From assembly GCF_002752675.1 (NCBI RefSeq), contig NZ_CP024608.1:2294001-2358000 (forward strand): DNA of 64,000 bases, read 5' to 3'. The stretch comes from Massilia violaceinigra (lineage in GTDB: Bacteria > Pseudomonadota > Gammaproteobacteria > Burkholderiales > Burkholderiaceae_D). Below the pieces are notes generated by a model. It saw only the letters and a list, made by a program, of their open reading frames with translations. It ran no database searches and was not told the DNA's origin. This document shows positions 1 through 64,000 of the stretch, piece by piece (the stretch's first letter is position 1; each line of letters begins with the position of its first letter). Made by a program: the position numbers and the translations under genes.

Positions 1-156
1 CACAAGGTGGCGCGTGTGCGCGTCGTAGACGGTGCCGTCGTCCTTGTAGAAGTGATAGAAGCCGCCGCTGGGGTCGACGCAGCGCGGATCGTAAAAGCGT
101 TTGGTGTGGCGAATGTGGTCAAGCAGGGTATCGCGCGAATGAAAATCGGGGGCCAT
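1..156 (-). CDS. AGE-family sugar epimerase/isomerase, N-terminal fragment
   Basis: The first 52 codons of a minus-strand gene are present and the rest lies beyond the left edge. The visible protein has the start typical of N-acylglucosamine 2-epimerase / mannose isomerase (YihS-like) proteins, including RFYDPRCVDPSGGFYHFY and DDGTVYD. The family interconverts aldoses and ketoses or epimerises sugars in the cytoplasm. Beside a mannan-degradation cluster, a mannose isomerase or mannobiose epimerase role is plausible, but the fragment cannot decide the substrate. It follows the lacI-type gene on the same strand with about 145 bp between them, so the two may be co-transcribed. Confidence 0.75.
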   Translation of the reverse strand, partial: MAPDFHSRDTLLDHIRHTKRFYDPRCVDPSGGFYHFYKDDGTVYDAHTRHLV

Positions 157-300
157 CGTCAAGTCTCGTTGTCAAAAAATAGGGTGTTGAATAAGGTATG
201 GATAAGCGCGCGGACGCAGTTGTCCCTGGCGCCGGTCAACTGTGGCGCGCGCTGTGCTGAGTTTGCGTGGGGGTTGCTCAGTCGGTGGTGTTCGCTCGCT

Positions 301-1320
301 TCATTTGTGCGGTCCCCAGTCGTCGCACACGGTGCTGGCGCGGACGATCAGTTCCACCGGCGCGACCTGCTCCACCGGTGCGTCCTGCTGGTCGCGCAGA
401 AGCAGCTCGACGCCCATCGCGCCGAGCTCCTTTTTGTCGATGCGCAGGGTCGTCAGGGGCCGGTGGCCGAGTACCGCGCTGGAGATGTCGTCGAAGCCGA
501 CGATCGATACGTCGTGCGGCACCGTCAGACCGGCCGCCAGGCAGCAGCGCATCGCCACCAGGGCGGCGCTGTCGTTGTAGCAGAACACCGCGTCCGGCGG
601 ATTGGGCAGGGCCAGCAGCGACTGCATCGCTTCGCAGGCCCCGGTTTCGAGATCGACGCCGTCCGGCAGGCTCGCTTCCAGGCGCGGGTCGGCCAGCATG
701 CCCGACTCGAACAGGGCCTGGCGGTAGCCCTTGTTCCGCTCACGTACGCTGTAGTGGCCGAGGGAACCCGAGATCATGCCGATGCGTGTGCGCCCCAGGC
801 CGATCAGGTGTTTGGTGGCCAGGTAGCCGCCCATGAAATTGTCCGGGTTGACCGAGCTGTATCCGCGCAGCTTCATGTCGATCAGGACCAGCGGCTTGCC
901 GCTCGCGCGCAGGGCGCCCAGCAATTCGGGTTCGAAAAAGCCGGCGCACACGATCGCGTCCGGCGCGTGCATGCGCAGCTGCTCGGTCACGCCATCGGCT
1001 GGACCGACCGCCATGAACGAGAGCACGATGCCCTGCTTGCGGCAGGCTTCCTCGGCCCCGTGCAGCACCGGTGAATAGAACGGGCTGCTGGCGGCCGTGT
1101 TGTGCTGGCGGTGCAGCAGGAAAGTCAGGCGCCGCATGCGCTTGCGCCGCAGGTTGGTAAAATCGTAGCCCAGTTCATGCGCGGCCGACAGCACCATCTG
1201 GCGCGTGGTTTCGGTCAGACCCGGCTCGTTCTTGAGCGCGCGCGAGATGGTCCCCGCCGAGACGCCGGCAAACTTGGCGATGTCGCGGATGGTGACGTTC
1301 GACGGGCTGGCGGCGCTCAT
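301..1320 (-). CDS. LacI-family transcriptional regulator
   Basis: A cytoplasmic sugar-responsive repressor. From the ATG at 1320 the protein is 339 aa. An N-terminal LacI helix-turn-helix (VTIRDIAKFAGVSAGTISRA) starts about eight residues in, followed by a periplasmic-binding-protein-like effector domain (DAIVCAGFFEPELL, HLIGLGRTRIGMISG, DAVFCYNDSAALVAM, VSIVGFDDI). The frame stays open to an ATG at 1413, which would add 31 disordered residues. I prefer the inner start because LacI proteins normally begin just before the HTH. It is divergent from the GH3-GH5-GH27-esterase operon, and palindromic elements lie between them. It is therefore the likely local regulator of mannan utilisation. Confidence 0.9.
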   Translation of the reverse strand: MSAASPSNVTIRDIAKFAGVSAGTISRALKNEPGLTETTRQMVLSAAHELGYDFTNLRRKRMRRLTFLLHRQHNTAASSPFYSPVLHGAEEACRKQGIVLSFMAVGPADGVTEQLRMHAPDAIVCAGFFEPELLGALRASGKPLVLIDMKLRGYSSVNPDNFMGGYLATKHLIGLGRTRIGMISGSLGHYSVRERNKGYRQALFESGMLADPRLEASLPDGVDLETGACEAMQSLLALPNPPDAVFCYNDSAALVAMRCCLAAGLTVPHDVSIVGFDDISSAVLGHRPLTTLRIDKKELGAMGVELLLRDQQDAPVEQVAPVELIVRASTVCDDWGPHK

Positions 1321-1456
1321 CGGAACGGGGCCGGCGGGGTGCTCAGATGCGGGGTCGGGTCGATCACAAGCTTCTCCAGTGGCAGATGCCTTCTCATGCT
1401 GAGAGTCTTGCATATCGATTAGCCCATGGTCAAACGATTGGTCCGGTTTGCAAACA

Positions 1457-1487
1457 GTTTAGCCGGGTTTTACTAAACAGGGTCGCG
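1457..1487. promoter_or_regulatory. Putative LacI-type operator (lacI/GH3 intergenic)
   Basis: GTTTAG (1457-1462) and CTAAAC (1473-1478) are exact inverted arms, and the core TTTACTAAACAGGG occupies 1469-1482. Positions 1465-1487 match 11318-11340, upstream of the TonB receptor, at 20 of 23 bases. The site sits between the divergent regulator and the GH operon. Assignment to this LacI protein is inference. Confidence 0.55.
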
Positions 1488-1554
1488 CCGCCTGTTGCGC
1501 AACCGCCCAAGCGCGGCTCCCCGGGCGTAGCACCCTGCGCGAAGCCGTTCGCGT

Positions 1555-1582
1555 GTTTAGCGATCATGGCTAAACATGATCG
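1555..1582. promoter_or_regulatory. Two overlapping perfect inverted repeats upstream of GH3 gene
   Basis: GTTTAGC (1555-1561) pairs with GCTAAAC (1569-1575). CGATCAT (1561-1567) pairs with ATGATCG (1576-1582). The two dyads overlap, so the DNA could bind a dimer in two registers. The GTTTAG/CTAAAC arms are the same as in the element at 1457-1478, which suggests a second operator for the LacI-type regulator. Confidence 0.45.
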
Positions 1583-1703
1583 AAAGCGCCACCTTTTGTT
1601 TGACCGGTCGACAGTCCGCATGCACACTCCCCTCATCCATATAAACCGGCCGGCGACCCTTTCCAGGCGCCGAGCAGGTAAATACAAAGAGGAGACACGC
1701 ACG

Positions 1704-3962
1704 ATGAGCACCCGCACGACCACCCTGATTAAACACGCCCTGGCCGTCGCCATCGCGGCCGCCCTGCCGCTGATTGCCGGCGCGGCCGAGGCGCCCATGC
1801 CGTGGATGAACCGCGCCCTCTCCGCCGACCAGCGCGCCACGCTGGTGCTCAAGGAAATGACGCAGGAAGAAAAACTGCAATGGGTGTACGGCTACTTCGG
1901 CTCGGACTTCGCACCCAAGAAAACCACCAAGATCGCGGCAGCCCTGCCGTCGTCGGCCGGCTATATTCCCGGCGTGCCGCGCCTCGGCCTGCCGGCGCTG
2001 TTCGAGACCGACGCCGGCCTTGGCGTGGCCTCGCAAGCCAGCGCCAATCCGCGCGAGCGCACCTCGCTGCCGTCGGGCCTCGCCACGGCGGCCACCTGGA
2101 ACCCGAAGCTGGCTTACCAGGGCGGCGCGATGATCGGTGCCGAGGCGCGCGCCTCGGGCTTCAACGTGATGCTGGCCGGCGGCGTGAACCTGATGCGCGA
2201 TCCGCGCAACGGCCGCAATTTCGAGTACGCCGGCGAAGACCCGCTGCTGTCCGGGATCATGGTAGGGCAGGCGGTCAAGGGCATCCAGTCCAATCACCTC
2301 ATTTCCACCGTCAAGCACTTTGCGCTGAACAGCCAGGAAACCGGCCGCACCGAACTCGATGCGCGCATCGGCAACGTGGCCGCCCGCACCAGCGACCTGC
2401 TGGCCATGCAGCTGGTGATCGAACAGGGCCACCCCGGTTCGGTGATGTGCGCCTACAACCGCGTCAACGGTCCCTACGCATGCGAGAACGCCTGGCTGCT
2501 CAACGAAGTGCTCAAGCAGGACTGGGGCTTCAAGGGCTATGTGATGTCCGACTGGGGCGCGGTGCACAGCACCGTGGCGTCGGCCAACAATGGGCTGGAC
2601 CAGCAGTCCGGCTCCGAATTCGACAAGTCGCCTTACTTCGCGGGTGCGCTGGAAGAAGCGGTCAAGACCGGCGCTGTTTCGCAGTCGCGCTTCGACAATA
2701 TGGTCTACCGTATTCTGTACGCGATGTTCGACAAGGGCGTGGTCGACCATCCGGTCAAGCCGGATGGCGCCATCGACTTTGCCGCCCATGGCCTGATCAG
2801 CCGCCTCGATGCCGAAGAGAGCATGGTCCTGCTCAAGAACGACGCCCAGCTGCTCCCTTTGCGCAAGGACGTGAAAACGATTGCAGTGATCGGCGGCTAT
2901 GCCGACAAGGGGGTGCTGTCCGGTGGCGGTTCGTCGCAGGTGTATCCGGTCGGCGGCAGCGCCGTCAAGGGTTTGCTGCCCGCCATCTGGCCCGGTCCGG
3001 TGGTATATCACCCATCCGCGCCGGTCAAGGAGATCGCCGCGCTGGCGCCCGGCGCCAACGTGGTCTTCGACAGCGGTGCCGATCCTGCCAAGGCAGCGCA
3101 GCTGGCCGCGAGCGCCGACGTGGCGATCGTCTTCGGCACCCAGTGGATCGGCGAAGCCAACGACGCGGTCGACCTGTCGCTGCCCGACAAGCAGGATGCC
3201 CTGATTGCGGCCGTCGCCGCCGCCAATCCGCGCACCGTGGTCGTCCTGGAAACCAGCGGCCCGGTACTCATGCCGTGGCTGGGCAAGACGGCGGCCGTGC
3301 TGCAAGCCTGGTACCCGGGCACGCGCGGCGGCGAAGCGATCGCGCGCGTGCTGTTCGGCGACGTCAATCCATCGGGGCACTTGCCGGCCACCTTCCCGGC
3401 GTCCCTCAGCCAGTTGCCGCGTCCCGTGCTCGATGGCGACCCCGCCAAGCCGCAGATGCAGTTCCGGGTCGACTATCACGAAGGCGCGGCGGTCGGCTAC
3501 AAGTGGTTCGATCTCAAAAAACATATACCGCTGTTCCCGTTCGGGCATGGCTTGTCGTACACGCAGTTTGCCTACACCGGTCTGGCGGGCGAGTACAAGA
3601 ACGGGCAGCTGCAGGTGCGCTTCAAGGTGAGCAATACCGGCAAGGTAGCGGGCAAGGATGTGGCGCAGCTGTACGTGGCGGCGTCACCGGGTGCGCGCTG
3701 GGAAGCGCCCAAGCGCCTGGCCGGCTGGGACAAGGTCGATCTGCAGCCGGGCGAAAGCCGCGAGGTGACGCTCACGGTGGAGCCGCGCATGCTGGCCGTG
3801 CTCGATGGCCCGTCCAAGACCTGGCGCATCGCCAAGGGGAAGTACAAATTGGTGCTGGCGCAGGACGCCGGCGGCACTGGTGAAAGCAGCATCACGGTCG
3901 ACCTGCCCGCGCGCAAACTCGACCTGCATGGTAAAGCCGTCCCTTCAACCGAGAAAAGGTAA
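1704..3962 (+). CDS. Exported GH3 beta-glucosidase-type glycosidase (BglX-like)
   Basis: A 752-aa exported glycoside hydrolase. I chose the ATG at 1704 because AAAGAGGAGA lies just upstream and the protein then starts with a classical signal peptide ending near AGAAEA. The open frame extends further upstream but that part does not look like protein. The GH3 N-terminal TIM barrel carries the family nucleophile in VMSDWG (Asp283) and the KHF motif. An alpha/beta sandwich domain and a C-terminal Fn3-like domain (KVSNTGKVAGKDVAQLYV) follow. The family cleaves non-reducing terminal beta-glucosides or related links. Beside a mannanase and an alpha-galactosidase it probably trims beta-linked glucose or mannose from glucomannan oligosaccharides. 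It is the first gene of a tight five-gene operon. Confidence 0.9.
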   Translation: MSTRTTTLIKHALAVAIAAALPLIAGAAEAPMPWMNRALSADQRATLVLKEMTQEEKLQWVYGYFGSDFAPKKTTKIAAALPSSAGYIPGVPRLGLPALFETDAGLGVASQASANPRERTSLPSGLATAATWNPKLAYQGGAMIGAEARASGFNVMLAGGVNLMRDPRNGRNFEYAGEDPLLSGIMVGQAVKGIQSNHLISTVKHFALNSQETGRTELDARIGNVAARTSDLLAMQLVIEQGHPGSVMCAYNRVNGPYACENAWLLNEVLKQDWGFKGYVMSDWGAVHSTVASANNGLDQQSGSEFDKSPYFAGALEEAVKTGAVSQSRFDNMVYRILYAMFDKGVVDHPVKPDGAIDFAAHGLISRLDAEESMVLLKNDAQLLPLRKDVKTIAVIGGYADKGVLSGGGSSQVYPVGGSAVKGLLPAIWPGPVVYHPSAPVKEIAALAPGANVVFDSGADPAKAAQLAASADVAIVFGTQWIGEANDAVDLSLPDKQDALIAAVAAANPRTVVVLETSGPVLMPWLGKTAAVLQAWYPGTRGGEAIARVLFGDVNPSGHLPATFPASLSQLPRPVLDGDPAKPQMQFRVDYHEGAAVGYKWFDLKKHIPLFPFGHGLSYTQFAYTGLAGEYKNGQLQVRFKVSNTGKVAGKDVAQLYVAASPGARWEAPKRLAGWDKVDLQPGESREVTLTVEPRMLAVLDGPSKTWRIAKGKYKLVLAQDAGGTGESSITVDLPARKLDLHGKAVPSTEKR

Positions 3963-3968
3963 AACGCG

Positions 3969-5306
3969 ATGATCAAGATGAACCAGTTGGGTGCAGCATT
4001 GGCAATGGCCGGTTTGGTGAGCGGCGCGGCGTCGGCGGCGGCGCCAGTGAGCGCGGCGGGCAAGAGCGAATTCGTGACGGTCAAAAAGACGCACTTCGCG
4101 CGCAAGGGCAAATCGTATTACATCGCTGGCGCCAATTTCTGGTACGGCGGCTATCTGGGCTCGCCGTCCGGGGTGGGCGAACGCGCGCGCCTGCGCAAGG
4201 AACTCGATACCATGAAGGCGCTCGGGATCAACAATGTGCGGGTGCTGGCCGTCTCCGAAAAAACCGCGATGACCAGCGCCGTGCGGCCCGCCACCACCAA
4301 CGGTCCGGGCAAGTACGACGAGGACCTGCTGGCGGGCCTCGACTTCCTGGTCGATGAACTGGGCAAGCGCGACATGACGGTCGTGCTTTACCTGAACAAC
4401 TTCTGGCAGTGGTCGGGCGGGATGACGCAGTACCTGAACTGGTTCGAAGGTACGCCGGCGATCGACCCGAACGTGACCAAGGACTACGACGACTACATGG
4501 CCAAGACGGCGCGCTTTTACGCCAACAAGGACGCGCAGAAGGAATTTCGCGGCACCATCAGGAAGATCGTCGGCCGGGTCAACACGATCAACGGCAAGGC
4601 GTACCGCGACGACCCGGTGATCATGTCGTGGCAATTGGCGAACGAGCCACGCCCGGGCAACGGCAAGGCAAGCGACAAGGAGAAGGCGGTCTATACCAAA
4701 TGGATCGCCGAGACCGCGCAGTACATCCATGAACTGGACAAGAACCACCTGGTGAGCAGCGGCAGCGAAGGCCTGGCCGGGTCGGCGCAGGATGCCAAAC
4801 TGTTCATGGCGTCGCATTCATCGAAGCACATCGATTACCTCACCTATCACCTGTGGCCCAAAAACTGGGGCTGGTTCGACTCCAAAAAGCCGGTCGAGAG
4901 CTGGGACGGGGCAATTGCCAAGAGCCGCGATTATCTGAACACGCATATCGACATGGCCAAAACGCTGGGCAAACCGATCGTGCTGGAAGAGTTTGGGCTG
5001 GACCGCGACGGTGCCTCCTTCGACATCAAGTCGGGCACCAAGATCCGCGACCGCTTCTATGGCGAGATCTTCGAATTGATACAACGCCGCGCCGCAAACG
5101 GCGAGCCGATCGCGGGCTGGAATTTCTGGGCCTGGGGCGGCGCCGGGCGTGCCGCCAACGCCGACTACTGGTGGAAACAGGGTAATGATTTCATGGGCGA
5201 CCCGCCGCAGGAAGAGCAGGGCTTGTACTCGGTGTTCGATACCGATGCCAGTTCGCTGGCGCTGATCAAGGACCATGCAGCCAAATTGCGCTTGCTCCAG
5301 AAGTAA
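3969..5306 (+). CDS. Secreted GH5 endo-beta-1,4-mannanase
   Basis: 445 aa with an N-terminal signal peptide (cut near ASA). A GAGAAAAGG ribosome site precedes the ATG, and the gene starts 6 bp after the GH3 stop. The GH5 barrel shows the acid/base Glu in WQLANEPR (Glu226) and the nucleophile Glu in VLEEFG (Glu341). YHLWPKNWGW and GWNFWAWGG are typical of subfamily 7 mannanases. It should cut the beta-1,4-mannan backbone outside the cytoplasm, supplying oligomers to the TonB receptor encoded downstream on the other strand. Subfamily assignment is from recognised motifs, not a search. Confidence 0.9.
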   Translation: MIKMNQLGAALAMAGLVSGAASAAAPVSAAGKSEFVTVKKTHFARKGKSYYIAGANFWYGGYLGSPSGVGERARLRKELDTMKALGINNVRVLAVSEKTAMTSAVRPATTNGPGKYDEDLLAGLDFLVDELGKRDMTVVLYLNNFWQWSGGMTQYLNWFEGTPAIDPNVTKDYDDYMAKTARFYANKDAQKEFRGTIRKIVGRVNTINGKAYRDDPVIMSWQLANEPRPGNGKASDKEKAVYTKWIAETAQYIHELDKNHLVSSGSEGLAGSAQDAKLFMASHSSKHIDYLTYHLWPKNWGWFDSKKPVESWDGAIAKSRDYLNTHIDMAKTLGKPIVLEEFGLDRDGASFDIKSGTKIRDRFYGEIFELIQRRAANGEPIAGWNFWAWGGAGRAANADYWWKQGNDFMGDPPQEEQGLYSVFDTDASSLALIKDHAAKLRLLQK

Positions 5307-5326
5307 ACTCTTCGACAGGACGATCC

Positions 5327-6535
5327 ATGAAAACCGTACCTACGCTGTTGATCTCGGCGGGACTCCTGCTGGGCGCGAATGCATCCGCACAAAAGTTCGA
5401 CAATCTCGCGACGACGCCGCAAATGGGCTGGAACAGCTGGAACAAGTTCGCCTGCAATATCGATGAAAAACTGATCCGCGAAACGGCCGACGCCATGGTC
5501 AGGATCAGCATGAAAGACGCCGGCTATGAATACGTCAACATCGACGACTGCTGGCACGGCAAGCGTGACAAGAACGGGAACATCCAGCCCGATCCCGAGC
5601 GCTTCCCGTCCGGGATGAAGGCGCTGGCCGACTACGTGCATGCGAAAGGCCTCAAGCTGGGCATCTATTCGGACGCAGGCGCCACCACCTGCGGCGGCCG
5701 TCCGGGCAGCCGCGGACACGAATACCAGGACGCGATCACTTACGCCGCCTGGGGCGTCGACTACGTCAAGTACGACTGGTGCGATACCAAGGGCCTGAAC
5801 GCGGCCGCCGCCTACACCACCATGCGCGATGCCATCCGCAGCGCCGGGCGGCCCATGTTGTTCAGCATGTGCGAATGGGGCGACAACAAGCCGTGGGAGT
5901 GGGGCGCCGACATCGGCCATTCGTGGCGCACCACCGGCGATATCTATCCGTGCTGGGATTGCGAGATCAATCACGGCTCGTGGTCCGCCTTCGGCGTGCT
6001 GCGCATCCTCGACAAGCAGGCCGGCCTGCGCAAGCACGCCGGTCCCGGACACTGGAACGACATGGACATGATGGAAGTCGGCATGGGCATGACCGAGGAC
6101 GAAGACCGCGCCCACTTCTCGATCTGGGCCATGATGGCGTCGCCCCTCATCTCCGGCAACGACCTGCGCTCGATGCCGGAGTCCACGCGCAAGATCCTGA
6201 CCAACAAGGATGTCATCGCGATCAACCAGGATAAGCTGGGCGTGCAGGCGTGGAAGTTCCTGTCCGAAGGGACGCTGGAACTGTGGGCCAAGCCGCTGGC
6301 CAATAACGAATGGGCGCTGATGATTCTGAACCGTGGCGCCGGCGCCATCAGCTACAAGGTCGACTGGAAAAAGCACAAGATCAGCGATGACCTGAGCAAG
6401 CGCGAACTCGATATCAACAAGACCGCCTACCGCTGGACCGACGCCTGGACCGGCAAGACGGGCGACACCGGCAAGGCCCTCGACCTCACCATTGCCTCGC
6501 ATAGCGTGGCCATGCTGCACCTGAAAGCGAAGTGA
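5327..6535 (+). CDS. Exported GH27 alpha-galactosidase
   Basis: 402 aa with signal peptide. The GH27 barrel has TPQMGWNSWN near the N-terminus, the nucleophile in YVKYDWCD (Asp150) and the general acid/base in WNDMDMMEVG (Asp247). A C-terminal beta-sandwich follows. The enzyme removes alpha-1,6-galactose side groups, as on galactomannan and galactoglucomannan. It lies 20 bp after the mannanase gene on the same strand, completing a backbone-plus-side-chain set. Confidence 0.92.
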   Translation: MKTVPTLLISAGLLLGANASAQKFDNLATTPQMGWNSWNKFACNIDEKLIRETADAMVRISMKDAGYEYVNIDDCWHGKRDKNGNIQPDPERFPSGMKALADYVHAKGLKLGIYSDAGATTCGGRPGSRGHEYQDAITYAAWGVDYVKYDWCDTKGLNAAAAYTTMRDAIRSAGRPMLFSMCEWGDNKPWEWGADIGHSWRTTGDIYPCWDCEINHGSWSAFGVLRILDKQAGLRKHAGPGHWNDMDMMEVGMGMTEDEDRAHFSIWAMMASPLISGNDLRSMPESTRKILTNKDVIAINQDKLGVQAWKFLSEGTLELWAKPLANNEWALMILNRGAGAISYKVDWKKHKISDDLSKRELDINKTAYRWTDAWTGKTGDTGKALDLTIASHSVAMLHLKAK

Positions 6536-6541
6536 CCGATC

Positions 6542-7294
6542 ATGAACATGCGTATTCTTCCAATCCTGCTGGCCGGTGCGCTGGCCAGCCATGTCGCACA
6601 CGCCGAGACCGCGGACCCGAACGACGGGGCCGGCGCAAATACCTGCGCCGTCAACATCAAGCCGCGTACCCAGGAGTACCCGTGGATGTCGATCGGGCGC
6701 TGGAAGCGCATGCATGAAGACCAGCTGGCCCTGGCCGACAAGGGCGATGTGGACCTGATGTTCATCGGCGACTCGATCACCGAAGGCTGGCCGCGCGCGA
6801 TCTGGAATGTGAATTTCGGCGCCTACAAGGCGGGCAACTTCGGCATCGGCGGGGACAATACCGGCAACGTGCTGTGGCGCCTGCAGGACAAGCGCATGGC
6901 CAGGCTCGCGCCCAAGGCGATCGTGCTGCTCATTGGCGTGAACAACCTGGGGCTGTGCGACGAGAAGCCGGAACAGGTTTTCCCCGGCATCAAGGCGGTG
7001 GTGACGGCCTTGCGCAAGCAGTATCCGGCCGCGCGCATCCTGCTCAATGCCGTGCTGCCGACCGGCGAATCCGCGACGAGCGAGCGGCGCCAGAGTGTCG
7101 TCACGCTCAACAAGATGGTGGCAACCCTGGACGACGGCCGCCATGTGGTTTTCCGCGACTATGGCGCGTCCTTCGTGCGCCCTGACGGCGCCATCGGCAC
7201 CGACATCATGGGTGATTATCTTCACCTCACCCCAAAGGGCTACACCATCTGGGCCGACGCCATGCTGCCCGACGTGCAAGCACTGATGAAGTAG
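6542..7294 (+). CDS. Exported SGNH-hydrolase, probable carbohydrate deacetylase
   Basis: 250 aa with signal peptide (AHA cut). SGNH/GDSL blocks are clear: GDSITEGW (Ser78), GGDNTGN (Gly/Asn of the oxyanion hole), IGVNN, and GDYLHLTPKG with Asp225 and His228. This version resembles platelet-activating-factor acetylhydrolase-like lipases/esterases. In this operon the most likely substrate is an O-acetyl group on glucomannan, removed so the glycosidases can act. Substrate is inferred from context. Confidence 0.85.
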   Translation: MNMRILPILLAGALASHVAHAETADPNDGAGANTCAVNIKPRTQEYPWMSIGRWKRMHEDQLALADKGDVDLMFIGDSITEGWPRAIWNVNFGAYKAGNFGIGGDNTGNVLWRLQDKRMARLAPKAIVLLIGVNNLGLCDEKPEQVFPGIKAVVTALRKQYPAARILLNAVLPTGESATSERRQSVVTLNKMVATLDDGRHVVFRDYGASFVRPDGAIGTDIMGDYLHLTPKGYTIWADAMLPDVQALMK

Positions 7295-7300
7295 GGCGCC

Positions 7301-8347
7301 ATGAACCGTAACGCGCTGGCACTGGCGCTGCTGCTGGTCCATGGCGGCGCCTGGGCCGAACCGGTGGTGCGCGCGGACGACCCGCGCATCGCGCGCATGG
7401 GCAGGACCGTGGCCCGGACGGACGGCAGCTTGCGCTTCGCCTATCCCGGCGTGCAGCTGTCGCTGGCGTTCGAGGGCAAGGCGCTGTCGGTCGATGCCGC
7501 GGCCAGTGGTGAGCGCAGCGTTCTCGAAGTCGTCGTCGACGGGGGCGCGGCACGCATCATCAAGCTGTCGGCGAAATCGCGGACCATCAAACTGGTGGAC
7601 GAGCGCCAGGCCGGCATCCACCGCGTCGACATCATGCACCGCACCGAAAGCTGGCACGGTGTCGTCACCCTGGCCAGGTTTGTCGCCGACGGCACACTGC
7701 ACACCGCGCCGGTGCTCCCGCAACGCAAAATGCTCGTTCTTGGCGATTCGGTCACCTGCGGCGAAGCCATCGACCGGGTTGACAGCGAGACGAAGAAGCC
7801 GTCATGGTGGAATCCGCGCGCATCGTATGGCATGCTGGCCGCGCAGACGCTCGGTGCGCAGGTTCACCTGGTCTGCCATGGCGGACGCGGGCTGCTGCGC
7901 AGCTGGAACGGCCGCACCGATAACGACAATCTTCCCGATTTCTACGAACTTGCCATCGCCAATGAAGAGCAACGCGTGCGCTGGGACCACGCCGGCTACT
8001 GGCCTGACGTGATTGTCAGCGCGATCGGCACCAACGATTTCAGCACGGGCATTCCGGAGCGCGACTCCTTTGTCAAAGCCTACCAGCGCCTGGTGCGCAC
8101 GCTGCTGCGCAATCATCCGCACGCGCTGATCGTACTGACCGAAGGCGCCATTCTCAATGGCGAGCGCAAGGCCGCCTTGAACGGCTATATCGCCGAGACC
8201 ATCAGGCGCGTCGGCAGCGCGCGCGTGCATGCCGCAACAACCATGCACCATCCGGGCGACGCGACCGATGCGCATCCCACCAGGGCGCAGCATGCCGCGA
8301 TGGCGCGCGAACTGGTTCCCCAGCTACGGGATTTGACCGGCTGGTAG
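7301..8347 (+). CDS. CE2-type acetylesterase (jelly-roll plus SGNH)
   Basis: 348 aa, exported. An N-terminal beta-rich domain (about 20-140) is followed by an SGNH domain with GDSVTCGE (Ser150), IGTNDFS and DAHPT (Asp323, His325). That two-domain layout matches carbohydrate esterase family 2, whose members deacetylate glucomannan and xylan. It starts 6 bp after the preceding esterase. The operon thus encodes two different deacetylases, suggesting a heavily acetylated substrate such as softwood galactoglucomannan or a plant mucilage. Confidence 0.82.
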   Translation: MNRNALALALLLVHGGAWAEPVVRADDPRIARMGRTVARTDGSLRFAYPGVQLSLAFEGKALSVDAAASGERSVLEVVVDGGAARIIKLSAKSRTIKLVDERQAGIHRVDIMHRTESWHGVVTLARFVADGTLHTAPVLPQRKMLVLGDSVTCGEAIDRVDSETKKPSWWNPRASYGMLAAQTLGAQVHLVCHGGRGLLRSWNGRTDNDNLPDFYELAIANEEQRVRWDHAGYWPDVIVSAIGTNDFSTGIPERDSFVKAYQRLVRTLLRNHPHALIVLTEGAILNGERKAALNGYIAETIRRVGSARVHAATTMHHPGDATDAHPTRAQHAAMARELVPQLRDLTGW

Positions 8348-8376
8348 TCGCGCGTCGTCCGACACCTGCGACGACG

Positions 8377-8421
8377 AAAAAAAGAGCCGGTGCAGCGCGG
8401 GATTGTCCGCGCCGCACCGGC
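8377..8421 (-). terminator. Intrinsic terminator of the TonB receptor gene
   Basis: The stem is GCCGGTGCAGCGCGG (8386-8400) with CCGCGCCGCACCGGC (8407-8421), one mismatch in 15 pairs and a 6-nt loop. On the minus strand it is followed by seven T (8377-8383). It lies directly downstream of the receptor stop codon and between the two convergent operons. Confidence 0.9.
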
Positions 8422-8444
8422 CCAAGCCACCCAGGTAAACCGAA

Positions 8445-11120
8445 TCAGTAGTTCACGCCCACGCGCACGCCGAACATGCGCGGCTCGACGAAGTTGGCCT
8501 GCATGAAGCCACCCATCACCGAGTCGCCGCTGGTCTTGGCGTGGCTGTCGGCGATATTGCGCACGAACGCTTCCGCGTGCCACTTGTCGTTCGGCGAATC
8601 GAGCCGCACCGACGCGTCGCCCATCGCATAGGCCTTCTGATAGCGCCCGATATGCGCAAACTCCGAATTACGCAGATCGAAATAGGCCTTGTCGCGCCAG
8701 TTCACTTTCACATACGGCGTGATGCGGTAACCGTTGGCCAGCTCGAACTCCTGCGAGAGGCTCAGGTTCAGCTGGTACCTGGGCGTGTTGGGCAGGTGGT
8801 TGCCGTCGATGTTGTACAGGCGGCGGCCCAGCAGCGCCTTGTCCGGACCGTTGTAGATGGCCGGGCAGGGTTCGATGCCCAGTTCCGCGCGCACTTCGCC
8901 GCACTGGTACTCGTCGCTGAATTCCTTGAAGTCGTGCACCTTGGTGTTGATGTAGGCGAAGCCGCCGCCGATGCGCGCGCCGCTCCACGGCCGCCAGTCC
9001 GCTTCGATCTCCAGGCCGGGAATATCCACCTTGCCGACGTTGATGGTGCGCCAGGCGTCGTACACATCGCACTTGGGCTGGTCGGCCGGGCAGGGCAGGC
9101 CGTTGTCGGGGATGATCTGGTTGATGAAGTAGTTACCGGTTAGCTGCATGCCCTTGTACTTCATGAAGAAGGCGGTGGCCGACAGGTTCAGGCGGTTGTC
9201 GAGGAACTTGCCCTTGTAGCCCAGTTCATAGTTGGTGACGGTTTCGGGCTCGTAAGGCAGGAAGGTCACCACCCCCGGTTTGCCGTCGGCGCACAGGCGG
9301 TAGTTGCAGGAGTCGGTCTTGTCGGCGAAGCCGCCCGCCTTGTAGCCGGTCGATATTGACCCGTAGGCCATCTGGTTGGCGTTGATCTGCTTTTGCAGGC
9401 CAACACGCCAGGTGGTTTTCTTCCAGGTTTCCTTGTGGTCGTTCGAGGTCGGCGCCGCGTAGCCCGCATACGCGCCAAGGCCACCGCCGGCCCCCATGTC
9501 GGTCGACAGGTCGTTACCGTTGTGGACCCGGAAACCCGGCGTGCCGGGGATGCCGCGGTTGTACCAGCCGCGGTAATACGCGGTGTCGCCGATCCAGTTG
9601 CGGCCATACACTTCGCCACCCTTGTCTTCCTTGCTGTCGGACGACAGGCGCGCGCCCAGGGTGCCGGTCCAGGTGGGCATGAACTTCCAGTCCGCCTGCG
9701 CGAAGGCGGCCTTGGCGTCGACCTGGCGGTTCGGCTGGTGATACAGCACGCTGCCAGGATCGCCGTACGGCTTCTGGATCACGTTGGTCATTTCGTAGTC
9801 GATGCGGTTCCGTTCGTGCATCCAGAACAGGCCCGCCACGTACTGCACCGGGCCGACGGTTTGCTTGAGCTGCGCTTCGTGCACGGTCGACAGGTAGCGC
9901 GAATCCATGGTGCGGTGGAAGACATCGTTGAGCGGCCAGGTGCCCCAGTCGCCGCCGGCGATGTTGGGGTAGTTGCCGTTGATCTGGAACGGCGCGGCAT
10001 GCTGCAGGCCCTTGTCGTCGTCGGTGGTCTCCTTGCGGCGCTGGTCGGCGATCTGGAAGCTGTAGTCGACGCTGGCGGTGTCAGTCAGATTCCAGTTCAC
10101 GCCAGCGCGCACGGTGCGGATGTTCAGGTCCGTCATGCCCGGCACGTTGACGTTGATGTCCCATTTGCCGCCGGTGCAGGCGTAGCGCGTGCCGGCGCCG
10201 GACTCGCAGTCGCGAAAGTGCGACCAGCCGGCGCCGGAGTCCTGGAACTCTTCATACGCCAGGCGTGCGGTGACGTTTTTGTTGATCTTGAGCGCGGCGG
10301 CCACGCGCGCTGCCCACTGGTCCTGGTTGGTGTAGTAGTCCTTCTTGCCCACCTTGTGGTTGAAGCGCTGGTCGACGTCGGGAATGCCATCCGGGATCCA
10401 GCCGTAGGCGGGTGCGTTCGCTTCGCTCAGGTCGCGCATCTGGTTGGCGTAGCCGTCGCGCCGCACCTTCATGTAGGTCGCGCGCAGGGCCAGCATGTCG
10501 TTGACAGCGACGTTCTGGACGATGTTGGCCTGCTTCTTGTTGTAGTTGCCAAGTTCGATGTTGGCCTTGCCGTAGTTGCCCGTGAAGTCAGGCTTGGCCG
10601 AAATGACGTTCACGCTGCCGCCGGTCGAATTGCGGCCGAACAGCGTGCCTTGCGGGCCGCGCAGCACTTCGAGCTGGTCGATGTCGAACATCAGCGCCTG
10701 CGCGCCTTGCGGGCGCGGCGAGTACAGGCCGTCGACGTGAAAGCCGACGGCCGGGTCGCCCGTTTCGGTGAAGTTGGTCGAGGTGATGCCGCGGATGGTG
10801 ATCTGCACGGCCGAATCGAGGCCGGTGTTTTCGATGACGACGTTGGGGATTTCACCGGCCAGGTCCCTGAGGCTGGTGGCGCCCTTGCGCGTGAGCTGGT
10901 CCTGGCTCAGGGCTGTCACGGCCAGCGGGGTGCGCAGCAGCGAGGTGGAATGGCGGGTGGCGGTGACTTTGACTTCCTGGATTTGATTCGGGTCGTTATT
11001 GGCGGGTACGGTGTTATCGGCGGCGCTGCCGGCAGTTTGCGCGTGGCCGGGCAGAACCGCACAGCCGAACGCGCTGGCGACCGCCAGACTGGTCAAGGTC
11101 CGTGTCGTTGGGAATAGCAT
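8445..11120 (-). CDS. TonB-dependent outer-membrane receptor for oligosaccharides
   Basis: 891 aa. The signal peptide ends near GHA, the TonB-box-like region is EVKVTATR, and the plug domain contains LRDLAGEIPNVVIEN and LEVLRGPQGTLFGRNSTGG. A 22-strand-type barrel ends in an aromatic residue (GVRVGVNY). No SusD-like partner is present, as usual outside Bacteroidetes. Convergent position and a shared upstream element link it to the mannan operon, so it probably imports manno-oligosaccharides or galactosylated oligomers across the outer membrane using the ExbBD-TonB motor. Confidence 0.92.
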   Translation of the reverse strand: MLFPTTRTLTSLAVASAFGCAVLPGHAQTAGSAADNTVPANNDPNQIQEVKVTATRHSTSLLRTPLAVTALSQDQLTRKGATSLRDLAGEIPNVVIENTGLDSAVQITIRGITSTNFTETGDPAVGFHVDGLYSPRPQGAQALMFDIDQLEVLRGPQGTLFGRNSTGGSVNVISAKPDFTGNYGKANIELGNYNKKQANIVQNVAVNDMLALRATYMKVRRDGYANQMRDLSEANAPAYGWIPDGIPDVDQRFNHKVGKKDYYTNQDQWAARVAAALKINKNVTARLAYEEFQDSGAGWSHFRDCESGAGTRYACTGGKWDINVNVPGMTDLNIRTVRAGVNWNLTDTASVDYSFQIADQRRKETTDDDKGLQHAAPFQINGNYPNIAGGDWGTWPLNDVFHRTMDSRYLSTVHEAQLKQTVGPVQYVAGLFWMHERNRIDYEMTNVIQKPYGDPGSVLYHQPNRQVDAKAAFAQADWKFMPTWTGTLGARLSSDSKEDKGGEVYGRNWIGDTAYYRGWYNRGIPGTPGFRVHNGNDLSTDMGAGGGLGAYAGYAAPTSNDHKETWKKTTWRVGLQKQINANQMAYGSISTGYKAGGFADKTDSCNYRLCADGKPGVVTFLPYEPETVTNYELGYKGKFLDNRLNLSATAFFMKYKGMQLTGNYFINQIIPDNGLPCPADQPKCDVYDAWRTINVGKVDIPGLEIEADWRPWSGARIGGGFAYINTKVHDFKEFSDEYQCGEVRAELGIEPCPAIYNGPDKALLGRRLYNIDGNHLPNTPRYQLNLSLSQEFELANGYRITPYVKVNWRDKAYFDLRNSEFAHIGRYQKAYAMGDASVRLDSPNDKWHAEAFVRNIADSHAKTSGDSVMGGFMQANFVEPRMFGVRVGVNY

Positions 11121-11257
11121 CTTGTCTCCTGTTTTCCATTTGGATTATGTGCGCGCGGCTTGGCGAGCCCGCGTTGCGCTTATATGCAACACAGTGGTGA
11201 CCCGCCAGCTGTGGCAAGCGATGCAGCCTTGCAGGGATGGACGAATCGATTCAATTG

Positions 11258-11340
11258 AGTATTGCGTTCGGAAATTTGGAGGGTCAAACGAATCTCTGAA
11301 ACAGCAAGTAGTTTCATGGGATTTACTAAACAGGGGTGCG
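11258..11340 (-). promoter_or_regulatory. Promoter and putative operator of the TonB receptor
   Basis: On the minus strand TTGACC (11287-11282) and AATACT (11263-11258) are separated by 18 bp. The perfect palindrome GAATCGATTC (11243-11252) falls where transcription would start. Upstream of the -35, 11318-11340 repeats the 23-bp element found at 1465-1487 with three differences, including TTTACTAAACAGGG (11322-11335). The remaining intergenic DNA, 11121-11416, shows no further gene. Confidence 0.5.
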
Positions 11341-11416
11341 ATGCGCCGGTTGGCTTGATGCGTTAGCGCGCAACGGTACGTGGTCTATTCAGCGTAGCCT
11401 CGCCAGAGGCCTACAG

Positions 11417-12082
11417 TTATTTAGAGAACGTGGATGACATTCGTGCCCGATGAGGATGGTTGTCCCATCGCATCAGGTCGATACCATCGAGTTCTCGGAC
11501 TCGAAAGTAGCCGCGGATGCACTCGTGGTTTCGGACGCAAATTTGCATGTGGTTCTTGTCTGTAATGCCGGCGTCCTCGTAGAGATCCTCGCCTTCCCAC
11601 AGCGCCCCAATAACGGTGTCATAGTCAGGTAAGCCCGCATCCTTGCGCATCTGATGGAGGTGTTCGAGGACAGCGCAATCCAGGGTTCGAACAAGATATG
11701 CACCACTTTTGTCCTTGAATTTGTTACTCCGCAGGTGTTGTCCTTCAGCTTCCGTCAGGGTCTTCAGCATGCGATGTGCCCTTTTCATTTCAGCCAGACC
11801 TGCATGGTCGAGCAGATTGAGGCAATTGCCCAACTCAATGACTGCACCGACGACATAAGGATAACGAATTCTCCCTTGGGAAATTTTGCGGCGAACCTTG
11901 GCATCGCGCGCGAACTCCAGTCCGCGCTCAGGGCTCGATTCCCAAAAGTAGAAGCCGTGGCCAAGCCAGTCGTAGTCGTTGGTACTCGATTTTAAATGCT
12001 GAACGTGGGACGCAAGCACTGCCTCGCCGATGCGGCGGTCGCACCCGTGGAAACCGTAGATGATGCCCGGGCGCCCGTACAT
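11417..12082 (-). CDS. ADP-ribosyltransferase-like protein of unknown function (toxin candidate)
   Basis: 221 aa from the ATG at 12082 (a TTG one codon earlier is in frame). No enzyme name can be given with confidence. The N-terminal GFHGCD (His12), then DYDWLGHGFYFWE (Tyr45), and HMQICVRN (Gln180) near the C-terminus are spaced like the H-Y-E/Q triad of PARP-like or DUF3990-like ADP-ribosyltransferases. IGALWEGEDLYEDAG and GAYLVRTLDCAV also look conserved. It follows a 73-aa gene with no gap. The DNA is near 50-55% GC, well below its flanks, suggesting horizontal transfer. The ART fold call is motif-based inference. Confidence 0.6.
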   Translation of the reverse strand: MYGRPGIIYGFHGCDRRIGEAVLASHVQHLKSSTNDYDWLGHGFYFWESSPERGLEFARDAKVRRKISQGRIRYPYVVGAVIELGNCLNLLDHAGLAEMKRAHRMLKTLTEAEGQHLRSNKFKDKSGAYLVRTLDCAVLEHLHQMRKDAGLPDYDTVIGALWEGEDLYEDAGITDKNHMQICVRNHECIRGYFRVRELDGIDLMRWDNHPHRARMSSTFSK

Positions 12083-12085
12083 CAA

Positions 12086-12307
12086 TCAGGGTGCAGGTTT
12101 GGAACTGATGACTTTATCGTATGGTTTTGCGACGGCGAGTTTGCCGTCAGCAGTACGGACGAATATGCCGGCCCCAACCAGGGTTGCTTGACGCAAACTG
12201 GAATCCCTCATAACCCGCTCGTGATGAGCTCGCAAAATATCCATTTCCTGCTGATGTTTGGTTAGCTTGGCGGGTGAGTTCAGAGAATGCCGAAGATTTT
12301 TTGACAT
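12086..12307 (-). CDS. 73-aa protein paired with ART-like gene (antitoxin candidate)
   Basis: The ATG is at 12307, and the stop codon TGA (12088-12086) is immediately followed by the downstream start (TTG at 12085, ATG at 12082), so translation is probably coupled. The protein is basic and hydrophilic, with a helical N-terminal half (KLTKHQQEMDILRAHHERVM) and a short beta-like segment (GAGIFVRTADGKLAVAKP). No known DNA-binding motif is recognised. Small partner before toxin-like enzyme is the usual order of toxin-antitoxin pairs. That role is inferred only from layout. Confidence 0.55.
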   Translation of the reverse strand: MSKNLRHSLNSPAKLTKHQQEMDILRAHHERVMRDSSLRQATLVGAGIFVRTADGKLAVAKPYDKVISSKPAP

Positions 12308-12457
12308 GATCGAATGCTCTCTCAGTTACCAAAACAGGGAGGACAAAAATATGCAAATAATGCCAGCGCTAGGTGCGCCGGAGTCCGATAACTTTAGCAC
12401 ACTACGCTTCATTTGCCCGGGGCAACCAGACGAATGTTGATCCGGTAAGTGCATGAC

Positions 12458-12733
12458 TCATTGCCCGGCATAGTCCGGGGTGGGTGTTGTCACGCGCTCT
12501 AACTCACCCAGCCACTGGATCGCATGTTCGCGGCTGGTTCCGCACATCTCTTCGGACGGCTGCAGCCCGCCGCAAAACGCAGGCCGTTCCGGCTTGCCGA
12601 AAATGCGGCACAGATTGTCGTCGGTCAGCTGCACGCATCGCACACCCGCGGGTTTCCCGTCCGGCATGCCGGGAATCGGACTGGTGATCGACGGGGCGGT
12701 GCAGCATGCGCCGCAATTGTCACGGCAATTCAT
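12458..12733 (-). CDS. YkgJ-family cysteine-cluster protein
   Basis: 91 aa. Cysteines in [28 protein letters not shown] and EMCG match the small zinc or iron-binding YkgJ (UPF0153) family, whose biochemical role is unsettled. The length is normal for the family. It stands alone between the ART-like module and the GntR regulator, with 150 bp of unassigned sequence on its right-hand 3' side. Confidence 0.8.
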
Positions 12734-12800
12734 GCCATCTCATTTCTGTGGGTAAGTCATACGTGGCCAAAGTATACACCGCATCGAATCATAAGATGTC

Positions 12801-12830
12801 GTACAACTATTCGGGTTGTATAATATAGTC
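12801..12830 (+). promoter_or_regulatory. Promoter/operator of the GntR regulator, leaderless type
   Basis: A perfect TATAAT (12819-12824) ends six bases before the ATG at 12831, so transcription should start on or next to the start codon. TACAAC (12802-12807) and GTTGTA (12815-12820) are inverted arms that overlap the -10 box, suggesting autorepression. The octamer GTACAACT (12801-12808) recurs inverted as AGTTGTAC at 13763-13770, in front of the kdgD gene. Confidence 0.6.
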
Positions 12831-13586
12831 ATGACATCCACCTTCACTGCCCAGACGCTCCCGCCACCCCGCAAGAAACATCGCACCCTCGCCCAGGGCG
12901 TGGTCGAGCACATCACGGGCAGCATCCAGCAGGGCGTGCTCAAGCCCGGCGACAAGCTGCCGACCGAATCGGCCATCATGGAGCAGCACGGCGTGAGCCG
13001 CACCGTGGTGCGCGAGGCGATTTCGCATTTGCAGGCAGCCGGCTGGGCGCAGACCCGGCACGGCATCGGCACCTTCGTCATCGAACGCAGCAATGCGGGC
13101 CTGGCGATCAATGCCGAGAGCATCGTCACCGTCATGGATGTACTGGCGATGCTGGAACTGCGCATCAGCATGGAGGCCGAAGCAGCCTGGCTGGCAGCGG
13201 CGCGCCGCAGCGAAGCGCAGGTGGCCGAACTGGCCAAGGTGCTCGGTGCCATGCAGCGCAGCGTGGCGCGCGGCAGCCCCGCCGTTGACGCCGATGTGCA
13301 ATTTCACCTGCTGATCGCCCAGTCCACCGGCAACCGCTATTTCGTCGACATCCTGAGCCAGCTCGGCACCACCATCATCCCGCGTGCGCGCGTCAACATG
13401 CCGCAACTGGGGCATGACGATCCGGCCATCTACCTGGAACGCGTCAACCGCGAGCACGAAGACATCTTCAATGCGATCCTGCGCAAGGACCCGGAAGCGG
13501 CGCGCGCCGCCATGCGTACCCACCTGAGCAACAGCCGCGAGCGCCTGCGCCAGGCGCAGCAGCAACTGGAGTCGAACGGGGCCTGA
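12831..13586 (+). CDS. FadR/GntR-family transcriptional regulator of sugar-acid operon
   Basis: 251 aa from the ATG at 12831. A TTG 15 bp upstream is also in frame but falls inside the -10 region. The N-terminal winged HTH has GDKLPTESAIMEQHGVSRTV and REAISHLQAAGWAQTRHGIG. The FCD effector domain contains VLAMLELRISMEAEAAWLAA and the metal-ligand region FHLLIAQSTGN / NREHEDIFNAI. FCD regulators commonly repress hexuronate and sugar-acid catabolism. The gene precedes kdgD on the same strand and shares an operator-like octamer with it. Confidence 0.88.
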   Translation: MTSTFTAQTLPPPRKKHRTLAQGVVEHITGSIQQGVLKPGDKLPTESAIMEQHGVSRTVVREAISHLQAAGWAQTRHGIGTFVIERSNAGLAINAESIVTVMDVLAMLELRISMEAEAAWLAAARRSEAQVAELAKVLGAMQRSVARGSPAVDADVQFHLLIAQSTGNRYFVDILSQLGTTIIPRARVNMPQLGHDDPAIYLERVNREHEDIFNAILRKDPEAARAAMRTHLSNSRERLRQAQQQLESNGA

Positions 13587-13760
13587 CGGCCCGCTCCACC
13601 GACCCGCCTCGCATACCGAAACGCTGCCTCCCGCAGCGCTCCCGCTGGCCCTGTCTTCCTCCCGCCTCGCCTTCGTTGTTTCGCACGTCTTCCAACTCAT
13701 GCCGTGGCGCCGCGATCCGGCCGCCAGCCGTCTCAACGTTGTGCTTGCTTATGTCAAAGA

Positions 13761-13786
13761 CTAGTTGTACGATGATGTATCACTAG
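13761..13786 (+). promoter_or_regulatory. Putative GntR operator in front of kdgD operon
   Basis: A 26-bp imperfect palindrome has exact outer arms CTAGT (13761-13765) and ACTAG (13782-13786). Eight of ten positions match across the half-sites. It contains AGTTGTAC, the inverted form of an octamer in the regulator's own promoter. It lies 33 bp before the kdgD ATG. Confidence 0.5.
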
Positions 13787-13818
13787 CGCTAAACAACCCG
13801 CCTATCTCTGGAGATCGC

Positions 13819-14730
13819 ATGAATCCGCAAGAACTCAAACACATCCTGTCGTCCGGCCTGCTGTCGTTTCCACTGACCGACTTCGACGACCAGGGCAATT
13901 TCAACGCGCGCACCTACGCCGAGCGCCTCGACTGGCTCGCTCCGTACGGCGCCAGCGCTCTGTTCGCGGCCGGCGGCACCGGTGAGTTCTTCTCCCTGAC
14001 CCCAACCGAGTACTCGGACGTGATCCGCACCGCGGTCGATACCTGCCGCGGCAAAGTGCCGATCCTGGCCGGCGCCGGCGGCCCGACCCGCACCGCGATC
14101 GCCCTGGCCCAGGAAGCCGAGCGCCTCGGCGCCCATGGCATCCTGCTGCTGCCGCACTACCTGACCGAAGCAAGCCAGGACGGCCTGATCGCCCACGTCG
14201 AAGCGGTGTGCGCATCCGTCAAATTCGGCGTCGTCGTCTACAACCGCGGCCAGTGCCGCCTGACCGCCGACTCGCTCGAAAAGCTGGCCGCGCGCTGCCC
14301 TAACCTGATCGGCTTCAAGGACGGCATCGGCGACATCGAACTGATGGTGCAAATCTGGCGCCGCATGGGCGACCGCTTCAGCTACCTGGGCGGCCTGCCG
14401 ACCGCGGAAGTCTACGCCGCTGCTTATAAAGCGCTGGGCACCCCGGTGTACTCGTCGGCCGTATTCAACTTCATGCCGAAAATGGCGATGGACTTCTACC
14501 ACGCGATCGCCGCCGACGACCACGCGACCACCAACCGCCTGCTGGACCAGTTCTTCCTGCCTTACCTCGAAATCCGCAACCGCAAGGCCGGCTACGCGGT
14601 GAGCATCGTCAAGGCCGGCGCGCGCCTGGTTGGCCATTCGGCGGGCCCCGTCCGCGCTCCGCTGACCGACATGACGGCCGAAGAAGACGCCATGCTGGAG
14701 AAGCTGATCACCGCCCAGGGCGCCCAATAA
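13819..14730 (+). CDS. kdgD: 5-dehydro-4-deoxyglucarate dehydratase
   Basis: 303 aa from the ATG at 13819, preceded by TCTGGAGA. It belongs to the DapA/NAL aldolase superfamily: [14 protein letters not shown] in the active-site loop, YNRGQC, and the Schiff-base lysine in GFKDGIGD (Lys167). The expected reaction converts 5-keto-4-deoxy-D-glucarate to 2-oxoglutarate semialdehyde with loss of water and CO2. The next gene oxidises that semialdehyde, which supports the call. The uronate dehydrogenase that would begin the pathway is not in the window. Confidence 0.9.
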
Positions 14731-14750
14731 ACCCGTTCGAGGAAGAGCAT

Positions 14751-16331
14751 ATGCAAATCAATGGAGAAATGGTCATCGGCCAACGCACCTTGCGCGGCAC
14801 GGCCGGCGTGGTGCGCGCGATCGACCCGTCCCGTAACGACACGATGGGCCCGGACTTCGGCCTGGCCACCGACGCCGACGTCGACGCCGCCTGCGCCCTT
14901 GCGCAAAGCGCCTTCGACGCCTACCGCAACACCACGCCGGAGCAGCGCGCGGTCTTTTTGGAGACCATCGCCGAGGGCATCCTCCAACTCGGCTCCGCGC
15001 TGATCGAACGCGCCGCGCTCGAAACCGGCCTGCCGACGGCGCGCCTGGAAGGCGAACGCGGCCGCACCGTCAACCAACTGCGCCTGTTCGCCAAGGTCGC
15101 GCGCGACGGCTACTTCATCGACGCCACCATCGATTCGGCCCTGCCGGACCGCGTGCCGCCGCGTCCCGATCTGCGCCTGCGCAAGATCCCGTTGGGACCG
15201 GTCGCCGTCTTCGGCGCCAGTAACTTCCCGCTGGCGTTTTCGGTCGGCGGCGGCGATACCGCCTCGGCGCTGGCCGCCGGCTGCCCGGTCATCGTCAAGG
15301 CGCACGGCGCCCACCTCGGCACCTCGGAACTGGTTGGCAAGGTCATTGCCCAGGCGGTGGCCGACTGCAAGCTGCCCGAAGGCGTGTTCTCGATGCTGTT
15401 CGGCGAAGGCCGCCAGATCGGCCAGCGCCTGGTCGACCATCCGGCCATCAAGGCGGTCGGCTTCACCGGCTCGCGCCAGGGCGGCCTGGCGCTGATGCGC
15501 ACCGTCGCCCTGCGTGCCGAACCGATTCCCGTGTACGCCGAAATGAGCAGCATCAATCCGGTGTTCCTGCTGCCGGCCGCCTTATCAAACGACCGCGCCG
15601 CCGTGGCGCAGGGCTTCGTCGATTCGCTGACCCTGGGCGTGGGCCAGTTCTGCACCAATCCTGGCCTGGTCATGGGTCTGCAGGGCGACCACTTCGACCA
15701 GTTCGTCGAAGCGGCGGCCGCCGCGCTGCAAGGCAAGGGCGCCGGCACCATGCTCACCCCGGGCATCCACAAGGCCTACGTGGGCGGCGTGGAACAGCTC
15801 TCCGGCATCGACGGCGTGACCCTGGTCGCCAAGGGCAAACCGGACGGCGCCGGCTGCGCCGCCCAAGCCTCGCTGTACGTGTGCGAAGCGGCCACCTATC
15901 TGTCCACGCCTGCGCTGGAGTCCGAAATCTTCGGACCGTGCGCCTTGCTGGTGCGCTGCCGCGATGCGGAGCAGATGCAGCAGGTCGCCGAACATCTCGA
16001 AGGCCAGCTGACCGCCACCGTGCACGCCCTGGCCGCCGACCGTGCGCACGCCGCGGCGCTGCTGCCGGTGCTGGAACGCAAAGCGGGCCGCATTCTGTTC
16101 AACGGCTACCCGACCGGCGTCGAAGTGGCGCATGCGATGGTCCACGGCGGCCCGTTCCCGGCCACCTCGGACAGCCGCAGCACCTCGGTCGGCGCGTCCG
16201 CCATCGACCGCTTCCTGCGGCCCGTGTGCTACCAGAATGTGCCGGCGGACTTGCTTCCGGACGCACTTGCCGACAATAATCCCCTGGGCCTGACCCGCCT
16301 TGTCGACGGAGCCATGCAGCTCCCGCAGTAA
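14751..16331 (+). CDS. 2-oxoglutarate semialdehyde dehydrogenase (ALDH family)
   Basis: 526 aa. The ALDH fold shows GPVAVFGASNFPLAFS, the NAD(P)-site helix, the general base in YAEMSSINP (Glu264) and the nucleophile in VGQFCTNPG (Cys301). The sequence type matches the larger alpha-ketoglutaric semialdehyde dehydrogenases of glucarate/galactarate pathways. It yields 2-oxoglutarate for the TCA cycle. It starts 20 bp after kdgD with a GAGGAAGAG ribosome site. Confidence 0.88.
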   Translation: MQINGEMVIGQRTLRGTAGVVRAIDPSRNDTMGPDFGLATDADVDAACALAQSAFDAYRNTTPEQRAVFLETIAEGILQLGSALIERAALETGLPTARLEGERGRTVNQLRLFAKVARDGYFIDATIDSALPDRVPPRPDLRLRKIPLGPVAVFGASNFPLAFSVGGGDTASALAAGCPVIVKAHGAHLGTSELVGKVIAQAVADCKLPEGVFSMLFGEGRQIGQRLVDHPAIKAVGFTGSRQGGLALMRTVALRAEPIPVYAEMSSINPVFLLPAALSNDRAAVAQGFVDSLTLGVGQFCTNPGLVMGLQGDHFDQFVEAAAAALQGKGAGTMLTPGIHKAYVGGVEQLSGIDGVTLVAKGKPDGAGCAAQASLYVCEAATYLSTPALESEIFGPCALLVRCRDAEQMQQVAEHLEGQLTATVHALAADRAHAAALLPVLERKAGRILFNGYPTGVEVAHAMVHGGPFPATSDSRSTSVGASAIDRFLRPVCYQNVPADLLPDALADNNPLGLTRLVDGAMQLPQ

Positions 16332-16340
16332 AAGCTGGTT

Positions 16341-16389
16341 GCGCCGCCGGAGAACCGGGTGTGGAGACACCTTCCGGCGGCGCTGTTTC
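16341..16389 (+). terminator. Strong hairpin between dehydrogenase and transporter genes
   Basis: GCGCCGCCGGA (16341-16351) and TCCGGCGGCGC (16373-16383) are perfect 11-bp arms around a 21-nt loop, followed by TGTTTCT. The T run is weak, so this may be a partial terminator or an mRNA-stabilising stem that lowers expression of the downstream transporter relative to the enzymes. Confidence 0.45.
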
Positions 16390-16415
16390 TAAAAACAACC
16401 ATAAAGAAGCGACCG

Positions 16416-17798
16416 ATGAACCAGCAAGTCATAGGCAAGTACCGGTGGACGATTTGCGCCCTCCTGTTTTTCGCCACCACCATCAATTATCTGGACCGCC
16501 AGGTCCTCAGTCTCCTTGCCACCGACCTGTCGAAGGAGTTCGGCTGGTCCAATACCGATTACGCCAACATCACGGCGGCCTTCCAGTTTGTGTACGCGTT
16601 CTCGATGCTGTTCGCCGGCCGCGTGATCGACAAGCTAGGAACCAAGCGCGCCTTCGTCCTGGCCATTACCATCTGGTCGCTCGGCGCCATCATGCACGCT
16701 TTCGCCATCGGCATCGGCGAAGGCATCAACGGCATCCTGACCAGCCTTGGCATGACCGTGGTACCGGTATCGATCGCCGGCTTCATGATGTCGCGCGCGG
16801 TGCTGGCGCTGGGCGAGGCGGGCAATTTCCCGGCAGCGATCAAGGCCACCGCCGAATACTTTCCCAAGAAGGAGCGCTCGTTTGCCACCGGTATCTTCAA
16901 CTCCGGCGCCAACGTCGGCGCCATCCTGGCGCCGCTCACCGTACCGGTGATTGCCGCCGCGTGGGGCTGGCAGATGGCGTTCATCATCATCGGCGGGATC
17001 GGCTTCTTCTGGATGGCCGCGTGGATGGTGTTCTACGATACCCCGGCCAACCAGGCGCGCATGGGCAAGGCGGAACTGGACTACATCAACAGCGATTGCG
17101 TGGTGGTTCCGGAGCCTGCGGCGGGCGCTCCCGCGGCGGGCATCGTCAAGCCGAAAAGCTCGTGGTTCAAGCTGCTCGGCTACCGCCAGACCTGGGCCTT
17201 CGCGCTCGGTAAATTCATGACCGACGGCGTGTGGTGGTTCTTCCTTTTCTGGCTGCCCAAGTACCTGGCCGCGACCTATGGCCTGAAAGGCACCGACATC
17301 ATCGTGCCGCTGGCCGTCCTGTACAGCATGACCATGGTCGGCAGTATCGGCGGCGGCTGGTTCCCGACCTACTTCATCAACCGTGGCGACAATCCCTACG
17401 ACGGGCGCATGAAGGCCATGCTGGCCATCGCGTTCATTCCGCTGGTGGTGCTGCTGGCGCAACCGTTCGGCTACATCAGCTTCTGGGTACCGGTGATCCT
17501 GATCGGCATCGGCGCATCGGCCCACCAGGCCTGGTCGGCCAACATCTTCACCACCGTCTCCGACATGTTCCCGAAACACAGCGTCGGTTCGGTGGTGGGC
17601 ATCGGCGGCATGGCCGGCGGCATGGGCGGCGTGCTGCTCACCAAGCTCGGTGGCTGGCTGTTCGATTATTATGGCGCCATGGGCCAGATCAGCACCGGCT
17701 ACATGATCATGTTCTCGATCTGCGCGCTGGCCTACCTGGCTGCATGGACGATGATGAAAACCCTGGTGCCGCGCTACCGCGAAATCACCGATCTGTAA
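16416..17798 (+). CDS. MFS transporter, hexuronate/sugar-acid (ACS family)
   Basis: 460 aa from the ATG at 16416. Twelve membrane segments are expected. The start WTICALLFFATTINYLDRQV and the segment ALGEAGNFPAAIKATAEYFP are signatures of anion:cation symporters such as ExuT/GudP. A central cytoplasmic loop separates the two six-helix halves. It should import hexuronate or aldarate by proton symport for the enzymes encoded around it. The exact substrate is not readable from sequence. Confidence 0.88.
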   Translation: MNQQVIGKYRWTICALLFFATTINYLDRQVLSLLATDLSKEFGWSNTDYANITAAFQFVYAFSMLFAGRVIDKLGTKRAFVLAITIWSLGAIMHAFAIGIGEGINGILTSLGMTVVPVSIAGFMMSRAVLALGEAGNFPAAIKATAEYFPKKERSFATGIFNSGANVGAILAPLTVPVIAAAWGWQMAFIIIGGIGFFWMAAWMVFYDTPANQARMGKAELDYINSDCVVVPEPAAGAPAAGIVKPKSSWFKLLGYRQTWAFALGKFMTDGVWWFFLFWLPKYLAATYGLKGTDIIVPLAVLYSMTMVGSIGGGWFPTYFINRGDNPYDGRMKAMLAIAFIPLVVLLAQPFGYISFWVPVILIGIGASAHQAWSANIFTTVSDMFPKHSVGSVVGIGGMAGGMGGVLLTKLGGWLFDYYGAMGQISTGYMIMFSICALAYLAAWTMMKTLVPRYREITDL

Positions 17799-17805
17799 GG
17801 GCAAT

Positions 17806-18699
17806 ATGAGCAAGCAAGCCAGTATCGAAAAAGTACCGGGCGTGACCTGCAAGGTGGGCGAAAGCCCGCTGTGGAGCGCGCGCGAAGGCGCCTGGTACTG
17901 GGTCGACATTCTCGGCAGGCGCGTCTGGCGCCTCGATGCGGCAAGCGGCGAGCAGCGTATCTGGTTCACCGCCGAAATGCCGGCCTGTCTTGCGCTCACC
18001 GGCAGCGGCGCCCTGCTCGCGGGGATGGAGACCGGCGTGTTCGAGCTCACGCTCGATGTCGAGGTGCATGCGCATGCGTCGCTGCTGGCCGCGCTGCCCG
18101 ACCTGAAGAAGGGCATGCGCTTCAACGACGGCCGCTGCGACCGTCAGGGACGCTTCTGGAGCGGCACGCTGGACCTCGACCAGCCCGAACTGCGCGCCGC
18201 AGGTTCCCTGTACCGCTACACGCGGGAGCAGGGCTTCTCGGCGCCGGTGGTATCGAACCTGGTGGTGCAGAACGGCCTGGGTTTTTCGCCGGACGGGCGC
18301 ACCATGTATTTGTCCGACTCGCACGTCTCGCGCCAGATGATCTGGGCCTTCGACTACGACACCGACAGCGGCACGCCGCACAACCAGCGCGTGTTCGTCG
18401 ACATGAACGCGCACCAGGGCCGTCCCGACGGCGCGGCGGTCGATGTCGACGGTTGCTACTGGATTTGCGGGAACGATGGCGGCTGCCTGCTGCGCTTCAC
18501 GCCCGAGGGCAAGCTCGATCGCACCATCGACCTGCCGCTGCTCAAGCCATCGATGTGCAGTTTCGGAGGCCCCGCTATGGACACCTTGCTGGTCACCTCG
18601 ATCGCGGCCGGCAGGAAGCCCGAGGACACCGAATCGGGCGCGTTGCTGCTGGTGCGCGCCGGTGTGCAGGGCATGCCCGAGACGCATTTTTGCGATTGA
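17806..18699 (+). CDS. SMP-30/gluconolactonase-family sugar lactonase
   Basis: 297 aa beta-propeller. Metal ligands expected of the family are seen at Glu19 (GESPLW), Asn107 (RFNDGRCD), Asn156 (QNGLGFSPDG) and Asp208 (GRPDGAAVD). It hydrolyses an aldonolactone or aldarolactone, the product of uronate dehydrogenase. Seven bp separate it from the transporter gene, so it is part of the same sugar-acid operon. UxuL-like activity on glucaro- or galactarolactone is likely but inferred. Confidence 0.88.
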   Translation: MSKQASIEKVPGVTCKVGESPLWSAREGAWYWVDILGRRVWRLDAASGEQRIWFTAEMPACLALTGSGALLAGMETGVFELTLDVEVHAHASLLAALPDLKKGMRFNDGRCDRQGRFWSGTLDLDQPELRAAGSLYRYTREQGFSAPVVSNLVVQNGLGFSPDGRTMYLSDSHVSRQMIWAFDYDTDSGTPHNQRVFVDMNAHQGRPDGAAVDVDGCYWICGNDGGCLLRFTPEGKLDRTIDLPLLKPSMCSFGGPAMDTLLVTSIAAGRKPEDTESGALLLVRAGVQGMPETHFCD

Positions 18700-18709
18700 G
18701 GCGGCTAAG

Positions 18710-19240
18710 GTGAACATCGCGCGACTCGATCCTGCGCACGCTGCGGCGTACCGGTCGATCACGCTCGAAGCGCTTGCGCTCCACCCCGACGCCTACACAT
18801 CCGGCGAGCCTGAGCGCGCCGCCTTGCCGGCGTCATGGTGGGAAGCGCGCCTCGATCCAGACCCCGCATCGAACGAAGTGGTGCTCGGTGCGTTCGGCGC
18901 CGACGGCACGCTTGCCGGCACCGTCGGCTTGTCGTTCGAGGTCCGCGAAAAAGGGCGCCACAAGGTCACCTTGTTCGGCATGTACGTCACGCCCCTGTAC
19001 CGTCACGGCGGACTTGGCGAGCAATTGCTGAACGCTGCCCTGGACTACGCCCGTTTGCGTCCGCACGCAAAAATCGTCCAGCTCACGGTCACCGAAGAAA
19101 ACGGCGCTGCCCGCGGCCTGTACGAACGGCTCGGTTTCACCGCCTTCGGCGTGGAGCCGTTCGCCATCGCGCTGGGCGAATGCTATCTCGCTAAGGTTCA
19201 CATGTGGCGCGCGCTCGCTCCTCTGAAGGCCCAGGATTAA
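18710..19240 (+). CDS. GNAT-family N-acetyltransferase
   Basis: 176 aa from a GTG at 18710, the first start after the lactonase stop; the open frame runs further upstream through that gene. The acetyl-CoA site is MYVTPLYRHGGLGEQLLNAA, with LTVTEENGAARGLYERLGF typical of the C-terminal half. Substrate unknown. It is the last gene of the sugar-acid operon and converges on the copper cluster. Confidence 0.75.
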   Translation: MNIARLDPAHAAAYRSITLEALALHPDAYTSGEPERAALPASWWEARLDPDPASNEVVLGAFGADGTLAGTVGLSFEVREKGRHKVTLFGMYVTPLYRHGGLGEQLLNAALDYARLRPHAKIVQLTVTEENGAARGLYERLGFTAFGVEPFAIALGECYLAKVHMWRALAPLKAQD

Positions 19241-19297
19241 GAACTTGTTACGGTAGATAGGCGTGGCAGCTGGCCTGTTCCTGGGTGGCCGCCGGGA

Positions 19298-19726
19298 TTA
19301 CTTCGCTTTGCGCGACGACCAGTGAAAATGCAGCACCACCCAGCCGTCGCCTTTTTTCTCCAGCAGCGCCGTCTCGGTTCCCAACGCATTGATCTTCTTG
19401 CCCTTGAACGTACCCTTGCTCTCGGTTTCGTCCAGGATGATGGCGATGTTGCCGTCGATCCGCTCCTTGTGCCGCAACACCCTGCGCGTGGTGGCCCTGG
19501 CGAACGCAATGTCGTCCGCCAGGTGATGGTCCGCGTATTCGCTGCGCGAGCGTTCTATATGGCCGGCTTCGTAAATGACCGCATCGGGGCTCAGGAGCGC
19601 CATTGCGCGCGCCTGGTCGCCCGCGTGCAGGGCGGCGTGGAAGGCCGCCAGCGTCTCGCTGGGCGTCGCCGCCCGGGCATGTAGCGATGCCAGTCCGAGG
19701 ACGGCAAGCAGAACGTATTTACGCAT
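19298..19726 (-). CDS. Exported NTF2/SnoaL-like protein of copper operon
   Basis: 142 aa with signal peptide (ARA cut). The mature part begins with TPSETLAAFHAALHAGDQ and includes LLSPDAVIYEAGHIERSR and WVVLHFHWSSRKAK, the pattern of a cone-shaped NTF2-like/DUF4440 domain. Such proteins often lie in copper-resistance operons, but their role is not established. It is the last gene of the minus-strand copper operon, 28 bp after the oxidase. Confidence 0.75.
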   Translation of the reverse strand: MRKYVLLAVLGLASLHARAATPSETLAAFHAALHAGDQARAMALLSPDAVIYEAGHIERSRSEYADHHLADDIAFARATTRRVLRHKERIDGNIAIILDETESKGTFKGKKINALGTETALLEKKGDGWVVLHFHWSSRKAK

Positions 19727-19754
19727 CGGCTTCTCTCAGTCGTTGAAAAAAGCG

Positions 19755-21149
19755 TCAGTGTGCATGATTTTTGCCCGGTTTGGTCACTTGCAGCACCTTC
19801 TCGCCAGGTTTTGCCGCCATCCGGTCGGCATCCGGCGCGCGCACCGGCTCCGGTTTGGCGATGCCGCCTTCCTTCCATTCGTAGGCCACGGTCCCGGGCG
19901 GATGCTTGTACCAGCCCGGGTCCTTGTAGTCGCCGCGCGCCAGCCCTTTGCGCACTTTCATCATGGTGAACATGCCGCCCATGCCGATGCCGCCGAACGG
20001 GCCCCTGCCGGTCATCATCGGCAGCGTATTGTCCGGCAGCGGCATTTCCATCTCGCCCATGTCGGCCATGCCCTTGTCGCCCATGACCATGTAGCCCGGC
20101 ACCAGCTTGTTGATCTTGCCGAGCACCTCGCGCTGGTCGACGCCGATCAGGGTCGGCACGTCATGGCCCATGGCGTTCATGGTGTGGTGCGATTTGTGGC
20201 AATGGAAGGCCCAGTCGCCCGGCTCGTTGGCGACGAACTCGATCGCGCGCATCTGGCCGACCGCGATATCGGTCGTCACTTCCGGCCAGCGCGACGCCGG
20301 CGGAGTCCAGCCGCCATCGGTGCCCGTCACCACGAACTCGTGGCCGTGCATGTGGATCGGATGGTTGGTCATGGTCAGGTTGCCGACCCGGATGCGCACC
20401 TTGTCGTTCTGCGCGATCACCATCGGGTCGATGCCGGGAAAGGCGCGGCTGTTGAAGGTCCACAGATTAAAGTCGAGCATCGTGTTGACCTTGGGTGTGT
20501 AGCTGCCCGGGTCGATGTCGTAGGCGTTGAGCAAAAAGCAGAAGTCGCGGTCGACCCGCATGAAGTTGTGGTCCTTGGGGTGGGTGATCCAGAAGCCCAT
20601 CATCCCCATCGCCATCTGCGTCATTTCGTCGGCGTGCGGGTGGTACATGAAGGTGCCGGGACGCTTGGCCACGAATTCATAGACGAAGGTCTTGCCCGGG
20701 TCGATGCCGGGCTGGGTCAGGCCGGTCACGCCATCCATGCCGTTGGGCAGGCGCTGGCCGTGCCAGTGCACGCTGGTGTGTTCGGGCAGCTTGTTGGTGA
20801 CGAAAATGCGTACCCGGTCGCCTTCCACCACTTCGATGGTCGGTCCCGGCGACTGGCCGTTGTAACCCCACAGGTTGGCTTTCATGCCGGGCGCGATTTC
20901 GCGCACCACCGGCTCGGCCACCAGGTGGAATTCCTTGACACCGTCCTTCATCCGCCAGGGCAAAGTCCAGCCGTTGAGGGTGACCACCGGGTTGTACGGG
21001 CGGCCGTTGGGCGGCATGAGCGGCGGCTGGGTCGCTGCCTTGTCCATGATGACCGCTTCCGGCAGCGAAGCGGCACCGGCGCGCGAGACCAGCGCCGTGC
21101 TGACGGCAACCGCGCCCGCGCCAGTGAAGAAATTTCTACGTGAAACCAT
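19755..21149 (-). CDS. Multicopper oxidase, periplasmic (CopA/CueO-like)
   Basis: 464 aa. A Tat-type leader (SRRNFFTGAGAVAVSTALVS) precedes cupredoxin domains with all four copper-binding motifs: HWHG, YHPHADE, HPIHMHGH and HCHKSHH. A methionine-rich segment (GYMVMGDKGMADMGEMEMP) near residue 360 resembles Cu(I)-binding loops. It should oxidise toxic Cu(I) to Cu(II) in the periplasm. It lies 13 bp after the TolC-like gene. Confidence 0.92.
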   Translation of the reverse strand: MVSRRNFFTGAGAVAVSTALVSRAGAASLPEAVIMDKAATQPPLMPPNGRPYNPVVTLNGWTLPWRMKDGVKEFHLVAEPVVREIAPGMKANLWGYNGQSPGPTIEVVEGDRVRIFVTNKLPEHTSVHWHGQRLPNGMDGVTGLTQPGIDPGKTFVYEFVAKRPGTFMYHPHADEMTQMAMGMMGFWITHPKDHNFMRVDRDFCFLLNAYDIDPGSYTPKVNTMLDFNLWTFNSRAFPGIDPMVIAQNDKVRIRVGNLTMTNHPIHMHGHEFVVTGTDGGWTPPASRWPEVTTDIAVGQMRAIEFVANEPGDWAFHCHKSHHTMNAMGHDVPTLIGVDQREVLGKINKLVPGYMVMGDKGMADMGEMEMPLPDNTLPMMTGRGPFGGIGMGGMFTMMKVRKGLARGDYKDPGWYKHPPGTVAYEWKEGGIAKPEPVRAPDADRMAAKPGEKVLQVTKPGKNHAH

Positions 21150-21162
21150 GTTGCATGTCCTT

Positions 21163-22575
21163 TCAGTGTTGGGCCGGCGCGGCGCTGCCGGCGCGTGGCG
21201 CCGGGGTTGCGGCTGCGGCGCTGTCGCCGGCGCCGGTCAGCGCGGCTTGCAGGGCGGCGTCGGCGATCCAGTAGTCGCGCTGCGCTTCGATCGCGGCGTT
21301 GACGCTGACAACCTGCTCGCGCGCGTCGGCCAGCAGTTCGAAGACGCTGATCAGCATCCCGTTGTAGCGCAGCAGCTGCTCGTCCGCGATGCGTTTTTTG
21401 AGCGGCACCACTTCGTCGCGGTAGTGGCGCGCCAGGTCGTAGGCGGTGCGGTAGGCGCCATAGCTTTCGCGCACCTGCGAGCGGGCGTCGACAGCAAAAC
21501 CGGCGGCGCGGTGCACCGCCTGCATGTACATCGCTTCGGCCTTGGCCACTCTGGTGCTGCCCCAGTCGAACAGGGGAATCTGCAATTCGATCTCGTAGCC
21601 GGTGGCGCGCTCGCCCGTTTCGCCGGTGTTGCGCAGGTAGCTCAGGTCGAGCAGGTTGACGAAGCGTGTGACGCGCGTCAGGCTGAGGGAGGAGGCCAGT
21701 CCGGCCAGTTCCTTTTGCGCCATCAGCATGTCGAGCCGGTTGTTCATGGCCTGCGCTTCGGCATCCATCACCTCGCGCGGGGCCGCCGGCAGGTCGGGCA
21801 GGCGTTGGGGCAGGGTGAAGGCAGTCGGGCTTGAAAGGCCCATCAGGCGCGTGAGTTTTTCCCGTTCGACAGTGCGCGTCTGGCGCGCGCGGGCCAGCTG
21901 GGCCACCGAATCGGCGTAAAACGCCTGTTCGCGCGCGTGCTGCAGTTTGCTCCAGTTGCCGGCCACCGCCATGCGGCGCGCCAGTTCGGCGCTCGCTTCG
22001 GCGGCGTTTTTCACCTGCTCCATGTACTCGGCGCTTTGTTGGGCCGCGACCGCGCCGTACCAGGCGCGCCGGGTGGCGTCGGCGGTGCGCAGCACCTCGC
22101 TGGCGGCGCGCAGTTGCGCCTGTTCGTAGCGGCGCCGTTCGAGGCGCGTGGTGACCGGCATCGTCAGCAGGCCGATCACCGGCAGCATCAGCTTGCGTTC
22201 GATCTCGATGCCCTCATGGCTTTTCAGGCGGCCGAAACTGAACACCGGGTTGGCGATGCGCCCGGCCTGCACCAGGTCCGCTTCGGCGATGCCCAGTTCC
22301 GCGTAGCCGGCCTGCAGGCCGCGGTTATTGAGCAGGGCGACGGTCACCGCATCGTCGGCCGACAAAGGCTTGGCCAGCAGCGCGGCGACCTGGTGCTCCA
22401 CGCTGCCGGCGCCCGGTGCGGTGGATGGAATGGCGCCGCCGCTGCGCTGCTGCGCGAGCTGGCGCACCTCGGCGTAGCCGCCATCGGGCGAAAACGATGC
22501 GCAGCCGGCGGCGCCGGCGCAGATGGCCGCCAGGGCGATGCGGCGCAGCGGAGTCGATAATCGTTGCATCGTCAT
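21163..22575 (-). CDS. TolC-family outer-membrane lipoprotein of copper operon
   Basis: 470 aa with a lipoprotein signal (lipobox ending AAGC). Two OEP repeats with long helices are visible: AVTVALLNNRGLQAGYAELG, EQVKNAAEASAELARRMA, GYEIELQIPLFDWG and RVAKAEAMYMQAV. The start codon overlaps the stop of the preceding gene (ATGA, 22572-22575). TolC-like channels are common with copper oxidases, but no RND pump or membrane-fusion gene is present here, so its partner is unclear. Confidence 0.88.
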   Translation of the reverse strand: MTMQRLSTPLRRIALAAICAGAAGCASFSPDGGYAEVRQLAQQRSGGAIPSTAPGAGSVEHQVAALLAKPLSADDAVTVALLNNRGLQAGYAELGIAEADLVQAGRIANPVFSFGRLKSHEGIEIERKLMLPVIGLLTMPVTTRLERRRYEQAQLRAASEVLRTADATRRAWYGAVAAQQSAEYMEQVKNAAEASAELARRMAVAGNWSKLQHAREQAFYADSVAQLARARQTRTVEREKLTRLMGLSSPTAFTLPQRLPDLPAAPREVMDAEAQAMNNRLDMLMAQKELAGLASSLSLTRVTRFVNLLDLSYLRNTGETGERATGYEIELQIPLFDWGSTRVAKAEAMYMQAVHRAAGFAVDARSQVRESYGAYRTAYDLARHYRDEVVPLKKRIADEQLLRYNGMLISVFELLADAREQVVSVNAAIEAQRDYWIADAALQAALTGAGDSAAAATPAPRAGSAAPAQH

Positions 22576-22919
22576 TCCTTGTGGTGGTGGCCGTGGTGCG
22601 GGTCGGACTTGGCCTTGGCCGGCTCCGGGCTCTTTTTCATGCTGCTCATGTCGTGGCCGGCATGCGGATCGTCAACCTTCGGTGCGTCCGGTTGTTTGGC
22701 GGCGCTCATGTCGTGACCGGCGTGGCCCATGTGGCCCATGTGGCCGGGCGCCTTGCGCAGCTGGTCGAGGGTAGCCTTCCAGGATGCCGGTTGGGGCTCC
22801 TGGTAGGTGCGGTATCCGGCAAACGCCGAGTCGTAGGCAGGTGGTGCGGCGCTCGTTTGCGCCAGCGCCGGCGGCGCGGCGGCAAGCAGCAGCGGCCATA
22901 TCAGGCGTAGGGAATTCAT
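22572..22919 (-). CDS. Exported His/Met-rich putative copper-binding protein
   Basis: 115 aa with signal peptide (ALA cut). The C-terminal two thirds are rich in metal ligands: GHMGHMGHAGHDMS, DPHAGHDMSSMKK and a final HHGHHHKE. Part of this comes from a short tandem repeat of CATGTGGCC-like units. It probably buffers or delivers periplasmic copper. Its stop overlaps the start of the TolC-like gene. Confidence 0.8.
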   Translation of the reverse strand: MNSLRLIWPLLLAAAPPALAQTSAAPPAYDSAFAGYRTYQEPQPASWKATLDQLRKAPGHMGHMGHAGHDMSAAKQPDAPKVDDPHAGHDMSSMKKSPEPAKAKSDPHHGHHHKE

Positions 22920-22950
22920 GACAACCTCAATCGTGTTGGTTAAAAGTCGC

Positions 22951-22968
22951 TGGTCCGCGGACGGACCA
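22951..22968 (-). terminator. Hairpin inside copper operon
   Basis: TGGTCCG (22951-22957) and CGGACCA (22962-22968) form a perfect 7-bp stem with a 4-nt loop. Reading on the minus strand it is followed by GCGACTTTT. It lies between two operon genes and may be a weak terminator or processing site. Confidence 0.35.
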
Positions 22969-22975
22969 AGGGCAT

Positions 22976-23329
22976 TCAGGCGATCGGGGAATGAGGGGGA
23001 CGTTCCAGGCCGCCGGGAATATGCGCCGTCACGTGCACGGCGGCATACGCTATCCGTTCGGATGCGAGCGCTCGCGCATCGGCCAGCGCGGCAAATGCAG
23101 GGGCAATGGCCATGCCCACGCAGCAGAATGCACAGTTACTGCACTTGGCGGGGCTGGCGGGACTGTCCGGCTGGTGGCAATGGCCTTCGTCCATGCTGGC
23201 GACGACCTGGCTCGCGACCGGTACCCTGGCCGCCTCGCACAGCGCCGACGATGCCGCGGCGAAGCCCTGTAAAGGGATCGCGAGCAGCAACAGCCAGATC
23301 AGCAATGTTCTCAAGGACGTCATGGGCAA
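22976..23329 (-). CDS. Small exported cysteine-containing protein of copper operon
   Basis: 117 aa. A hydrophobic leader (LRTLLIWLLLLAIPLQGFAA) precedes a mature region with a cysteine cluster (AKCSNCAFCCVGMAIA) and the tail GLERPPHSPIA, resembling small DUF2946/CopL-like proteins of copper loci. Function not known. It is 37 bp downstream of copZ on the same strand. Confidence 0.65.
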   Translation of the reverse strand: MPMTSLRTLLIWLLLLAIPLQGFAAASSALCEAARVPVASQVVASMDEGHCHQPDSPASPAKCSNCAFCCVGMAIAPAFAALADARALASERIAYAAVHVTAHIPGGLERPPHSPIA

Positions 23330-23365
23330 AGTCTAGCACATGGAAAATCGGGGCCGCAGCGGTGC

Positions 23366-23566
23366 TTACCGGGCCACCGTCGCAGGGTAGCCGGCATCGG
23401 CCAGGCTGGCGACAACGCGCTCCTGCGCCGCTGTCGTGTTCAGCAGGGCCGTGCGCGCCGGCATGTCGAACGCGATGACGGCATCATGGTCCAGCTCCTT
23501 GATGGTCTTGGTAATGACGCCTGCGCAATGGCCGCAGCTCATGTCGGGGATACTCAGCTTGATCAT
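23366..23566 (-). CDS. copZ: Copper chaperone, heavy-metal-associated domain
   Basis: 66 aa from the ATG at 23566, chosen for the AGGAG seven bases upstream. The HMA ferredoxin-like fold has the Cu(I) ligands in IPDMSCGHC and the usual second half LADAGYPATV. It carries cytoplasmic Cu(I) to the P-type ATPase encoded divergently. It is the first gene behind the CueR-type minus-strand promoter. Confidence 0.88.
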   Translation of the reverse strand: MIKLSIPDMSCGHCAGVITKTIKELDHDAVIAFDMPARTALLNTTAAQERVVASLADAGYPATVAR

Positions 23567-23600
23567 GGCGGAACTCCTGGTGGTGGATATGACAAACGTC

Positions 23601-23631
23601 ATTGTCGACGTTCCCACAGTGGGAAGGTCAA
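23601..23631 (-). promoter_or_regulatory. CueR-type promoter of copZ operon
   Basis: On the minus strand the -35 is TTGACC (23631-23626) and the -10 is GACAAT (23606-23601), with the long 19-bp spacer of MerR-family promoters. The spacer holds the perfect 15-bp dyad TTCCCACAGTGGGAA (23611-23625), very close to known CueR sites. Copper-bound CueR should activate here. Confidence 0.85.
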
Positions 23632-23644
23632 GCGGTTTTTTCGC

Positions 23645-23675
23645 TTGACCTTACTATAATGGGAAGCTTAATCAT
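23645..23675 (+). promoter_or_regulatory. CueR-type promoter of copA-cueR
   Basis: -35 TTGACC (23645-23650) and -10 AATCAT (23670-23675) are again 19 bp apart, with an imperfect CCTT...AAGC dyad. The two divergent -35 boxes lie in a perfect inverted repeat, GGTCAAGCG (23626-23634) with CGCTTGACC (23642-23650), around a T-rich loop. Confidence 0.75.
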
Positions 23676-23705
23676 GGTGGCATGCGCATGTAGAAGGAGC
23701 AAGAA

Positions 23706-25931
23706 ATGACTACCACGACAATGCAGGACAAGCGGGGTGCGTTTGAAACGTCGCTGGAAGTAGGTGGCATGACGTGCGCCTCGTGCGCAGGACGGGTCGA
23801 AAAAGCGTTGCGTGCGGTGCCGGGCGTGCAGGGCGCCACCGTCAATCTGGCAACCGAGAAAGTGCTGGTTACCGGCGCCGGCCAATCGCTCGACCCCGCC
23901 CAGCTGATTGCGGCGGTCGAGCGCGCCGGCTACACGGCCAGTGCGCCGGCCGACGCAATGCCACTGTCAGCGCCACCGCCCGCGCCACCACGCGCTCTGT
24001 CCGAACCGGCGCAAATCGCGATTGCCGCCGCTCTGACCATCCCCCTGCTTGCCCCCATGCTGTTGGCCGCGGTGGGCATCGACTGGATGCTGCCTGCCTG
24101 GGTGCAATGGCTGCTGGCCACGCCTGTGCAGTTCTGGATCGGCGCGCGCTTCTACCGTTCCGCATGGAAAGCGTTGCTGGCCAGAAGCGGGAACATGGAC
24201 TTGCTGGTCGCACTCGGCACCTCGGCCGCGTACGGCCTGAGCCTGTACCAGTGGCTCGGCCAGCCGCAGCATCATGGGGCGCACTTGTACTTCGAGGCGG
24301 CCGCCGTGGTGATCACCCTGGTGCGCCTCGGCAAGTGGCTGGAAACGCGGGCCAAGCGCCAGACCACCGAAGCGATCCGCGCCTTGCAGTCCCTGCGGCC
24401 GGCAACGGCGCGCGTGCGCCGCAACGGCGTGGACAGCGACATCCCGATCGCTAGACTGAAGGTCGGCGACGAGGTCGTGATCCGCCCCGGCGAGCGCATT
24501 CCGATGGATGGCACCGTCATCGAAGGCGCCAGCCATGCCGACGAATCGATGCTGACCGGTGAAAGCCTGCCCGTGAGCAAGGCGGTGGGCGCGCGCGTGA
24601 TCGGCGGGGCGGTCAACGGCGAAGGCGTCCTGCTCGCCCGCGCCAGCGCCATCGGCACCGAAACCGTGCTGGCGCGCATCATCCGCGCGGTCGAGGACGC
24701 GCAGGCGGCCAAGGCGCCGATTCAGCGCCTGGTGGACAAGGTCAGCGCCGTGTTCGTGCCGGCGATTATCGTCATCGCGCTGGTCACCTTCTTGGGCTGG
24801 TGGCTGGCCAACGGCGACTGGAGCGCGGCGCTGCTCAACGCGGTGGCGGTGCTGGTCATTGCCTGCCCGTGCGCGCTGGGGCTGGCCACGCCGACGGCGA
24901 TCATGGCCGGTACCGGCGTTGCCGCCAAATACGGCATTCTGATCAAGGATGCCGAGGTGCTGGAACTCTTGCATGGCGTCACCGTGGTGGCTTTCGACAA
25001 GACGGGCACGCTGACCGCCGGCAAGCCGCGCCTGACCGCGTACGTGGCCGCGCAGGGCGACGAGCAAGCCTTGCTGGCGCTGGCGGCCGCCGTGCAGCAG
25101 GGCAGCGAGCATCCGCTCGCGCGCGCTGTCGGGGACGCGGCGCGGACGGCGGGCATCATGCCGGCGAGCGCGACGGGCACGCGCGCCCTGGCCGGACTGG
25201 GCGTCACCGCCACGGTGGATAGCCGGCAGCTATTGCTGGGCAATGCGGCCCTGATGCGCAAGCACGGTATCGACATCGCTCCGCTGGCCGCGCAAGGTCA
25301 GGCGCGCGAGGAGGCCGGCGAGACCGTGTCGTGGCTGGCCGAAGCCGCGCAAAGCCCGCGCCTGCTCGGCATGCTCGCCTTTGGCGACGCGCTCAAGCCG
25401 GAAAGCCGGCAAGCCATCGAGCGCCTGCACGCGGCCGGCATCCGCACGGTGATGCTCAGTGGCGACAATCCCGGCAGCGCGCATCACATCGCCAGCCAGC
25501 TCGGCATTGACGAGGTGCACGCGCAGGTGCTGCCCGAGGGCAAGGCAGCCATCATCGCGGCCCTGCGTGCCAAGGGCGAGCGGGTGGCAATGGTGGGCGA
25601 CGGCATCAACGATGCGCCGGCGCTGGCAGCGGCCGATATCGGCGTGGCCATGGGCAGCGGTACCGACGTGGCGATGCATACGGCCGGCGTGACCCTGATG
25701 CGGGGCGATCCGCGCCTGCTGGTCGACGCCATCGACATCTCGCGCCGCACCTACGGCAAGATTCGCCAGAACCTGTTCTGGGCGTTTGTGTTCAATGTGA
25801 TCGGGGTGCCGCTGGCGGCGTTCGGTCTGCTTAATCCGATGATCGCCGGGGCGGCGATGGCGTTTTCCAGCGTGTCTGTGGTGAGCAATGCGCTGCTGCT
25901 CAAGCGCTGGGTTGCGGGAGGAAAAACATGA
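23706..25931 (+). CDS. copA: Cu(I)-exporting P1B-type ATPase
   Basis: 741 aa. One N-terminal metal-binding domain carries GGMTCASC (Cys24, Cys27). Membrane helices follow, with the transport-site CPC in IACPCALG (Cys387, Cys389), the actuator TGES, phosphorylation Asp431 in FDKTGTLT, the HP motif GSEHPLA and [16 protein letters not shown]. It pumps Cu(I) from cytoplasm to periplasm, where the multicopper oxidase acts. The stop overlaps the cueR start (ATGA). Confidence 0.95.
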
Positions 25932-26323
25932 TGATGAATATCGGCGAGGCGTCCAAGGCGTCCGGTGTGTCGGCGAAGATGATCCGGCATTACGAATCGA
26001 TCGGGCTCATTGGCGAGGCGCAGCGCACCGATGCGGGCTACCGGGTGTACGGGCCACGCGATGTGCAGGTGCTGCAGTTCATTCACCGCAGCCGCGAGCT
26101 CGGTTTTTCGCTGGAACAGATCAAGACCTTGCTGGCCTTGTGGCAGGACAAGCAGCGCGCCAGCAAGGATGTGCGCGCGATGGCGAAGCAGCATATCGCG
26201 CAGCTGGATAGAAAAATCAACGACATGCAGTCGATGAAGCGCACGCTGGAAAAACTGGCTGGCGCCTGCCACGGCGACGATCGCCCGGACTGCCCGATCC
26301 TCGACGATCTGTCGCTGGGTTAA
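25928..26323 (+). CDS. cueR: MerR-family copper-responsive regulator
   Basis: 131 aa. The MerR winged HTH ([26 protein letters not shown]) is followed by a dimerisation helix and the metal loop [16 protein letters not shown], whose two cysteines eight residues apart match CueR Cu(I) ligands. Three tandem ATGs occur (25928, 25931, 25934) behind GGGAGG; any could be used. It is co-transcribed with copA and should control both divergent promoters. Confidence 0.92.
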
Positions 26324-26450
26324 GCCTGCATTCATGAACGGCGTGCCTGAACTTGTCCGAGGTTCGGGCTGCCGCCTGCGCTTGCGGGTCTCAAGAACGA
26401 GTCCGGATGCCGTTCCAGTCCTGTGCAGTTTCTGAAACGCCGGCGGGTTC

Positions 26451-27038
26451 CTACCGTTTCTTCATTTCCTTGGTCGCGACATCCGCAGAAAATTTTGGAT
26501 TGCGACAGCGTTCCAGTTCCGCCGGGGATGATCCGACGCGCTCCCCATATTCATCTTTCAACTGGAATGAAATTCTCGACAACGAGACGTCTTTTGGATT
26601 GGAAAAGACGTTCAGCGTCGGGATCACAGCAAGGCATTCAGCGGCACGGGAGAGCGACATGGTAAGGTTGTCGGCATCGTCGATTCCTGTTGCAGTCACC
26701 TTGGACATGACGTGAAGCGCGCATTCGCGGTAAAAAGAATACACCGCGTAAGGTACCCACGCTCGCTTCAGCTCATGCTGATTAGCCAAAATAGCGGCAC
26801 CTTGAGGTAACTTCACAGCCACAAACCGGAAGTCGGCAGTATCACTGACCAAAACGATGCCCACAGGAACGCCGGTGGGGAGTGTGCACGCCAGGTTAAT
26901 CTTGCCCAAATTATAGTCATCCAAAAAAACCACCGAATAGTTTTTCCGGTGAGTCAGTTGGTGTGCGTTCGGCAAATCCGCGGCATGGCTTGATCCAGCA
27001 ATGAGCAGCACAATAAGACCATGCAAGAAAAATCGCAT
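26451..27038 (-). CDS. Exported protein of unknown function
   Basis: 195 aa from the ATG at 27038, which has AAGGAG six bases upstream. A signal peptide (FLHGLIVLLIAGSSHAA) is clear; nothing else is recognised. Two or three cysteines (NLACTL, RECAL, AAECLA) may form disulfides. It starts 2 bp after the preceding gene, and together they form a two-gene unit of about 50% GC, unlike the surroundings. No function is proposed. Confidence 0.7.
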   Translation of the reverse strand: MRFFLHGLIVLLIAGSSHAADLPNAHQLTHRKNYSVVFLDDYNLGKINLACTLPTGVPVGIVLVSDTADFRFVAVKLPQGAAILANQHELKRAWVPYAVYSFYRECALHVMSKVTATGIDDADNLTMSLSRAAECLAVIPTLNVFSNPKDVSLSRISFQLKDEYGERVGSSPAELERCRNPKFSADVATKEMKKR

Positions 27039-27040
27039 AT

Positions 27041-27631
27041 TCACTCCTTCATGGACGTGCAATTTGCGTCGGTAATTCGCCCCAGTACGATGGGGCTGAC
27101 TTCGATCGAGCGGTCCGCATCGTTGCGTTTGATATCAATTTTATTTTCGGACTTCAGCACATCGAAGGTGCCTGCGGAATTGACGCCATCGAGTCTCACT
27201 GTGCGCCGCTCGCGGCATTCGCTCCGCAGTTCGAACAACACCTTCGGAAAATTGAGGACGTCGCCCGAACGCTGGACAATGACCTTGAACTCGTAGGAGC
27301 CGTCGGATTCCACGCTCAGCGTCTGCGGCAAGCTGCGCACGGCCAGCACGTTTTTGATATCAATATTTCCAGCATTTACCGCGCCGCGCACAGTCCACAC
27401 CTCCACTTCTCTGGCCTGAAACCAATGTTTGTTCGCACTCAGGACCATTAGCGCCACAACCAGATAGGCGGCGAACGCGCCGCCAAACTTCCAGCGCATG
27501 CCATACAGTGTTCCCTCGCCTTCAGCGCTGTTCTGCGGTTGGGGACATGCCTTGAATATAACAACGGCTGGGATAATAGGTAGCAAAACCAGAATGCAGC
27601 TCGTCAATAAAAATTGATAGTAGCTGCTCAT
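27041..27631 (-). CDS. Membrane-anchored protein of unknown function
   Basis: 196 aa. Two N-terminal membrane segments (FLLTSCILVLLPIIPAVVIF and FGGAFAAYLVVALMVLSA) are followed by a soluble, beta-rich part of about 130 residues (VEVWTVRGAVNAGNIDI, GSYEFKVIVQRSG). No family is recognised. Coupled to the exported protein downstream, so the two may act together at the cell envelope. Low GC suggests acquisition. Confidence 0.7.
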   Translation of the reverse strand: MSSYYQFLLTSCILVLLPIIPAVVIFKACPQPQNSAEGEGTLYGMRWKFGGAFAAYLVVALMVLSANKHWFQAREVEVWTVRGAVNAGNIDIKNVLAVRSLPQTLSVESDGSYEFKVIVQRSGDVLNFPKVLFELRSECRERRTVRLDGVNSAGTFDVLKSENKIDIKRNDADRSIEVSPIVLGRITDANCTSMKE

Positions 27632-27984
27632 TGCACATCCCCCGAAGGTTAGATAGAAATGTTGCTTATTATCACGCCGAGGTCTTTATCTTGATGAATT
27701 TGCGCGCTTGGGTGCTTCCGCGCTGCCTGACTTCAGCAAGCACGTCAGCTCGCACTTTCGCCATGGAAAACCTGCATGCTCAAGGCGCTCCACCATGTTC
27801 GATCTGTCGAAGGGGATTCTCGAAACCGGAGACTGAATCGCAGCTTCATGTGAGTGAATATATACCCTCATTGAGGATAGTAAAGCATCTTTTTTGCAAC
27901 ATGCATCAAATCTCGTGAACGAACTTCGGGCCTGATCCGGCATGCTTCCTCGCCTTTCCATGGCGGTCCGCCGGTTCTCCCCGG
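27632..27984. other. Intergenic stretch without a convincing gene
   Basis: 353 bp of about 50% GC between the unknown membrane gene and the serine hydrolase. Short open frames of about 90 codons exist on both strands but show neither a good ribosome site nor a recognisable protein. It could be decayed remnant DNA at the edge of an acquired segment. Confidence 0.5.
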
Positions 27985-29193
27985 CTATCGATCAAGTGCC
28001 GACCAGATGGCCTTGAATTTCGTCATGGCGCGCGGTGCACTGCCCTCGTTCGCATCGCCGAAATCGCTGTTCGTCAGGAAGATCTTTCCCGTCCCCTGTA
28101 CCGGATCGAACGCCATGAACGTCGTCACGCCCGGATCGCTGCCCGAGTGCCCGATCTGCCCGTTGGCCTCGTAGCGCCAGAAGACACCGCCATTCGGTTC
28201 GCCTTTCGGGCTATCGGCGGGAATGGCATTGTCGGCGAACTGCTTGTCGAACAGCAGCCGGAACGATGCTTTGCCGAGCAAGGCCGACTCCCCCCGATAC
28301 CCCTTGATCATTTCCACCAGGAAGATGGCCAGGTCGTCGGCGGAAGTGATCAGGCCGCCATCCGGATAGGTGATGAGCGAATACAGCGGATAGGCCTGTT
28401 TGCTGGTGTTGTACAGCCGCGCATGGCGCGCCGCCAGCCCCGCATCGATGGACCAACCCGTATGGCGCATGCCCAGCGGCTGGAAAATATGGGTCTGGCA
28501 GAACGCATCGAAGCGCTGTCCGCTCTTGAGTTCGACCAGATGGGCGGCCAGCGCCGCGCCGATGTTGGAGTACTCGTAGGTGCTGCCGCTCGGCGCCGCG
28601 CTGAAATTGCTCGCCTTGAAGTCGCGCCCGCCGGCCGCCAGGTAATTCCGAAGAAAACCATCGAGCGACGTATCGGCACGTCCCGGCACGGTGTACTCCT
28701 GTGTGAAACGCTTGAGCAAGGGACTGCGGCGGTCCGAATACGCGTTCAGGTAGTACGAGTGCCCGTAAGTCTCATCGTCGTCGACGATGCCGGACGTATG
28801 CGTGACCAGATGCCTGATCGTGATCGGTCCGGCGTCCGCATGCGGATTATCCACGCGAAAGGGCAGTACCGCATTGATCTCGGTATCGAGGGTGAAGTAA
28901 CCCAGCTCGATCGCCCTGGCAAGCGCCACCCCCACGAAGGTCTTGCTGACCGAACCGACGTTTTGCACGGTATCGGTCCGGTACGGCCGCCTGGCGCCCA
29001 GGTCGGCGTAGCCGAAGCCGTGCCGGTACGTCACCCCATCCTTGTTGACGGTGGCCACCGCAAACCCGGGAAAGCCCGCGTCCCGATGCAGCGCCTGCAG
29101 CCTGGCGCTCAACGCTTTCTCGTCCGGCCGTGCCTGCGCCACTGCGCAGCAGGCCAGCATGATGGCCAGTAGTACTCGTCGTCTCATCTGCAT
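27985..29193 (-). CDS. Exported serine hydrolase, class C beta-lactamase/DD-peptidase fold
   Basis: 402 aa with signal peptide (AQA cut). The catalytic SxxK is in GSVSKTFVG (Ser81, Lys84), the second motif is YSN (TYEYSNIGAAL) and the third is HSGSDPG. HLVTHTSGI is typical of PF00144 members. These act as peptidases or esterases and are usually not true beta-lactamases. It is divergent from torF, and the TTTA array between them points toward torF. Confidence 0.88.
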   Translation of the reverse strand: MQMRRRVLLAIMLACCAVAQARPDEKALSARLQALHRDAGFPGFAVATVNKDGVTYRHGFGYADLGARRPYRTDTVQNVGSVSKTFVGVALARAIELGYFTLDTEINAVLPFRVDNPHADAGPITIRHLVTHTSGIVDDDETYGHSYYLNAYSDRRSPLLKRFTQEYTVPGRADTSLDGFLRNYLAAGGRDFKASNFSAAPSGSTYEYSNIGAALAAHLVELKSGQRFDAFCQTHIFQPLGMRHTGWSIDAGLAARHARLYNTSKQAYPLYSLITYPDGGLITSADDLAIFLVEMIKGYRGESALLGKASFRLLFDKQFADNAIPADSPKGEPNGGVFWRYEANGQIGHSGSDPGVTTFMAFDPVQGTGKIFLTNSDFGDANEGSAPRAMTKFKAIWSALDR

Positions 29194-29220
29194 CCCGCCT
29201 TCTGGTTGAAGTCTTGCATT

Positions 29221-29285
29221 TTTACATTTCCTTTACGGCAGCGCACTGACTCTTTAGAAATTTTTTACGGCCGCGTCGATACCAT
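29221..29285 (+). promoter_or_regulatory. KdpE-like operator array and promoter of torF
   Basis: TTTA occurs at 29221, 29232, 29253 and 29264, giving periods of 11, 21 and 11 bp. A -10-like TACCAT (29280-29285) starts 16 bp after the last one. The same geometry precedes kdp and both operons at 62 kb. Direct repeats with an 11-bp period suit an OmpR-family regulator such as KdpE. Confidence 0.7.
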
Positions 29286-29328
29286 TTGCTGTGTCTCCGT
29301 TTTCCACTACAGCAAAGAAAGAACTACC

Positions 29329-30057
29329 ATGAAGATCGCCCTACTCGCAGCCCTGCTGTCGTTTGCCGCCCAGGCCGCATCGGCAGCGACCGAGTTCAGT
29401 CTTAACGCGGCCCTCACCAGCGACTACCGCTATCGCGGCATCTCGCAAACCCGCCTCCAGCCCGCGCTGCAGGGCGGGGCCGACCTGGTCCACAAGCCAT
29501 CCGGCTGGTACGCGGGCGCCTGGACCTCGACCATCAAGTGGACCAGCGACGCCGGCGGCAAGGGCAAGGTCGAGCTCGATATCTATGGCGGCAAGCGTGG
29601 CGAACTGGCACCCGGCATCGGCTACGACGCCGGCATACTGACTTACGTTTACCCATCCAATAAGCTCGGTCGCGTGCCCGGCTTGGCCAACGCCAATACC
29701 ACCGAGGCCTACGGCCAGCTGTCCTGGGGCATCGCGCTGGTCAAATATTCCCGCGCGCTCACCAATCTGTTCGGCTACGTGGACAGCAAGCGCAGCGGCT
29801 ATCTCGACCTGGCCGCCAATCCGGATCTCGGCAACGGCCTCGTGCTCAACCTGCACGCCGGGCGCCAGCGCGTGGCCCACAACAGCGCCGCCAGCTATAC
29901 CGACTACAAGATCGGCATGACCAAGGACTTCGCATGGGCGAGCGTGGCGCTGGCCGCCGTCGGCAGCACCGCCGCCAAGGCCGCCTACGCCTCGCCCGCG
30001 AACGGCAGCTTTCTTGGAAAACGCGCGCTGCTGCTGACCGTCAGCAAGACCTTTTAA
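29329..30057 (+). CDS. TorF-family putative outer-membrane porin
   Basis: 242 aa from the ATG at 29329, which begins a clean signal peptide (SAA cut). SLNAALTSDYRYRGISQT followed by alternating amphipathic strands and a C-terminal SKTF is the TIGR02001/TorF pattern. The family is predicted to form small outer-membrane channels of uncertain substrate. The operator array it shares with kdp suggests a role when potassium is scarce or osmolarity changes. Confidence 0.85.
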   Translation: MKIALLAALLSFAAQAASAATEFSLNAALTSDYRYRGISQTRLQPALQGGADLVHKPSGWYAGAWTSTIKWTSDAGGKGKVELDIYGGKRGELAPGIGYDAGILTYVYPSNKLGRVPGLANANTTEAYGQLSWGIALVKYSRALTNLFGYVDSKRSGYLDLAANPDLGNGLVLNLHAGRQRVAHNSAASYTDYKIGMTKDFAWASVALAAVGSTAAKAAYASPANGSFLGKRALLLTVSKTF

Positions 30058-30065
30058 CAAGGACG

Positions 30066-30130
30066 TTTACGCTTTGTTTACACCTGCGCAGCAACTCTTT
30101 ACACCATTTTTAGACGCTTGCCGCTACGCT
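30066..30130 (+). promoter_or_regulatory. KdpE-like operator array and promoter of the kdp operon
   Basis: TTTA at 30066, 30077, 30098 and 30109 (periods 11, 21, 11), with TACGCT (30125-30130) 16 bp after the last half-site. From memory, the E. coli kdp operator also has two TTTA half-sites 11 bp apart. The position directly upstream of kdp is the basis for naming KdpE. Confidence 0.78.
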
Positions 30131-30164
30131 CATCAATAACAAAACCAATTCGTTCGAGGGTGAT

Positions 30165-30257
30165 ATGGACCTGATTTTCATTGGAGCGCTCCTGCTCTTT
30201 TTCGGCCTGGCCTGCGCCTTTGCAGCCGGCTGCGCCACACTGGGGGACAAGAAATAA
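30165..30257 (+). CDS. 30-aa membrane peptide upstream of kdpF
   Basis: The ORF encodes [14 protein letters not shown] followed by [16 protein letters not shown], one membrane helix with a basic tail. TCGAGGGTGAT precedes the ATG, and its stop overlaps the kdpF start (TAATG, 30255-30259). It looks like the small hydrophobic peptides often found before kdpF. It may be an extra Kdp subunit or stabiliser; no function is proven. Confidence 0.65.
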
Positions 30258-30343
30258 TGGAACCTGTTTATATAGGCGGGCTCGTCGCCGCCGGCCTGCT
30301 GGTCTACCTGGTGCATGCGCTGCTGAACGCGGAGGACCTGTAA
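30257..30343 (+). CDS. kdpF: KdpF, small subunit of potassium-transporting ATPase
   Basis: 28 aa, one membrane helix ([24 protein letters not shown]). Length and the LLNAE(D/K)L-like end match KdpF, which stabilises the KdpABC complex. Both ends overlap neighbours by one base (TAATG), showing tight translational coupling with the upstream peptide and kdpA. Confidence 0.85.
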
Positions 30344-32124
30344 TGACCATGCAATCGATGGCGCTCCTGGGCGCCTTCCTGGCCGCGCTGCTGGCGCTGG
30401 CGTACCCGCTGGGCCGCCTGCTGGCCCAAGTCGCCGCGGGCGACCGCGTACCGGGCCTGGACTGGCTGGCGCCGGTCGAGCGGCTGCTGTACCGCGCCGG
30501 CGGCGTCTCGCCTGGCACTGGGATGGGCTGGAAATCCTATGCGACTGCGTTGCTGGTGTTTAACGGCCTGGGCGCCCTGTTCGTGTATGGCGTGCAGCGC
30601 CTGCAAACCTTCTTGCCGCTCAATCCGCAAGCGCTGGCCAATGTCAGCCCCGATTCCTCGTTCAATACCGCTGTCAGCTTCGTCGCCAACACCAACTGGC
30701 AGGGCTACGGCGGCGAACAGACCATGAGCTACCTGACGCAAATGGTGGCGCTGACGGGCCAGAACTTCTTTTCAGCCGCCACCGGCATGGCCGTTGCTTT
30801 CGCCCTGATGCGCGGCTTCAGCGCGCGCTCGGCGGCGTCGATCGGTAACTTCTGGGCCGATATCACCCGTTCCACCCTGTACGTGCTGCTGCCGCTGTCG
30901 CTGCTGTTCGCGGTATTCCTGATGGGGCAGGGCGTGGTCCAGAACTTCAACAGCTACCAGGAAGTGCAGTTGATGGAGCCGGTCGCCTATTCGGTCTCCA
31001 CCTCGGGTGCCGACGGCCGGACTGTGACCGAAGCGAAGGTTGCCACCACCCAGACCATCGCCATGGGCCCGGTCGCCTCGCAGGAGGCCATCAAGCTGAT
31101 CGGCACCAACGGCGGCGGCTTCTTCAACGCCAACTCGGCCCACCCGTACGAGAACCCCAGCGCGCTGTCGAACTTTGCCCAGATGCTGGCGATTTTCCTC
31201 ATTCCGGCTGCGCTGTGCTTTACCTTCGGGCGCATGGTCGGCGACCTGCGCCAGGGCTGGGCCATACTCGGGGCCATGAGCCTGATCTTCGTGGTCGCCG
31301 CCGGCGTGGTGATGAGCGCCGAACAGGCCGTGCATCCGCAACTGGCGGCGCTGGGCGTCGACCAGGGTGCGAGCATCCTCCAAGCCGGGGGCAATATGGA
31401 AGGCAAGGAAGCGCGCTTCGGCATCGCCGCATCGTCCCTGTTCGCCGCCGTGACCACTGCGGCCTCCTGCGGCGCCGTCAACGCCATGCACGACTCGTTC
31501 ACCCCCATCGGCGGCATGGTGCCGATGCTGCTCATGCAGTTGGGCGAAGTGGTGTTCGGCGGGGTCGGCTCGGGCCTGTACGGGATGCTGATATTCGCCA
31601 TCATGGCGGTCTTCATCGCCGGGCTGATGATCGGCCGCACGCCGGAATACCTGGGCAAGAAAATCCAGGCCTATGAAATGAAAATGACCTCGATCGCCAT
31701 CCTGGTTACCCCGGTGCTGGTGCTGTGCGGGACTGCGCTGGCGGTGATGCTCGACGTGGGCCGCGCCGGCATCGCCAACCCCGGCGCGCATGGCTTCTCG
31801 GAGATCCTGTACGCCTTCAGTTCGGCGGCCAACAACAACGGCAGCGCCTTCGCTGGCTTGTCGGCCAATACGCCGTTCTACAACACCATGCTGGCCATTG
31901 CCATGTGGTTCGGGCGTTTTGCCGTGATCGTGCCGGTGCTGGCGATTGCCGGCGCACTGGCCGCCAAGCCGCGCCTGCAAGCCAACGCCGGCACCATGCC
32001 CACGCACGGTCCGGTCTTCGTCGGCCTGCTGGTCGGCGTGGTCTTGCTGGTGGGCGTGCTCAATTACGTCCCGGCGCTGGCGCTCGGCCCCGTTGTCGAG
32101 CATTTGCAGCTCTATACCAAATAA
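30343..32124 (+). CDS. kdpA: Potassium-transporting ATPase, ion-translocating subunit
   Basis: 593 aa from the ATG at 30343 in TAATGACC. Ten helices are expected, with four selectivity-filter-like repeats; [38 protein letters not shown] and [12 protein letters not shown] are conserved KdpA segments. It forms the K+ channel-like part of the high-affinity uptake pump in the inner membrane. Confidence 0.96.
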
Positions 32125-32142
32125 CTTCATGCGGAGCATATG

Positions 32143-34242
32143 ATGTCGCAAGCCCTCTCGCTGCCACCGGCAGCTACCACCCGCAAGACGCTCACGCTGT
32201 TCGATTCGGCGTTGATCGGCCCGGCCATCCTCGACGCCGTCATGAAGCTGGGACCGCGCACGCAATTGCGCAGCCCCGTCATGTTCGTCGTCTACGTCGG
32301 CAGCATCCTCACCACCTTGATGTACTTCCAGGCCGTTGCCGGCAAGGGCGATACGAAAAGTGGTTTCATCCTCGCCATCAGCGTCTGGCTGTGGTTCACC
32401 GTGCTGTTCGCGAACTTCGCCGAAGCGTTGGCGGAAGGGCGCAGCAAGGCGCAGGCCGCCTCGCTGCGTGGGCTCAAGCAGACGGTCAGCGCCAAGCAGC
32501 TGGCCACGCCCAAGTACGGCACCACCTGGCTGCCGGTTCCCGGGGCCGATCTTCGCAAGGGCAATACCATCCTGGTCGAAGCGGGCGATGTGATCCCGAT
32601 CGATGGTGAAGTCATCGAAGGCGTGGCCTCGGTCGACGAGAGCGCCATCACGGGCGAATCGGCGCCGGTCATCCGCGAGTCGGGCGGTGATTTTTCGGCC
32701 GTCACCGGCGGCACCCGCGTGCTGTCGGACTGGCTGGTGGTACGGGTGTCGGTCAACCCGGGCGAGACTTTCCTCGACCGCATGATCTCGATGGTGGAAG
32801 GTGCCAGGCGCCAGAAGACGCCCAACGAAATCGCCCTCTCCATCCTTTTGGTGGCCTTGAGTATCGTGTTCCTGGTCGTCACCGTGACACTGCTGCCGTT
32901 TTCGCTGTTCGGCGTGGCGGCCGCCGGCGCGGGCAAGCCGGTGAGCGTGACGGTGCTGATCGCGCTGCTGGTGTGCCTGATTCCGACCACCATCGGCGCG
33001 CTGCTGTCGTCGATCGGCGTGGCCGGCATGAGCCGCATGATGGGCGCTAACGTCATCGCCACCTCGGGCCGCGCGGTGGAGGCGGCGGGCGACGTCGACG
33101 TGCTGCTGCTTGATAAAACCGGCACCATCACCCTGGGCAACCGCCAGGCCGCCGCCTTCTTTCCCGCGCCGGGGGTGAGCGAGCAGGAACTGGCCGATGT
33201 GGCGCAACTGGCGTCGCTGGCCGACGAAACGCCCGAAGGGCGCTCGATCGTGGTGCTGGCCAAGCAGCGCTTCAATATCCGCGAACGCGACATGGCCAGC
33301 CTGCAGGCCAAGTTCATTCCGTTCAGTGCCAACACGCGCATGAGCGGCATCGATGTTGGCGCGCGCCAGGTGCGCAAGGGCGCCGCCGACTCGGTGAAAA
33401 AGCATGTGGAGGCGCTTGGCCTGCCGTATCCGCCCGAGATGGCGCGCACGGTTGACGATGTATCGCGCCGCGGCAGCACGCCGCTGGTGGTGGTCGACGA
33501 TGGCCGCGTGATGGGCGTGGTGGAATTGAAGGATATCGTCAAGGGCGGCATCCGCGAGCGCTTCGCGCAACTGCGCCGCATGGGCATCAAGACCGTGATG
33601 ATCACCGGCGACAACAGGCTGACCGCCGCCGCCATTGCCGCCGAAGCCGGCGTGGACGATTTCCTGGCCGAGGCCACGCCGGAAGACAAGCTCAAACTGA
33701 TCCGCAGCTACCAGGCCGAGGGCCGGCTGGTGGCGATGACCGGCGACGGCACCAACGATGCGCCGGCGTTGGCCCAGGCCGACGTGGCGGTGGCCATGAA
33801 CTCGGGCACGCAGGCCGCCAAGGAGGCGGGCAATATGGTCGACCTGGATTCGAACCCGACCAAGCTGCTCGAAATTGTCGAAATCGGCAAGCAGATGCTC
33901 ATGACGCGCGGTTCGCTCACCACGTTTTCGATCGCGAACGACATCGCAAAGTATTTTGCCATCATTCCGGCGGCATTCGTGGGCACCTATCCGCAGCTGA
34001 AAAGCCTCGACGTGATGCAGCTTGCCAGTCCGGATTCGGCCATCATGTCGGCCGTGATTTTCAACGCGCTCATTATCGTGGTGCTCATTCCGCTGGCGCT
34101 CAGGGGCGTGCGGTACCGGGCCATCGGCGCGGCGGCGCTGCTGCGCCGGAACATCCTCATTTACGGTGGGGGCGGCATCGTGCTGCCGTTCATCGGCATC
34201 AAGCTGATCGACATGCTGCTGTCGGCGCTTGACCTGGTCTAG
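32143..34242 (+). CDS. kdpB: Potassium-transporting ATPase, P-type catalytic subunit
   Basis: 699 aa from the second of two tandem ATGs; GGAG lies 6 bases before it (the ATG at 32140 is too close). Actuator ITGESAPV, phosphorylation site [12 protein letters not shown] (Asp324), and [21 protein letters not shown] identify a type IA P-ATPase. It hydrolyses ATP to drive K+ uptake through KdpA. Confidence 0.96.
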
Positions 34243-34255
34243 AAAGGACATCTTC

Positions 34256-34840
34256 ATGAAAACCACTTTTCGCCCCGCCGTCGTGCTGTTCGGCGCCCTG
34301 ACCCTGGTCGTGGGCGGGCTGTATCCGCTGGCGGTGACCGGCATCGGCTATGTCGCCTTCCCCGAACAGGTGCGCGGCAGCCTGGTGACGCAGGGCGGCA
34401 AGACAGTCGGATCGAGCCTGATCGGGCAATCGTTTTCGTCGCCCGGATACTTTTGGGGGCGTCCGTCGGCGACCGGACCGATGGCCAACAATGCGGGCGC
34501 CAGTTCGGGCTCGAACCAGGGACCGCTCAACCCGGCGTTGATGGAGGCGGCAAAGGGCAGGGTGGCGGCGTTGCGGGCGGCCGATCCAGGCAATGCGGCG
34601 CCGGTGCCGGTGGACCTGGTGACGGCATCGGCCAGCGGGCTCGATCCGGAAATCAGCGTGGCGGCGGCGCGCTATCAGGCCGGCAGGGTGGCGCGTGCGC
34701 GCACGCTGCCGCGCGAGCGGGTCGAGGCGCTGATCGGGGAATTGGCAATCATGCCGGTGCTGGGCGTGTTCGGCGAGGCGCGGGTGAATGTGCTGGCCCT
34801 CAATCTCGCGCTGGACAGGGCGTATACTCAGCCGGATTAG
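34256..34840 (+). CDS. kdpC: Potassium-transporting ATPase, KdpC subunit
   Basis: 194 aa from the ATG at 34256, preceded by AGAAAGGA. One N-terminal membrane helix and a periplasmic domain with GSSLIGQSF, YFWGRPSATG, ASSGSNQGPLNP and ASASGLDPEIS, all typical of KdpC. It assists K+ binding and complex assembly. Confidence 0.95.
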   Translation: MKTTFRPAVVLFGALTLVVGGLYPLAVTGIGYVAFPEQVRGSLVTQGGKTVGSSLIGQSFSSPGYFWGRPSATGPMANNAGASSGSNQGPLNPALMEAAKGRVAALRAADPGNAAPVPVDLVTASASGLDPEISVAAARYQAGRVARARTLPRERVEALIGELAIMPVLGVFGEARVNVLALNLALDRAYTQPD

Positions 34841-34854
34841 TAGCAAAGGCGGCC

Positions 34855-37549
34855 ATGTCCCCAACTGAAACCCAACGCCCCGACCCCGACGCCCTGCTGG
34901 CCCAGGTCCAGACCGACGAACGCAAAGCGGCGCGCGGCAGGCTGCGCATCTACTTCGGCGCGTCGGCCGGCGTCGGCAAAACGTACGCCATGCTGGCCGC
35001 CGCGCGCAAGTTGAACGCCGACGGCGTGGCCGTCCTGGTGGGCGTGCTCGAAACCCATGGCCGCCCCGAAACGGCCGCCCTGCTCGATGGCCTTGAGCGC
35101 CTCGGCCCGGCCACGCACGTCCATCGCGGCAAAGCGCTGCGGGAGTTCGACCTCGATGCCGCCCTGGCCGCCGCGCCGTCCCTGATCCTGGTCGACGAGC
35201 TGGCCCACTCCAACGCGCCCGGCTCGCGCCACCCCAAGCGCTGGCAGGATGTGGACGAGCTGCTGGCGGCCGGCATCGACGTGTTCACCACGGTGAACGT
35301 CCAGCACCTGGACAGCCTGAACGACGTCGTTGGCGGCATCACCGGCGTGCGCGTGGCCGAAACGGTGCCCGACACCGTGTTCGACGGCGCCGACGAAGTG
35401 GTGCTGGTCGACCTGCCGGCCGACGAACTGCTGGCGCGCCTGCGCAGCGGCAAGGTGTATCAGCCGGAACAAGCCGAACGCGCCTCGAAAAACTTCTTCC
35501 GGAAAGGGAACCTGATCGCCCTGCGCGAGCTGGCGCTGCGCCGTACCGCCGACCGGATCGAAGACGACGTGCGCGCCTACCGCATCGAAAAGTCGATCGG
35601 CACGGTCTGGAAGACCGGCGGCGCGCTGCTGGCCTGCGTGGGGCCGCGCGCCGATGCGGAGCACGTGGTGCGCAGCACCGCGCGCCTGGCGGGCCAGCTG
35701 GGAGCCGACTGGCATGCGGTGTACGTGGAAACGCCCGCCCTGCAGCGCAATCCGGCGCCGCAGCGCGAACTGACCCTCAAAACGCTGCGCCTGGCGCAGG
35801 AACTGGGCGCGAGCACGGCGGTGCTGGCCGGGCGCGACATCGCCGAAGCCATCGTCGGCTACGCGCGCGAGCACAATATGTCAAAGGTGCTACTGGCGCG
35901 CGCGCACCCGTCCTGGCCCTGGCGGCGCGCGCACCGGGCCCGCATCGCCAGCATCGCACCGGACATCGACCTGATCGAAGTCGGCGGCGGCCAGCCGCGT
36001 GCGGCCGCGACGGCGCCGGAAACGAACACGGTCACCCTGGCGTTCAACAGCGGCAAACGGCGCGCCGCGGCCTACGCCTGGTCGGGCGCGGCCAGCCTGG
36101 CTGCCGCGCTGCTGCTCTCGCCACTGGTCGGCTACGTCGACCTGGCCAACATCGCCATGCTGTTCCTGCTGGTGGTGCTGCTGGTGGCGGTACGCTTCGG
36201 GCGCGGGCCGTCAGTGCTGTGCACCTGCCTCTCTGTGGCCTGCTTCGACTTTTTCTTCGTCACGCCGCGCTTCGACTTTGCCGTCTCCGACCTGGAGTAC
36301 CTGATTACCTTCGGCGTCATGCTGGCGGTCGGCCTGATCACCGGCCACCTGACGGCCGGCCTGCGCTTCCAGGCGCGCGTGGCGGCGCACCGCGAGCACC
36401 GTTCGCGCGCGCTGTACGAGTTCGCGCGCGAGCTGTCCGGCGCGCTGCAGACCGAGCAGATCGTGGACATGACGCGCGACGCCATCGGCCGCGCCTTCCG
36501 CGCCGGCGCCACCCTGCTGGTGCCGGACGCCGACGGACGCCTGCAGGCGCCGCCGGGCGCCACGGCCGACATGGGCATCGCCCAGTGGGCCTTCGACCAG
36601 GCGCAAAGCGCGGGCCTGGGCACCGGCACCCTGCCGGCCAGTGCGCTGTTCTACCTGCCGCTGGTGGCCCCGATGCGCACGCGCGGCGTGCTGGCCATCA
36701 AACCGGAACAGCAGCGCTGGATGTTGATTCCCGAACAGCGCACCCAGCTCGACACCTTCGCCGCGCTGGCCGCCATCGCGCTCGAACGGGTGCACTACAT
36801 CGAGGTGGCGCAGGACGCGCTGGTGAACATGGAGTCCGAGCGCTTGCGCAACTCGCTGCTGGCGGCGCTCTCGCACGACTTGCGCACGCCGTTGACATTG
36901 CTGGTGGGGCTGTCGGAATCGCTGGCTGCCTCCAGTCCCGCACTGGCCGCGCCGCAGCACGACATGGCCGTCATCCTGCACGACGAAGCGCTGCGCATGA
37001 GCGCCCTGGTGGCGAACCTGCTCGAGATGGCGCGCATCCAGAGCGGCCAGATCACCTTCGACATGCAGTGGCACCCGCTCGAAGAAGTGGTCGGCAGCGC
37101 GCTGCGGGCCTGCGCCGCGCCGCTGCGCACGCACGTGGTGCGCACCGCACTCGAGCCCGACCTGCCGCTGGTGCGCTTCGACGCGGTACTGATCGAGCGG
37201 GTGTTGTACAACCTGCTGGAGAACGCCGCCAAGTACACGCCGCCCGGTTCGACCATCGTGGTTGCCGGCGCGCGCCACGGCGCATCGCTGCAATTGCGCG
37301 TCTATGACGACGGTCCGGGCTTCCCCGCGGGGCGGGCCGACTCCCTGTTCGAGAAGTTCGCGCGCGGCGAGCGCGAATCGGCGAAACCGGGCGTGGGCCT
37401 GGGGCTGGCGATCTGCCGCGCGATCATCGAAGCACATGGCGGTAAAATCGAGGCTGGCGCGTCGCCCATCGGCGGCGCTTCGCTTGTGATCACCTTGCCG
37501 CTCGGGACCCCGCCGCCCGGCCCTGAACCTGAAACCTTCGATACACCTG

Positions 37550-37557
<8 letters not shown>
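34855..37557 (+). CDS. kdpD: Osmosensitive K+ channel sensor histidine kinase
   Basis: 900 aa from the ATG at 34855. The N-terminal KdpD domain has Walker A GASAGVGKT, then a USP-like domain, four membrane helices around residues 400-500, a GAF-like region, and the kinase core with LSHDLRTPLT (His674), NLLENAAKY and GLGLAICRAI. It senses low K+ or ionic strength and controls KdpE. The stop overlaps the kdpE start by 8 bp. Confidence 0.95.
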
Positions 37558-38248
<691 letters not shown>

Positions 38249-38253
38249 CGCAC

Positions 38254-39720
38254 GTGATCCATTCCCTCATCGACGCCGAGAACACCCTGGCCTCGCCGGT
38301 TTGCGCGCTCGCCGGCCGCGCCGCGCAGCGGCTGGCGCTGACCATCCTGTGGCACCCGCAGCCGCAGCGTATCGGCGACCAGTTCATCGCCGCGCCGGGC
38401 AGCGGCGACATGGAGGTCAACCGCTTCGCGCCGCTGTTCTGCGGCCCCGAGGCCAGCGCGGCGCCGCTCGGCCACCGCCGCATCGCGCGCGATTCGCTGC
38501 GGCTGCGGCGCCATCGCGACCATGGCGTGAGCCTGCTGCTGCCGCAAAGCCGCATGCGGGTGGAACTGAACGGAGCCATGCTGGCCGGCGCCGGCACGCG
38601 CTGCACAGCCGAACAGGTGGACACGGGCCTGGTCATCGGCCTCGGTGGCGTTGTGCTGCTGTGCGTGCACTGGATGGACCGCCTGCCGCAGCACAGCGCC
38701 ATCGCCTCCGTGCACGGGGTAAGCAGCGCCGCGATCCGCGTGCGTGAGCTGATCCGGCAGGTGTCCGCGACCGACCTGCCGGTGCTGCTGCTGGGTGAAG
38801 CCGGCAGCGGCAAGGAACTCGCCGCGCAGGCGATCCATCAAGCCAGCGCGCGCGGCCACGGCCCGATGGCGACGGTGAACATGGCGACCCTGGGCGAAAC
38901 GCAGGCGGTGGCCGACCTGTTCGGCGCGCAAACGGGCGCCTTCGCGCGGGCGGGCGGCGGCACCCTGTTTCTCGACAAGATAGGCACGGCACCGCGCGCG
39001 GTGCAGGCAATGCTGCTGCGCGTGCTGCAGACCGGCGAGTACCGCCCGCCCGGCGCGCGCGTCAAGGAGGCGGCCAGGGCGCGCCTGATCGGCGCCAGCG
39101 ACCACGATCTGCAGCACGGCGGCTTTCATCAGGGTCTGCTGCGCCGTCTCGAAGCGCTGGTGGTGCACCTGCCGCCCCTGCGCGAGCGGCGCTGCGATAT
39201 CGGCGTGCTGGCGCTGCACTTCATGCAGGCGTGGAGCGCGCGCACCGGCAGCGCCGCCGAACTGCCGCTGGCCTTCATCAGCCAGCTGTGCAACTACGAC
39301 TGGCCCGGCAATGTGCGCCAGCTCGGCAGCGTGGTGCAGCGCGCCCTGAGCGCCGCGCAGGCGGGCGAGCCGCTGGCCTTCGATGCGCTGGTGCCGGGCG
39401 TGGCGGCTGGAGTGGCGAGCCGGCCGGCGCGCGTCAGGCTGGGCAAGGTGAGCGGACAGGCGGTGCTGGACGCGCTGGAGGCGAACGGCTGGCTGATCCG
39501 CAATGCGGCGCTGGCGCTGGGGGTGTCGCGCCCATCGATGTACAAGCTGATCGAGGCGCATCCCGCCATCCGCCAGGTTGACGCGATCGCACCGGCCGAG
39601 ATCGAGGCGGCGCTGGCGGCCAGCGGCGGCGACGCCGGACGCTGCGCCGCCGCCCTCAAGACGCCCAGCGAAGCGTTACGGCGTTACCTGCGCCGGCGTG
39701 CCGCAGGCAAGGTGTTGTGA
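38254..39720 (+). CDS. FHA-domain AAA+ regulator with degenerate sigma-54 loop
   Basis: 488 aa from a GTG at 38254, five bases after kdpE. Residues about 20-145 look like an FHA domain (PLGHRRIARDSLRLRR and strands after it). A NtrC-type AAA+ domain follows with GEAGSGKELAAQAIH and LPPLRERRCDIGVLAL, and a Fis-like C-terminal HTH (NAALALGVSRPSMYKL). The normal GAFTGA loop is replaced by LFGAQTGAFARAGGG with about a dozen residues missing, and Walker B reads LFLDKIG instead of LDEIG. It probably cannot remodel sigma-54 polymerase normally. Co-transcription with kdpDE is likely. Confidence 0.75.
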   Translation: MIHSLIDAENTLASPVCALAGRAAQRLALTILWHPQPQRIGDQFIAAPGSGDMEVNRFAPLFCGPEASAAPLGHRRIARDSLRLRRHRDHGVSLLLPQSRMRVELNGAMLAGAGTRCTAEQVDTGLVIGLGGVVLLCVHWMDRLPQHSAIASVHGVSSAAIRVRELIRQVSATDLPVLLLGEAGSGKELAAQAIHQASARGHGPMATVNMATLGETQAVADLFGAQTGAFARAGGGTLFLDKIGTAPRAVQAMLLRVLQTGEYRPPGARVKEAARARLIGASDHDLQHGGFHQGLLRRLEALVVHLPPLRERRCDIGVLALHFMQAWSARTGSAAELPLAFISQLCNYDWPGNVRQLGSVVQRALSAAQAGEPLAFDALVPGVAAGVASRPARVRLGKVSGQAVLDALEANGWLIRNAALALGVSRPSMYKLIEAHPAIRQVDAIAPAEIEAALAASGGDAGRCAAALKTPSEALRRYLRRRAAGKVL

Positions 39721-39894
39721 TAGGGGGCGCCGTGGCGGGCACCGAGGATTTTGCGAAAGCGGACCAGGAAAAGGACAGCGCCGCCGAGCTGCGCAAGGTC
39801 GACAGTGCCCAGCACGACAAGCCCTGAGACTCAGGCGCAGGGATGGGGCGTTGGCGTAGAATGCTGTTTCTATAATTGAACTGGAAACATTGCC

Positions 39895-40584
39895 ATGCGC
39901 ACCCTTCCGCTCCTGTCCGCTCTCGTCCTGGCCACGGCCAGCCTGACGTCGTTCGCCGCACCGCCTGACATCAACGAACTTCCCGGAAATTACTTTCTGC
40001 AAGGGGTGAGGGAAGTCGGTTCCGAGCTGTGGCTGGGCAAGAACGGCAAATTCCAGTTCATGCTCATCTATGGCTCGCAAGACGATGGCACCGAGGGCGT
40101 CTGGGAGATCAAGAACGAGCTCATCGTGCTCACGCCGGTAAAGAATCCAATGGTATTCCGCCTCGAGACCGACAGCGAGTTCAAGGCGAAGAAAGAACCC
40201 GAGGCCGGCACCTGGGTCGCGGTGGCCAGCACGGCCGACATTTTTTTGAAGAACATCGAAGTCAAGTTTGAAGCGCAGTCGGGCAAGAGCGCGGTGACCA
40301 ATACCAACCCCAAAAATGGCGAGGCGACCGTGACCATGCCGGCCGGCGAAGTCTGGGCCCGTACCGGCCTGCGCCGCAGTAACAGCCAGGAAGAGTGGCA
40401 ATGGCTGGCGGTGACGCCCGAGCGCGCCAAAGCCCGCATCGCCGGATTTCGCCTGACCAATCCCATCTCGGCCATGACCGCGTTCGCGTCGCTGGAATTG
40501 AAGGTGGGTAAGGAAGGCCTGGTGGTCGCCGATGAAAAGTCCTCCCTGGCCGACGGCGTCTACAAAAAAGCAAAAGCGCGCTGA
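39895..40584 (+). CDS. Exported protein of unknown function
   Basis: 229 aa with signal peptide (TSFA cut). The mature protein starts PPDINELPGNYFLQGVREVGSELWLG, suggesting a lipocalin-like or beta-sandwich fold (GKFQFMLIYGSQDDGTEGVW). No family named. A TATAAT (39871-39876) lies just upstream without a good -35. It stands alone between the AAA+ regulator and a two-component system. Confidence 0.75.
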   Translation: MRTLPLLSALVLATASLTSFAAPPDINELPGNYFLQGVREVGSELWLGKNGKFQFMLIYGSQDDGTEGVWEIKNELIVLTPVKNPMVFRLETDSEFKAKKEPEAGTWVAVASTADIFLKNIEVKFEAQSGKSAVTNTNPKNGEATVTMPAGEVWARTGLRRSNSQEEWQWLAVTPERAKARIAGFRLTNPISAMTAFASLELKVGKEGLVVADEKSSLADGVYKKAKAR

Positions 40585-40676
40585 GCGCACATGCACGGCT
40601 TCCGTTCAGCAATCAGGCTGGCAGCACGGCGAGCGCCGGCTGCCTGCCGCCATTAAGCCACCAAAGGAGACAAAGC

Positions 40677-41417
40677 GTGGGAGAGACCGATCATGTCCTG
40701 ATCGTGGACGACGACCGGGACATTCGTGAGTTGCTCAGTACCTATCTCGAAAAACAGGGCCTGTGCTGTACGGCAGTGGCCGACGGCCGCGCGATGCGGG
40801 CGGCGCTTCAACGGTCGACGCCGGACGTCATCGTTCTCGACATCATGCTTCCTGGCGACGACGGGCTCGTCCTGTGCCGCGAAATCAGGGCGGGCAAGCA
40901 CCGCGCCATTCCGATTCTGATGCTCACCGCGCGCGACGATGAAACCGATCGCGTTGTCGGCCTCGAGCTGGGCGCCGACGACTATGTGGCCAAGCCGTTC
41001 GCGGCGCGCGAACTGCTGGCGCGCATCCGGGCGGTGCTGCGCCGCACGCGGATGCTTCCTCCCAATATGCAGGTGACCGAATCGACGCGCCTGATCGGCT
41101 TCGGAGCGTGGCGGCTCGACGTCGTGGCACGCCATCTGCTCGCCGATGACGATGTCGCGGTCGCGCTGAGCACCGCGGAATACCGGCTGCTGCGGGTCTT
41201 CCTCGACCATCCGCAACGTGTCCTGACACGCGATCAGTTGCTGGAGCTGACCCACGGCCACGATGCACAGGCATTCGACCGCTCCATCGACATTCTTGTC
41301 AGCCGCCTGCGCCAGCGTTTGCGCGACGATCCGCGCGAGCCGCGCTACATCAAGACGCTGCGCAGCGAAGGGTATGTGCTGTCATGCCCGGTCACGCCGC
41401 TCGCGGGCGCGATGTGA
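40677..41417 (+). CDS. OmpR-family response regulator
   Basis: 246 aa from GTG at 40677 behind AAAGGAGA. Receiver with VDDDRD and phospho-acceptor Asp55 (VLDIMLPGDDG), then a winged helix (LSTAEYRLLRVFLDHPQRVL, VLSRLRQRL-like, IKTLRSEGYV). It overlaps the sensor kinase start by 4 bp and must be its partner. Targets are unknown; the convergent thioredoxin-like and cupin genes are candidates by proximity only. Confidence 0.9.
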   Translation: MGETDHVLIVDDDRDIRELLSTYLEKQGLCCTAVADGRAMRAALQRSTPDVIVLDIMLPGDDGLVLCREIRAGKHRAIPILMLTARDDETDRVVGLELGADDYVAKPFAARELLARIRAVLRRTRMLPPNMQVTESTRLIGFGAWRLDVVARHLLADDDVAVALSTAEYRLLRVFLDHPQRVLTRDQLLELTHGHDAQAFDRSIDILVSRLRQRLRDDPREPRYIKTLRSEGYVLSCPVTPLAGAM

Positions 41418-42763
41418 GCCGCGTGATCGCCCTTTTGCGCAGGCTGGCGCCGGCCAGCCTGTTCACGCGCCTGTCGTTCATTCTGCTGGCGGGGCTGGCT
41501 GCGGCCCAGTACCTTTCCGCCCATCTGACGATTGAAGAACGCAACGACGCGAGCATGGGGGCGATGATCGATTACGTCGAGTCCGACGTGCGCACCGCCG
41601 TTGCCCTGATCGACCGCTTGCCCCACGCCGAGCGGGCGGCCTGGCTGCCGCGCCTTGCACGCGGCGGCTACCGTTTTTCGTCCGGCACCGGCAGCGACGG
41701 GCCACCGGTTCGCGCGCCGCACTCGGCACGCTTGCTGGCGTCCGTCACGCGCGCGCTGACGCCTGGCTATGCATTCACCGCGCGTGCGGTCGAAGGCGGA
41801 CCCGAACGATTCCAGGTGCACGTGCAGCTGTCGGACGGGCAGCCGCTGACCGTCGACTTCCGCCCGCGCCGCGGCCTGCCCCTGTCACCGCGCCTGCCCT
41901 ACATGCTGGCGGGGCAGCTGGCATTGGTCGCGCTGGCCTGCTGGCTGGCGGTACGGCTGGCAATCAAACCGCTGCGTACCCTCGCCCAGGCAGCCGACGC
42001 GCTCGGGCCCGACCTGCGCCCGGTTCCGATGCCTGAACAAGGACCGTCGGAGGTCGTGCGCGCGGCGCGTGCCTTCAATGCCATGCAGCGGCGCATCGCC
42101 GCCTACGTCGACGAACGGCTGCGCATCCTGGCGGCGATATCGCACGATTTGCAAACGCCGATCACGCGCATGCGCCTGCGCGTCGACCTGATGGACGAAT
42201 CGCCGCAGCAGCAACGCCTCATCAAGGATCTTCAGCAGCTCGAAGACCTGGCGCGGCAAGGGATCGGCTATGCGCGCGCCATGCACGGCCTGCTGGAACC
42301 GGCGCGCGCGATCGACCCCAACGACCTGCTCGACGCCATCACGCTCGACTACCGCGACAGCGGCGCCGACGTCGTGTTCGACAGCCAGCCCGGCGAGCCG
42401 CTCGTCACGCGTCCCGGCGCCTTGCGCCGTGTCGTCACGAATCTGGTCGACAACTGCCTCAAGTATGCAGGCCAGGCACGGATCGTAATGGAGCGTTCCG
42501 CTGAACGAGAAGCGCTCATCACGATCCGGGTACTGGACCAGGGCCCGGGCATTCCGGAGGCGGCGCTGGAGGCGGTGTTCGAGCCGTTTTACCGGATCGA
42601 AAGCTCGCGCAACCGCGACACCGGCGGCACTGGCCTGGGCCTTGCCATCGCACGCCAGTTGGCGCTCACCCTCGGGGGCGCGCTGACCTTGCACAATCGC
42701 CCCGAAGGCGGGCTGGAAGCGCGGCTGGTGTTGCGCGCCCTGGAGGCGCCGCCCGCGCCATGA
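41414..42763 (+). CDS. Sensor histidine kinase
   Basis: 449 aa from the GTG in GTGA (41414); an ATG at 41384 would add ten residues. Two membrane helices (SLFTRLSFILLAGLAAAQYL and LAGQLALVALACWLAVRL) flank a periplasmic domain of about 120 residues. HAMP, HisKA with ISHDLQTPITRMR (His244) and HATPase (NLVDNCLKYA, GGTGLGLAI) follow. The layout resembles EnvZ/RisS kinases. Confidence 0.88.
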   Translation: MSRVIALLRRLAPASLFTRLSFILLAGLAAAQYLSAHLTIEERNDASMGAMIDYVESDVRTAVALIDRLPHAERAAWLPRLARGGYRFSSGTGSDGPPVRAPHSARLLASVTRALTPGYAFTARAVEGGPERFQVHVQLSDGQPLTVDFRPRRGLPLSPRLPYMLAGQLALVALACWLAVRLAIKPLRTLAQAADALGPDLRPVPMPEQGPSEVVRAARAFNAMQRRIAAYVDERLRILAAISHDLQTPITRMRLRVDLMDESPQQQRLIKDLQQLEDLARQGIGYARAMHGLLEPARAIDPNDLLDAITLDYRDSGADVVFDSQPGEPLVTRPGALRRVVTNLVDNCLKYAGQARIVMERSAEREALITIRVLDQGPGIPEAALEAVFEPFYRIESSRNRDTGGTGLGLAIARQLALTLGGALTLHNRPEGGLEARLVLRALEAPPAP

Positions 42764-42790
42764 CCGGGCAAGCGCGCTGCCGCTGAACCG

Positions 42791-43867
42791 TCATCCGAAG
42801 GTAAAGGCATACACGTCGGCCCCGCTGTCGAGGAAACGGATCTCGACGCGCCGCTGGCGTACGGTTCCGGACTGCCGGATCAGCTGGTAGAGGCGGGTGT
42901 CCGTGACGAGGCCGTTTCCGTCGGCATCGATGTCGGCCCCGTGGTCCGCGCCCGGCGCGCGGCCATCGATGGTGACCTTGATGCGCGCACGGCGCCCGGG
43001 TGCGCCGGCTCCCATTACAAGGTGCAGGTCGCGGGCGCTGAACTGGTGGGTGACGCCGCTTCCGGCTTGTGCGGCCACCGCGGATTCGGCGTTCACGGTC
43101 CAGCGTCCGGACAGGCCCCACTGGTTCAGGGCGAGCGCGCCCACCGAGTAGTCGTGCGGCACGCCGGAGCGGACCCGTTCAGGCGAGCGGAAGTTCGTGG
43201 CGCGGCTGTATCCGACATAGGTCTCGGCCGAATCGAGCTGGCGCAGGTCGGGCGCGAGCTGCTCGGCGGGCATGGGGGGAGCGACCAGCGTGGTATCGAC
43301 CGGGCCGCCGCGCGCCTCGGCCAGCAGCGACTGGATCGCCCGCTCCAGCTTGTCGTATCCACCTTCCCCCAGCTGGCGGTAGCGGATCTTGCCGTTCGCA
43401 TCGACCAGATACCAGGCGGGCCAGGCGCGGTTGCCCCAGGCCTGCCAGATACGATGGTGACTATCGACCGCAACGGGAAAATTGATCTGGAAGCGCGCGA
43501 CGGCGGCACTCACGTTGGTCAGGTCTTCTTCGAACTTGAACTCGGGGGTATGCACCCCGACCACGGCCAGACCCTGCCCGCGATACTTGTCGGCCCAGGC
43601 GCGCACATACGGCACGGTGCGGATGCAGTTGATGCAGGAATAGGTCCAGAAATCGACCAGCACCACCTTGCCGCGCAGTTGCGCCGGCGTCAGCGGCGCG
43701 CTGTTGAGCCACGTGACCGCGCCGTCGAAACCCGGCATGGCGCCCTGTACCGGCAAGTTGCTGCTGTAGGGACCGGCGTTGGCGGCACGGCTGCCGGCCG
43801 GCATCGAGAGTGTCGCCACGCCGAGCGTGACGGCGATTGCGAGCGCGGCCATGGAATATCGGTTCAT
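42791..43867 (-). CDS. Exported thioredoxin-like protein with DipZ-type C-terminal domain
   Basis: 358 aa with signal peptide. The redoxin domain (about 45-190) has the active-site CINC in DFWTYSCINCIRTVPY and HTPEFKFE. A C-terminal beta-rich domain (about 210-358; ETYVGYSRATNF, VGALALNQWGLSGRW) matches the thioredoxin-like extension of DipZ proteins, but the membrane DsbD part is absent. It probably handles periplasmic disulfides. It precedes the cupin's downstream region on the same strand, 20 bp away, so the two form an operon. Confidence 0.88.
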   Translation of the reverse strand: MNRYSMAALAIAVTLGVATLSMPAGSRAANAGPYSSNLPVQGAMPGFDGAVTWLNSAPLTPAQLRGKVVLVDFWTYSCINCIRTVPYVRAWADKYRGQGLAVVGVHTPEFKFEEDLTNVSAAVARFQINFPVAVDSHHRIWQAWGNRAWPAWYLVDANGKIRYRQLGEGGYDKLERAIQSLLAEARGGPVDTTLVAPPMPAEQLAPDLRQLDSAETYVGYSRATNFRSPERVRSGVPHDYSVGALALNQWGLSGRWTVNAESAVAAQAGSGVTHQFSARDLHLVMGAGAPGRRARIKVTIDGRAPGADHGADIDADGNGLVTDTRLYQLIRQSGTVRQRRVEIRFLDSGADVYAFTFG

Positions 43868-43887
43868 GTTGCTTCCTTGGCAGAATC

Positions 43888-44319
43888 TTATTTATCGAGA
43901 ACGACGATGGGTTTGTTCTTTTCCACCAGGTAGGTTGCCAGTTCCGCGCTCACGCCAGCCGCGACATTCTTCGCCGAATGCGCCACGCCCGCCGGAATGT
44001 ACAGCGACTCGCCGGCCTGGAGCCTGATGGTTTGGCCATTCATTTCATACTCGACCGTGCCGCTGAGGACGTAGGCGATTTCAACGCCAGGATGGGCGTG
44101 TTTCGGAAACGAGGCGCCCGGCGCGAAATCGACGCGCACCTGGATCGCTTCCCGTTTGCTGTCGAACTCGTGGCGTACGGTTTCCGTGCGGGCGATACCG
44201 TTGGGACCGAACTTTTGTGCGCTTGCGGCCGACGGCAGCAAGCCTGCTCCCGCCATCAGCATGATGCCTGCCGCGGTTCGTACAAGCGATCTGGCGGTGC
44301 GGATTCGAATGGCGTTCAT
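43888..44319 (-). CDS. Exported cupin-domain protein
   Basis: 143 aa with signal peptide (ASA cut). The single cupin has metal-binding motifs PKHAHPGVEIAYVLSG and the second motif around IPAGVAHSAKN. Small periplasmic cupins of this kind often take part in handling reactive oxygen or quorum signals; the substrate is not evident. First gene of a two-gene operon with the thioredoxin-like gene. Confidence 0.85.
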   Translation of the reverse strand: MNAIRIRTARSLVRTAAGIMLMAGAGLLPSAASAQKFGPNGIARTETVRHEFDSKREAIQVRVDFAPGASFPKHAHPGVEIAYVLSGTVEYEMNGQTIRLQAGESLYIPAGVAHSAKNVAAGVSAELATYLVEKNKPIVVLDK

Positions 44320-44501
44320 ATGTTCTCCTGTGAGTGAACGTTGTCGTGGCCCGCCGGGATGGCAAGCTGCGTCAACGAGGACTCATTGGACCGCGCCGGT
44401 GTTTCGGCGCGATGTCGGGAATGCGCCTGACATCGCGGTCAATGTGTCCAAAGGAGGGCTGGAAACAATTCGACACAAAAGATAGTAGCCTGGGACGCCG
44501 G

Positions 44502-45662
44502 TCAGGAAACCGGCCCCGGGTCTTTCACGGTTTCCTGGCCTGCCGGACGGAACGGCAAGGTCATCGTCGCCCGGGTTCCCTGCGCCAGTGGTTCGATGAG
44601 CAAGGCGGCGCGCGCGCCGAAACGGGTTTCCAGGCGCGTGCGGATATTGATCAGCGCCACGCCGTTGCCTGTGTGCACGCCGCGGCGCGCTTGGCCGATG
44701 CCGACGCCATCGTCGTCGACCACGATCGCCAGCGTGCCATCGCGCACGCTGGCGCCGAGGCGGACATGGCCGCCTTCGAGCCTGGGGCCGACACCGTGGT
44801 GCACCGCGTTTTCGACCAGCGGCTGCAACAGCAGCGGCGGCAGCAGGGCTTGCCGCAAGGTCTCGTCCGCCTCGATGGAGAAGGTCAGGCGGCTTCCCAT
44901 GCGGATCTGCATCAGCAGCAGATAGTTATGGGCGGTTTCCAGCTCCGCTCCCAGCGTGCTGTCGCTGGCGCGCATCTGGCCGAGACTGGCGCGCAGGTAA
45001 TCGGTGAACGTTTCGAGCATCAGCTGGGCGCGCGGGGCGTCGGTGGCGATCAGGCTCTGGACGTTGGCAAGGGTGTTGAACAGGAAGTGCGGCTCGATCT
45101 GCGCCTGCAGCATGCGCAACTGCGATTCGGCAGCCTGCTGCGCCAGGGCTTTTTCCTTGGCCCGGAACTGCCACCAGACCCAGTTGGCTGCCAAAATCAG
45201 CGCCGCGAAAATAGCGAATTTGAGCTGCACCATGGGCGCGCCCGACAATTTTTTCCACATGTCGTAGGCGTAGAGCTGTCCCAGCACCACGTAGCCGGCG
45301 CGCACCCCCAGTGCCGCCCCCGCGAACAGGATCGCACTCATCAGTGCGAGCGGGCGCCAGTCGGGTCCCGCGGACAGGGCGCTCAGCCACGCCTGCGGCA
45401 GCACACGTTCGCAGACGCGCATCAGCAGCAGCATGGCGGCAGCGGCGCAGATGCCAAGCAGCAGGTTGTTGGAGAGCGAACTGGTCCACCACCTCATCTC
45501 GGCCTTCGCCATCAGGAAGACCGAGGCCAGCATCAGCACCAGCGCCACCGCGAGCGCCAGCGCGGCGCCGACCACCAGGCGCGCCCAAAGGGGCTCCTCG
45601 CGCCGCTTCTTTAAAATCAAAGAATTGCGCAAGGCCTGCTTCAATGTGTTGCGAATATCCAT
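44502..45662 (-). CDS. LytS-type sensor histidine kinase
   Basis: 386 aa from the ATG at 45662. Four hydrophobic membrane segments occupy the N-terminal 150 residues. The His_kinase domain (PF06580) has QIEPHFLFNTLANVQSLI, followed by a HATPase with PLVENAVHHGVGP and DDDGVGIG. It lies 28 bp downstream of the formylglycine-enzyme-like gene and opposite the LytTR regulator gene, its presumed partner. Confidence 0.88.
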   Translation of the reverse strand: MDIRNTLKQALRNSLILKKRREEPLWARLVVGAALALAVALVLMLASVFLMAKAEMRWWTSSLSNNLLLGICAAAAMLLLMRVCERVLPQAWLSALSAGPDWRPLALMSAILFAGAALGVRAGYVVLGQLYAYDMWKKLSGAPMVQLKFAIFAALILAANWVWWQFRAKEKALAQQAAESQLRMLQAQIEPHFLFNTLANVQSLIATDAPRAQLMLETFTDYLRASLGQMRASDSTLGAELETAHNYLLLMQIRMGSRLTFSIEADETLRQALLPPLLLQPLVENAVHHGVGPRLEGGHVRLGASVRDGTLAIVVDDDGVGIGQARRGVHTGNGVALINIRTRLETRFGARAALLIEPLAQGTRATMTLPFRPAGQETVKDPGPVS

Positions 45663-45690
45663 GGGGAAATAGTGTAGCAGCTTCGCTGGC

Positions 45691-46701
45691 TCATCCTTTC
45701 GGGCGCGGGATGTCGGCAAGCGCGGCGCGGCGCGCGCGTTCGGCCTGCTGCGCCTGCGCCAGTTCCAGATCGAAGGGACTCGGTTTGGTCTCGGTGGGCG
45801 CTGGCGCAACGATATCTTCCGCCACCCGGAAGCCTTCCAGCGCACCGATGAAGTCGGGCGGCATGGCGCCGCGGTGGCTGGCGTGAAAGCCGCGCCAGTG
45901 CCAGCTGCCGCCGCGCAGGGAGCGTGCCTTGCACTGGGCATCGACCCAGGCGCTGCCGTCGGTGGGAGCGCCGGCGTAGGTGTCGTGCTCGCAGTCCTGG
46001 ACGAATTCCGCGATATTGCCGAGCGTGTCGTGCAAGCCGAACGCGTTCGGCTCGTACATGCCGACGATGCTGGCGTAACCCGCCTTGTCGTCACAGGGAA
46101 TCACGCCCACGTGCTCGCGCGCTTCCAGGCCATCGAAGTCGCGCCGGATCGCCGCTTCGGCGGAGCGGTCGGCCAGGTTGGCGTAGCGGCAGGCCTGGGT
46201 TTCATCGTTGCCGAAAAAGTAGCGGCCGCTGCCGCCGGCGCGGCTGGCGTATTCCCATTCCGCTTCGCTCGGCAGGCGGTATTTCTTGCCGGTTTCCTTG
46301 GCCAGCCACTTCACGTAGGCGTCGGCGCCATTCCAGCCGATGCAGGTGGCCGGTTCGAACTTGCTGACCGACTGCAGGGTGGCGGCGTCGACGAACTCGT
46401 TGGGCACGCTGGTGAACCAGCGCTTCGACGCCATTTGCAGGCACATGCGCGGCGCCTTGTACCTGGTCGCCTCGGCGAAGCGCTGGAATTCGGCCGCGGT
46501 GACTTCGTATTTGCCGATCCTGAATGCCTTGAGCGTCACGCTGTGCACCGGCTGCGTATTGGCCGCGCGCGCGCTGCCCATCATGAATTGGCCGGCCTTG
46601 ATGGTGACCATCTGCGGCTCGATCGGCGTCAAATCGGGCGCCGCCAGGGCGGCGATCGGGAACAGGAAAAGGGAAGCGGCCAGCGTGCGTTGAATGAACA
46701 T
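45691..46701 (-). CDS. Exported formylglycine-generating-enzyme-like (SUMF1) protein
   Basis: 336 aa from the ATG at 46701, which gives a proper signal peptide (ALA cut); the open frame continues upstream but lacks protein character. FGE-sulfatase fold segments: TIKAGQFMMGS, FRIGKYEVTAAEFQRFAEAT, YRLPSEAEWEYASRAGG, LGNIAEFVQDC and RSLRGGSWHWRG. No sulfatase is nearby, so it may be a non-catalytic ligand-binding member. It is co-transcribed with the LytS kinase, which suggests a signal-sensing role at the envelope. Confidence 0.82.
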   Translation of the reverse strand: MFIQRTLAASLFLFPIAALAAPDLTPIEPQMVTIKAGQFMMGSARAANTQPVHSVTLKAFRIGKYEVTAAEFQRFAEATRYKAPRMCLQMASKRWFTSVPNEFVDAATLQSVSKFEPATCIGWNGADAYVKWLAKETGKKYRLPSEAEWEYASRAGGSGRYFFGNDETQACRYANLADRSAEAAIRRDFDGLEAREHVGVIPCDDKAGYASIVGMYEPNAFGLHDTLGNIAEFVQDCEHDTYAGAPTDGSAWVDAQCKARSLRGGSWHWRGFHASHRGAMPPDFIGALEGFRVAEDIVAPAPTETKPSPFDLELAQAQQAERARRAALADIPRPKG

Positions 46702-46768
46702 GGAATGCCTGCATGTGGTTGAGATGGCCGCAGGATGGCAGAGCGCGCCGGTCCGGCCATCGGCCGGG

Positions 46769-46852
46769 CGACGGATCGACAGGCGAAACGACGAATCGAC
46801 AAACGTGGCGACGAATGGACGGCTGCCCGTCGCAGCCGGCGTCGATTCGTCG
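46769..46852. repeat. Three 20-bp-spaced direct repeats plus inverted copy, candidate LytTR sites
   Basis: CGACGGATCGAC (46769-46780), CGACGAATCGAC (46789-46800) and CGACGAATGGAC (46809-46820) are spaced exactly 20 bp. GTCGATTCGTCG (46841-46852) is the perfect inverse of the middle copy. They lie in the divergent promoter region of the SUMF1-LytS operon and the LytTR regulator. LytTR proteins bind direct repeats about two helical turns apart. Confidence 0.65.
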
Positions 46853-46925
46853 CGCGGCGCTGGCGGTGGCGCGGCCGGCACCACTACAATGGCGCCATGA
46901 CTTCCTCTTTCATCTTCCGTATCCG

Positions 46926-47669
46926 ATGCGCGCCCTGATCGCCGACGACGAACCGCACCTGGCGCTTTACCTGCGCCAGCAGCTAGCCATGCTGTGGCCG
47001 GAACTGGAGATCGTGCAGGTGGCCGTGAACGGGGTCGAGGCGGCGCACGGCATTGCCACCTTGCAGCCGGAGCTGGCTTTCCTCGATATCCAGATGCCGG
47101 GACTGACCGGGCTGGAAGTGGCGCAGGGCATCGAAGGGCCGACCAGGGTCGTCTTCGTAACGGCCTACGACAGCCACGCGGTGGAGGCGTTCGAGCATGC
47201 GGCGCTCGACTACATCCTCAAACCGGTGAAAACGGAGCGCCTGGCACGCACCCTGGAGCGCATCCGGGCCGCCTGCGCGCCAGCCGAGGACGACGCCCGC
47301 CTGGCGCGCGCGCTGGCGCGCCTGCTGGCCACGCCCGCGCAGCCGCGCCTGCGCTATATCCGCGCCGGACAAGGGGAACTGACGTTCCAGATCGCGGTGG
47401 AGGACGTGTTGTTCTTCCACGCCGACGACAAATACACGGTGGTGGCGACTAAGGCGGGCGAACACCTGATCCGCACCCCGCTCACCGAACTGGCGGCGCA
47501 GCTCGACCCGGAGCTGTTCTGGCAGGTGCACCGTTCCACCCTGATCAACCTGGCGTTCCTGGACGGCACCCGGCGCGACGAGAGCGGGCGCCTGTTTTTA
47601 CGCATCAGGGGCCACCAGCGCGAACTGCCGGTCAGCCGCGCCTTCGTGCACCTGTTCAAGGCGATGTAG
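46926..47669 (+). CDS. LytTR-family response regulator
   Basis: 247 aa from the ATG at 46926; the frame is open further upstream across the repeat region. Receiver with ADDEP and Asp54 (AFLDIQMPGLTGLEV), LKPVKTERL, then a LytTR DNA-binding domain (EDVLFFHADDKYTVVAT, FWQVHRSTLINL, LPVSRAFVHLF). Partner of the divergently encoded LytS-type kinase. Confidence 0.9.
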   Translation: MRALIADDEPHLALYLRQQLAMLWPELEIVQVAVNGVEAAHGIATLQPELAFLDIQMPGLTGLEVAQGIEGPTRVVFVTAYDSHAVEAFEHAALDYILKPVKTERLARTLERIRAACAPAEDDARLARALARLLATPAQPRLRYIRAGQGELTFQIAVEDVLFFHADDKYTVVATKAGEHLIRTPLTELAAQLDPELFWQVHRSTLINLAFLDGTRRDESGRLFLRIRGHQRELPVSRAFVHLFKAM

Positions 47670-47694
47670 GGCGGTGCCGCGTTCGGCGGCAGCC

Positions 47695-47856
47695 TTACGG
47701 CGGCGTTGTCGGCTTACACATGGGCACGGCCGTGTCCTTGGGGTCGTGCGTGCAGAAATCGCGCTTGGGCGTAAAGGCCGTGAAACAGCCGCTGGTCGAC
47801 AGCACCATGAGCGCGAGCGTCACGGCGCATGCCCCCGTTCTCAGTGCGCGTTGCAT
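47695..47856 (-). CDS. Small putative lipoprotein
   Basis: 53 aa. A short basic start, hydrophobic stretch (CAVTLALMVLSTSGC) with Cys24 as the likely lipidated residue, then a tail with cysteines (FCTHD, VPMCKP). Its start overlaps the 3' end of the hybrid kinase gene by 16 bp. Length and pattern fit a small lipoprotein. Function unknown. Confidence 0.5.
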   Translation of the reverse strand: MQRALRTGACAVTLALMVLSTSGCFTAFTPKRDFCTHDPKDTAVPMCKPTTPP

Positions 47857-49628
47857 GCCGCAATCTCGGCCAGGACATTTTCCATTTGCGCCGGTTTGAG
47901 AATGTGGGCGTCGAATCCGGCCGCGCTGGCGGCGGCGATGTCGCCGGACTGCCCGTACCCGGTCAGTGCGATCAGCCTGGTCTGTGACCCCAGCGGACCG
48001 GCCCTGAGTCTGCGCGCAACCTCGTAGCCATCCATGTCCGGCAAGCCGATATCGAGAATGATGATGGTCGGCCGAAAGGCGATGGCCGCTTCCAGGGCGC
48101 TTTTTCCATCACAAGCGAACTGAACATCATGACCATGAAGCTGCAGCAACGCCCCCATGGCTTCTCGTCCATCTTCATTGTCATCGACCAGCAGAATGCG
48201 GCTCGTCGCCGCCGCCGCCGCCGCGGGCAGGCTTGCGGCAAGCGGCATGGGCCCGCTGCGGGGCGCCGCTTGCGCCAGGGCCAGCCGAACGACGATCTCG
48301 GTGCCGGTATTGGGCCCGTCGCTCAGCGCGACGATCGACCCGTCGTGCATGTCGACGATGCGCTTGGCCAGGGTCAGCCCGATTCCGAGGCCGCCCTCGG
48401 AACGCGCCAGCGAACGTGGAAGCTGGGAAAACAGGCCGAAAATGGCGTCGAGCATGCCGTCGGGAATGCCGGTCCCGTTGTCGCGTACCGCGATCTCGAC
48501 ATGCTCGCCAACGGTGCGCGCGGCGATCGACACTTGGCCGCCATCGGGCGTGTACTTGGCCGCGTTGTGCAGCAGATTGCCGAACACTTGCGCCAGCCGG
48601 GTGGCGTCGGCGCGCACGCGCATGGTGCGGGCGGGAAGCGCGACCGACAGGGCGTGCAGGTGCTGATCGATGATCGGCCGGGTTTGCTCCACTGCCGCCG
48701 AGATGACATCGGCCAGCGGGATGTCCTGCAAGTCGAGTTGAATCTGCCCTTTTGTCACGCGCGCAACGTCAAGCAAATCGTCGACCAGCCGGGTAAGGTG
48801 GCCCACCTGCCGTGACAGGATGTTGGCGCTGGCGCTGATGGGCGAATCGGCAGGGGTGAGCGTGCGGATGATCTCGGCCGAGGTACGGATGGGCGCGAGC
48901 GGATTGCGCAGTTCATGGCCCAGCATGGCCAGGAACTCGTCGCGCGCGTGCAGTGCCGAGAGCAGTTCGGCCGTCCTGCTCTCGACCCGCGATTCGAGTT
49001 CCGTGTTCAGGCGGATCAGGCTATCCTTGGCGATCTTCAGGGAAGAGCTTTCCAGCAGTTCCCACGCGCCCTCGCGCCGCGCCAGCGCAAACTGGTGCTG
49101 GCAGCACACATCGATCACGTCGGACGCGCTGCAGTTGTCCAGGCAGTAGGTGCACAGGGCGACCAGGTTGTGGCGCCGGAACGAGGCGTTGACCTGGCGC
49201 TCGTATTCCATGAAGCTTGTCCAGCCGGACCGTTCCACCCACACCGTGTCGCCGGTCAGGCGCAATCCGTTGAAACCTTTGTGCTTGGCGGCCGATTCCT
49301 TGTCGATCCATCCTTGCAGGACCGTTTGCGGATCGAAGACATCATCCGGCGCGTACCAGTCGGCAATCGATACGATTTCCATTTGTCCGGAGGAAATAAA
49401 CTTCTTGAAACCCGGCACCGCGTCGATCATCAGCGCTTCGGCCTGTTCCGCTTCCAACTTGCGGCCGGTGACCCACAGACAAGCCTCCCCCGCGCCCAAG
49501 CCAGCTTCAAAATAAGGGACCAGGGTTTCGGTCAGGTCGGCTTCGGTGTTATAAAACTGGCAGAAATGCGTGCCCCAGGGGATGGCGCCGACAGCGTCGA
49601 TGCCGGATTGGCGGGCTAAAGTTTCCAT
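47841..49628 (-). CDS. MEDS-domain hybrid histidine kinase
   Basis: 595 aa from the ATG at 49628, which has AAGG eight bases upstream (an ATG at 49643 would add five residues). The N-terminal MEDS/DcmR-like sensory domain (IPWGTHFCQFYNTEADL, WVTGRKLEAEQAEAL) is followed by a coiled linker, HisKA with MLGHELRNPLAPIRTSAE, HATPase (NLLHNAAKYTP, GLGIGLTLAKRIV) and a C-terminal receiver (LLVDDNEDGREAM, IILDIGLPDMDGYE). MEDS domains are thought to bind small hydrophobic or methanogen-type signals. Cytoplasmic, no membrane segment. Confidence 0.88.
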   Translation of the reverse strand: METLARQSGIDAVGAIPWGTHFCQFYNTEADLTETLVPYFEAGLGAGEACLWVTGRKLEAEQAEALMIDAVPGFKKFISSGQMEIVSIADWYAPDDVFDPQTVLQGWIDKESAAKHKGFNGLRLTGDTVWVERSGWTSFMEYERQVNASFRRHNLVALCTYCLDNCSASDVIDVCCQHQFALARREGAWELLESSSLKIAKDSLIRLNTELESRVESRTAELLSALHARDEFLAMLGHELRNPLAPIRTSAEIIRTLTPADSPISASANILSRQVGHLTRLVDDLLDVARVTKGQIQLDLQDIPLADVISAAVEQTRPIIDQHLHALSVALPARTMRVRADATRLAQVFGNLLHNAAKYTPDGGQVSIAARTVGEHVEIAVRDNGTGIPDGMLDAIFGLFSQLPRSLARSEGGLGIGLTLAKRIVDMHDGSIVALSDGPNTGTEIVVRLALAQAAPRSGPMPLAASLPAAAAAATSRILLVDDNEDGREAMGALLQLHGHDVQFACDGKSALEAAIAFRPTIIILDIGLPDMDGYEVARRLRAGPLGSQTRLIALTGYGQSGDIAAASAAGFDAHILKPAQMENVLAEIAACNAH

Positions 49629-49780
49629 GGGGATTACCTTCATTTCGTGACGAATAGTGATTCTGAACAGGCCGTTGACGGATGATACGCGGCCTTGTTC
49701 AAGGCGGACTCACCGATTCAAGCGAACGCGCCCCATTGCGCAAATTCGGCGGATGCCAGCAACAAGCGGAAAGGCAGGCA

Positions 49781-51415
49781 TCAGATCCGGTCCAGCAACT
49801 GCTGCCCGGCACGTTCGCTGAGCACCAGCACGAGCTTGAGCCTGGCCCGCGTCATTCCCACAAATAACTTGCGCAACACCAGTTCGTCGATCTGGGCGAA
49901 ATCGATTTCGGTAAAAATCACCGCGGGCGCGGACTGGCCCTTGAAGCGGTACACCGATTCGGCCAGCAAGCCACCCTCCCGGTAGATCGGATTGCCGAAC
50001 AGGTCGTATTCGCCGGTGAACGATTTCAGCGTGTGGGCGTCGCTGAGCTTGTCGAGCCGGAGGATGGCCGACTTTTCGCGTCCGCGAAACGAGGCGATGG
50101 CAATATCGTGCCGGGCGAACCCGGCGCCCAGGCACAGCGTGACCGCGCGCCGGGTCTGCGCCAGCATCGCCTCGGTATCGCCCTCGGGATACATCAGTTC
50201 CTCGATGTCGGCGCCTTTGAATGGGCTGCCTGCCTCGACCGGCGGGTGCACCGCGCCGATCGATGCCAGCATGTCGACAATCTGGCGCGGGCTGCGAAAA
50301 TTGGTATCCGAATGCAGCTTGACCCAGCCCGGCAGCGGCACCGTGGGGCGGCCGTACAGGTTCTGGTTGGGGTCTTCCAGCCAGATGGCGCGGGCATCGT
50401 CCTTGAGCATGCGCAGCAGGATGTCGCGCCAGGCGAGCGAGAAATCCTGCCCCTCGTCGACAATCAGCACATCGTATTTCCAGGTTTCCGGCAGCTCGGC
50501 GCTGGCCATCCTCGCTTCGATCTCGTCCCACACGCCGGGCGCGGCGTAGTTGGGGATGTGGCCTTGGGCGCGCAGGAACGCGTCGCTGAGCATGTGGAAG
50601 GTGGCGACCCGTCCGCCGGGAGGGACCAGCCGCTCGATGTGATCGGCCAGGGGCCGGTTGTAGCAGACGTACAGGGGCGACAGGCCGGCCTCGATGGCGG
50701 CGGCGTATTCGGCCAGGGCCAGCTGGGTCTTGCCGCTGCCTGCGGTACCCACCACGCGCAGCCGGAACGGGGTGAATTCCAGCCGCCGGGCCCAGGTGGC
50801 CAGGCCGCCGGACAGGCGCGTGACCATGGCGGCGGCATTGCCGATCATGGCGCTGGGATCGGGGCGCAAGCTGAGCATGTTGCCGAGAAAACGCGTCACT
50901 TTCTCGAACTGCTCGCCAGGGGCGGTATCGGTCATGGGCAGGATGTCGCGGATCACTTTCGCCAGCCGGTCCTTATTGGTGGCGTCGATGATGTGGCGCG
51001 GGTCGATGCCCGCCAGGTGCGGGTTGCGCACGATGTAATCGGGGCAGTACAGCAGGTAATCGATGGACAGCTCGCCGCCGAAGCGTTCGGTGAGGCCCTT
51101 GATGGAGCGCATCAGGTGATTGGCGACCTTGCGCGGCTTGCCCTCGTAATGCTTGACCAGGCCATCGGCCGTTTCGTTCAGCAGGCCCGATTTCTGCTCG
51201 ATCAGCAGCACCCGTCCGCTGGGCGCCACGATGATGAAATCGATCTCGCCAAAGGCGGAAAAGCCATTCTCGACGTTGGTCCAGTGCACGCCGTGGTAGA
51301 TGCGGTAGGGCGCATCGGCCAGCCTCGTCTCGAGATAGCTCAGCGTGTCGATCTCGCGCACGGCGGTGCCGGTGACCGCCATCTCTTGCCAGCCGGTAGG
51401 ATGAATGTGGGCCAT
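49781..51415 (-). CDS. NERD-domain superfamily 1 helicase
   Basis: 544 aa. The N-terminal NERD nuclease-related domain (about 15-130) has GEIDFIIVAPSGRVLLIEQKSG, with the acidic and EQK residues of the restriction-endonuclease fold. The UvrD-like helicase has Walker A GTAGSGKT (Lys229), Walker B VDEGQDFS, and motif VI FVGMTRARLKLVLVLS. Such fusions probably process DNA ends or RNA. Stand-alone here, with no obvious partner gene. Confidence 0.85.
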   Translation of the reverse strand: MAHIHPTGWQEMAVTGTAVREIDTLSYLETRLADAPYRIYHGVHWTNVENGFSAFGEIDFIIVAPSGRVLLIEQKSGLLNETADGLVKHYEGKPRKVANHLMRSIKGLTERFGGELSIDYLLYCPDYIVRNPHLAGIDPRHIIDATNKDRLAKVIRDILPMTDTAPGEQFEKVTRFLGNMLSLRPDPSAMIGNAAAMVTRLSGGLATWARRLEFTPFRLRVVGTAGSGKTQLALAEYAAAIEAGLSPLYVCYNRPLADHIERLVPPGGRVATFHMLSDAFLRAQGHIPNYAAPGVWDEIEARMASAELPETWKYDVLIVDEGQDFSLAWRDILLRMLKDDARAIWLEDPNQNLYGRPTVPLPGWVKLHSDTNFRSPRQIVDMLASIGAVHPPVEAGSPFKGADIEELMYPEGDTEAMLAQTRRAVTLCLGAGFARHDIAIASFRGREKSAILRLDKLSDAHTLKSFTGEYDLFGNPIYREGGLLAESVYRFKGQSAPAVIFTEIDFAQIDELVLRKLFVGMTRARLKLVLVLSERAGQQLLDRI

Positions 51416-51648
51416 GGGATCGGGGCGCGCGCGCCGTGGTGGTTAAAACAATATTGTAAGCGCTGTACGGGCGAAGACCGCGCGCTTGATAGATGGTCCG
51501 GCAGCGCCCGCGATTGGTGGCCGACGCTGCCAGCCATTGTCAAGCCACCGCGTCGCGAGGCGCCTACTATTTTGTTGACGATGCGGCGTTCGCACGACAG
51601 TCTGGTGATGTTAATTCGCTAAGATATAGCTTCCTCCAGGAGACCACC

Positions 51649-52194
51649 ATGTTCAAACCCTCATTACTTATTGCCGCTGCCGCTGCCGCGCTGGCGACCA
51701 GTGCCCACGCGGAGCCGCTCTCCCGTGAATTCACCTATACCGGCTTTTACCACGTAGAAGGGGGGCAGTTCCGGCCCACCGCCAGCCTGTACGGCTATTT
51801 CGACAGCGACGATCGCAACGGCGACGGCCGTATTGAAGTCGGCGAGGTCACTTCCTTTATCCTCAACAGCCAGCAATATGTCGGCTGGTGCGGCCCCGAA
51901 GTGTTCATGTGCGGGCTGTTCGAATTCTCCTATACCCCCGGCGGCGCCCTCAATTTTCATACCGCATGGAGCACCGATCCCTGGGGCGAGGGCGTAGCCG
52001 GGGGCAGTGTGCGCACCGGCGTTGAAGCGAAGGAGCATTCCCACTGGCCGGGCGGGTCGGCATCGTATACCTTGCGCTGGACCGAGCAGACCGTCCTCAG
52101 CATGAGCCCGGTGCCCGAGCCGGCAAGCTACGGCATGCTGGCGCTGGGGTTGGGCGTGCTCGCTCTCAGTGCCCGGCGACGCTCCCGGTCGTAG
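51649..52194 (+). CDS. PEP-CTERM sorting-domain protein
   Basis: 181 aa from the ATG at 51649 behind CCAGGAGA. Signal peptide (AHA cut), a mature region of about 130 residues with an EF-hand-like loop (SDDRNGDGRIEVGE) and four aromatic-rich strands, then the C-terminal sorting signal VPEPASYGMLALGLGVLALS followed by RRR. An EpsH/exosortase system elsewhere in the genome should process it. Extracellular or biofilm role likely. Confidence 0.85.
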   Translation: MFKPSLLIAAAAAALATSAHAEPLSREFTYTGFYHVEGGQFRPTASLYGYFDSDDRNGDGRIEVGEVTSFILNSQQYVGWCGPEVFMCGLFEFSYTPGGALNFHTAWSTDPWGEGVAGGSVRTGVEAKEHSHWPGGSASYTLRWTEQTVLSMSPVPEPASYGMLALGLGVLALSARRRSRS

Positions 52195-52314
52195 CAAGCA
52201 GCGTGCCGGGTCTTGTGGCGCGGCACGCCTGGCGTGGCAGCCATGCCGCTGCATGGGCCTTCCAGCACGTGATACGTTGCGGGACGCTTCTCGATCCCGG
52301 GGACGCGCACATTT

Positions 52315-53001
52315 TTAGAAATCCCCGAAACGATAACCGACGCCGTAGACGGAGAAAATGAATTCGGTGTCTCCGGTGTACGGTTTGATCTTCTTGCGAA
52401 TATTCTTTATATGACTGTCGACGGAGCGGTCATTGACCGCACGCCCAACGCAATCCTTTGCATTGAGCAGGGCTTCCCGTTCAAAAATTCTCCCGGGCTG
52501 GGACAGCAGTGTCTTGAATATCCGGTACTCGACTTGAGAAAGCGGTAACACCTTGCCCTGCCACCAAATGCGTTGTGCCGCTTCCTCCACGACAAACCCG
52601 AAGGTGTACTGGTCCCTGCTCATCGGCCCGGCGGCCCGGCGCACCTGGGCACGCACGCGAGCAACCACCTCGCGTGGACTCACCGGCTTGCAAAGATAGT
52701 CGTCAGCGCCGATGTCGAGGCCTTGGATCCGGTCGGCTTCGTCCACGCGAGCCGTCAACATGATAATCGGCACCATCGAAAACCTTCTCACGGCCCGGCA
52801 GACCTCGATCCCGTCGAGCCCGGGCAGCATGACATCCAAAATCAGAACGCTTGGTGCATATTGCCTGACGTACGCCACCGCGCTATTCCCGTCGAGGATG
52901 TGCGCAGTACGGAAGCCGTCCCGTTGCAGATACTCGGCTAATACCTGCGCAGGTTTTACCTCATCGTCAATAATGACTATTTCGTGCGCTGCAGGGTTCA
53001 T
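52315..53001 (-). CDS. OmpR-family response regulator (BaeR-like)
   Basis: 228 aa. Receiver with IIDDE and Asp56 (LILDVMLPGLDG), lysine in LCKPVSP, then a winged helix (LSQVEYRIFKTLLSQPGRIF, VYGVGYRFGDF). Its start overlaps the end of the kinase gene by four bases (52998-53001), so the pair is co-translated. Confidence 0.9.
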   Translation of the reverse strand: MNPAAHEIVIIDDEVKPAQVLAEYLQRDGFRTAHILDGNSAVAYVRQYAPSVLILDVMLPGLDGIEVCRAVRRFSMVPIIMLTARVDEADRIQGLDIGADDYLCKPVSPREVVARVRAQVRRAAGPMSRDQYTFGFVVEEAAQRIWWQGKVLPLSQVEYRIFKTLLSQPGRIFEREALLNAKDCVGRAVNDRSVDSHIKNIRKKIKPYTGDTEFIFSVYGVGYRFGDF

Positions 53002-55145
53002 ATCTTATCGGTGGAATGAGGCAGGTCGATTCGGATTGCCAGGCCGCCCATCGGCGACGGCTCGGCAGTGATGTTCCCAAGGTGGGCATGGATGATGGCC
53101 TGACATATCGACAGTCCGAGTCCGCTTCCACCGGCGCGCCGGCTGCGTGCGATATCGGCTCTGTACAGCGGCTCGAACAGATGCTTTGCATCAGCCGGAT
53201 CGATTCCGGGCGAGGTGTCCTCGAGGGTGATGGTCACGCGCTGCGGCCCGGGCTTGATCGACAGCGTCACAGCGCCCGGCGCATCCGTATAGCTGATGCT
53301 GTTTTGAACCAGGTTATCCAGCAGCTGCTCGAAGCGACCCTTATCCCACTTGACCAACAAGGCACCTGGGGGCATGTGCACGCTAAAGCGCAGACCTTTT
53401 TCCTGCGCGTATCGCACGTACTCGGATTTTTTCTTCATCAACAGCGCCTCAAGTTGCCAGCTTGTGAAGGTACATGGCAGAGGACGCAGATAGGTCAACG
53501 CTACTTCATGCAAGTCCGACACCAGTCGGGATAGCCGCATCACTTCTTCATGGATGGAAGCGATGGCGCGCTTGTTGATCGTTCTTACTCCGTCCAGCAA
53601 AGCCTCGGTTTCGCATAGCAAGGAAAAGAGGGGGATGCGCAATTCGTGGCTGATATCGGCAATCCATCGTTTGCGGGCGCCTTCGAGGCGGGATAGCGAC
53701 GCGGCCATCACGTTGACGTTACTGGCAAGGTCAGCCAACTCCGGCGACTCCCCCGGAGCCAGGCGCACACCGAATTCGCCATTGGCGATGCGGCCAGTTG
53801 TCGTTTTCACGGCAGCCATGAATTCAGAGCGCTGTTGCGCTTCCCGTAGCTGGCAAGTGCGTTGTTCAAGTTGTTTGGCCAACTCAGCGTTATTGACCTG
53901 CAGCGCTGTGTTGTACTTCTGCTCGAACGCCGATTTTTCGCGTTGCAGGATGCGCACCCTGTCCTGCTGCGCCACGCCGAGGAGCACCACTTCCGCGATA
54001 AACGCCAGCTGGCAGTAGAAAAAATAGTTTTCATAACTCAGTTCCGCAAACCGGACCCCGGCAATTCCAATGAGCAGGGCCGCGTTATACACCAGCTGCG
54101 CTACCAGATACCAGCGCGTGAAAACCGCCCGGCCTCTGAGGACGAGTATCGCCACCACGGGGGCAATGGCATGCGTCAATAACAAGACGATCGTCACCTG
54201 GATCACCGCAACCTGAAGGCCCAGTGCGCGCAAAACGATGCCTGCGATGGCAAGAATGATGACACCGCCAAAATACTTGTCGAAACGAGGCATGAACCGC
54301 TTGGTCTGCAGGAACTCTCGCACGAACATACAGTTGGCAATTGTCGCCAGCAAGAAAAATACGACCAGCATGAAGTTCGCGATGTCCGGCTTGTCGACAA
54401 AGACGTATTCGGCCAGTTGTCCATTTATTCCCAGCCACGAACCCATGATGGCGAGGACATAGCCTGCGTAGACCAGGCTGCTGGGGGTCCCGTTGATGAA
54501 CCATCCACAGAGCGCATAAACGACCAGGGCGCAGGGAATCCCGTAAAGAACACCCATCAATAGCTGATCGTTTGAAATTTTTCGTAAAAACGTGACTTCA
54601 TCGGACAGTGCAAAGACTAAATGCATCGGTGCCGCCTGTTTGTTCCGCAAACGTATATAGACCTCCGATACTTGTCCCGCTTCCGACGTGTGGCGAACGC
54701 TCGCGATGCGATACGGAATCTGCCGGTCCGACATCAAGGTCCGGTCGCCACCTGCGGCATGGGTAACCAGCGCGCCATTTGTAAAAATCCAGTAATCGAC
54801 GTAGTCGGTGATCGGCATGGGATGCCGCAGCACCCACGTCATGCTGGCTTTGGAAGCGTTATGGACCGATGTCTTGAGCCAGTAGTCGCCACGCTGGAAT
54901 CGCTGATTGACATCGCGCTGGCGCACCACCGAAAATTGCCCCTCCGACAGTTTTCTCAGTTCACCAATCGTCAGGGTCTGCCGTGTGTCACGCAGATAGC
55001 GCAGGCCGAGTGTTTCACCAGATAGATCGCCGGACTGCTTCAGGCTGACCGAAGCAACACTGTCCGTGGCCTCGGCCGAAAAGCACATCAAAACGCATGT
55101 GGCGAACAGGACAAGATGGCGTATTGCGTGGAGGGAGAACAACAT
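52998..55145 (-). CDS. Sensor histidine kinase with 7TMR-DISM sensor
   Basis: 715 aa. Signal peptide, extracytoplasmic 7TMR-DISMED2-like beta domain (about 30-185; FQRGDYWLKTSVHNASKASM), seven membrane helices (about 195-390), coiled coil, HAMP-like segment, HisKA with DISHELRIPLFSLLCETE, and HATPase (NLVQNSISYTD, GGSGLGLSICQAI). The DISM module usually senses carbohydrates or related ligands. Forms an operon with the downstream regulator. Confidence 0.88.
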   Translation of the reverse strand: MLFSLHAIRHLVLFATCVLMCFSAEATDSVASVSLKQSGDLSGETLGLRYLRDTRQTLTIGELRKLSEGQFSVVRQRDVNQRFQRGDYWLKTSVHNASKASMTWVLRHPMPITDYVDYWIFTNGALVTHAAGGDRTLMSDRQIPYRIASVRHTSEAGQVSEVYIRLRNKQAAPMHLVFALSDEVTFLRKISNDQLLMGVLYGIPCALVVYALCGWFINGTPSSLVYAGYVLAIMGSWLGINGQLAEYVFVDKPDIANFMLVVFFLLATIANCMFVREFLQTKRFMPRFDKYFGGVIILAIAGIVLRALGLQVAVIQVTIVLLLTHAIAPVVAILVLRGRAVFTRWYLVAQLVYNAALLIGIAGVRFAELSYENYFFYCQLAFIAEVVLLGVAQQDRVRILQREKSAFEQKYNTALQVNNAELAKQLEQRTCQLREAQQRSEFMAAVKTTTGRIANGEFGVRLAPGESPELADLASNVNVMAASLSRLEGARKRWIADISHELRIPLFSLLCETEALLDGVRTINKRAIASIHEEVMRLSRLVSDLHEVALTYLRPLPCTFTSWQLEALLMKKKSEYVRYAQEKGLRFSVHMPPGALLVKWDKGRFEQLLDNLVQNSISYTDAPGAVTLSIKPGPQRVTITLEDTSPGIDPADAKHLFEPLYRADIARSRRAGGSGLGLSICQAIIHAHLGNITAEPSPMGGLAIRIDLPHSTDKI

Positions 55146-55662
55146 AGAACGCTAAAGGTTGAACCGTTGAAGCGACGCCAGGACAGTCGATTGTGCTTCT
55201 CGTGGGAAGGGTCGGGAATGTCGTGCGCGGAAGGCCCGGTCAGGCAGCAATGCATCGCGTCCGTAAGCGCTGATCGACCATGATTGTGCATGGATTGTAC
55301 GCTTGCTTCCAGTTACGGTGCGGCATTTTTCGAGAGTGTGCAAGGTCAGGAAATGGTTAGCGCAGAATCCACAATTCATCCACATTTTCCTTTCATACTT
55401 TGGCGCCTGGGAACCCAACGCGTCATGAACACGTTGCGGGCGGCCGCCACTCGCGCGGCAAATTGCTCATGAAGTGAGGCTCGATGACCGGTTCAAACAT
55501 GACCAGCGGCGAACCGCATGGCCATGTACGAAACCGGGAAAACTGCCGCATTTCAACCAGATCCACGCGCCAACGACCTTGGCGCGTCGCTTTGCCATTA
55601 CCAATCAGAAAATTCTCAAAAAATCGATTGAACAACGTGCCCATGTGGCGCAGGAGACTTAT
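55146..55662. other. Long upstream region of subtilase gene with hairpin
   Basis: 517 bp between the divergent kinase and the protease. The only clear structure is ACGCGCCAA (55565-55573) with TTGGCGCGT (55579-55587), a perfect 9-bp stem with a 5-nt loop, 75 bp before the protease ATG. The open frame upstream of that ATG does not resemble a protein. No other gene seen. Confidence 0.5.
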
Positions 55663-57450
55663 ATGCATCGCCATCCCCGTTTTTACCTTGCCTGTACCGC
55701 ATCCGTTATCGCCGTGGCCGCCGCTCTGGCTTCGGCCGCGCAGGCTGCCCCCGCCGCGCCGGCCGCGCACGTCCTCTCCATTGACGAGCTGCGCGCCATG
55801 GAAGGATCGCAGCGCTTCGACCGCACGCGTCTGATCGTCAAGTTCCGCAGCGACGCTACCGAAGCCGACAAGGAGCAGGCAATGCGTGCCATCACGCCGA
55901 CCAGCCGTAAGCGCTTGCACGGCGGGCGCCACGGTCGCAGCCTGGCCAGCGCCACGGATTACAGCCTGGCTGGCGCCGCGGATCGTGCCCGCACGCGCGG
56001 CATGGATCGCTACGAACTGGTCAATCTGAACCGTTTGTGGAGCGTGCCATCGGCGATCGCGCAACTGCGCCGCAACCCCTTGGTGGAAGATGTCCAGCCG
56101 GACTGGATGCTGGAGTTGCAAGACACCGCACCGTCCAACGATGCGGCATTCAACAACCTGTGGGGCGTGCACGGCGCCACCACCACCCCCGCCAATCCGT
56201 TCGGCACCGGCGTGGCCGCGCTCTGGCAGCAGGGCTATGCATGCAAGACGACACAGCCGGCGTACGTGGCGGTGCTCGATACCGGTGTACGCAGCACGCA
56301 CGAGGACTTGAAGGACAACATGTTTATCAATGGCGGCGAAAAAGCCGGCGATGGTATCGATAACGATGGCAACGGATTTATCGACGACGTCAGGGGCTGG
56401 AATTTCTATAGCCACACCAGTAACGCGGAGGATGATCACTCGCACGGCACGCACGTGGCCGGAACGATCGCCGCGCGCCGCAACAACAGCCTGGGCGTGG
56501 CAGGCATCTGCGGCGACGGCGGGGTAAAGATCATTCCCGTCAAAGTATGCAGCGGCGGCGGCAGCTGCCCCTCGAGCGCGGTGATGGAAGCGCTCAGCTA
56601 TCTGGTGGACCTGAAAACCAAGCGCGGCATTAACGTGGTGGCAGTGAACCTCTCGCTGGGAGGCTTGTCCGACACCGTCAACAACAACGGTATCGAATAC
56701 TTCCAGGCTGCGCGCGACGCCAATATCATGGTGGCCGCCGCGTCCGGCAATAACGGCGCCAACACGGACGGAAAATTCATGTGGCCGGCGAACCTGGACG
56801 TGGAGAACGTCATCGCAGTGGGCAATCTGAAGCAGGATGGTATCTTGTCGTCGACGTCCAATTTTGGCGTCACGTCGGTGGACATCGCTGCGCCGGGAAC
56901 GGGCATTTATTCCACCGTGATCAATTCGGACAGCGCTTACAGCTGGAAGAACGGTACTTCGATGGCGTCGCCTCACGTCGCTGGCGCGCTCGGACTGTAT
57001 CGCGTGCTGAACCCGACGGCCACAGTACAGCAAACGCGCAATGCCTTGCTGTCCAGCGCGGCGGTGGAGCCCTTGTTGAACGGCAAGATAGCAGGGTCGC
57101 GCAGGCTGGACGTGTCGCGTTGGGCTTGGGGAAAAGCCACCAGCTTTCAGGCGCAATGCGGCGCCAGCCTGACCAACCGGGTGGGTTTGTGGATCCGCAC
57201 GACGGCGTATAGCGATGGCTCGCTGCGCACACCGCTTGCACAGATGGGTGTCGCGTTAACGTTCACCAATGCGCAAGGCGGCTTGATGGGCAGCTACGCG
57301 CGCAAGACCGACGCCAACGGCCAGGTGCTGTGGTCGTTCAGCGGCACCCAGTTCCCATGGGGATCGCAATTCTCGGTCAATGTCCGTACCGACGATGGCG
57401 GCAGCCGTACCTATACCAGCGCCGAGCTTGGGTGCTATGCCGGCCGCTAA
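55663..57450 (+). CDS. Secreted subtilisin-like serine protease (S8)
   Basis: 595 aa from the ATG at 55663 with GCAGGAGA upstream. Signal peptide (AQA cut), an inhibitor-like propeptide (about 40-145; RLIVKFRSDATEADKEQAM), and the peptidase domain with AVLDTGVRS (Asp206), HSHGTHVAGTIAAR (His261) and NGTSMASPHVAGA (Ser433). DGIDNDGNGFIDDVRG is the usual calcium-loop insert. A C-terminal beta-domain of about 90 residues follows. Extracellular protein degradation. Confidence 0.92.
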   Translation: MHRHPRFYLACTASVIAVAAALASAAQAAPAAPAAHVLSIDELRAMEGSQRFDRTRLIVKFRSDATEADKEQAMRAITPTSRKRLHGGRHGRSLASATDYSLAGAADRARTRGMDRYELVNLNRLWSVPSAIAQLRRNPLVEDVQPDWMLELQDTAPSNDAAFNNLWGVHGATTTPANPFGTGVAALWQQGYACKTTQPAYVAVLDTGVRSTHEDLKDNMFINGGEKAGDGIDNDGNGFIDDVRGWNFYSHTSNAEDDHSHGTHVAGTIAARRNNSLGVAGICGDGGVKIIPVKVCSGGGSCPSSAVMEALSYLVDLKTKRGINVVAVNLSLGGLSDTVNNNGIEYFQAARDANIMVAAASGNNGANTDGKFMWPANLDVENVIAVGNLKQDGILSSTSNFGVTSVDIAAPGTGIYSTVINSDSAYSWKNGTSMASPHVAGALGLYRVLNPTATVQQTRNALLSSAAVEPLLNGKIAGSRRLDVSRWAWGKATSFQAQCGASLTNRVGLWIRTTAYSDGSLRTPLAQMGVALTFTNAQGGLMGSYARKTDANGQVLWSFSGTQFPWGSQFSVNVRTDDGGSRTYTSAELGCYAGR

Positions 57451-58131
57451 GCGCGGGTAAGGCAAGCCGCGGGGAGCGGACGGAGCTGCGCCGTATGGCG
57501 CAGTCACGGCAGGCGTGTCAGGAGGGTTGCGTGCGCTCGCTTGACAAACTTTCGTGGGAGGAAGGCGATATAGCTTGTCCTGCCCGTGATTTCCGTCCGA
57601 TCCCTGCGGTGGGTATGTGTTTCGCCCGAATAAAATCTGAAACAAGCCTTTATATGAAACAAGGACTTAGCCGGACAGGACGTCACCGACGCGGTGCTGA
57701 ATTCTTAAACGGACTTCAGTTCAAGCCATTCTACGCAACTGCGTGGGAATATATCCCGAAATGGTCGCCTTCTGTACTGCCTCAACGGCGACTACTTTCC
57801 CCTTGGTTTGCTTCGCCGAAACTGTGGTGTGTCACAAAGTACGCTTGTCGATACCGTGTCATGCTTGAAAGCTGACATACGACTGTTTCTTAAGAAAGGT
57901 CGATCGTGTCGTCTTGCTTCGCCGGACGTCGCTTGCGGCGTCGATCGGCATTTCGCTAGGATGCGTGCTGCAGTAAGGCCTCCCGGTGCTTTTCGCAATG
58001 GCTTCGGTTAGTTGGGTCAGAGCGTTTGTCACACGCGTCCACGTCAGGCTAAAAGTGCTGAAAATGGACATTCGTCAGCACGTTGTGCGAATCATTCACG
58101 CGTGCTGCCGCAGATCCGCGCCGCAGGTGCT
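57451..58131. other. 681-bp region without recognised gene
   Basis: GC is lower than in neighbours. CTGCGCC (57486-57492) and GGCGCAG (57497-57503) make a perfect stem with a GTAT tetraloop shortly after the subtilase stop, but no T run follows. Several open frames of 60-80 codons on both strands lack ribosome sites and known motifs. It may hold an RNA or decayed sequence; nothing can be assigned. Confidence 0.5.
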
Positions 58132-59112
58132 CTAAAGCCATCCTACCCGCTTGAGTCGACGGTGGAGAAAAACGCTCACCAGGACGATCCCAAGCATGAC
58201 GCAAGGGTAGCTCCAACGCCATGTCAATTCGGGCATGACGTCAAAGTTCATCCCGTACCAACTGAATACCATTGTCGGAACGGCGAGAATGGCGCCCCAG
58301 CCAGCGAGGCGCTTGACGACCTCGTTCTGGCGGATCGTTACCTGGGCCAGCGCTACCTGCATGGCGGCATCGATCATCTCCCTTACCCGGTCCGCGGACT
58401 CCGTCACACGCGCGACGTGGTCGAGAATGTCGCGGTAGTAAATCCGGTTTTCTTTGGGGATGATGTCCCCGTGAAAGCGCAGCAACTGCGTACACACGTC
58501 GGTCAGCGGCCCGGCGGCCGCCTGCAACGACAGCAGTTCGTTCTTCAGATTGTAAAACTCTTCCAGGTTACCGGCCGGAGGATTGGGCAGGAACAAGTCC
58601 TTTTCCACCTGGCGGAAGCGGTACTGGAGCGTATCCATGCAGGGCTGGTAATGGTCGACAATGAAGTCGACGATCGAGTACAGGACGTAGCCTGGTCCGG
58701 TAGCTAGCCTGGCCGGGGTATTTTCGGTTTTTTCGCGCACGCTGCCGTACCCGTTCGATTTCCCATGCCTGACGGTGATGACGAAGCGACGCCCGACAAA
58801 GACATGTGTTTCGCCGAAGTGGATCGTTTGTCCTGCCAGTGTCACCGTGTGCAAGACCACGAACAAGGTCTCGCCGTACTCCTCGATCTTGGGGCGCTGG
58901 TGGGCCTTCTGGGCATCCTCGACCGCCAGTTCGTGCAAGTCGAATTCTTCCTGTACCCGCTCCATCAATTCATTATCCGGTTCAACCAGACCGAGCCAGA
59001 CAAACGTATCCTGCTGTTCCAGCGCCGTGCCGATCTCGTCGATCGTGATCTCGCCGCGCTTGACGCCCTGCCGGTATACCGAACAATTTACCCTTGCCAA
59101 GCCCTCGTTCAT
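58132..59112 (-). CDS. corA: CorA-family magnesium/cobalt transporter
   Basis: 326 aa. N-terminal cytoplasmic domain (TFVWLGLVEPDNELMERVQE, RPKIEEYGETLFVVLHTV), long helices, then two C-terminal membrane helices with the signature YGMNFDVMPEL. Pentameric Mg2+ channel. Its start overlaps the RimK-like gene by four bases (59109-59112), so magnesium uptake is coupled to that operon and to its TTTA-array promoter. Confidence 0.92.
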   Translation of the reverse strand: MNEGLARVNCSVYRQGVKRGEITIDEIGTALEQQDTFVWLGLVEPDNELMERVQEEFDLHELAVEDAQKAHQRPKIEEYGETLFVVLHTVTLAGQTIHFGETHVFVGRRFVITVRHGKSNGYGSVREKTENTPARLATGPGYVLYSIVDFIVDHYQPCMDTLQYRFRQVEKDLFLPNPPAGNLEEFYNLKNELLSLQAAAGPLTDVCTQLLRFHGDIIPKENRIYYRDILDHVARVTESADRVREMIDAAMQVALAQVTIRQNEVVKRLAGWGAILAVPTMVFSWYGMNFDVMPELTWRWSYPCVMLGIVLVSVFLHRRLKRVGWL

Positions 59113-60740
59113 GTACCGGACTCGGTCTGCACGGGCGTCAAGCCGTGGGCAATATCGAGCCGGCGCACCAGGTCGCGCAGCACGATGCGGTACATGTCGT
59201 TGCCCAGCACGCTGTCTTCATTGCCGGCATCGATATTCGGGTTGTCGTTGACTTCGATGACCACGGGACCGCGCGTCGTCATTTTCATGTCTACCCCATA
59301 CAGCCCGTCGCCGATCAGATTGGCCGCAGCGACCGCGTACGCCAGCAGGTCGGGCGGGACTTCGTCCAGGGCCACTGCGCGCGCGGCGCCAAACTTGGCC
59401 TGTCCGCCGGCATCGCGCTTGGCGATCTGCCAGTGATTCTTGGACATGAAGTACTTGCTCGCGAAAATCGCCTTACGGTTCAACACGCCGATGCGCCAGT
59501 CGAAATCGGTGTACATGTATTCCTGCACCAGGATTAATGCCGATTGCGTCAGCAGGGCCTGGGCGGTTTGCTGGAATTGTTCGGCGTTGGCCACTTTGGT
59601 CACGCCGCGTGAAAAGGCGCCGTCGGGAATTTTCATGACCATCGGGTAACCGATTTCACGTTCGATGGCACCGATGTCGGCAATGTCCGTGCGTTGCAGC
59701 GCGTAGGTGTGCGGAGTCGGTATTTTATTCAGGCGCAGCAGGTCCGCCAGATACACCTTGTTGGTGCAGCGCAGGATCGACATCGGATCGTCGATCACCA
59801 CCATCCCCTCGCTTTCCGCCTTTTTCGCAAACAGATAGGTGTGGTGATTGATGGCGGTGGTTTCACGGATGAACAGGGCATCGAATTCGGCCAGCCGCGA
59901 AAAATCCTTTTTCTCGATCAGGGTGATATCCATGGCCAGTTCGCGGCCCACGTCGACAAACCGCTCCAGCGCTGCTTCGTTGCTCGGCGGCAGCTCTTCG
60001 TCCGGATCGCGCAAAATGGCGATATGGTAGCGGTACGGTTTGACGGGAGCCGGGGCCGGCATCGGTGCACGCTCGATGGCGCGCAGGGCGGCGCGGCCGC
60101 AGGTGAGCTGGGCATCGCTGAGGGTGCTCACATTGTGCACCCGGATGGCGCCAATCTTCCAGTCCTCGTCGCGTTCGAACTCGACCCGCATCAGCGGGGT
60201 CGGGAAGGTTTCGAAGATCTGGCGCGCAAGGGCGACTAGCGGGGTGTATTCGGTGGTGCCGAAATAAATATCCATCGAAAATTCGACGGGCATCGGACGC
60301 TCGCCCGTGTGCTCGAGCGACTGGTTCAGTGCATAGTCCAGTTGGTCAGTATCGAGGCCGTAGATCGCTTTGCGCGACAAGTCGTTGATGGTTTTCACCG
60401 ACGGCAGCACCGCCTGGCCGCGGGCCTCGGCCAGCAGCGAGCAGTAGTAACCGACCGACAAATATTTGTAGCTTCGGCACAGGTTGATGACGGTACTTCC
60501 CGGGGCGCCGCCCTGGTCCGCCGAGCCCAGGAACTGGGCCGCGGTGACGATGGTGTACGGGGTGGCCGTATCGGGCCAATCCTTGAGCTGTTCGACCACG
60601 ATGATCAGGCGCGACGCCACGGCGCGCGCGCGCAGCGGGGCGACGCGCGCCGTGGCGGGAGGTTCCTTGGGATCGTCGTCGGCGCCAGCGGCAAACTGGG
60701 CAATCGTAGGGCGGGATAACTTGGTGCGCATGGGGTTCAT
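59109..60740 (-). CDS. RimK-like ATP-grasp ligase with RLAN N-terminal domain
   Basis: 543 aa. The N-terminal 250 residues (RLIIVVEQLKDW, LCRSYKYLSVGYYCSLLAEA) match the RimK-like ATP-grasp N-terminal domain. The C-terminal ATP-grasp has TNKVYLADLLRLNKIPTP, YPMVMKIPDGAFSRGV and VIEVNDNPNIDAGNED. Such enzymes join an amino acid to a protein or peptide carboxylate. It lies six bases after the GNAT-C39 gene, a recurring pairing. Substrate unknown. Confidence 0.88.
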   Translation of the reverse strand: MNPMRTKLSRPTIAQFAAGADDDPKEPPATARVAPLRARAVASRLIIVVEQLKDWPDTATPYTIVTAAQFLGSADQGGAPGSTVINLCRSYKYLSVGYYCSLLAEARGQAVLPSVKTINDLSRKAIYGLDTDQLDYALNQSLEHTGERPMPVEFSMDIYFGTTEYTPLVALARQIFETFPTPLMRVEFERDEDWKIGAIRVHNVSTLSDAQLTCGRAALRAIERAPMPAPAPVKPYRYHIAILRDPDEELPPSNEAALERFVDVGRELAMDITLIEKKDFSRLAEFDALFIRETTAINHHTYLFAKKAESEGMVVIDDPMSILRCTNKVYLADLLRLNKIPTPHTYALQRTDIADIGAIEREIGYPMVMKIPDGAFSRGVTKVANAEQFQQTAQALLTQSALILVQEYMYTDFDWRIGVLNRKAIFASKYFMSKNHWQIAKRDAGGQAKFGAARAVALDEVPPDLLAYAVAAANLIGDGLYGVDMKMTTRGPVVIEVNDNPNIDAGNEDSVLGNDMYRIVLRDLVRRLDIAHGLTPVQTESGT

Positions 60741-60746
60741 GATGGG

Positions 60747-61949
60747 TCAGAAGGTGGGTTGAGCGGCCGCGCGACCGGGCATGGGAGAGCTGGAACGGGG
60801 ATAGATCACCACCACCGCCTTGGTGGCGTTGCGGCCATAGCGCGCCATGCGCTCGAAGTCTTTCTTCAGAATCGCCATGTTGATGCGCTCGTCCGCCGCC
60901 CGTCCGCTGGCATTGTCGGGATCGTGGATGAAAAAATAGCGGTCGTCGCATCCGGTGAGCAGCACCCAGTGCGGCGCACGTTCGCGCGTGAGCCTGTAGG
61001 TCGAGATCAGTACCAGCGGGATGCCGCCATCGGCATAGCAGCGGGTCAGTTCGGCCGTGCCGGCAACCCGGTGGTGAACCGGGATGCCGGCCTCGCGCGC
61101 CTGGCGCACGAAATCGTCGTGCACCAGAGTGATGACGTCGCGCTTTTCTTCGCTGCGCACCGACTCGCGGAACAGCACGCCATCGCCATTGACGTAGATC
61201 TCGGTCGGATAGCCGCGCCGGTGCCCCGCCAAGGCCAGTCCGTAGGGCCCGCAGCCGCCGTGGCCGGCCGTCATGAAAATCGTGGTCGCTTCGCGCCAGA
61301 TCTGCAGTTCCAGCGTACGGTTGAGCACCAACGCATGGTTGAACGCCTTCATGGCCATCATCAGGCACGACGCGCCGCAGGTGAAACCCAGGGTCTGGCG
61401 GTAATAGGTGGTCCGGGCCAGCTCCGGGCGCAGACGCGCGGTGAGCGATTTTTCGAACCGCAGGGCGTCCATGCCATCCTCGTAGTAAGCGCCGTGTTCG
61501 CCGAACAGGGCATACCCCTGGCCAAGAAAGAGCCGCTGCGATGCCAGGTTGTCCTTGCGGATCTCCAGGCGCATTGCCACGCAATTGTGCGCCAGTGCCA
61601 GTTCTTCGGCGGCGCGCAGCAGTGCCGAACCGACTCCCTGGCCCAGCCAGTCGGGCGCGGTGGCGATCGAATACACGCGCGCCAGCGAAACGCCGGTCCG
61701 GAACAACAGGGTAATGTAGCCGCGCGCATGGCCATCGGCCTCGTCGATCAAGGTCACGGAGTTGCCTTCGGTAAGCAAATGGCGAAAGCTGCGGCGGCTG
61801 AGGCGGTCGGAATCGAAACTGGCCTCTTCGATGCCCAGCAAGGTCGTAATGTCTTCCGGGCCAGCCTGCCGGATCCGGCAAGTTGCGGCTCTGCGCTGCA
61901 AGCCCGCCGCGTCGCGTTGCGCGGCCCGCTGATCAACTACAGCACTCAT
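60747..61949 (-). CDS. GNAT acetyltransferase fused to C39-like peptidase
   Basis: 400 aa from the ATG at 61949 (AGAGG six bases upstream; the frame is open further). Residues about 25-170 are a RimI-like GNAT domain (IATAPDWLGQGVGSALLRAA, NLASQRLFLGQGYALFG). Residues about 180-385 are a C39/papain-like peptidase: GFTCGASCLMMAMKAF with Cys191 the likely nucleophile, and PHWVLLTGCDDRYFFIHDP with the expected His and Asp. With the RimK-like ligase downstream it forms a peptide-modifying cassette. Role unknown. Confidence 0.85.
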   Translation of the reverse strand: MSAVVDQRAAQRDAAGLQRRAATCRIRQAGPEDITTLLGIEEASFDSDRLSRRSFRHLLTEGNSVTLIDEADGHARGYITLLFRTGVSLARVYSIATAPDWLGQGVGSALLRAAEELALAHNCVAMRLEIRKDNLASQRLFLGQGYALFGEHGAYYEDGMDALRFEKSLTARLRPELARTTYYRQTLGFTCGASCLMMAMKAFNHALVLNRTLELQIWREATTIFMTAGHGGCGPYGLALAGHRRGYPTEIYVNGDGVLFRESVRSEEKRDVITLVHDDFVRQAREAGIPVHHRVAGTAELTRCYADGGIPLVLISTYRLTRERAPHWVLLTGCDDRYFFIHDPDNASGRAADERINMAILKKDFERMARYGRNATKAVVVIYPRSSSPMPGRAAAQPTF

Positions 61950-61988
61950 ATCTGCCTCTTCCTTGTGGTTTGCTTGTTGGCAGCGGCA

Positions 61989-62053
61989 ATCGTACACAGC
62001 GCCATATAAAAACGGCATCAAGAACACTGGTCAAAGCGTAAACAAAACGTAAA
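61989..62053 (-). promoter_or_regulatory. KdpE-like operator array and promoter of GNAT-C39/RimK/CorA operon
   Basis: On the minus strand TTTA starts at 62053 and 62042, TTGA at 62021 and TTTA at 62010: periods 11, 21 and 11 bp. A -10-like TACGAT begins at 61994, 16 bp after the last half-site. The geometry is identical to the torF and kdp promoters, with one half-site differing by a base. Confidence 0.65.
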
Positions 62054-62085
62054 CAGCGCCTCGGCGTGCCGGGCGCCAGTGGTTT

Positions 62086-62150
62086 TTTACGCTGCGTTTA
62101 CAGCCGGCGGGGAACTTTTTAGAACATCTTTACTGCTTGCTTGATACGCT
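62086..62150 (+). promoter_or_regulatory. KdpE-like operator array and promoter of orf103-ParA operon
   Basis: TTTA at 62086, 62097, 62118 and 62129 (periods 11, 21, 11) and TACGCT (62145-62150) 16 bp after the last. The -10 hexamer is the same as that of kdp. The array faces away from the minus-strand array 33 bp to its left. Confidence 0.7.
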
Positions 62151-62186
62151 GCTTGCAGTCAATCACGTATCACTGGCGGAGGCACC

Positions 62187-62498
62187 ATGAACTCGTTTGC
62201 AACCCTGTATCCCTCATCCCGGCGCATCCCTGTCCGATCGGCGACGGACATGCACACCTGCACCATCCGTATGTCGGTGGACGCGGAATCGGTCACGACC
62301 TTGCGTCAGCTGGCGATGCGGCTGTGCGGCGAAGCGCTGGAATTCATGCGAATCGCCATGTGCGCCGGCGGCGCCCGGATCGAAGTCTGGCTGTGCGTGC
62401 GACAGTCCTGTGTGGAGGCGCTCAGCGAAGCCATTGCGCGCCAGTTGCCCGGCGCCCGGTTCAGGGAAGCGCCGTATCAGGCGGGAGCGGTGGCATGA
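62187..62498 (+). CDS. 103-aa protein of unknown function
   Basis: Starts at ATG 62187 with GGCGGAGG upstream. The protein looks like a small alpha/beta domain (TCTIRMSVDAESVTTLRQLA, RIEVWLCVRQSCVEALSEAI), possibly ferredoxin-like. Not recognised. The stop overlaps the ParA-like start (ATGA), so the two products probably work together under the TTTA-array promoter. Confidence 0.65.
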   Translation: MNSFATLYPSSRRIPVRSATDMHTCTIRMSVDAESVTTLRQLAMRLCGEALEFMRIAMCAGGARIEVWLCVRQSCVEALSEAIARQLPGARFREAPYQAGAVA

Positions 62499-63133
62499 TC
62501 GTCGCCATCGCGAGTATCCAGGGGAAACCCCTCAAGACCCCGCTGGCGGCGAATTTGGCGCTGTTGCGAGCCCGTAGCGGGCGCACGATCTGCCTGATCG
62601 ATGTCGATCCGCGCCGCAGCGCCTATAGCTGCAGTTGCGCGCGCAGCGCAGCCGGCCAGAGTCCATCCGTGCCCACCCGCACGCTCGATGCGCGCTCGCT
62701 GGCGCGCGAGATTGAAGAGTTGACCCCCGGCTTCAGCGACCTGCTGATCAATACAGGCGAGGTGGAAACCCAGGAAGCCCGTCCGGCGCTCATCGCCGCG
62801 CGCGTCGTGCTCGTGCCGGTGCAGGTCGGGAACGTCGATCTCGAATCCCAGTACCCGCTCATTGCGCGGCTCAATTCGGCCCGCATGTTCAATCCGTCCT
62901 TGAAGGTGCTGTTCGTGATCGTTTCGGACGGGTCGACACCGTCGCCGGAGCAGCTGGCGGCGGTGCGGCTATATGTCGCTCATGTCATGTCGGCCACCCT
63001 GGTCGCGACGGTGCTGCATGCACCGTGCAGCCATGACGACGGCCAGGGGCGCTGCGCAAGCGACGCGCAAACGTGCGATCCGGACGCCGCCGCCGAACTG
63101 CATGCCTTGTATCGCGAAATCTACACGCACTGA
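62495..63133 (+). CDS. ParA/MinD-like protein with altered Walker A
   Basis: 212 aa. IVAIASIQGKPLKTPLAANL aligns with the deviant Walker A of ParA/MinD, but KGGxGKT reads QGKPLKT: the signature lysine and two glycines are lost while Lys14-Thr15 remain. TICLIDVDPRRSA matches the switch I/A' strand. DLLINTGEVET and RVVLVPVQVG follow the fold. ATPase activity is doubtful. No parB or chromosome-partition site is nearby, so a regulatory or localisation role is more likely. Confidence 0.7.
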   Translation: MIVAIASIQGKPLKTPLAANLALLRARSGRTICLIDVDPRRSAYSCSCARSAAGQSPSVPTRTLDARSLAREIEELTPGFSDLLINTGEVETQEARPALIAARVVLVPVQVGNVDLESQYPLIARLNSARMFNPSLKVLFVIVSDGSTPSPEQLAAVRLYVAHVMSATLVATVLHAPCSHDDGQGRCASDAQTCDPDAAAELHALYREIYTH

Positions 63134-63159
63134 GCGCGCGTTGGCGCGCCTCTTTTATT
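63132..63159 (+). terminator. Intrinsic terminator after ParA-like gene
   Basis: GAGCGCGC (63132-63139) pairs with GCGCGC-TC on the far side of GTTG (63144-63152, one bulged C), then TTTTATT follows. It begins within the stop codon region and separates this operon from the small membrane peptide and GNAT gene. Confidence 0.7.
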
Positions 63160-63296
63160 CCCATCGCTTGCACCCGATTATGACTTTTTCCACTAACGCC
63201 TTGGCCGAGAACAATCACCCCGCTTGCCGTTGTGGCCGTCGAACTGCCCGAAGGATTGCTCGTGGCAAGAGGCCGCCGGCAGACCAGCACGGGCAT

Positions 63297-63392
63297 ATGA
63301 GGTATTCGCTTTTCTGGATCACGCTCATTGCCTCGATCGCTGTGCTGGTGTTTTATATCGTGCGCACCATCATGGCCGAAGGTGTTGCATGA
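63297..63392 (+). CDS. 31-aa single-helix membrane peptide
   Basis: MRYSLFWITLIASIAVLVFY then IVRTIMAEGVA. One membrane helix with a basic residue on each side. The ribosome site is weak, but the stop overlaps the start of the following GNAT gene (ATGA, 63389-63392), which supports real translation. No homology recognised. Confidence 0.5.
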   Translation: MRYSLFWITLIASIAVLVFYIVRTIMAEGVA

Positions 63393-64000
63393 ATGGTGGC
63401 AAGGGCAAGCCGGCTGTGCTCATCGGCAAGCGGGTCAGGCTACGCTTGATCGAAGAGCGCGATGCGTCCGGGTTGTTCGAGCTTTACTCGGATCAGGACG
63501 TCATGCGCTATTGGAACCACGCGCCATGGACAAGGCCGGAGCAGGCCGACAGGGCGGTTGAAGAAGCCCGCTCCGAGCACGCGAGCGGCATCAGCCTGCA
63601 TTATGTCATCGAGCATTTGTCCACAAAAAAGCTCATCGGCAGCTGCGCCCTGTACGCAGTCGACCAGGAAAACCGCTGTGCGGCGCTCGGCTACCTGCTG
63701 GCCAAGTCGTGCTGGGGCCAAGGCTACCTGTCGGAAGCAATGCAGCGCTTTCTTGGTTACGCATTCATGCAACTGACACTCGACAGTATCCATGCCGATA
63801 TCCATCCCGGCAATGCCGCCTCTGCCAAGGCGTTGACCAGGCTCGGATTTCGGCAAGACCGGGACAGGCGCGCAAGCTGGCTCGTCGGCGGCGCACAATG
63901 CGCGACCGCGTCGTATCGCCTCACGCGGCGCGACTGGCTAGAGAGTGCAGTCCATGCCAACGTGCTCACAGCCGCGCTGCTTGATCAAAGCCAGGCACAA
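63389..64000 (+). CDS. RimJ/RimL-type GNAT acetyltransferase, 3' end cut
   Basis: 204 codons are present without a stop, so the gene runs past the right edge. VRLRLIEERDASGLFELYSD, RYWNHAPWTRPEQA, LGYLLAKSCWGQGYLSEAM and HPGNAASAKALTRLGFRQD are classic for N-alpha or ribosomal-protein acetyltransferases of the RimJ/RimL type. The 179-residue core appears complete; what lies beyond is unknown. Coupled to the 31-aa membrane peptide. Confidence 0.85.
   Translation, partial: MNGGKGKPAVLIGKRVRLRLIEERDASGLFELYSDQDVMRYWNHAPWTRPEQADRAVEEARSEHASGISLHYVIEHLSTKKLIGSCALYAVDQENRCAALGYLLAKSCWGQGYLSEAMQRFLGYAFMQLTLDSIHADIHPGNAASAKALTRLGFRQDRDRRASWLVGGAQCATASYRLTRRDWLESAVHANVLTAALLDQSQAQ

Follow-up and report, generated by a model that had tools for sequence, protein, structure and literature searches.

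Four promoters in a stretch of 64,000 nucleotides of the Massilia violaceinigra genome (hereafter, the window) carry arrays of TTTA half-sites that share one spacing. These arrays are very probably operators of phosphorylated KdpE, read by two tandem dimers of which the proximal one would replace the -35 element, and would drive a regulon of four promoters under K+ limitation. This reading is built on features computed here, namely the geometry of the arrays, their restriction to four promoters, their co-occurrence with kdp genes, their match with the E. coli site and their conservation. Although KdpE serves as a model among response regulators, the operator reported for it consists of a single pair of half-sites, and the regulon reported for it of essentially one operon. 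From a broader perspective, it is likely that paired head-to-tail dimers in an invariant frame are the KdpE unit of beta- and gammaproteobacteria, one half of which has been missed by the E. coli model, and that in bacteria of the Oxalobacteraceae type KdpE has spread from a single operon to a regulon for K+ limitation.

Arrays and genes in the window

The frame consists of TTTA half-sites at periods of 11, 21 and 11 bp, followed by a TAC..T hexamer 16 bp past the first base of the last half-site (11-21-11-16), and is found before torF, before kdpF and before two divergent operons at 62 kb. The torF array (29221..29285, forward strand) is made of TTTACA, TTTACG, TTTAGA and TTTACG, with the hexamer TACCAT at 29280, while the kdp array (30066..30130, forward strand) is made of TTTACG, TTTACA, TTTACA and TTTAGA, with TACGCT at 30125. 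Half-sites (29221/29232/29253/29264 and 30066/30077/30098/30109) and hexamers lie exactly where a previous sequence-only reading of this DNA had placed them. The same reading had announced two more arrays of identical geometry at 62 kb and 15 exact half-sites out of 16, and both statements hold: one array precedes the GNAT-C39 operon (61989..62053, reverse strand; TTTACG, TTTACG, TTGATG, TTTATA and hexamer TACGAT), the other precedes s103-ParA (62086..62150, forward strand; TTTACG, TTTACA, TTTAGA, TTTACT and hexamer TACGCT), and the sole deviant is the TTGA of the third half-site in the former. The two are divergent, with their first bases (62053 on the reverse and 62086 on the forward strand) 33 bp apart. 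All window arrays contain the elements of a KdpE operator as defined in PMC3264566, i.e., two TTTA half-sites with a period of 11 bp, corresponding to 6-bp repeats separated by a 5-bp spacer.

The frame is rare. Shuffling the window 100 times with its dinucleotides preserved gave no array match with up to one mismatch. A scan of the whole genome (7.53 Mb, two contigs), proposed with the sequence-only reading as a check that many random matches would have turned against the frame, returned just these four arrays with up to two mismatches of 16 (two matches for the reversed-pattern control), and again these four only with up to three mismatches of 19 when the hexamer was included as TA...T (no control match).

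As for the genes behind the arrays, torF (29329..30057, forward strand) encodes a presumed outer-membrane protein of the Gcw_chp family (PF09694; Pfam 4e-54). The kdp array is followed, all on the forward strand, by kdpF (30257..30343; 28 aa, Pfam Potass_KdpF 1.4e-9), kdpA (30343..32124; Pfam KdpA 3.5e-239), kdpB (32140..34242), kdpC (34256..34840), kdpD (34855..37557) and kdpE (37550..38248); kdpB was assigned as an open reading frame (ORF) that tblastn places beside kdpA in relatives, and kdpC and kdpD as ORFs from the tblastn gene order in relatives. The genes behind the 62-kb arrays, which the sequence-only reading had left unnamed, are identified here. On the reverse strand Pfam recognizes a GNAT acetyltransferase fused to a DUF3335 C39-like peptidase (60747..61949), an RLAN/RimK-like ATP-grasp ligase (59109..60740) and a CorA-like Mg2+ transporter (58132..59112), which are separated by a 6-bp gap and then joined by a 4-bp overlap, with the CorA gene overlapping the end of the RLAN gene. 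On the forward strand s103 (62187..62498), a protein of 103 aa without Pfam family, is followed by a ParA/MinD-like P-loop protein (62495..63133) whose Pfam CbiA match of 1.1e-5 is barely above the cut-off. An AlphaFold2 model of s103, obtained with 10 sequences (mean pLDDT 74.8), has a beta-alpha-beta-beta-alpha core. A fold search with it gave no match at E<=0.001, the top being TM1266 at 1.2e-3, followed by PII-like and ACT-like folds; on the basis of this model, s103 may possibly have an ACT/PII-like fold.

The E. coli kdp promoter and the frame in relatives

In E. coli, the half-sites TTTATA and TTTACA, with 5 bp between them, are bound by the DNA-binding domain of KdpE; its gel shift is lost when two bases of a half-site's TTTA are changed and just weakened when one is, and R193, R200 and T215 are named as important residues (PMC3264566). 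The footprint spans -72 to -50, and the distal site alone is described (PMC3264566). The MG1655 kdp promoter displays TTTATA at position 0, TTTACA at 11, TTTGCG at 32, TTTGCA at 43 and TACCCT at 59, which is the frame of the window. The TTTA-N7-TTTA operator that the sequence-only reading had named for E. coli is present, as TTTATA-N5-TTTACA, and goes together with a second pair, not noticed in that reading, whose TTTG half-sites are one base off TTTA. The 17-bp pair of S1 (TTTATA) and S2 (TTTACA) has to lie within the footprint, which puts the start of TACCCT at about -13 to -7, in the -10 place. The Massilia arrays share with the E. coli kdpFABC site the TTTA half-sites, the 11 bp period, the kdp promoter, the contact residues of KdpE and the position of the hexamer, and differ in that E. 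coli is described as having one pair, whereas two pairs, four promoters and other genes are found here; the second pair is present in E. coli too, as TTTG/TTTG. A description of the proximal pair, or of the regulon proposed here, was not found in the literature searched, which included PMC3264566, PMC7657598, PMC5716572, PMC5458449 and PMC11018627 but did not reach the original footprint papers of 1992. The operon kdpFABC is called the sole known target of E. coli KdpE, to which evidence from ChIP-exo (31 peaks) and from expression has added adeP, uxaA and uxaC as proposed direct targets (PMC7657598); these three are not among the array-linked genes of this analysis.

To follow the frame further, named regions were chosen by KdpA and anchored on the first pair that scored best ahead of kdpA (the farthest upstream in case of a tie), with the exclusion of six regions taken for Oxalobacteraceae. 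The mean score of the second pair is highest at offset 32 and that of TA...T at 59 in each of two groups, one of 16 Enterobacterales regions with E. coli among them and one of 39 others; these 39 are the anchored ones among 59 other named regions, the remaining 20 having no first pair of at least 7 of 8. The Enterobacterales peak at offset 32 is modest (4.75 of 8, z 2.9, with 4.56 at offset 33). The frame recurs at further Enterobacterales and at many betaproteobacterial kdp promoters; in the Burkholderiales Xenophilus and Piscinibacter the half-sites drift to TTGA or TCTA, while several kdp regions among the named loci, some of them alphaproteobacterial or fragmentary, show no frame. An aligned consensus for four gene classes displays the same frame; as its arrays were preselected by pattern, these logos are no evidence for the proximal pair. 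With a fixed two-pair frame visible in E. coli as well as in Massilia, the geometry of activation becomes testable in a laboratory strain.

The link with kdp was assessed in a family set of 116 genomes, 70 with kdpA and 46 without. Arrays with up to one mismatch of 16 lie 231-323 bp ahead of the kdpA match in 61 of the 70, 48 of them perfect, and are missing at kdp in the other nine; as in the window at 30066, the site is thus found at the kdpFABC promoter. Without the hexamer, the census at one mismatch has a clear background (135 matches, 80 in the reversed control), so one-mismatch arrays from it were not counted alone and the census was redone with the hexamer, again with up to one mismatch, giving 110 matches (61 at kdp, 49 elsewhere) versus 5 in the control. 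An array with hexamer is present in 62/70 genomes with kdpA and in 1/46 without (Fisher 1e-22, ignoring shared ancestry), the eight kdpA genomes without such a match being G023, G048, G053, G054, G064, G071, G094 and G111. Arrays at kdp can only exist where kdp exists, and the independent association is therefore that of the 49 arrays away from kdp, which sit in 30/70 genomes with kdpA and in 1/46 without; perfect arrays away from kdp, ignoring the hexamer, occur in 23/70 and 2/46, respectively. The single exception without kdpA (G034) has its array ahead of a KdpD-like kinase (DUF4118, HisKA) adjoining a kdpE homologue. In the own genus, arrays with up to one mismatch of 16 were found in 12 of 17 genomes; those without are G001, G007 and G011, which all lack kdpA, plus G013 and G014. 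Taken with the E. coli half-site match and the published need for TTTA in gel shifts of the KdpE domain (PMC3264566), the distribution of the non-kdp arrays speaks for the attribution to KdpE made by the sequence-only reading.

Proposed mechanism and alternative readings

The reader of the operators would be the response regulator KdpE (gene at 37550-38248), which shares 66% identity with its E. coli counterpart and has the DNA-contact residues R193, R200 and T215, invariant in the five KdpE aligned. Once phosphorylated, it would bind as two head-to-tail dimers, one for each TTTA-N7-TTTA pair, and since the pairs are 32 bp apart, i.e., three helical turns, both dimers would lie on one face of the DNA. 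A TAMGCT-like -10 hexamer follows at a distance of 12 bp from the proximal pair, whose dimer would take the place of a -35 element and recruit sigma-70 RNA polymerase. The gaps between hexamers, 10 and 21 bp, exclude either proximal half-site (S3 or S4) as a usual sigma-70 -35, which makes a polymerase recruited by the dimer the natural reading. Under K+ limitation, kdpFABC-kdpDE, TorF, the GNAT-C39/RLAN/CorA operon and the s103-ParA operon would be switched on together. From the features described above we infer binding at each promoter, the dimer on the proximal pair, activation and the K+ signal. As a guess, TorF could be a channel of the outer membrane that supplies the Kdp pump, and the ligase/peptidase cluster could make or trim a solute or peptide compensating for low K+.

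The proposed arrangement resembles known systems. In the tandem operators of the OmpR/PhoB family, such as the PhoB box and the PhoP box, direct repeats of about 11 bp replace the -35 element at a set distance from the -10; the arrays are alike in both respects and differ in half-site sequence and in the fixed 32-bp spacing of two pairs. Furthermore, PhoE is a porin regulated by PhoB alongside the high-affinity transporter Pst, and there, as proposed here, a single regulator links a channel of the outer membrane to a pump of the inner membrane, with potassium, KdpDE and a Gcw_chp protein in the present case.

The proximal pair is the point on which a single-dimer reading differs: the distal pair alone would be the KdpE site, bound by one dimer as described for E. 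coli, and the proximal repeats an AT-rich element, such as a degenerate -35 or UP-like sequence. We consider this unlikely. The confinement of the published footprint to -72 to -50 (PMC3264566) and the TTTG of the proximal E. coli half-sites are in its favor, but the proximal repeats hold their 32-bp offset when regions are selected through KdpA and only the distal pair serves as anchor, their distances from the -10 (10 and 21 bp between hexamers) suit no -35 element, and Xenophilus and Piscinibacter drift to TTGA in both pairs. The identity of the regulator is questioned by another reading, according to which a different OmpR-family protein with a TTTA half-site, for example of the PhoP type, reads the arrays, perhaps alongside KdpE. 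PhoP boxes are GTTTA repeats with an 11 bp period placed 12 bp before the -10, the very geometry of the arrays; the genome contains 19 regulator matches at E<=1e-20, 18 of which are further KdpE-like proteins, and one array-driven operon ends in a CorA-like Mg2+ transporter. However, a PhoP box would be expected irrespective of kdp, whereas genomes without kdpA are nearly free of arrays (1/46); moreover, the 18 paralogues share 30-40% identity with KdpE, and the two OmpR-type regulators of the window (40677-41417, forward strand, and about 52327-52983, reverse strand), the only ones of the 18 that were aligned, differ from KdpE in the recognition helix. We regard this reading as improbable. 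That the arrays are chance or compositional repeats has a negligible probability: single TTTA-N7-TTTA pairs are present elsewhere too (1458) and the family search at one mismatch without the hexamer has a clear background, but the shuffled windows yield none, the genome holds no further site and the family matches exceed their control by 110 to 5. A chance or compositional origin is refuted by the genome scan and the family census, both with the hexamer.

Genes behind the arrays in relatives

The genes downstream of the 49 non-kdp arrays, sorted by hand from a simple ORF choice, belong in 40 cases to recurrent families, namely torF, s103, DHDPS-family (DapA-like), ParA-like, GNAT-C39 and KdpD-like kinase. 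Ten arrays precede torF alone, three s103-torF, eleven s103 and/or DapA-like genes, three a DapA-like gene facing kdp, five ParA-like genes, three s103-ParA, four GNAT-C39 and one a kdpD-like gene. Among the remaining nine, four precede a BBP2 porin (G099), Usp (G057), HlyD (G043 C1) and a protein of 886 aa that has no family (G090), three have no convincing gene (G043 C11, G117, G120) and two fall outside the sorting (G062:C16:83307, G068). The array ahead of the BBP2 porin is in line with the guess that TorF is a channel. A torF homologue lies within 15 kb of kdpA in at least 46 of the 70 kdpA genomes, and two or more homologues are found in 49/70 genomes with kdpA versus 4/46 without; the genome under study has two further torF homologues (three matches in all), neither with an array in the genome scan with the hexamer. 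DUF3335 is present in 5 of the 116 genomes, all with kdpA, and has an array directly upstream in four. Two genomes outside this set, G012 and G015, have arrays ahead of SPFH proteins. In G120 (L126, 4004-5953, forward strand) an array lacking the hexamer precedes an APC-family permease, which we assume may be a K+ importer of the KimA type, and the locus also has a kdpE homologue.

Genes that are array-linked here (torF, CorA and GNAT-C39/RLAN) are found within the kdp locus of other Burkholderiales, as seen among 80 named KdpA loci when genes on the same strand are considered. In Rhodoferax (L195) GNAT-C39 and RLAN follow kdpC, the locus ending before any kdpD; between kdpC and kdpD are found CorA (L198, L217, L218, L253), torF and CorA (L208, L251) or torF (L221). 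Judging from order and strand, these gene sets would be single transcripts. In L190 torF lies immediately before kdpA and has a perfect array ahead of it; the highest score reached in the interval between these two genes is 8 of 16. The s103-ParA-torF set of a Janthinobacterium MAG (L235), located beside a DapA-like gene and kdp, follows an array that scores 15 of 16. If the proposed regulon is correct, genes placed inside the kdp locus in some lineages would be scattered but operator-tagged in others, and the regulon would hold an outer-membrane channel, an uncharacterized system of acetyltransferase-peptidase and peptide ligase, a small ACT/PII-like protein and a ParA-like ATPase. The pattern, having a low background, would serve as a search tool assigning the uncharacterized TorF, RLAN/C39 cluster, s103 and ParA-like protein to potassium homeostasis.

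Some minor observations concern the neighborhood of these genes. A 30-aa hydrophobic peptide without Pfam match is encoded by an ORF between the kdp array and kdpF (30165-30257); a similar frame is seen by eye ahead of kdpA in L191, and the peptide is possibly a second small Kdp-associated one. A serine hydrolase of the beta-lactamase family (27985-29193; PF00144) is divergent from torF and begins 28 bp away from the array of the latter, and in some relatives of the genus a GNAT-like gene occupies its place. In L110 (G090) the 886-aa protein (4019-6676, forward strand; no Pfam family) stands behind a one-mismatch array with hexamer. Downstream of kdpE, at 2.4 kb, an OmpR-type response regulator occurs together with a histidine kinase with HAMP, HisKA and HATPase domains (40677-42763), and elsewhere in the window a heavy-metal P-type ATPase (23706-26323; HMA, E1-E2) is followed by a MerR-family regulator.
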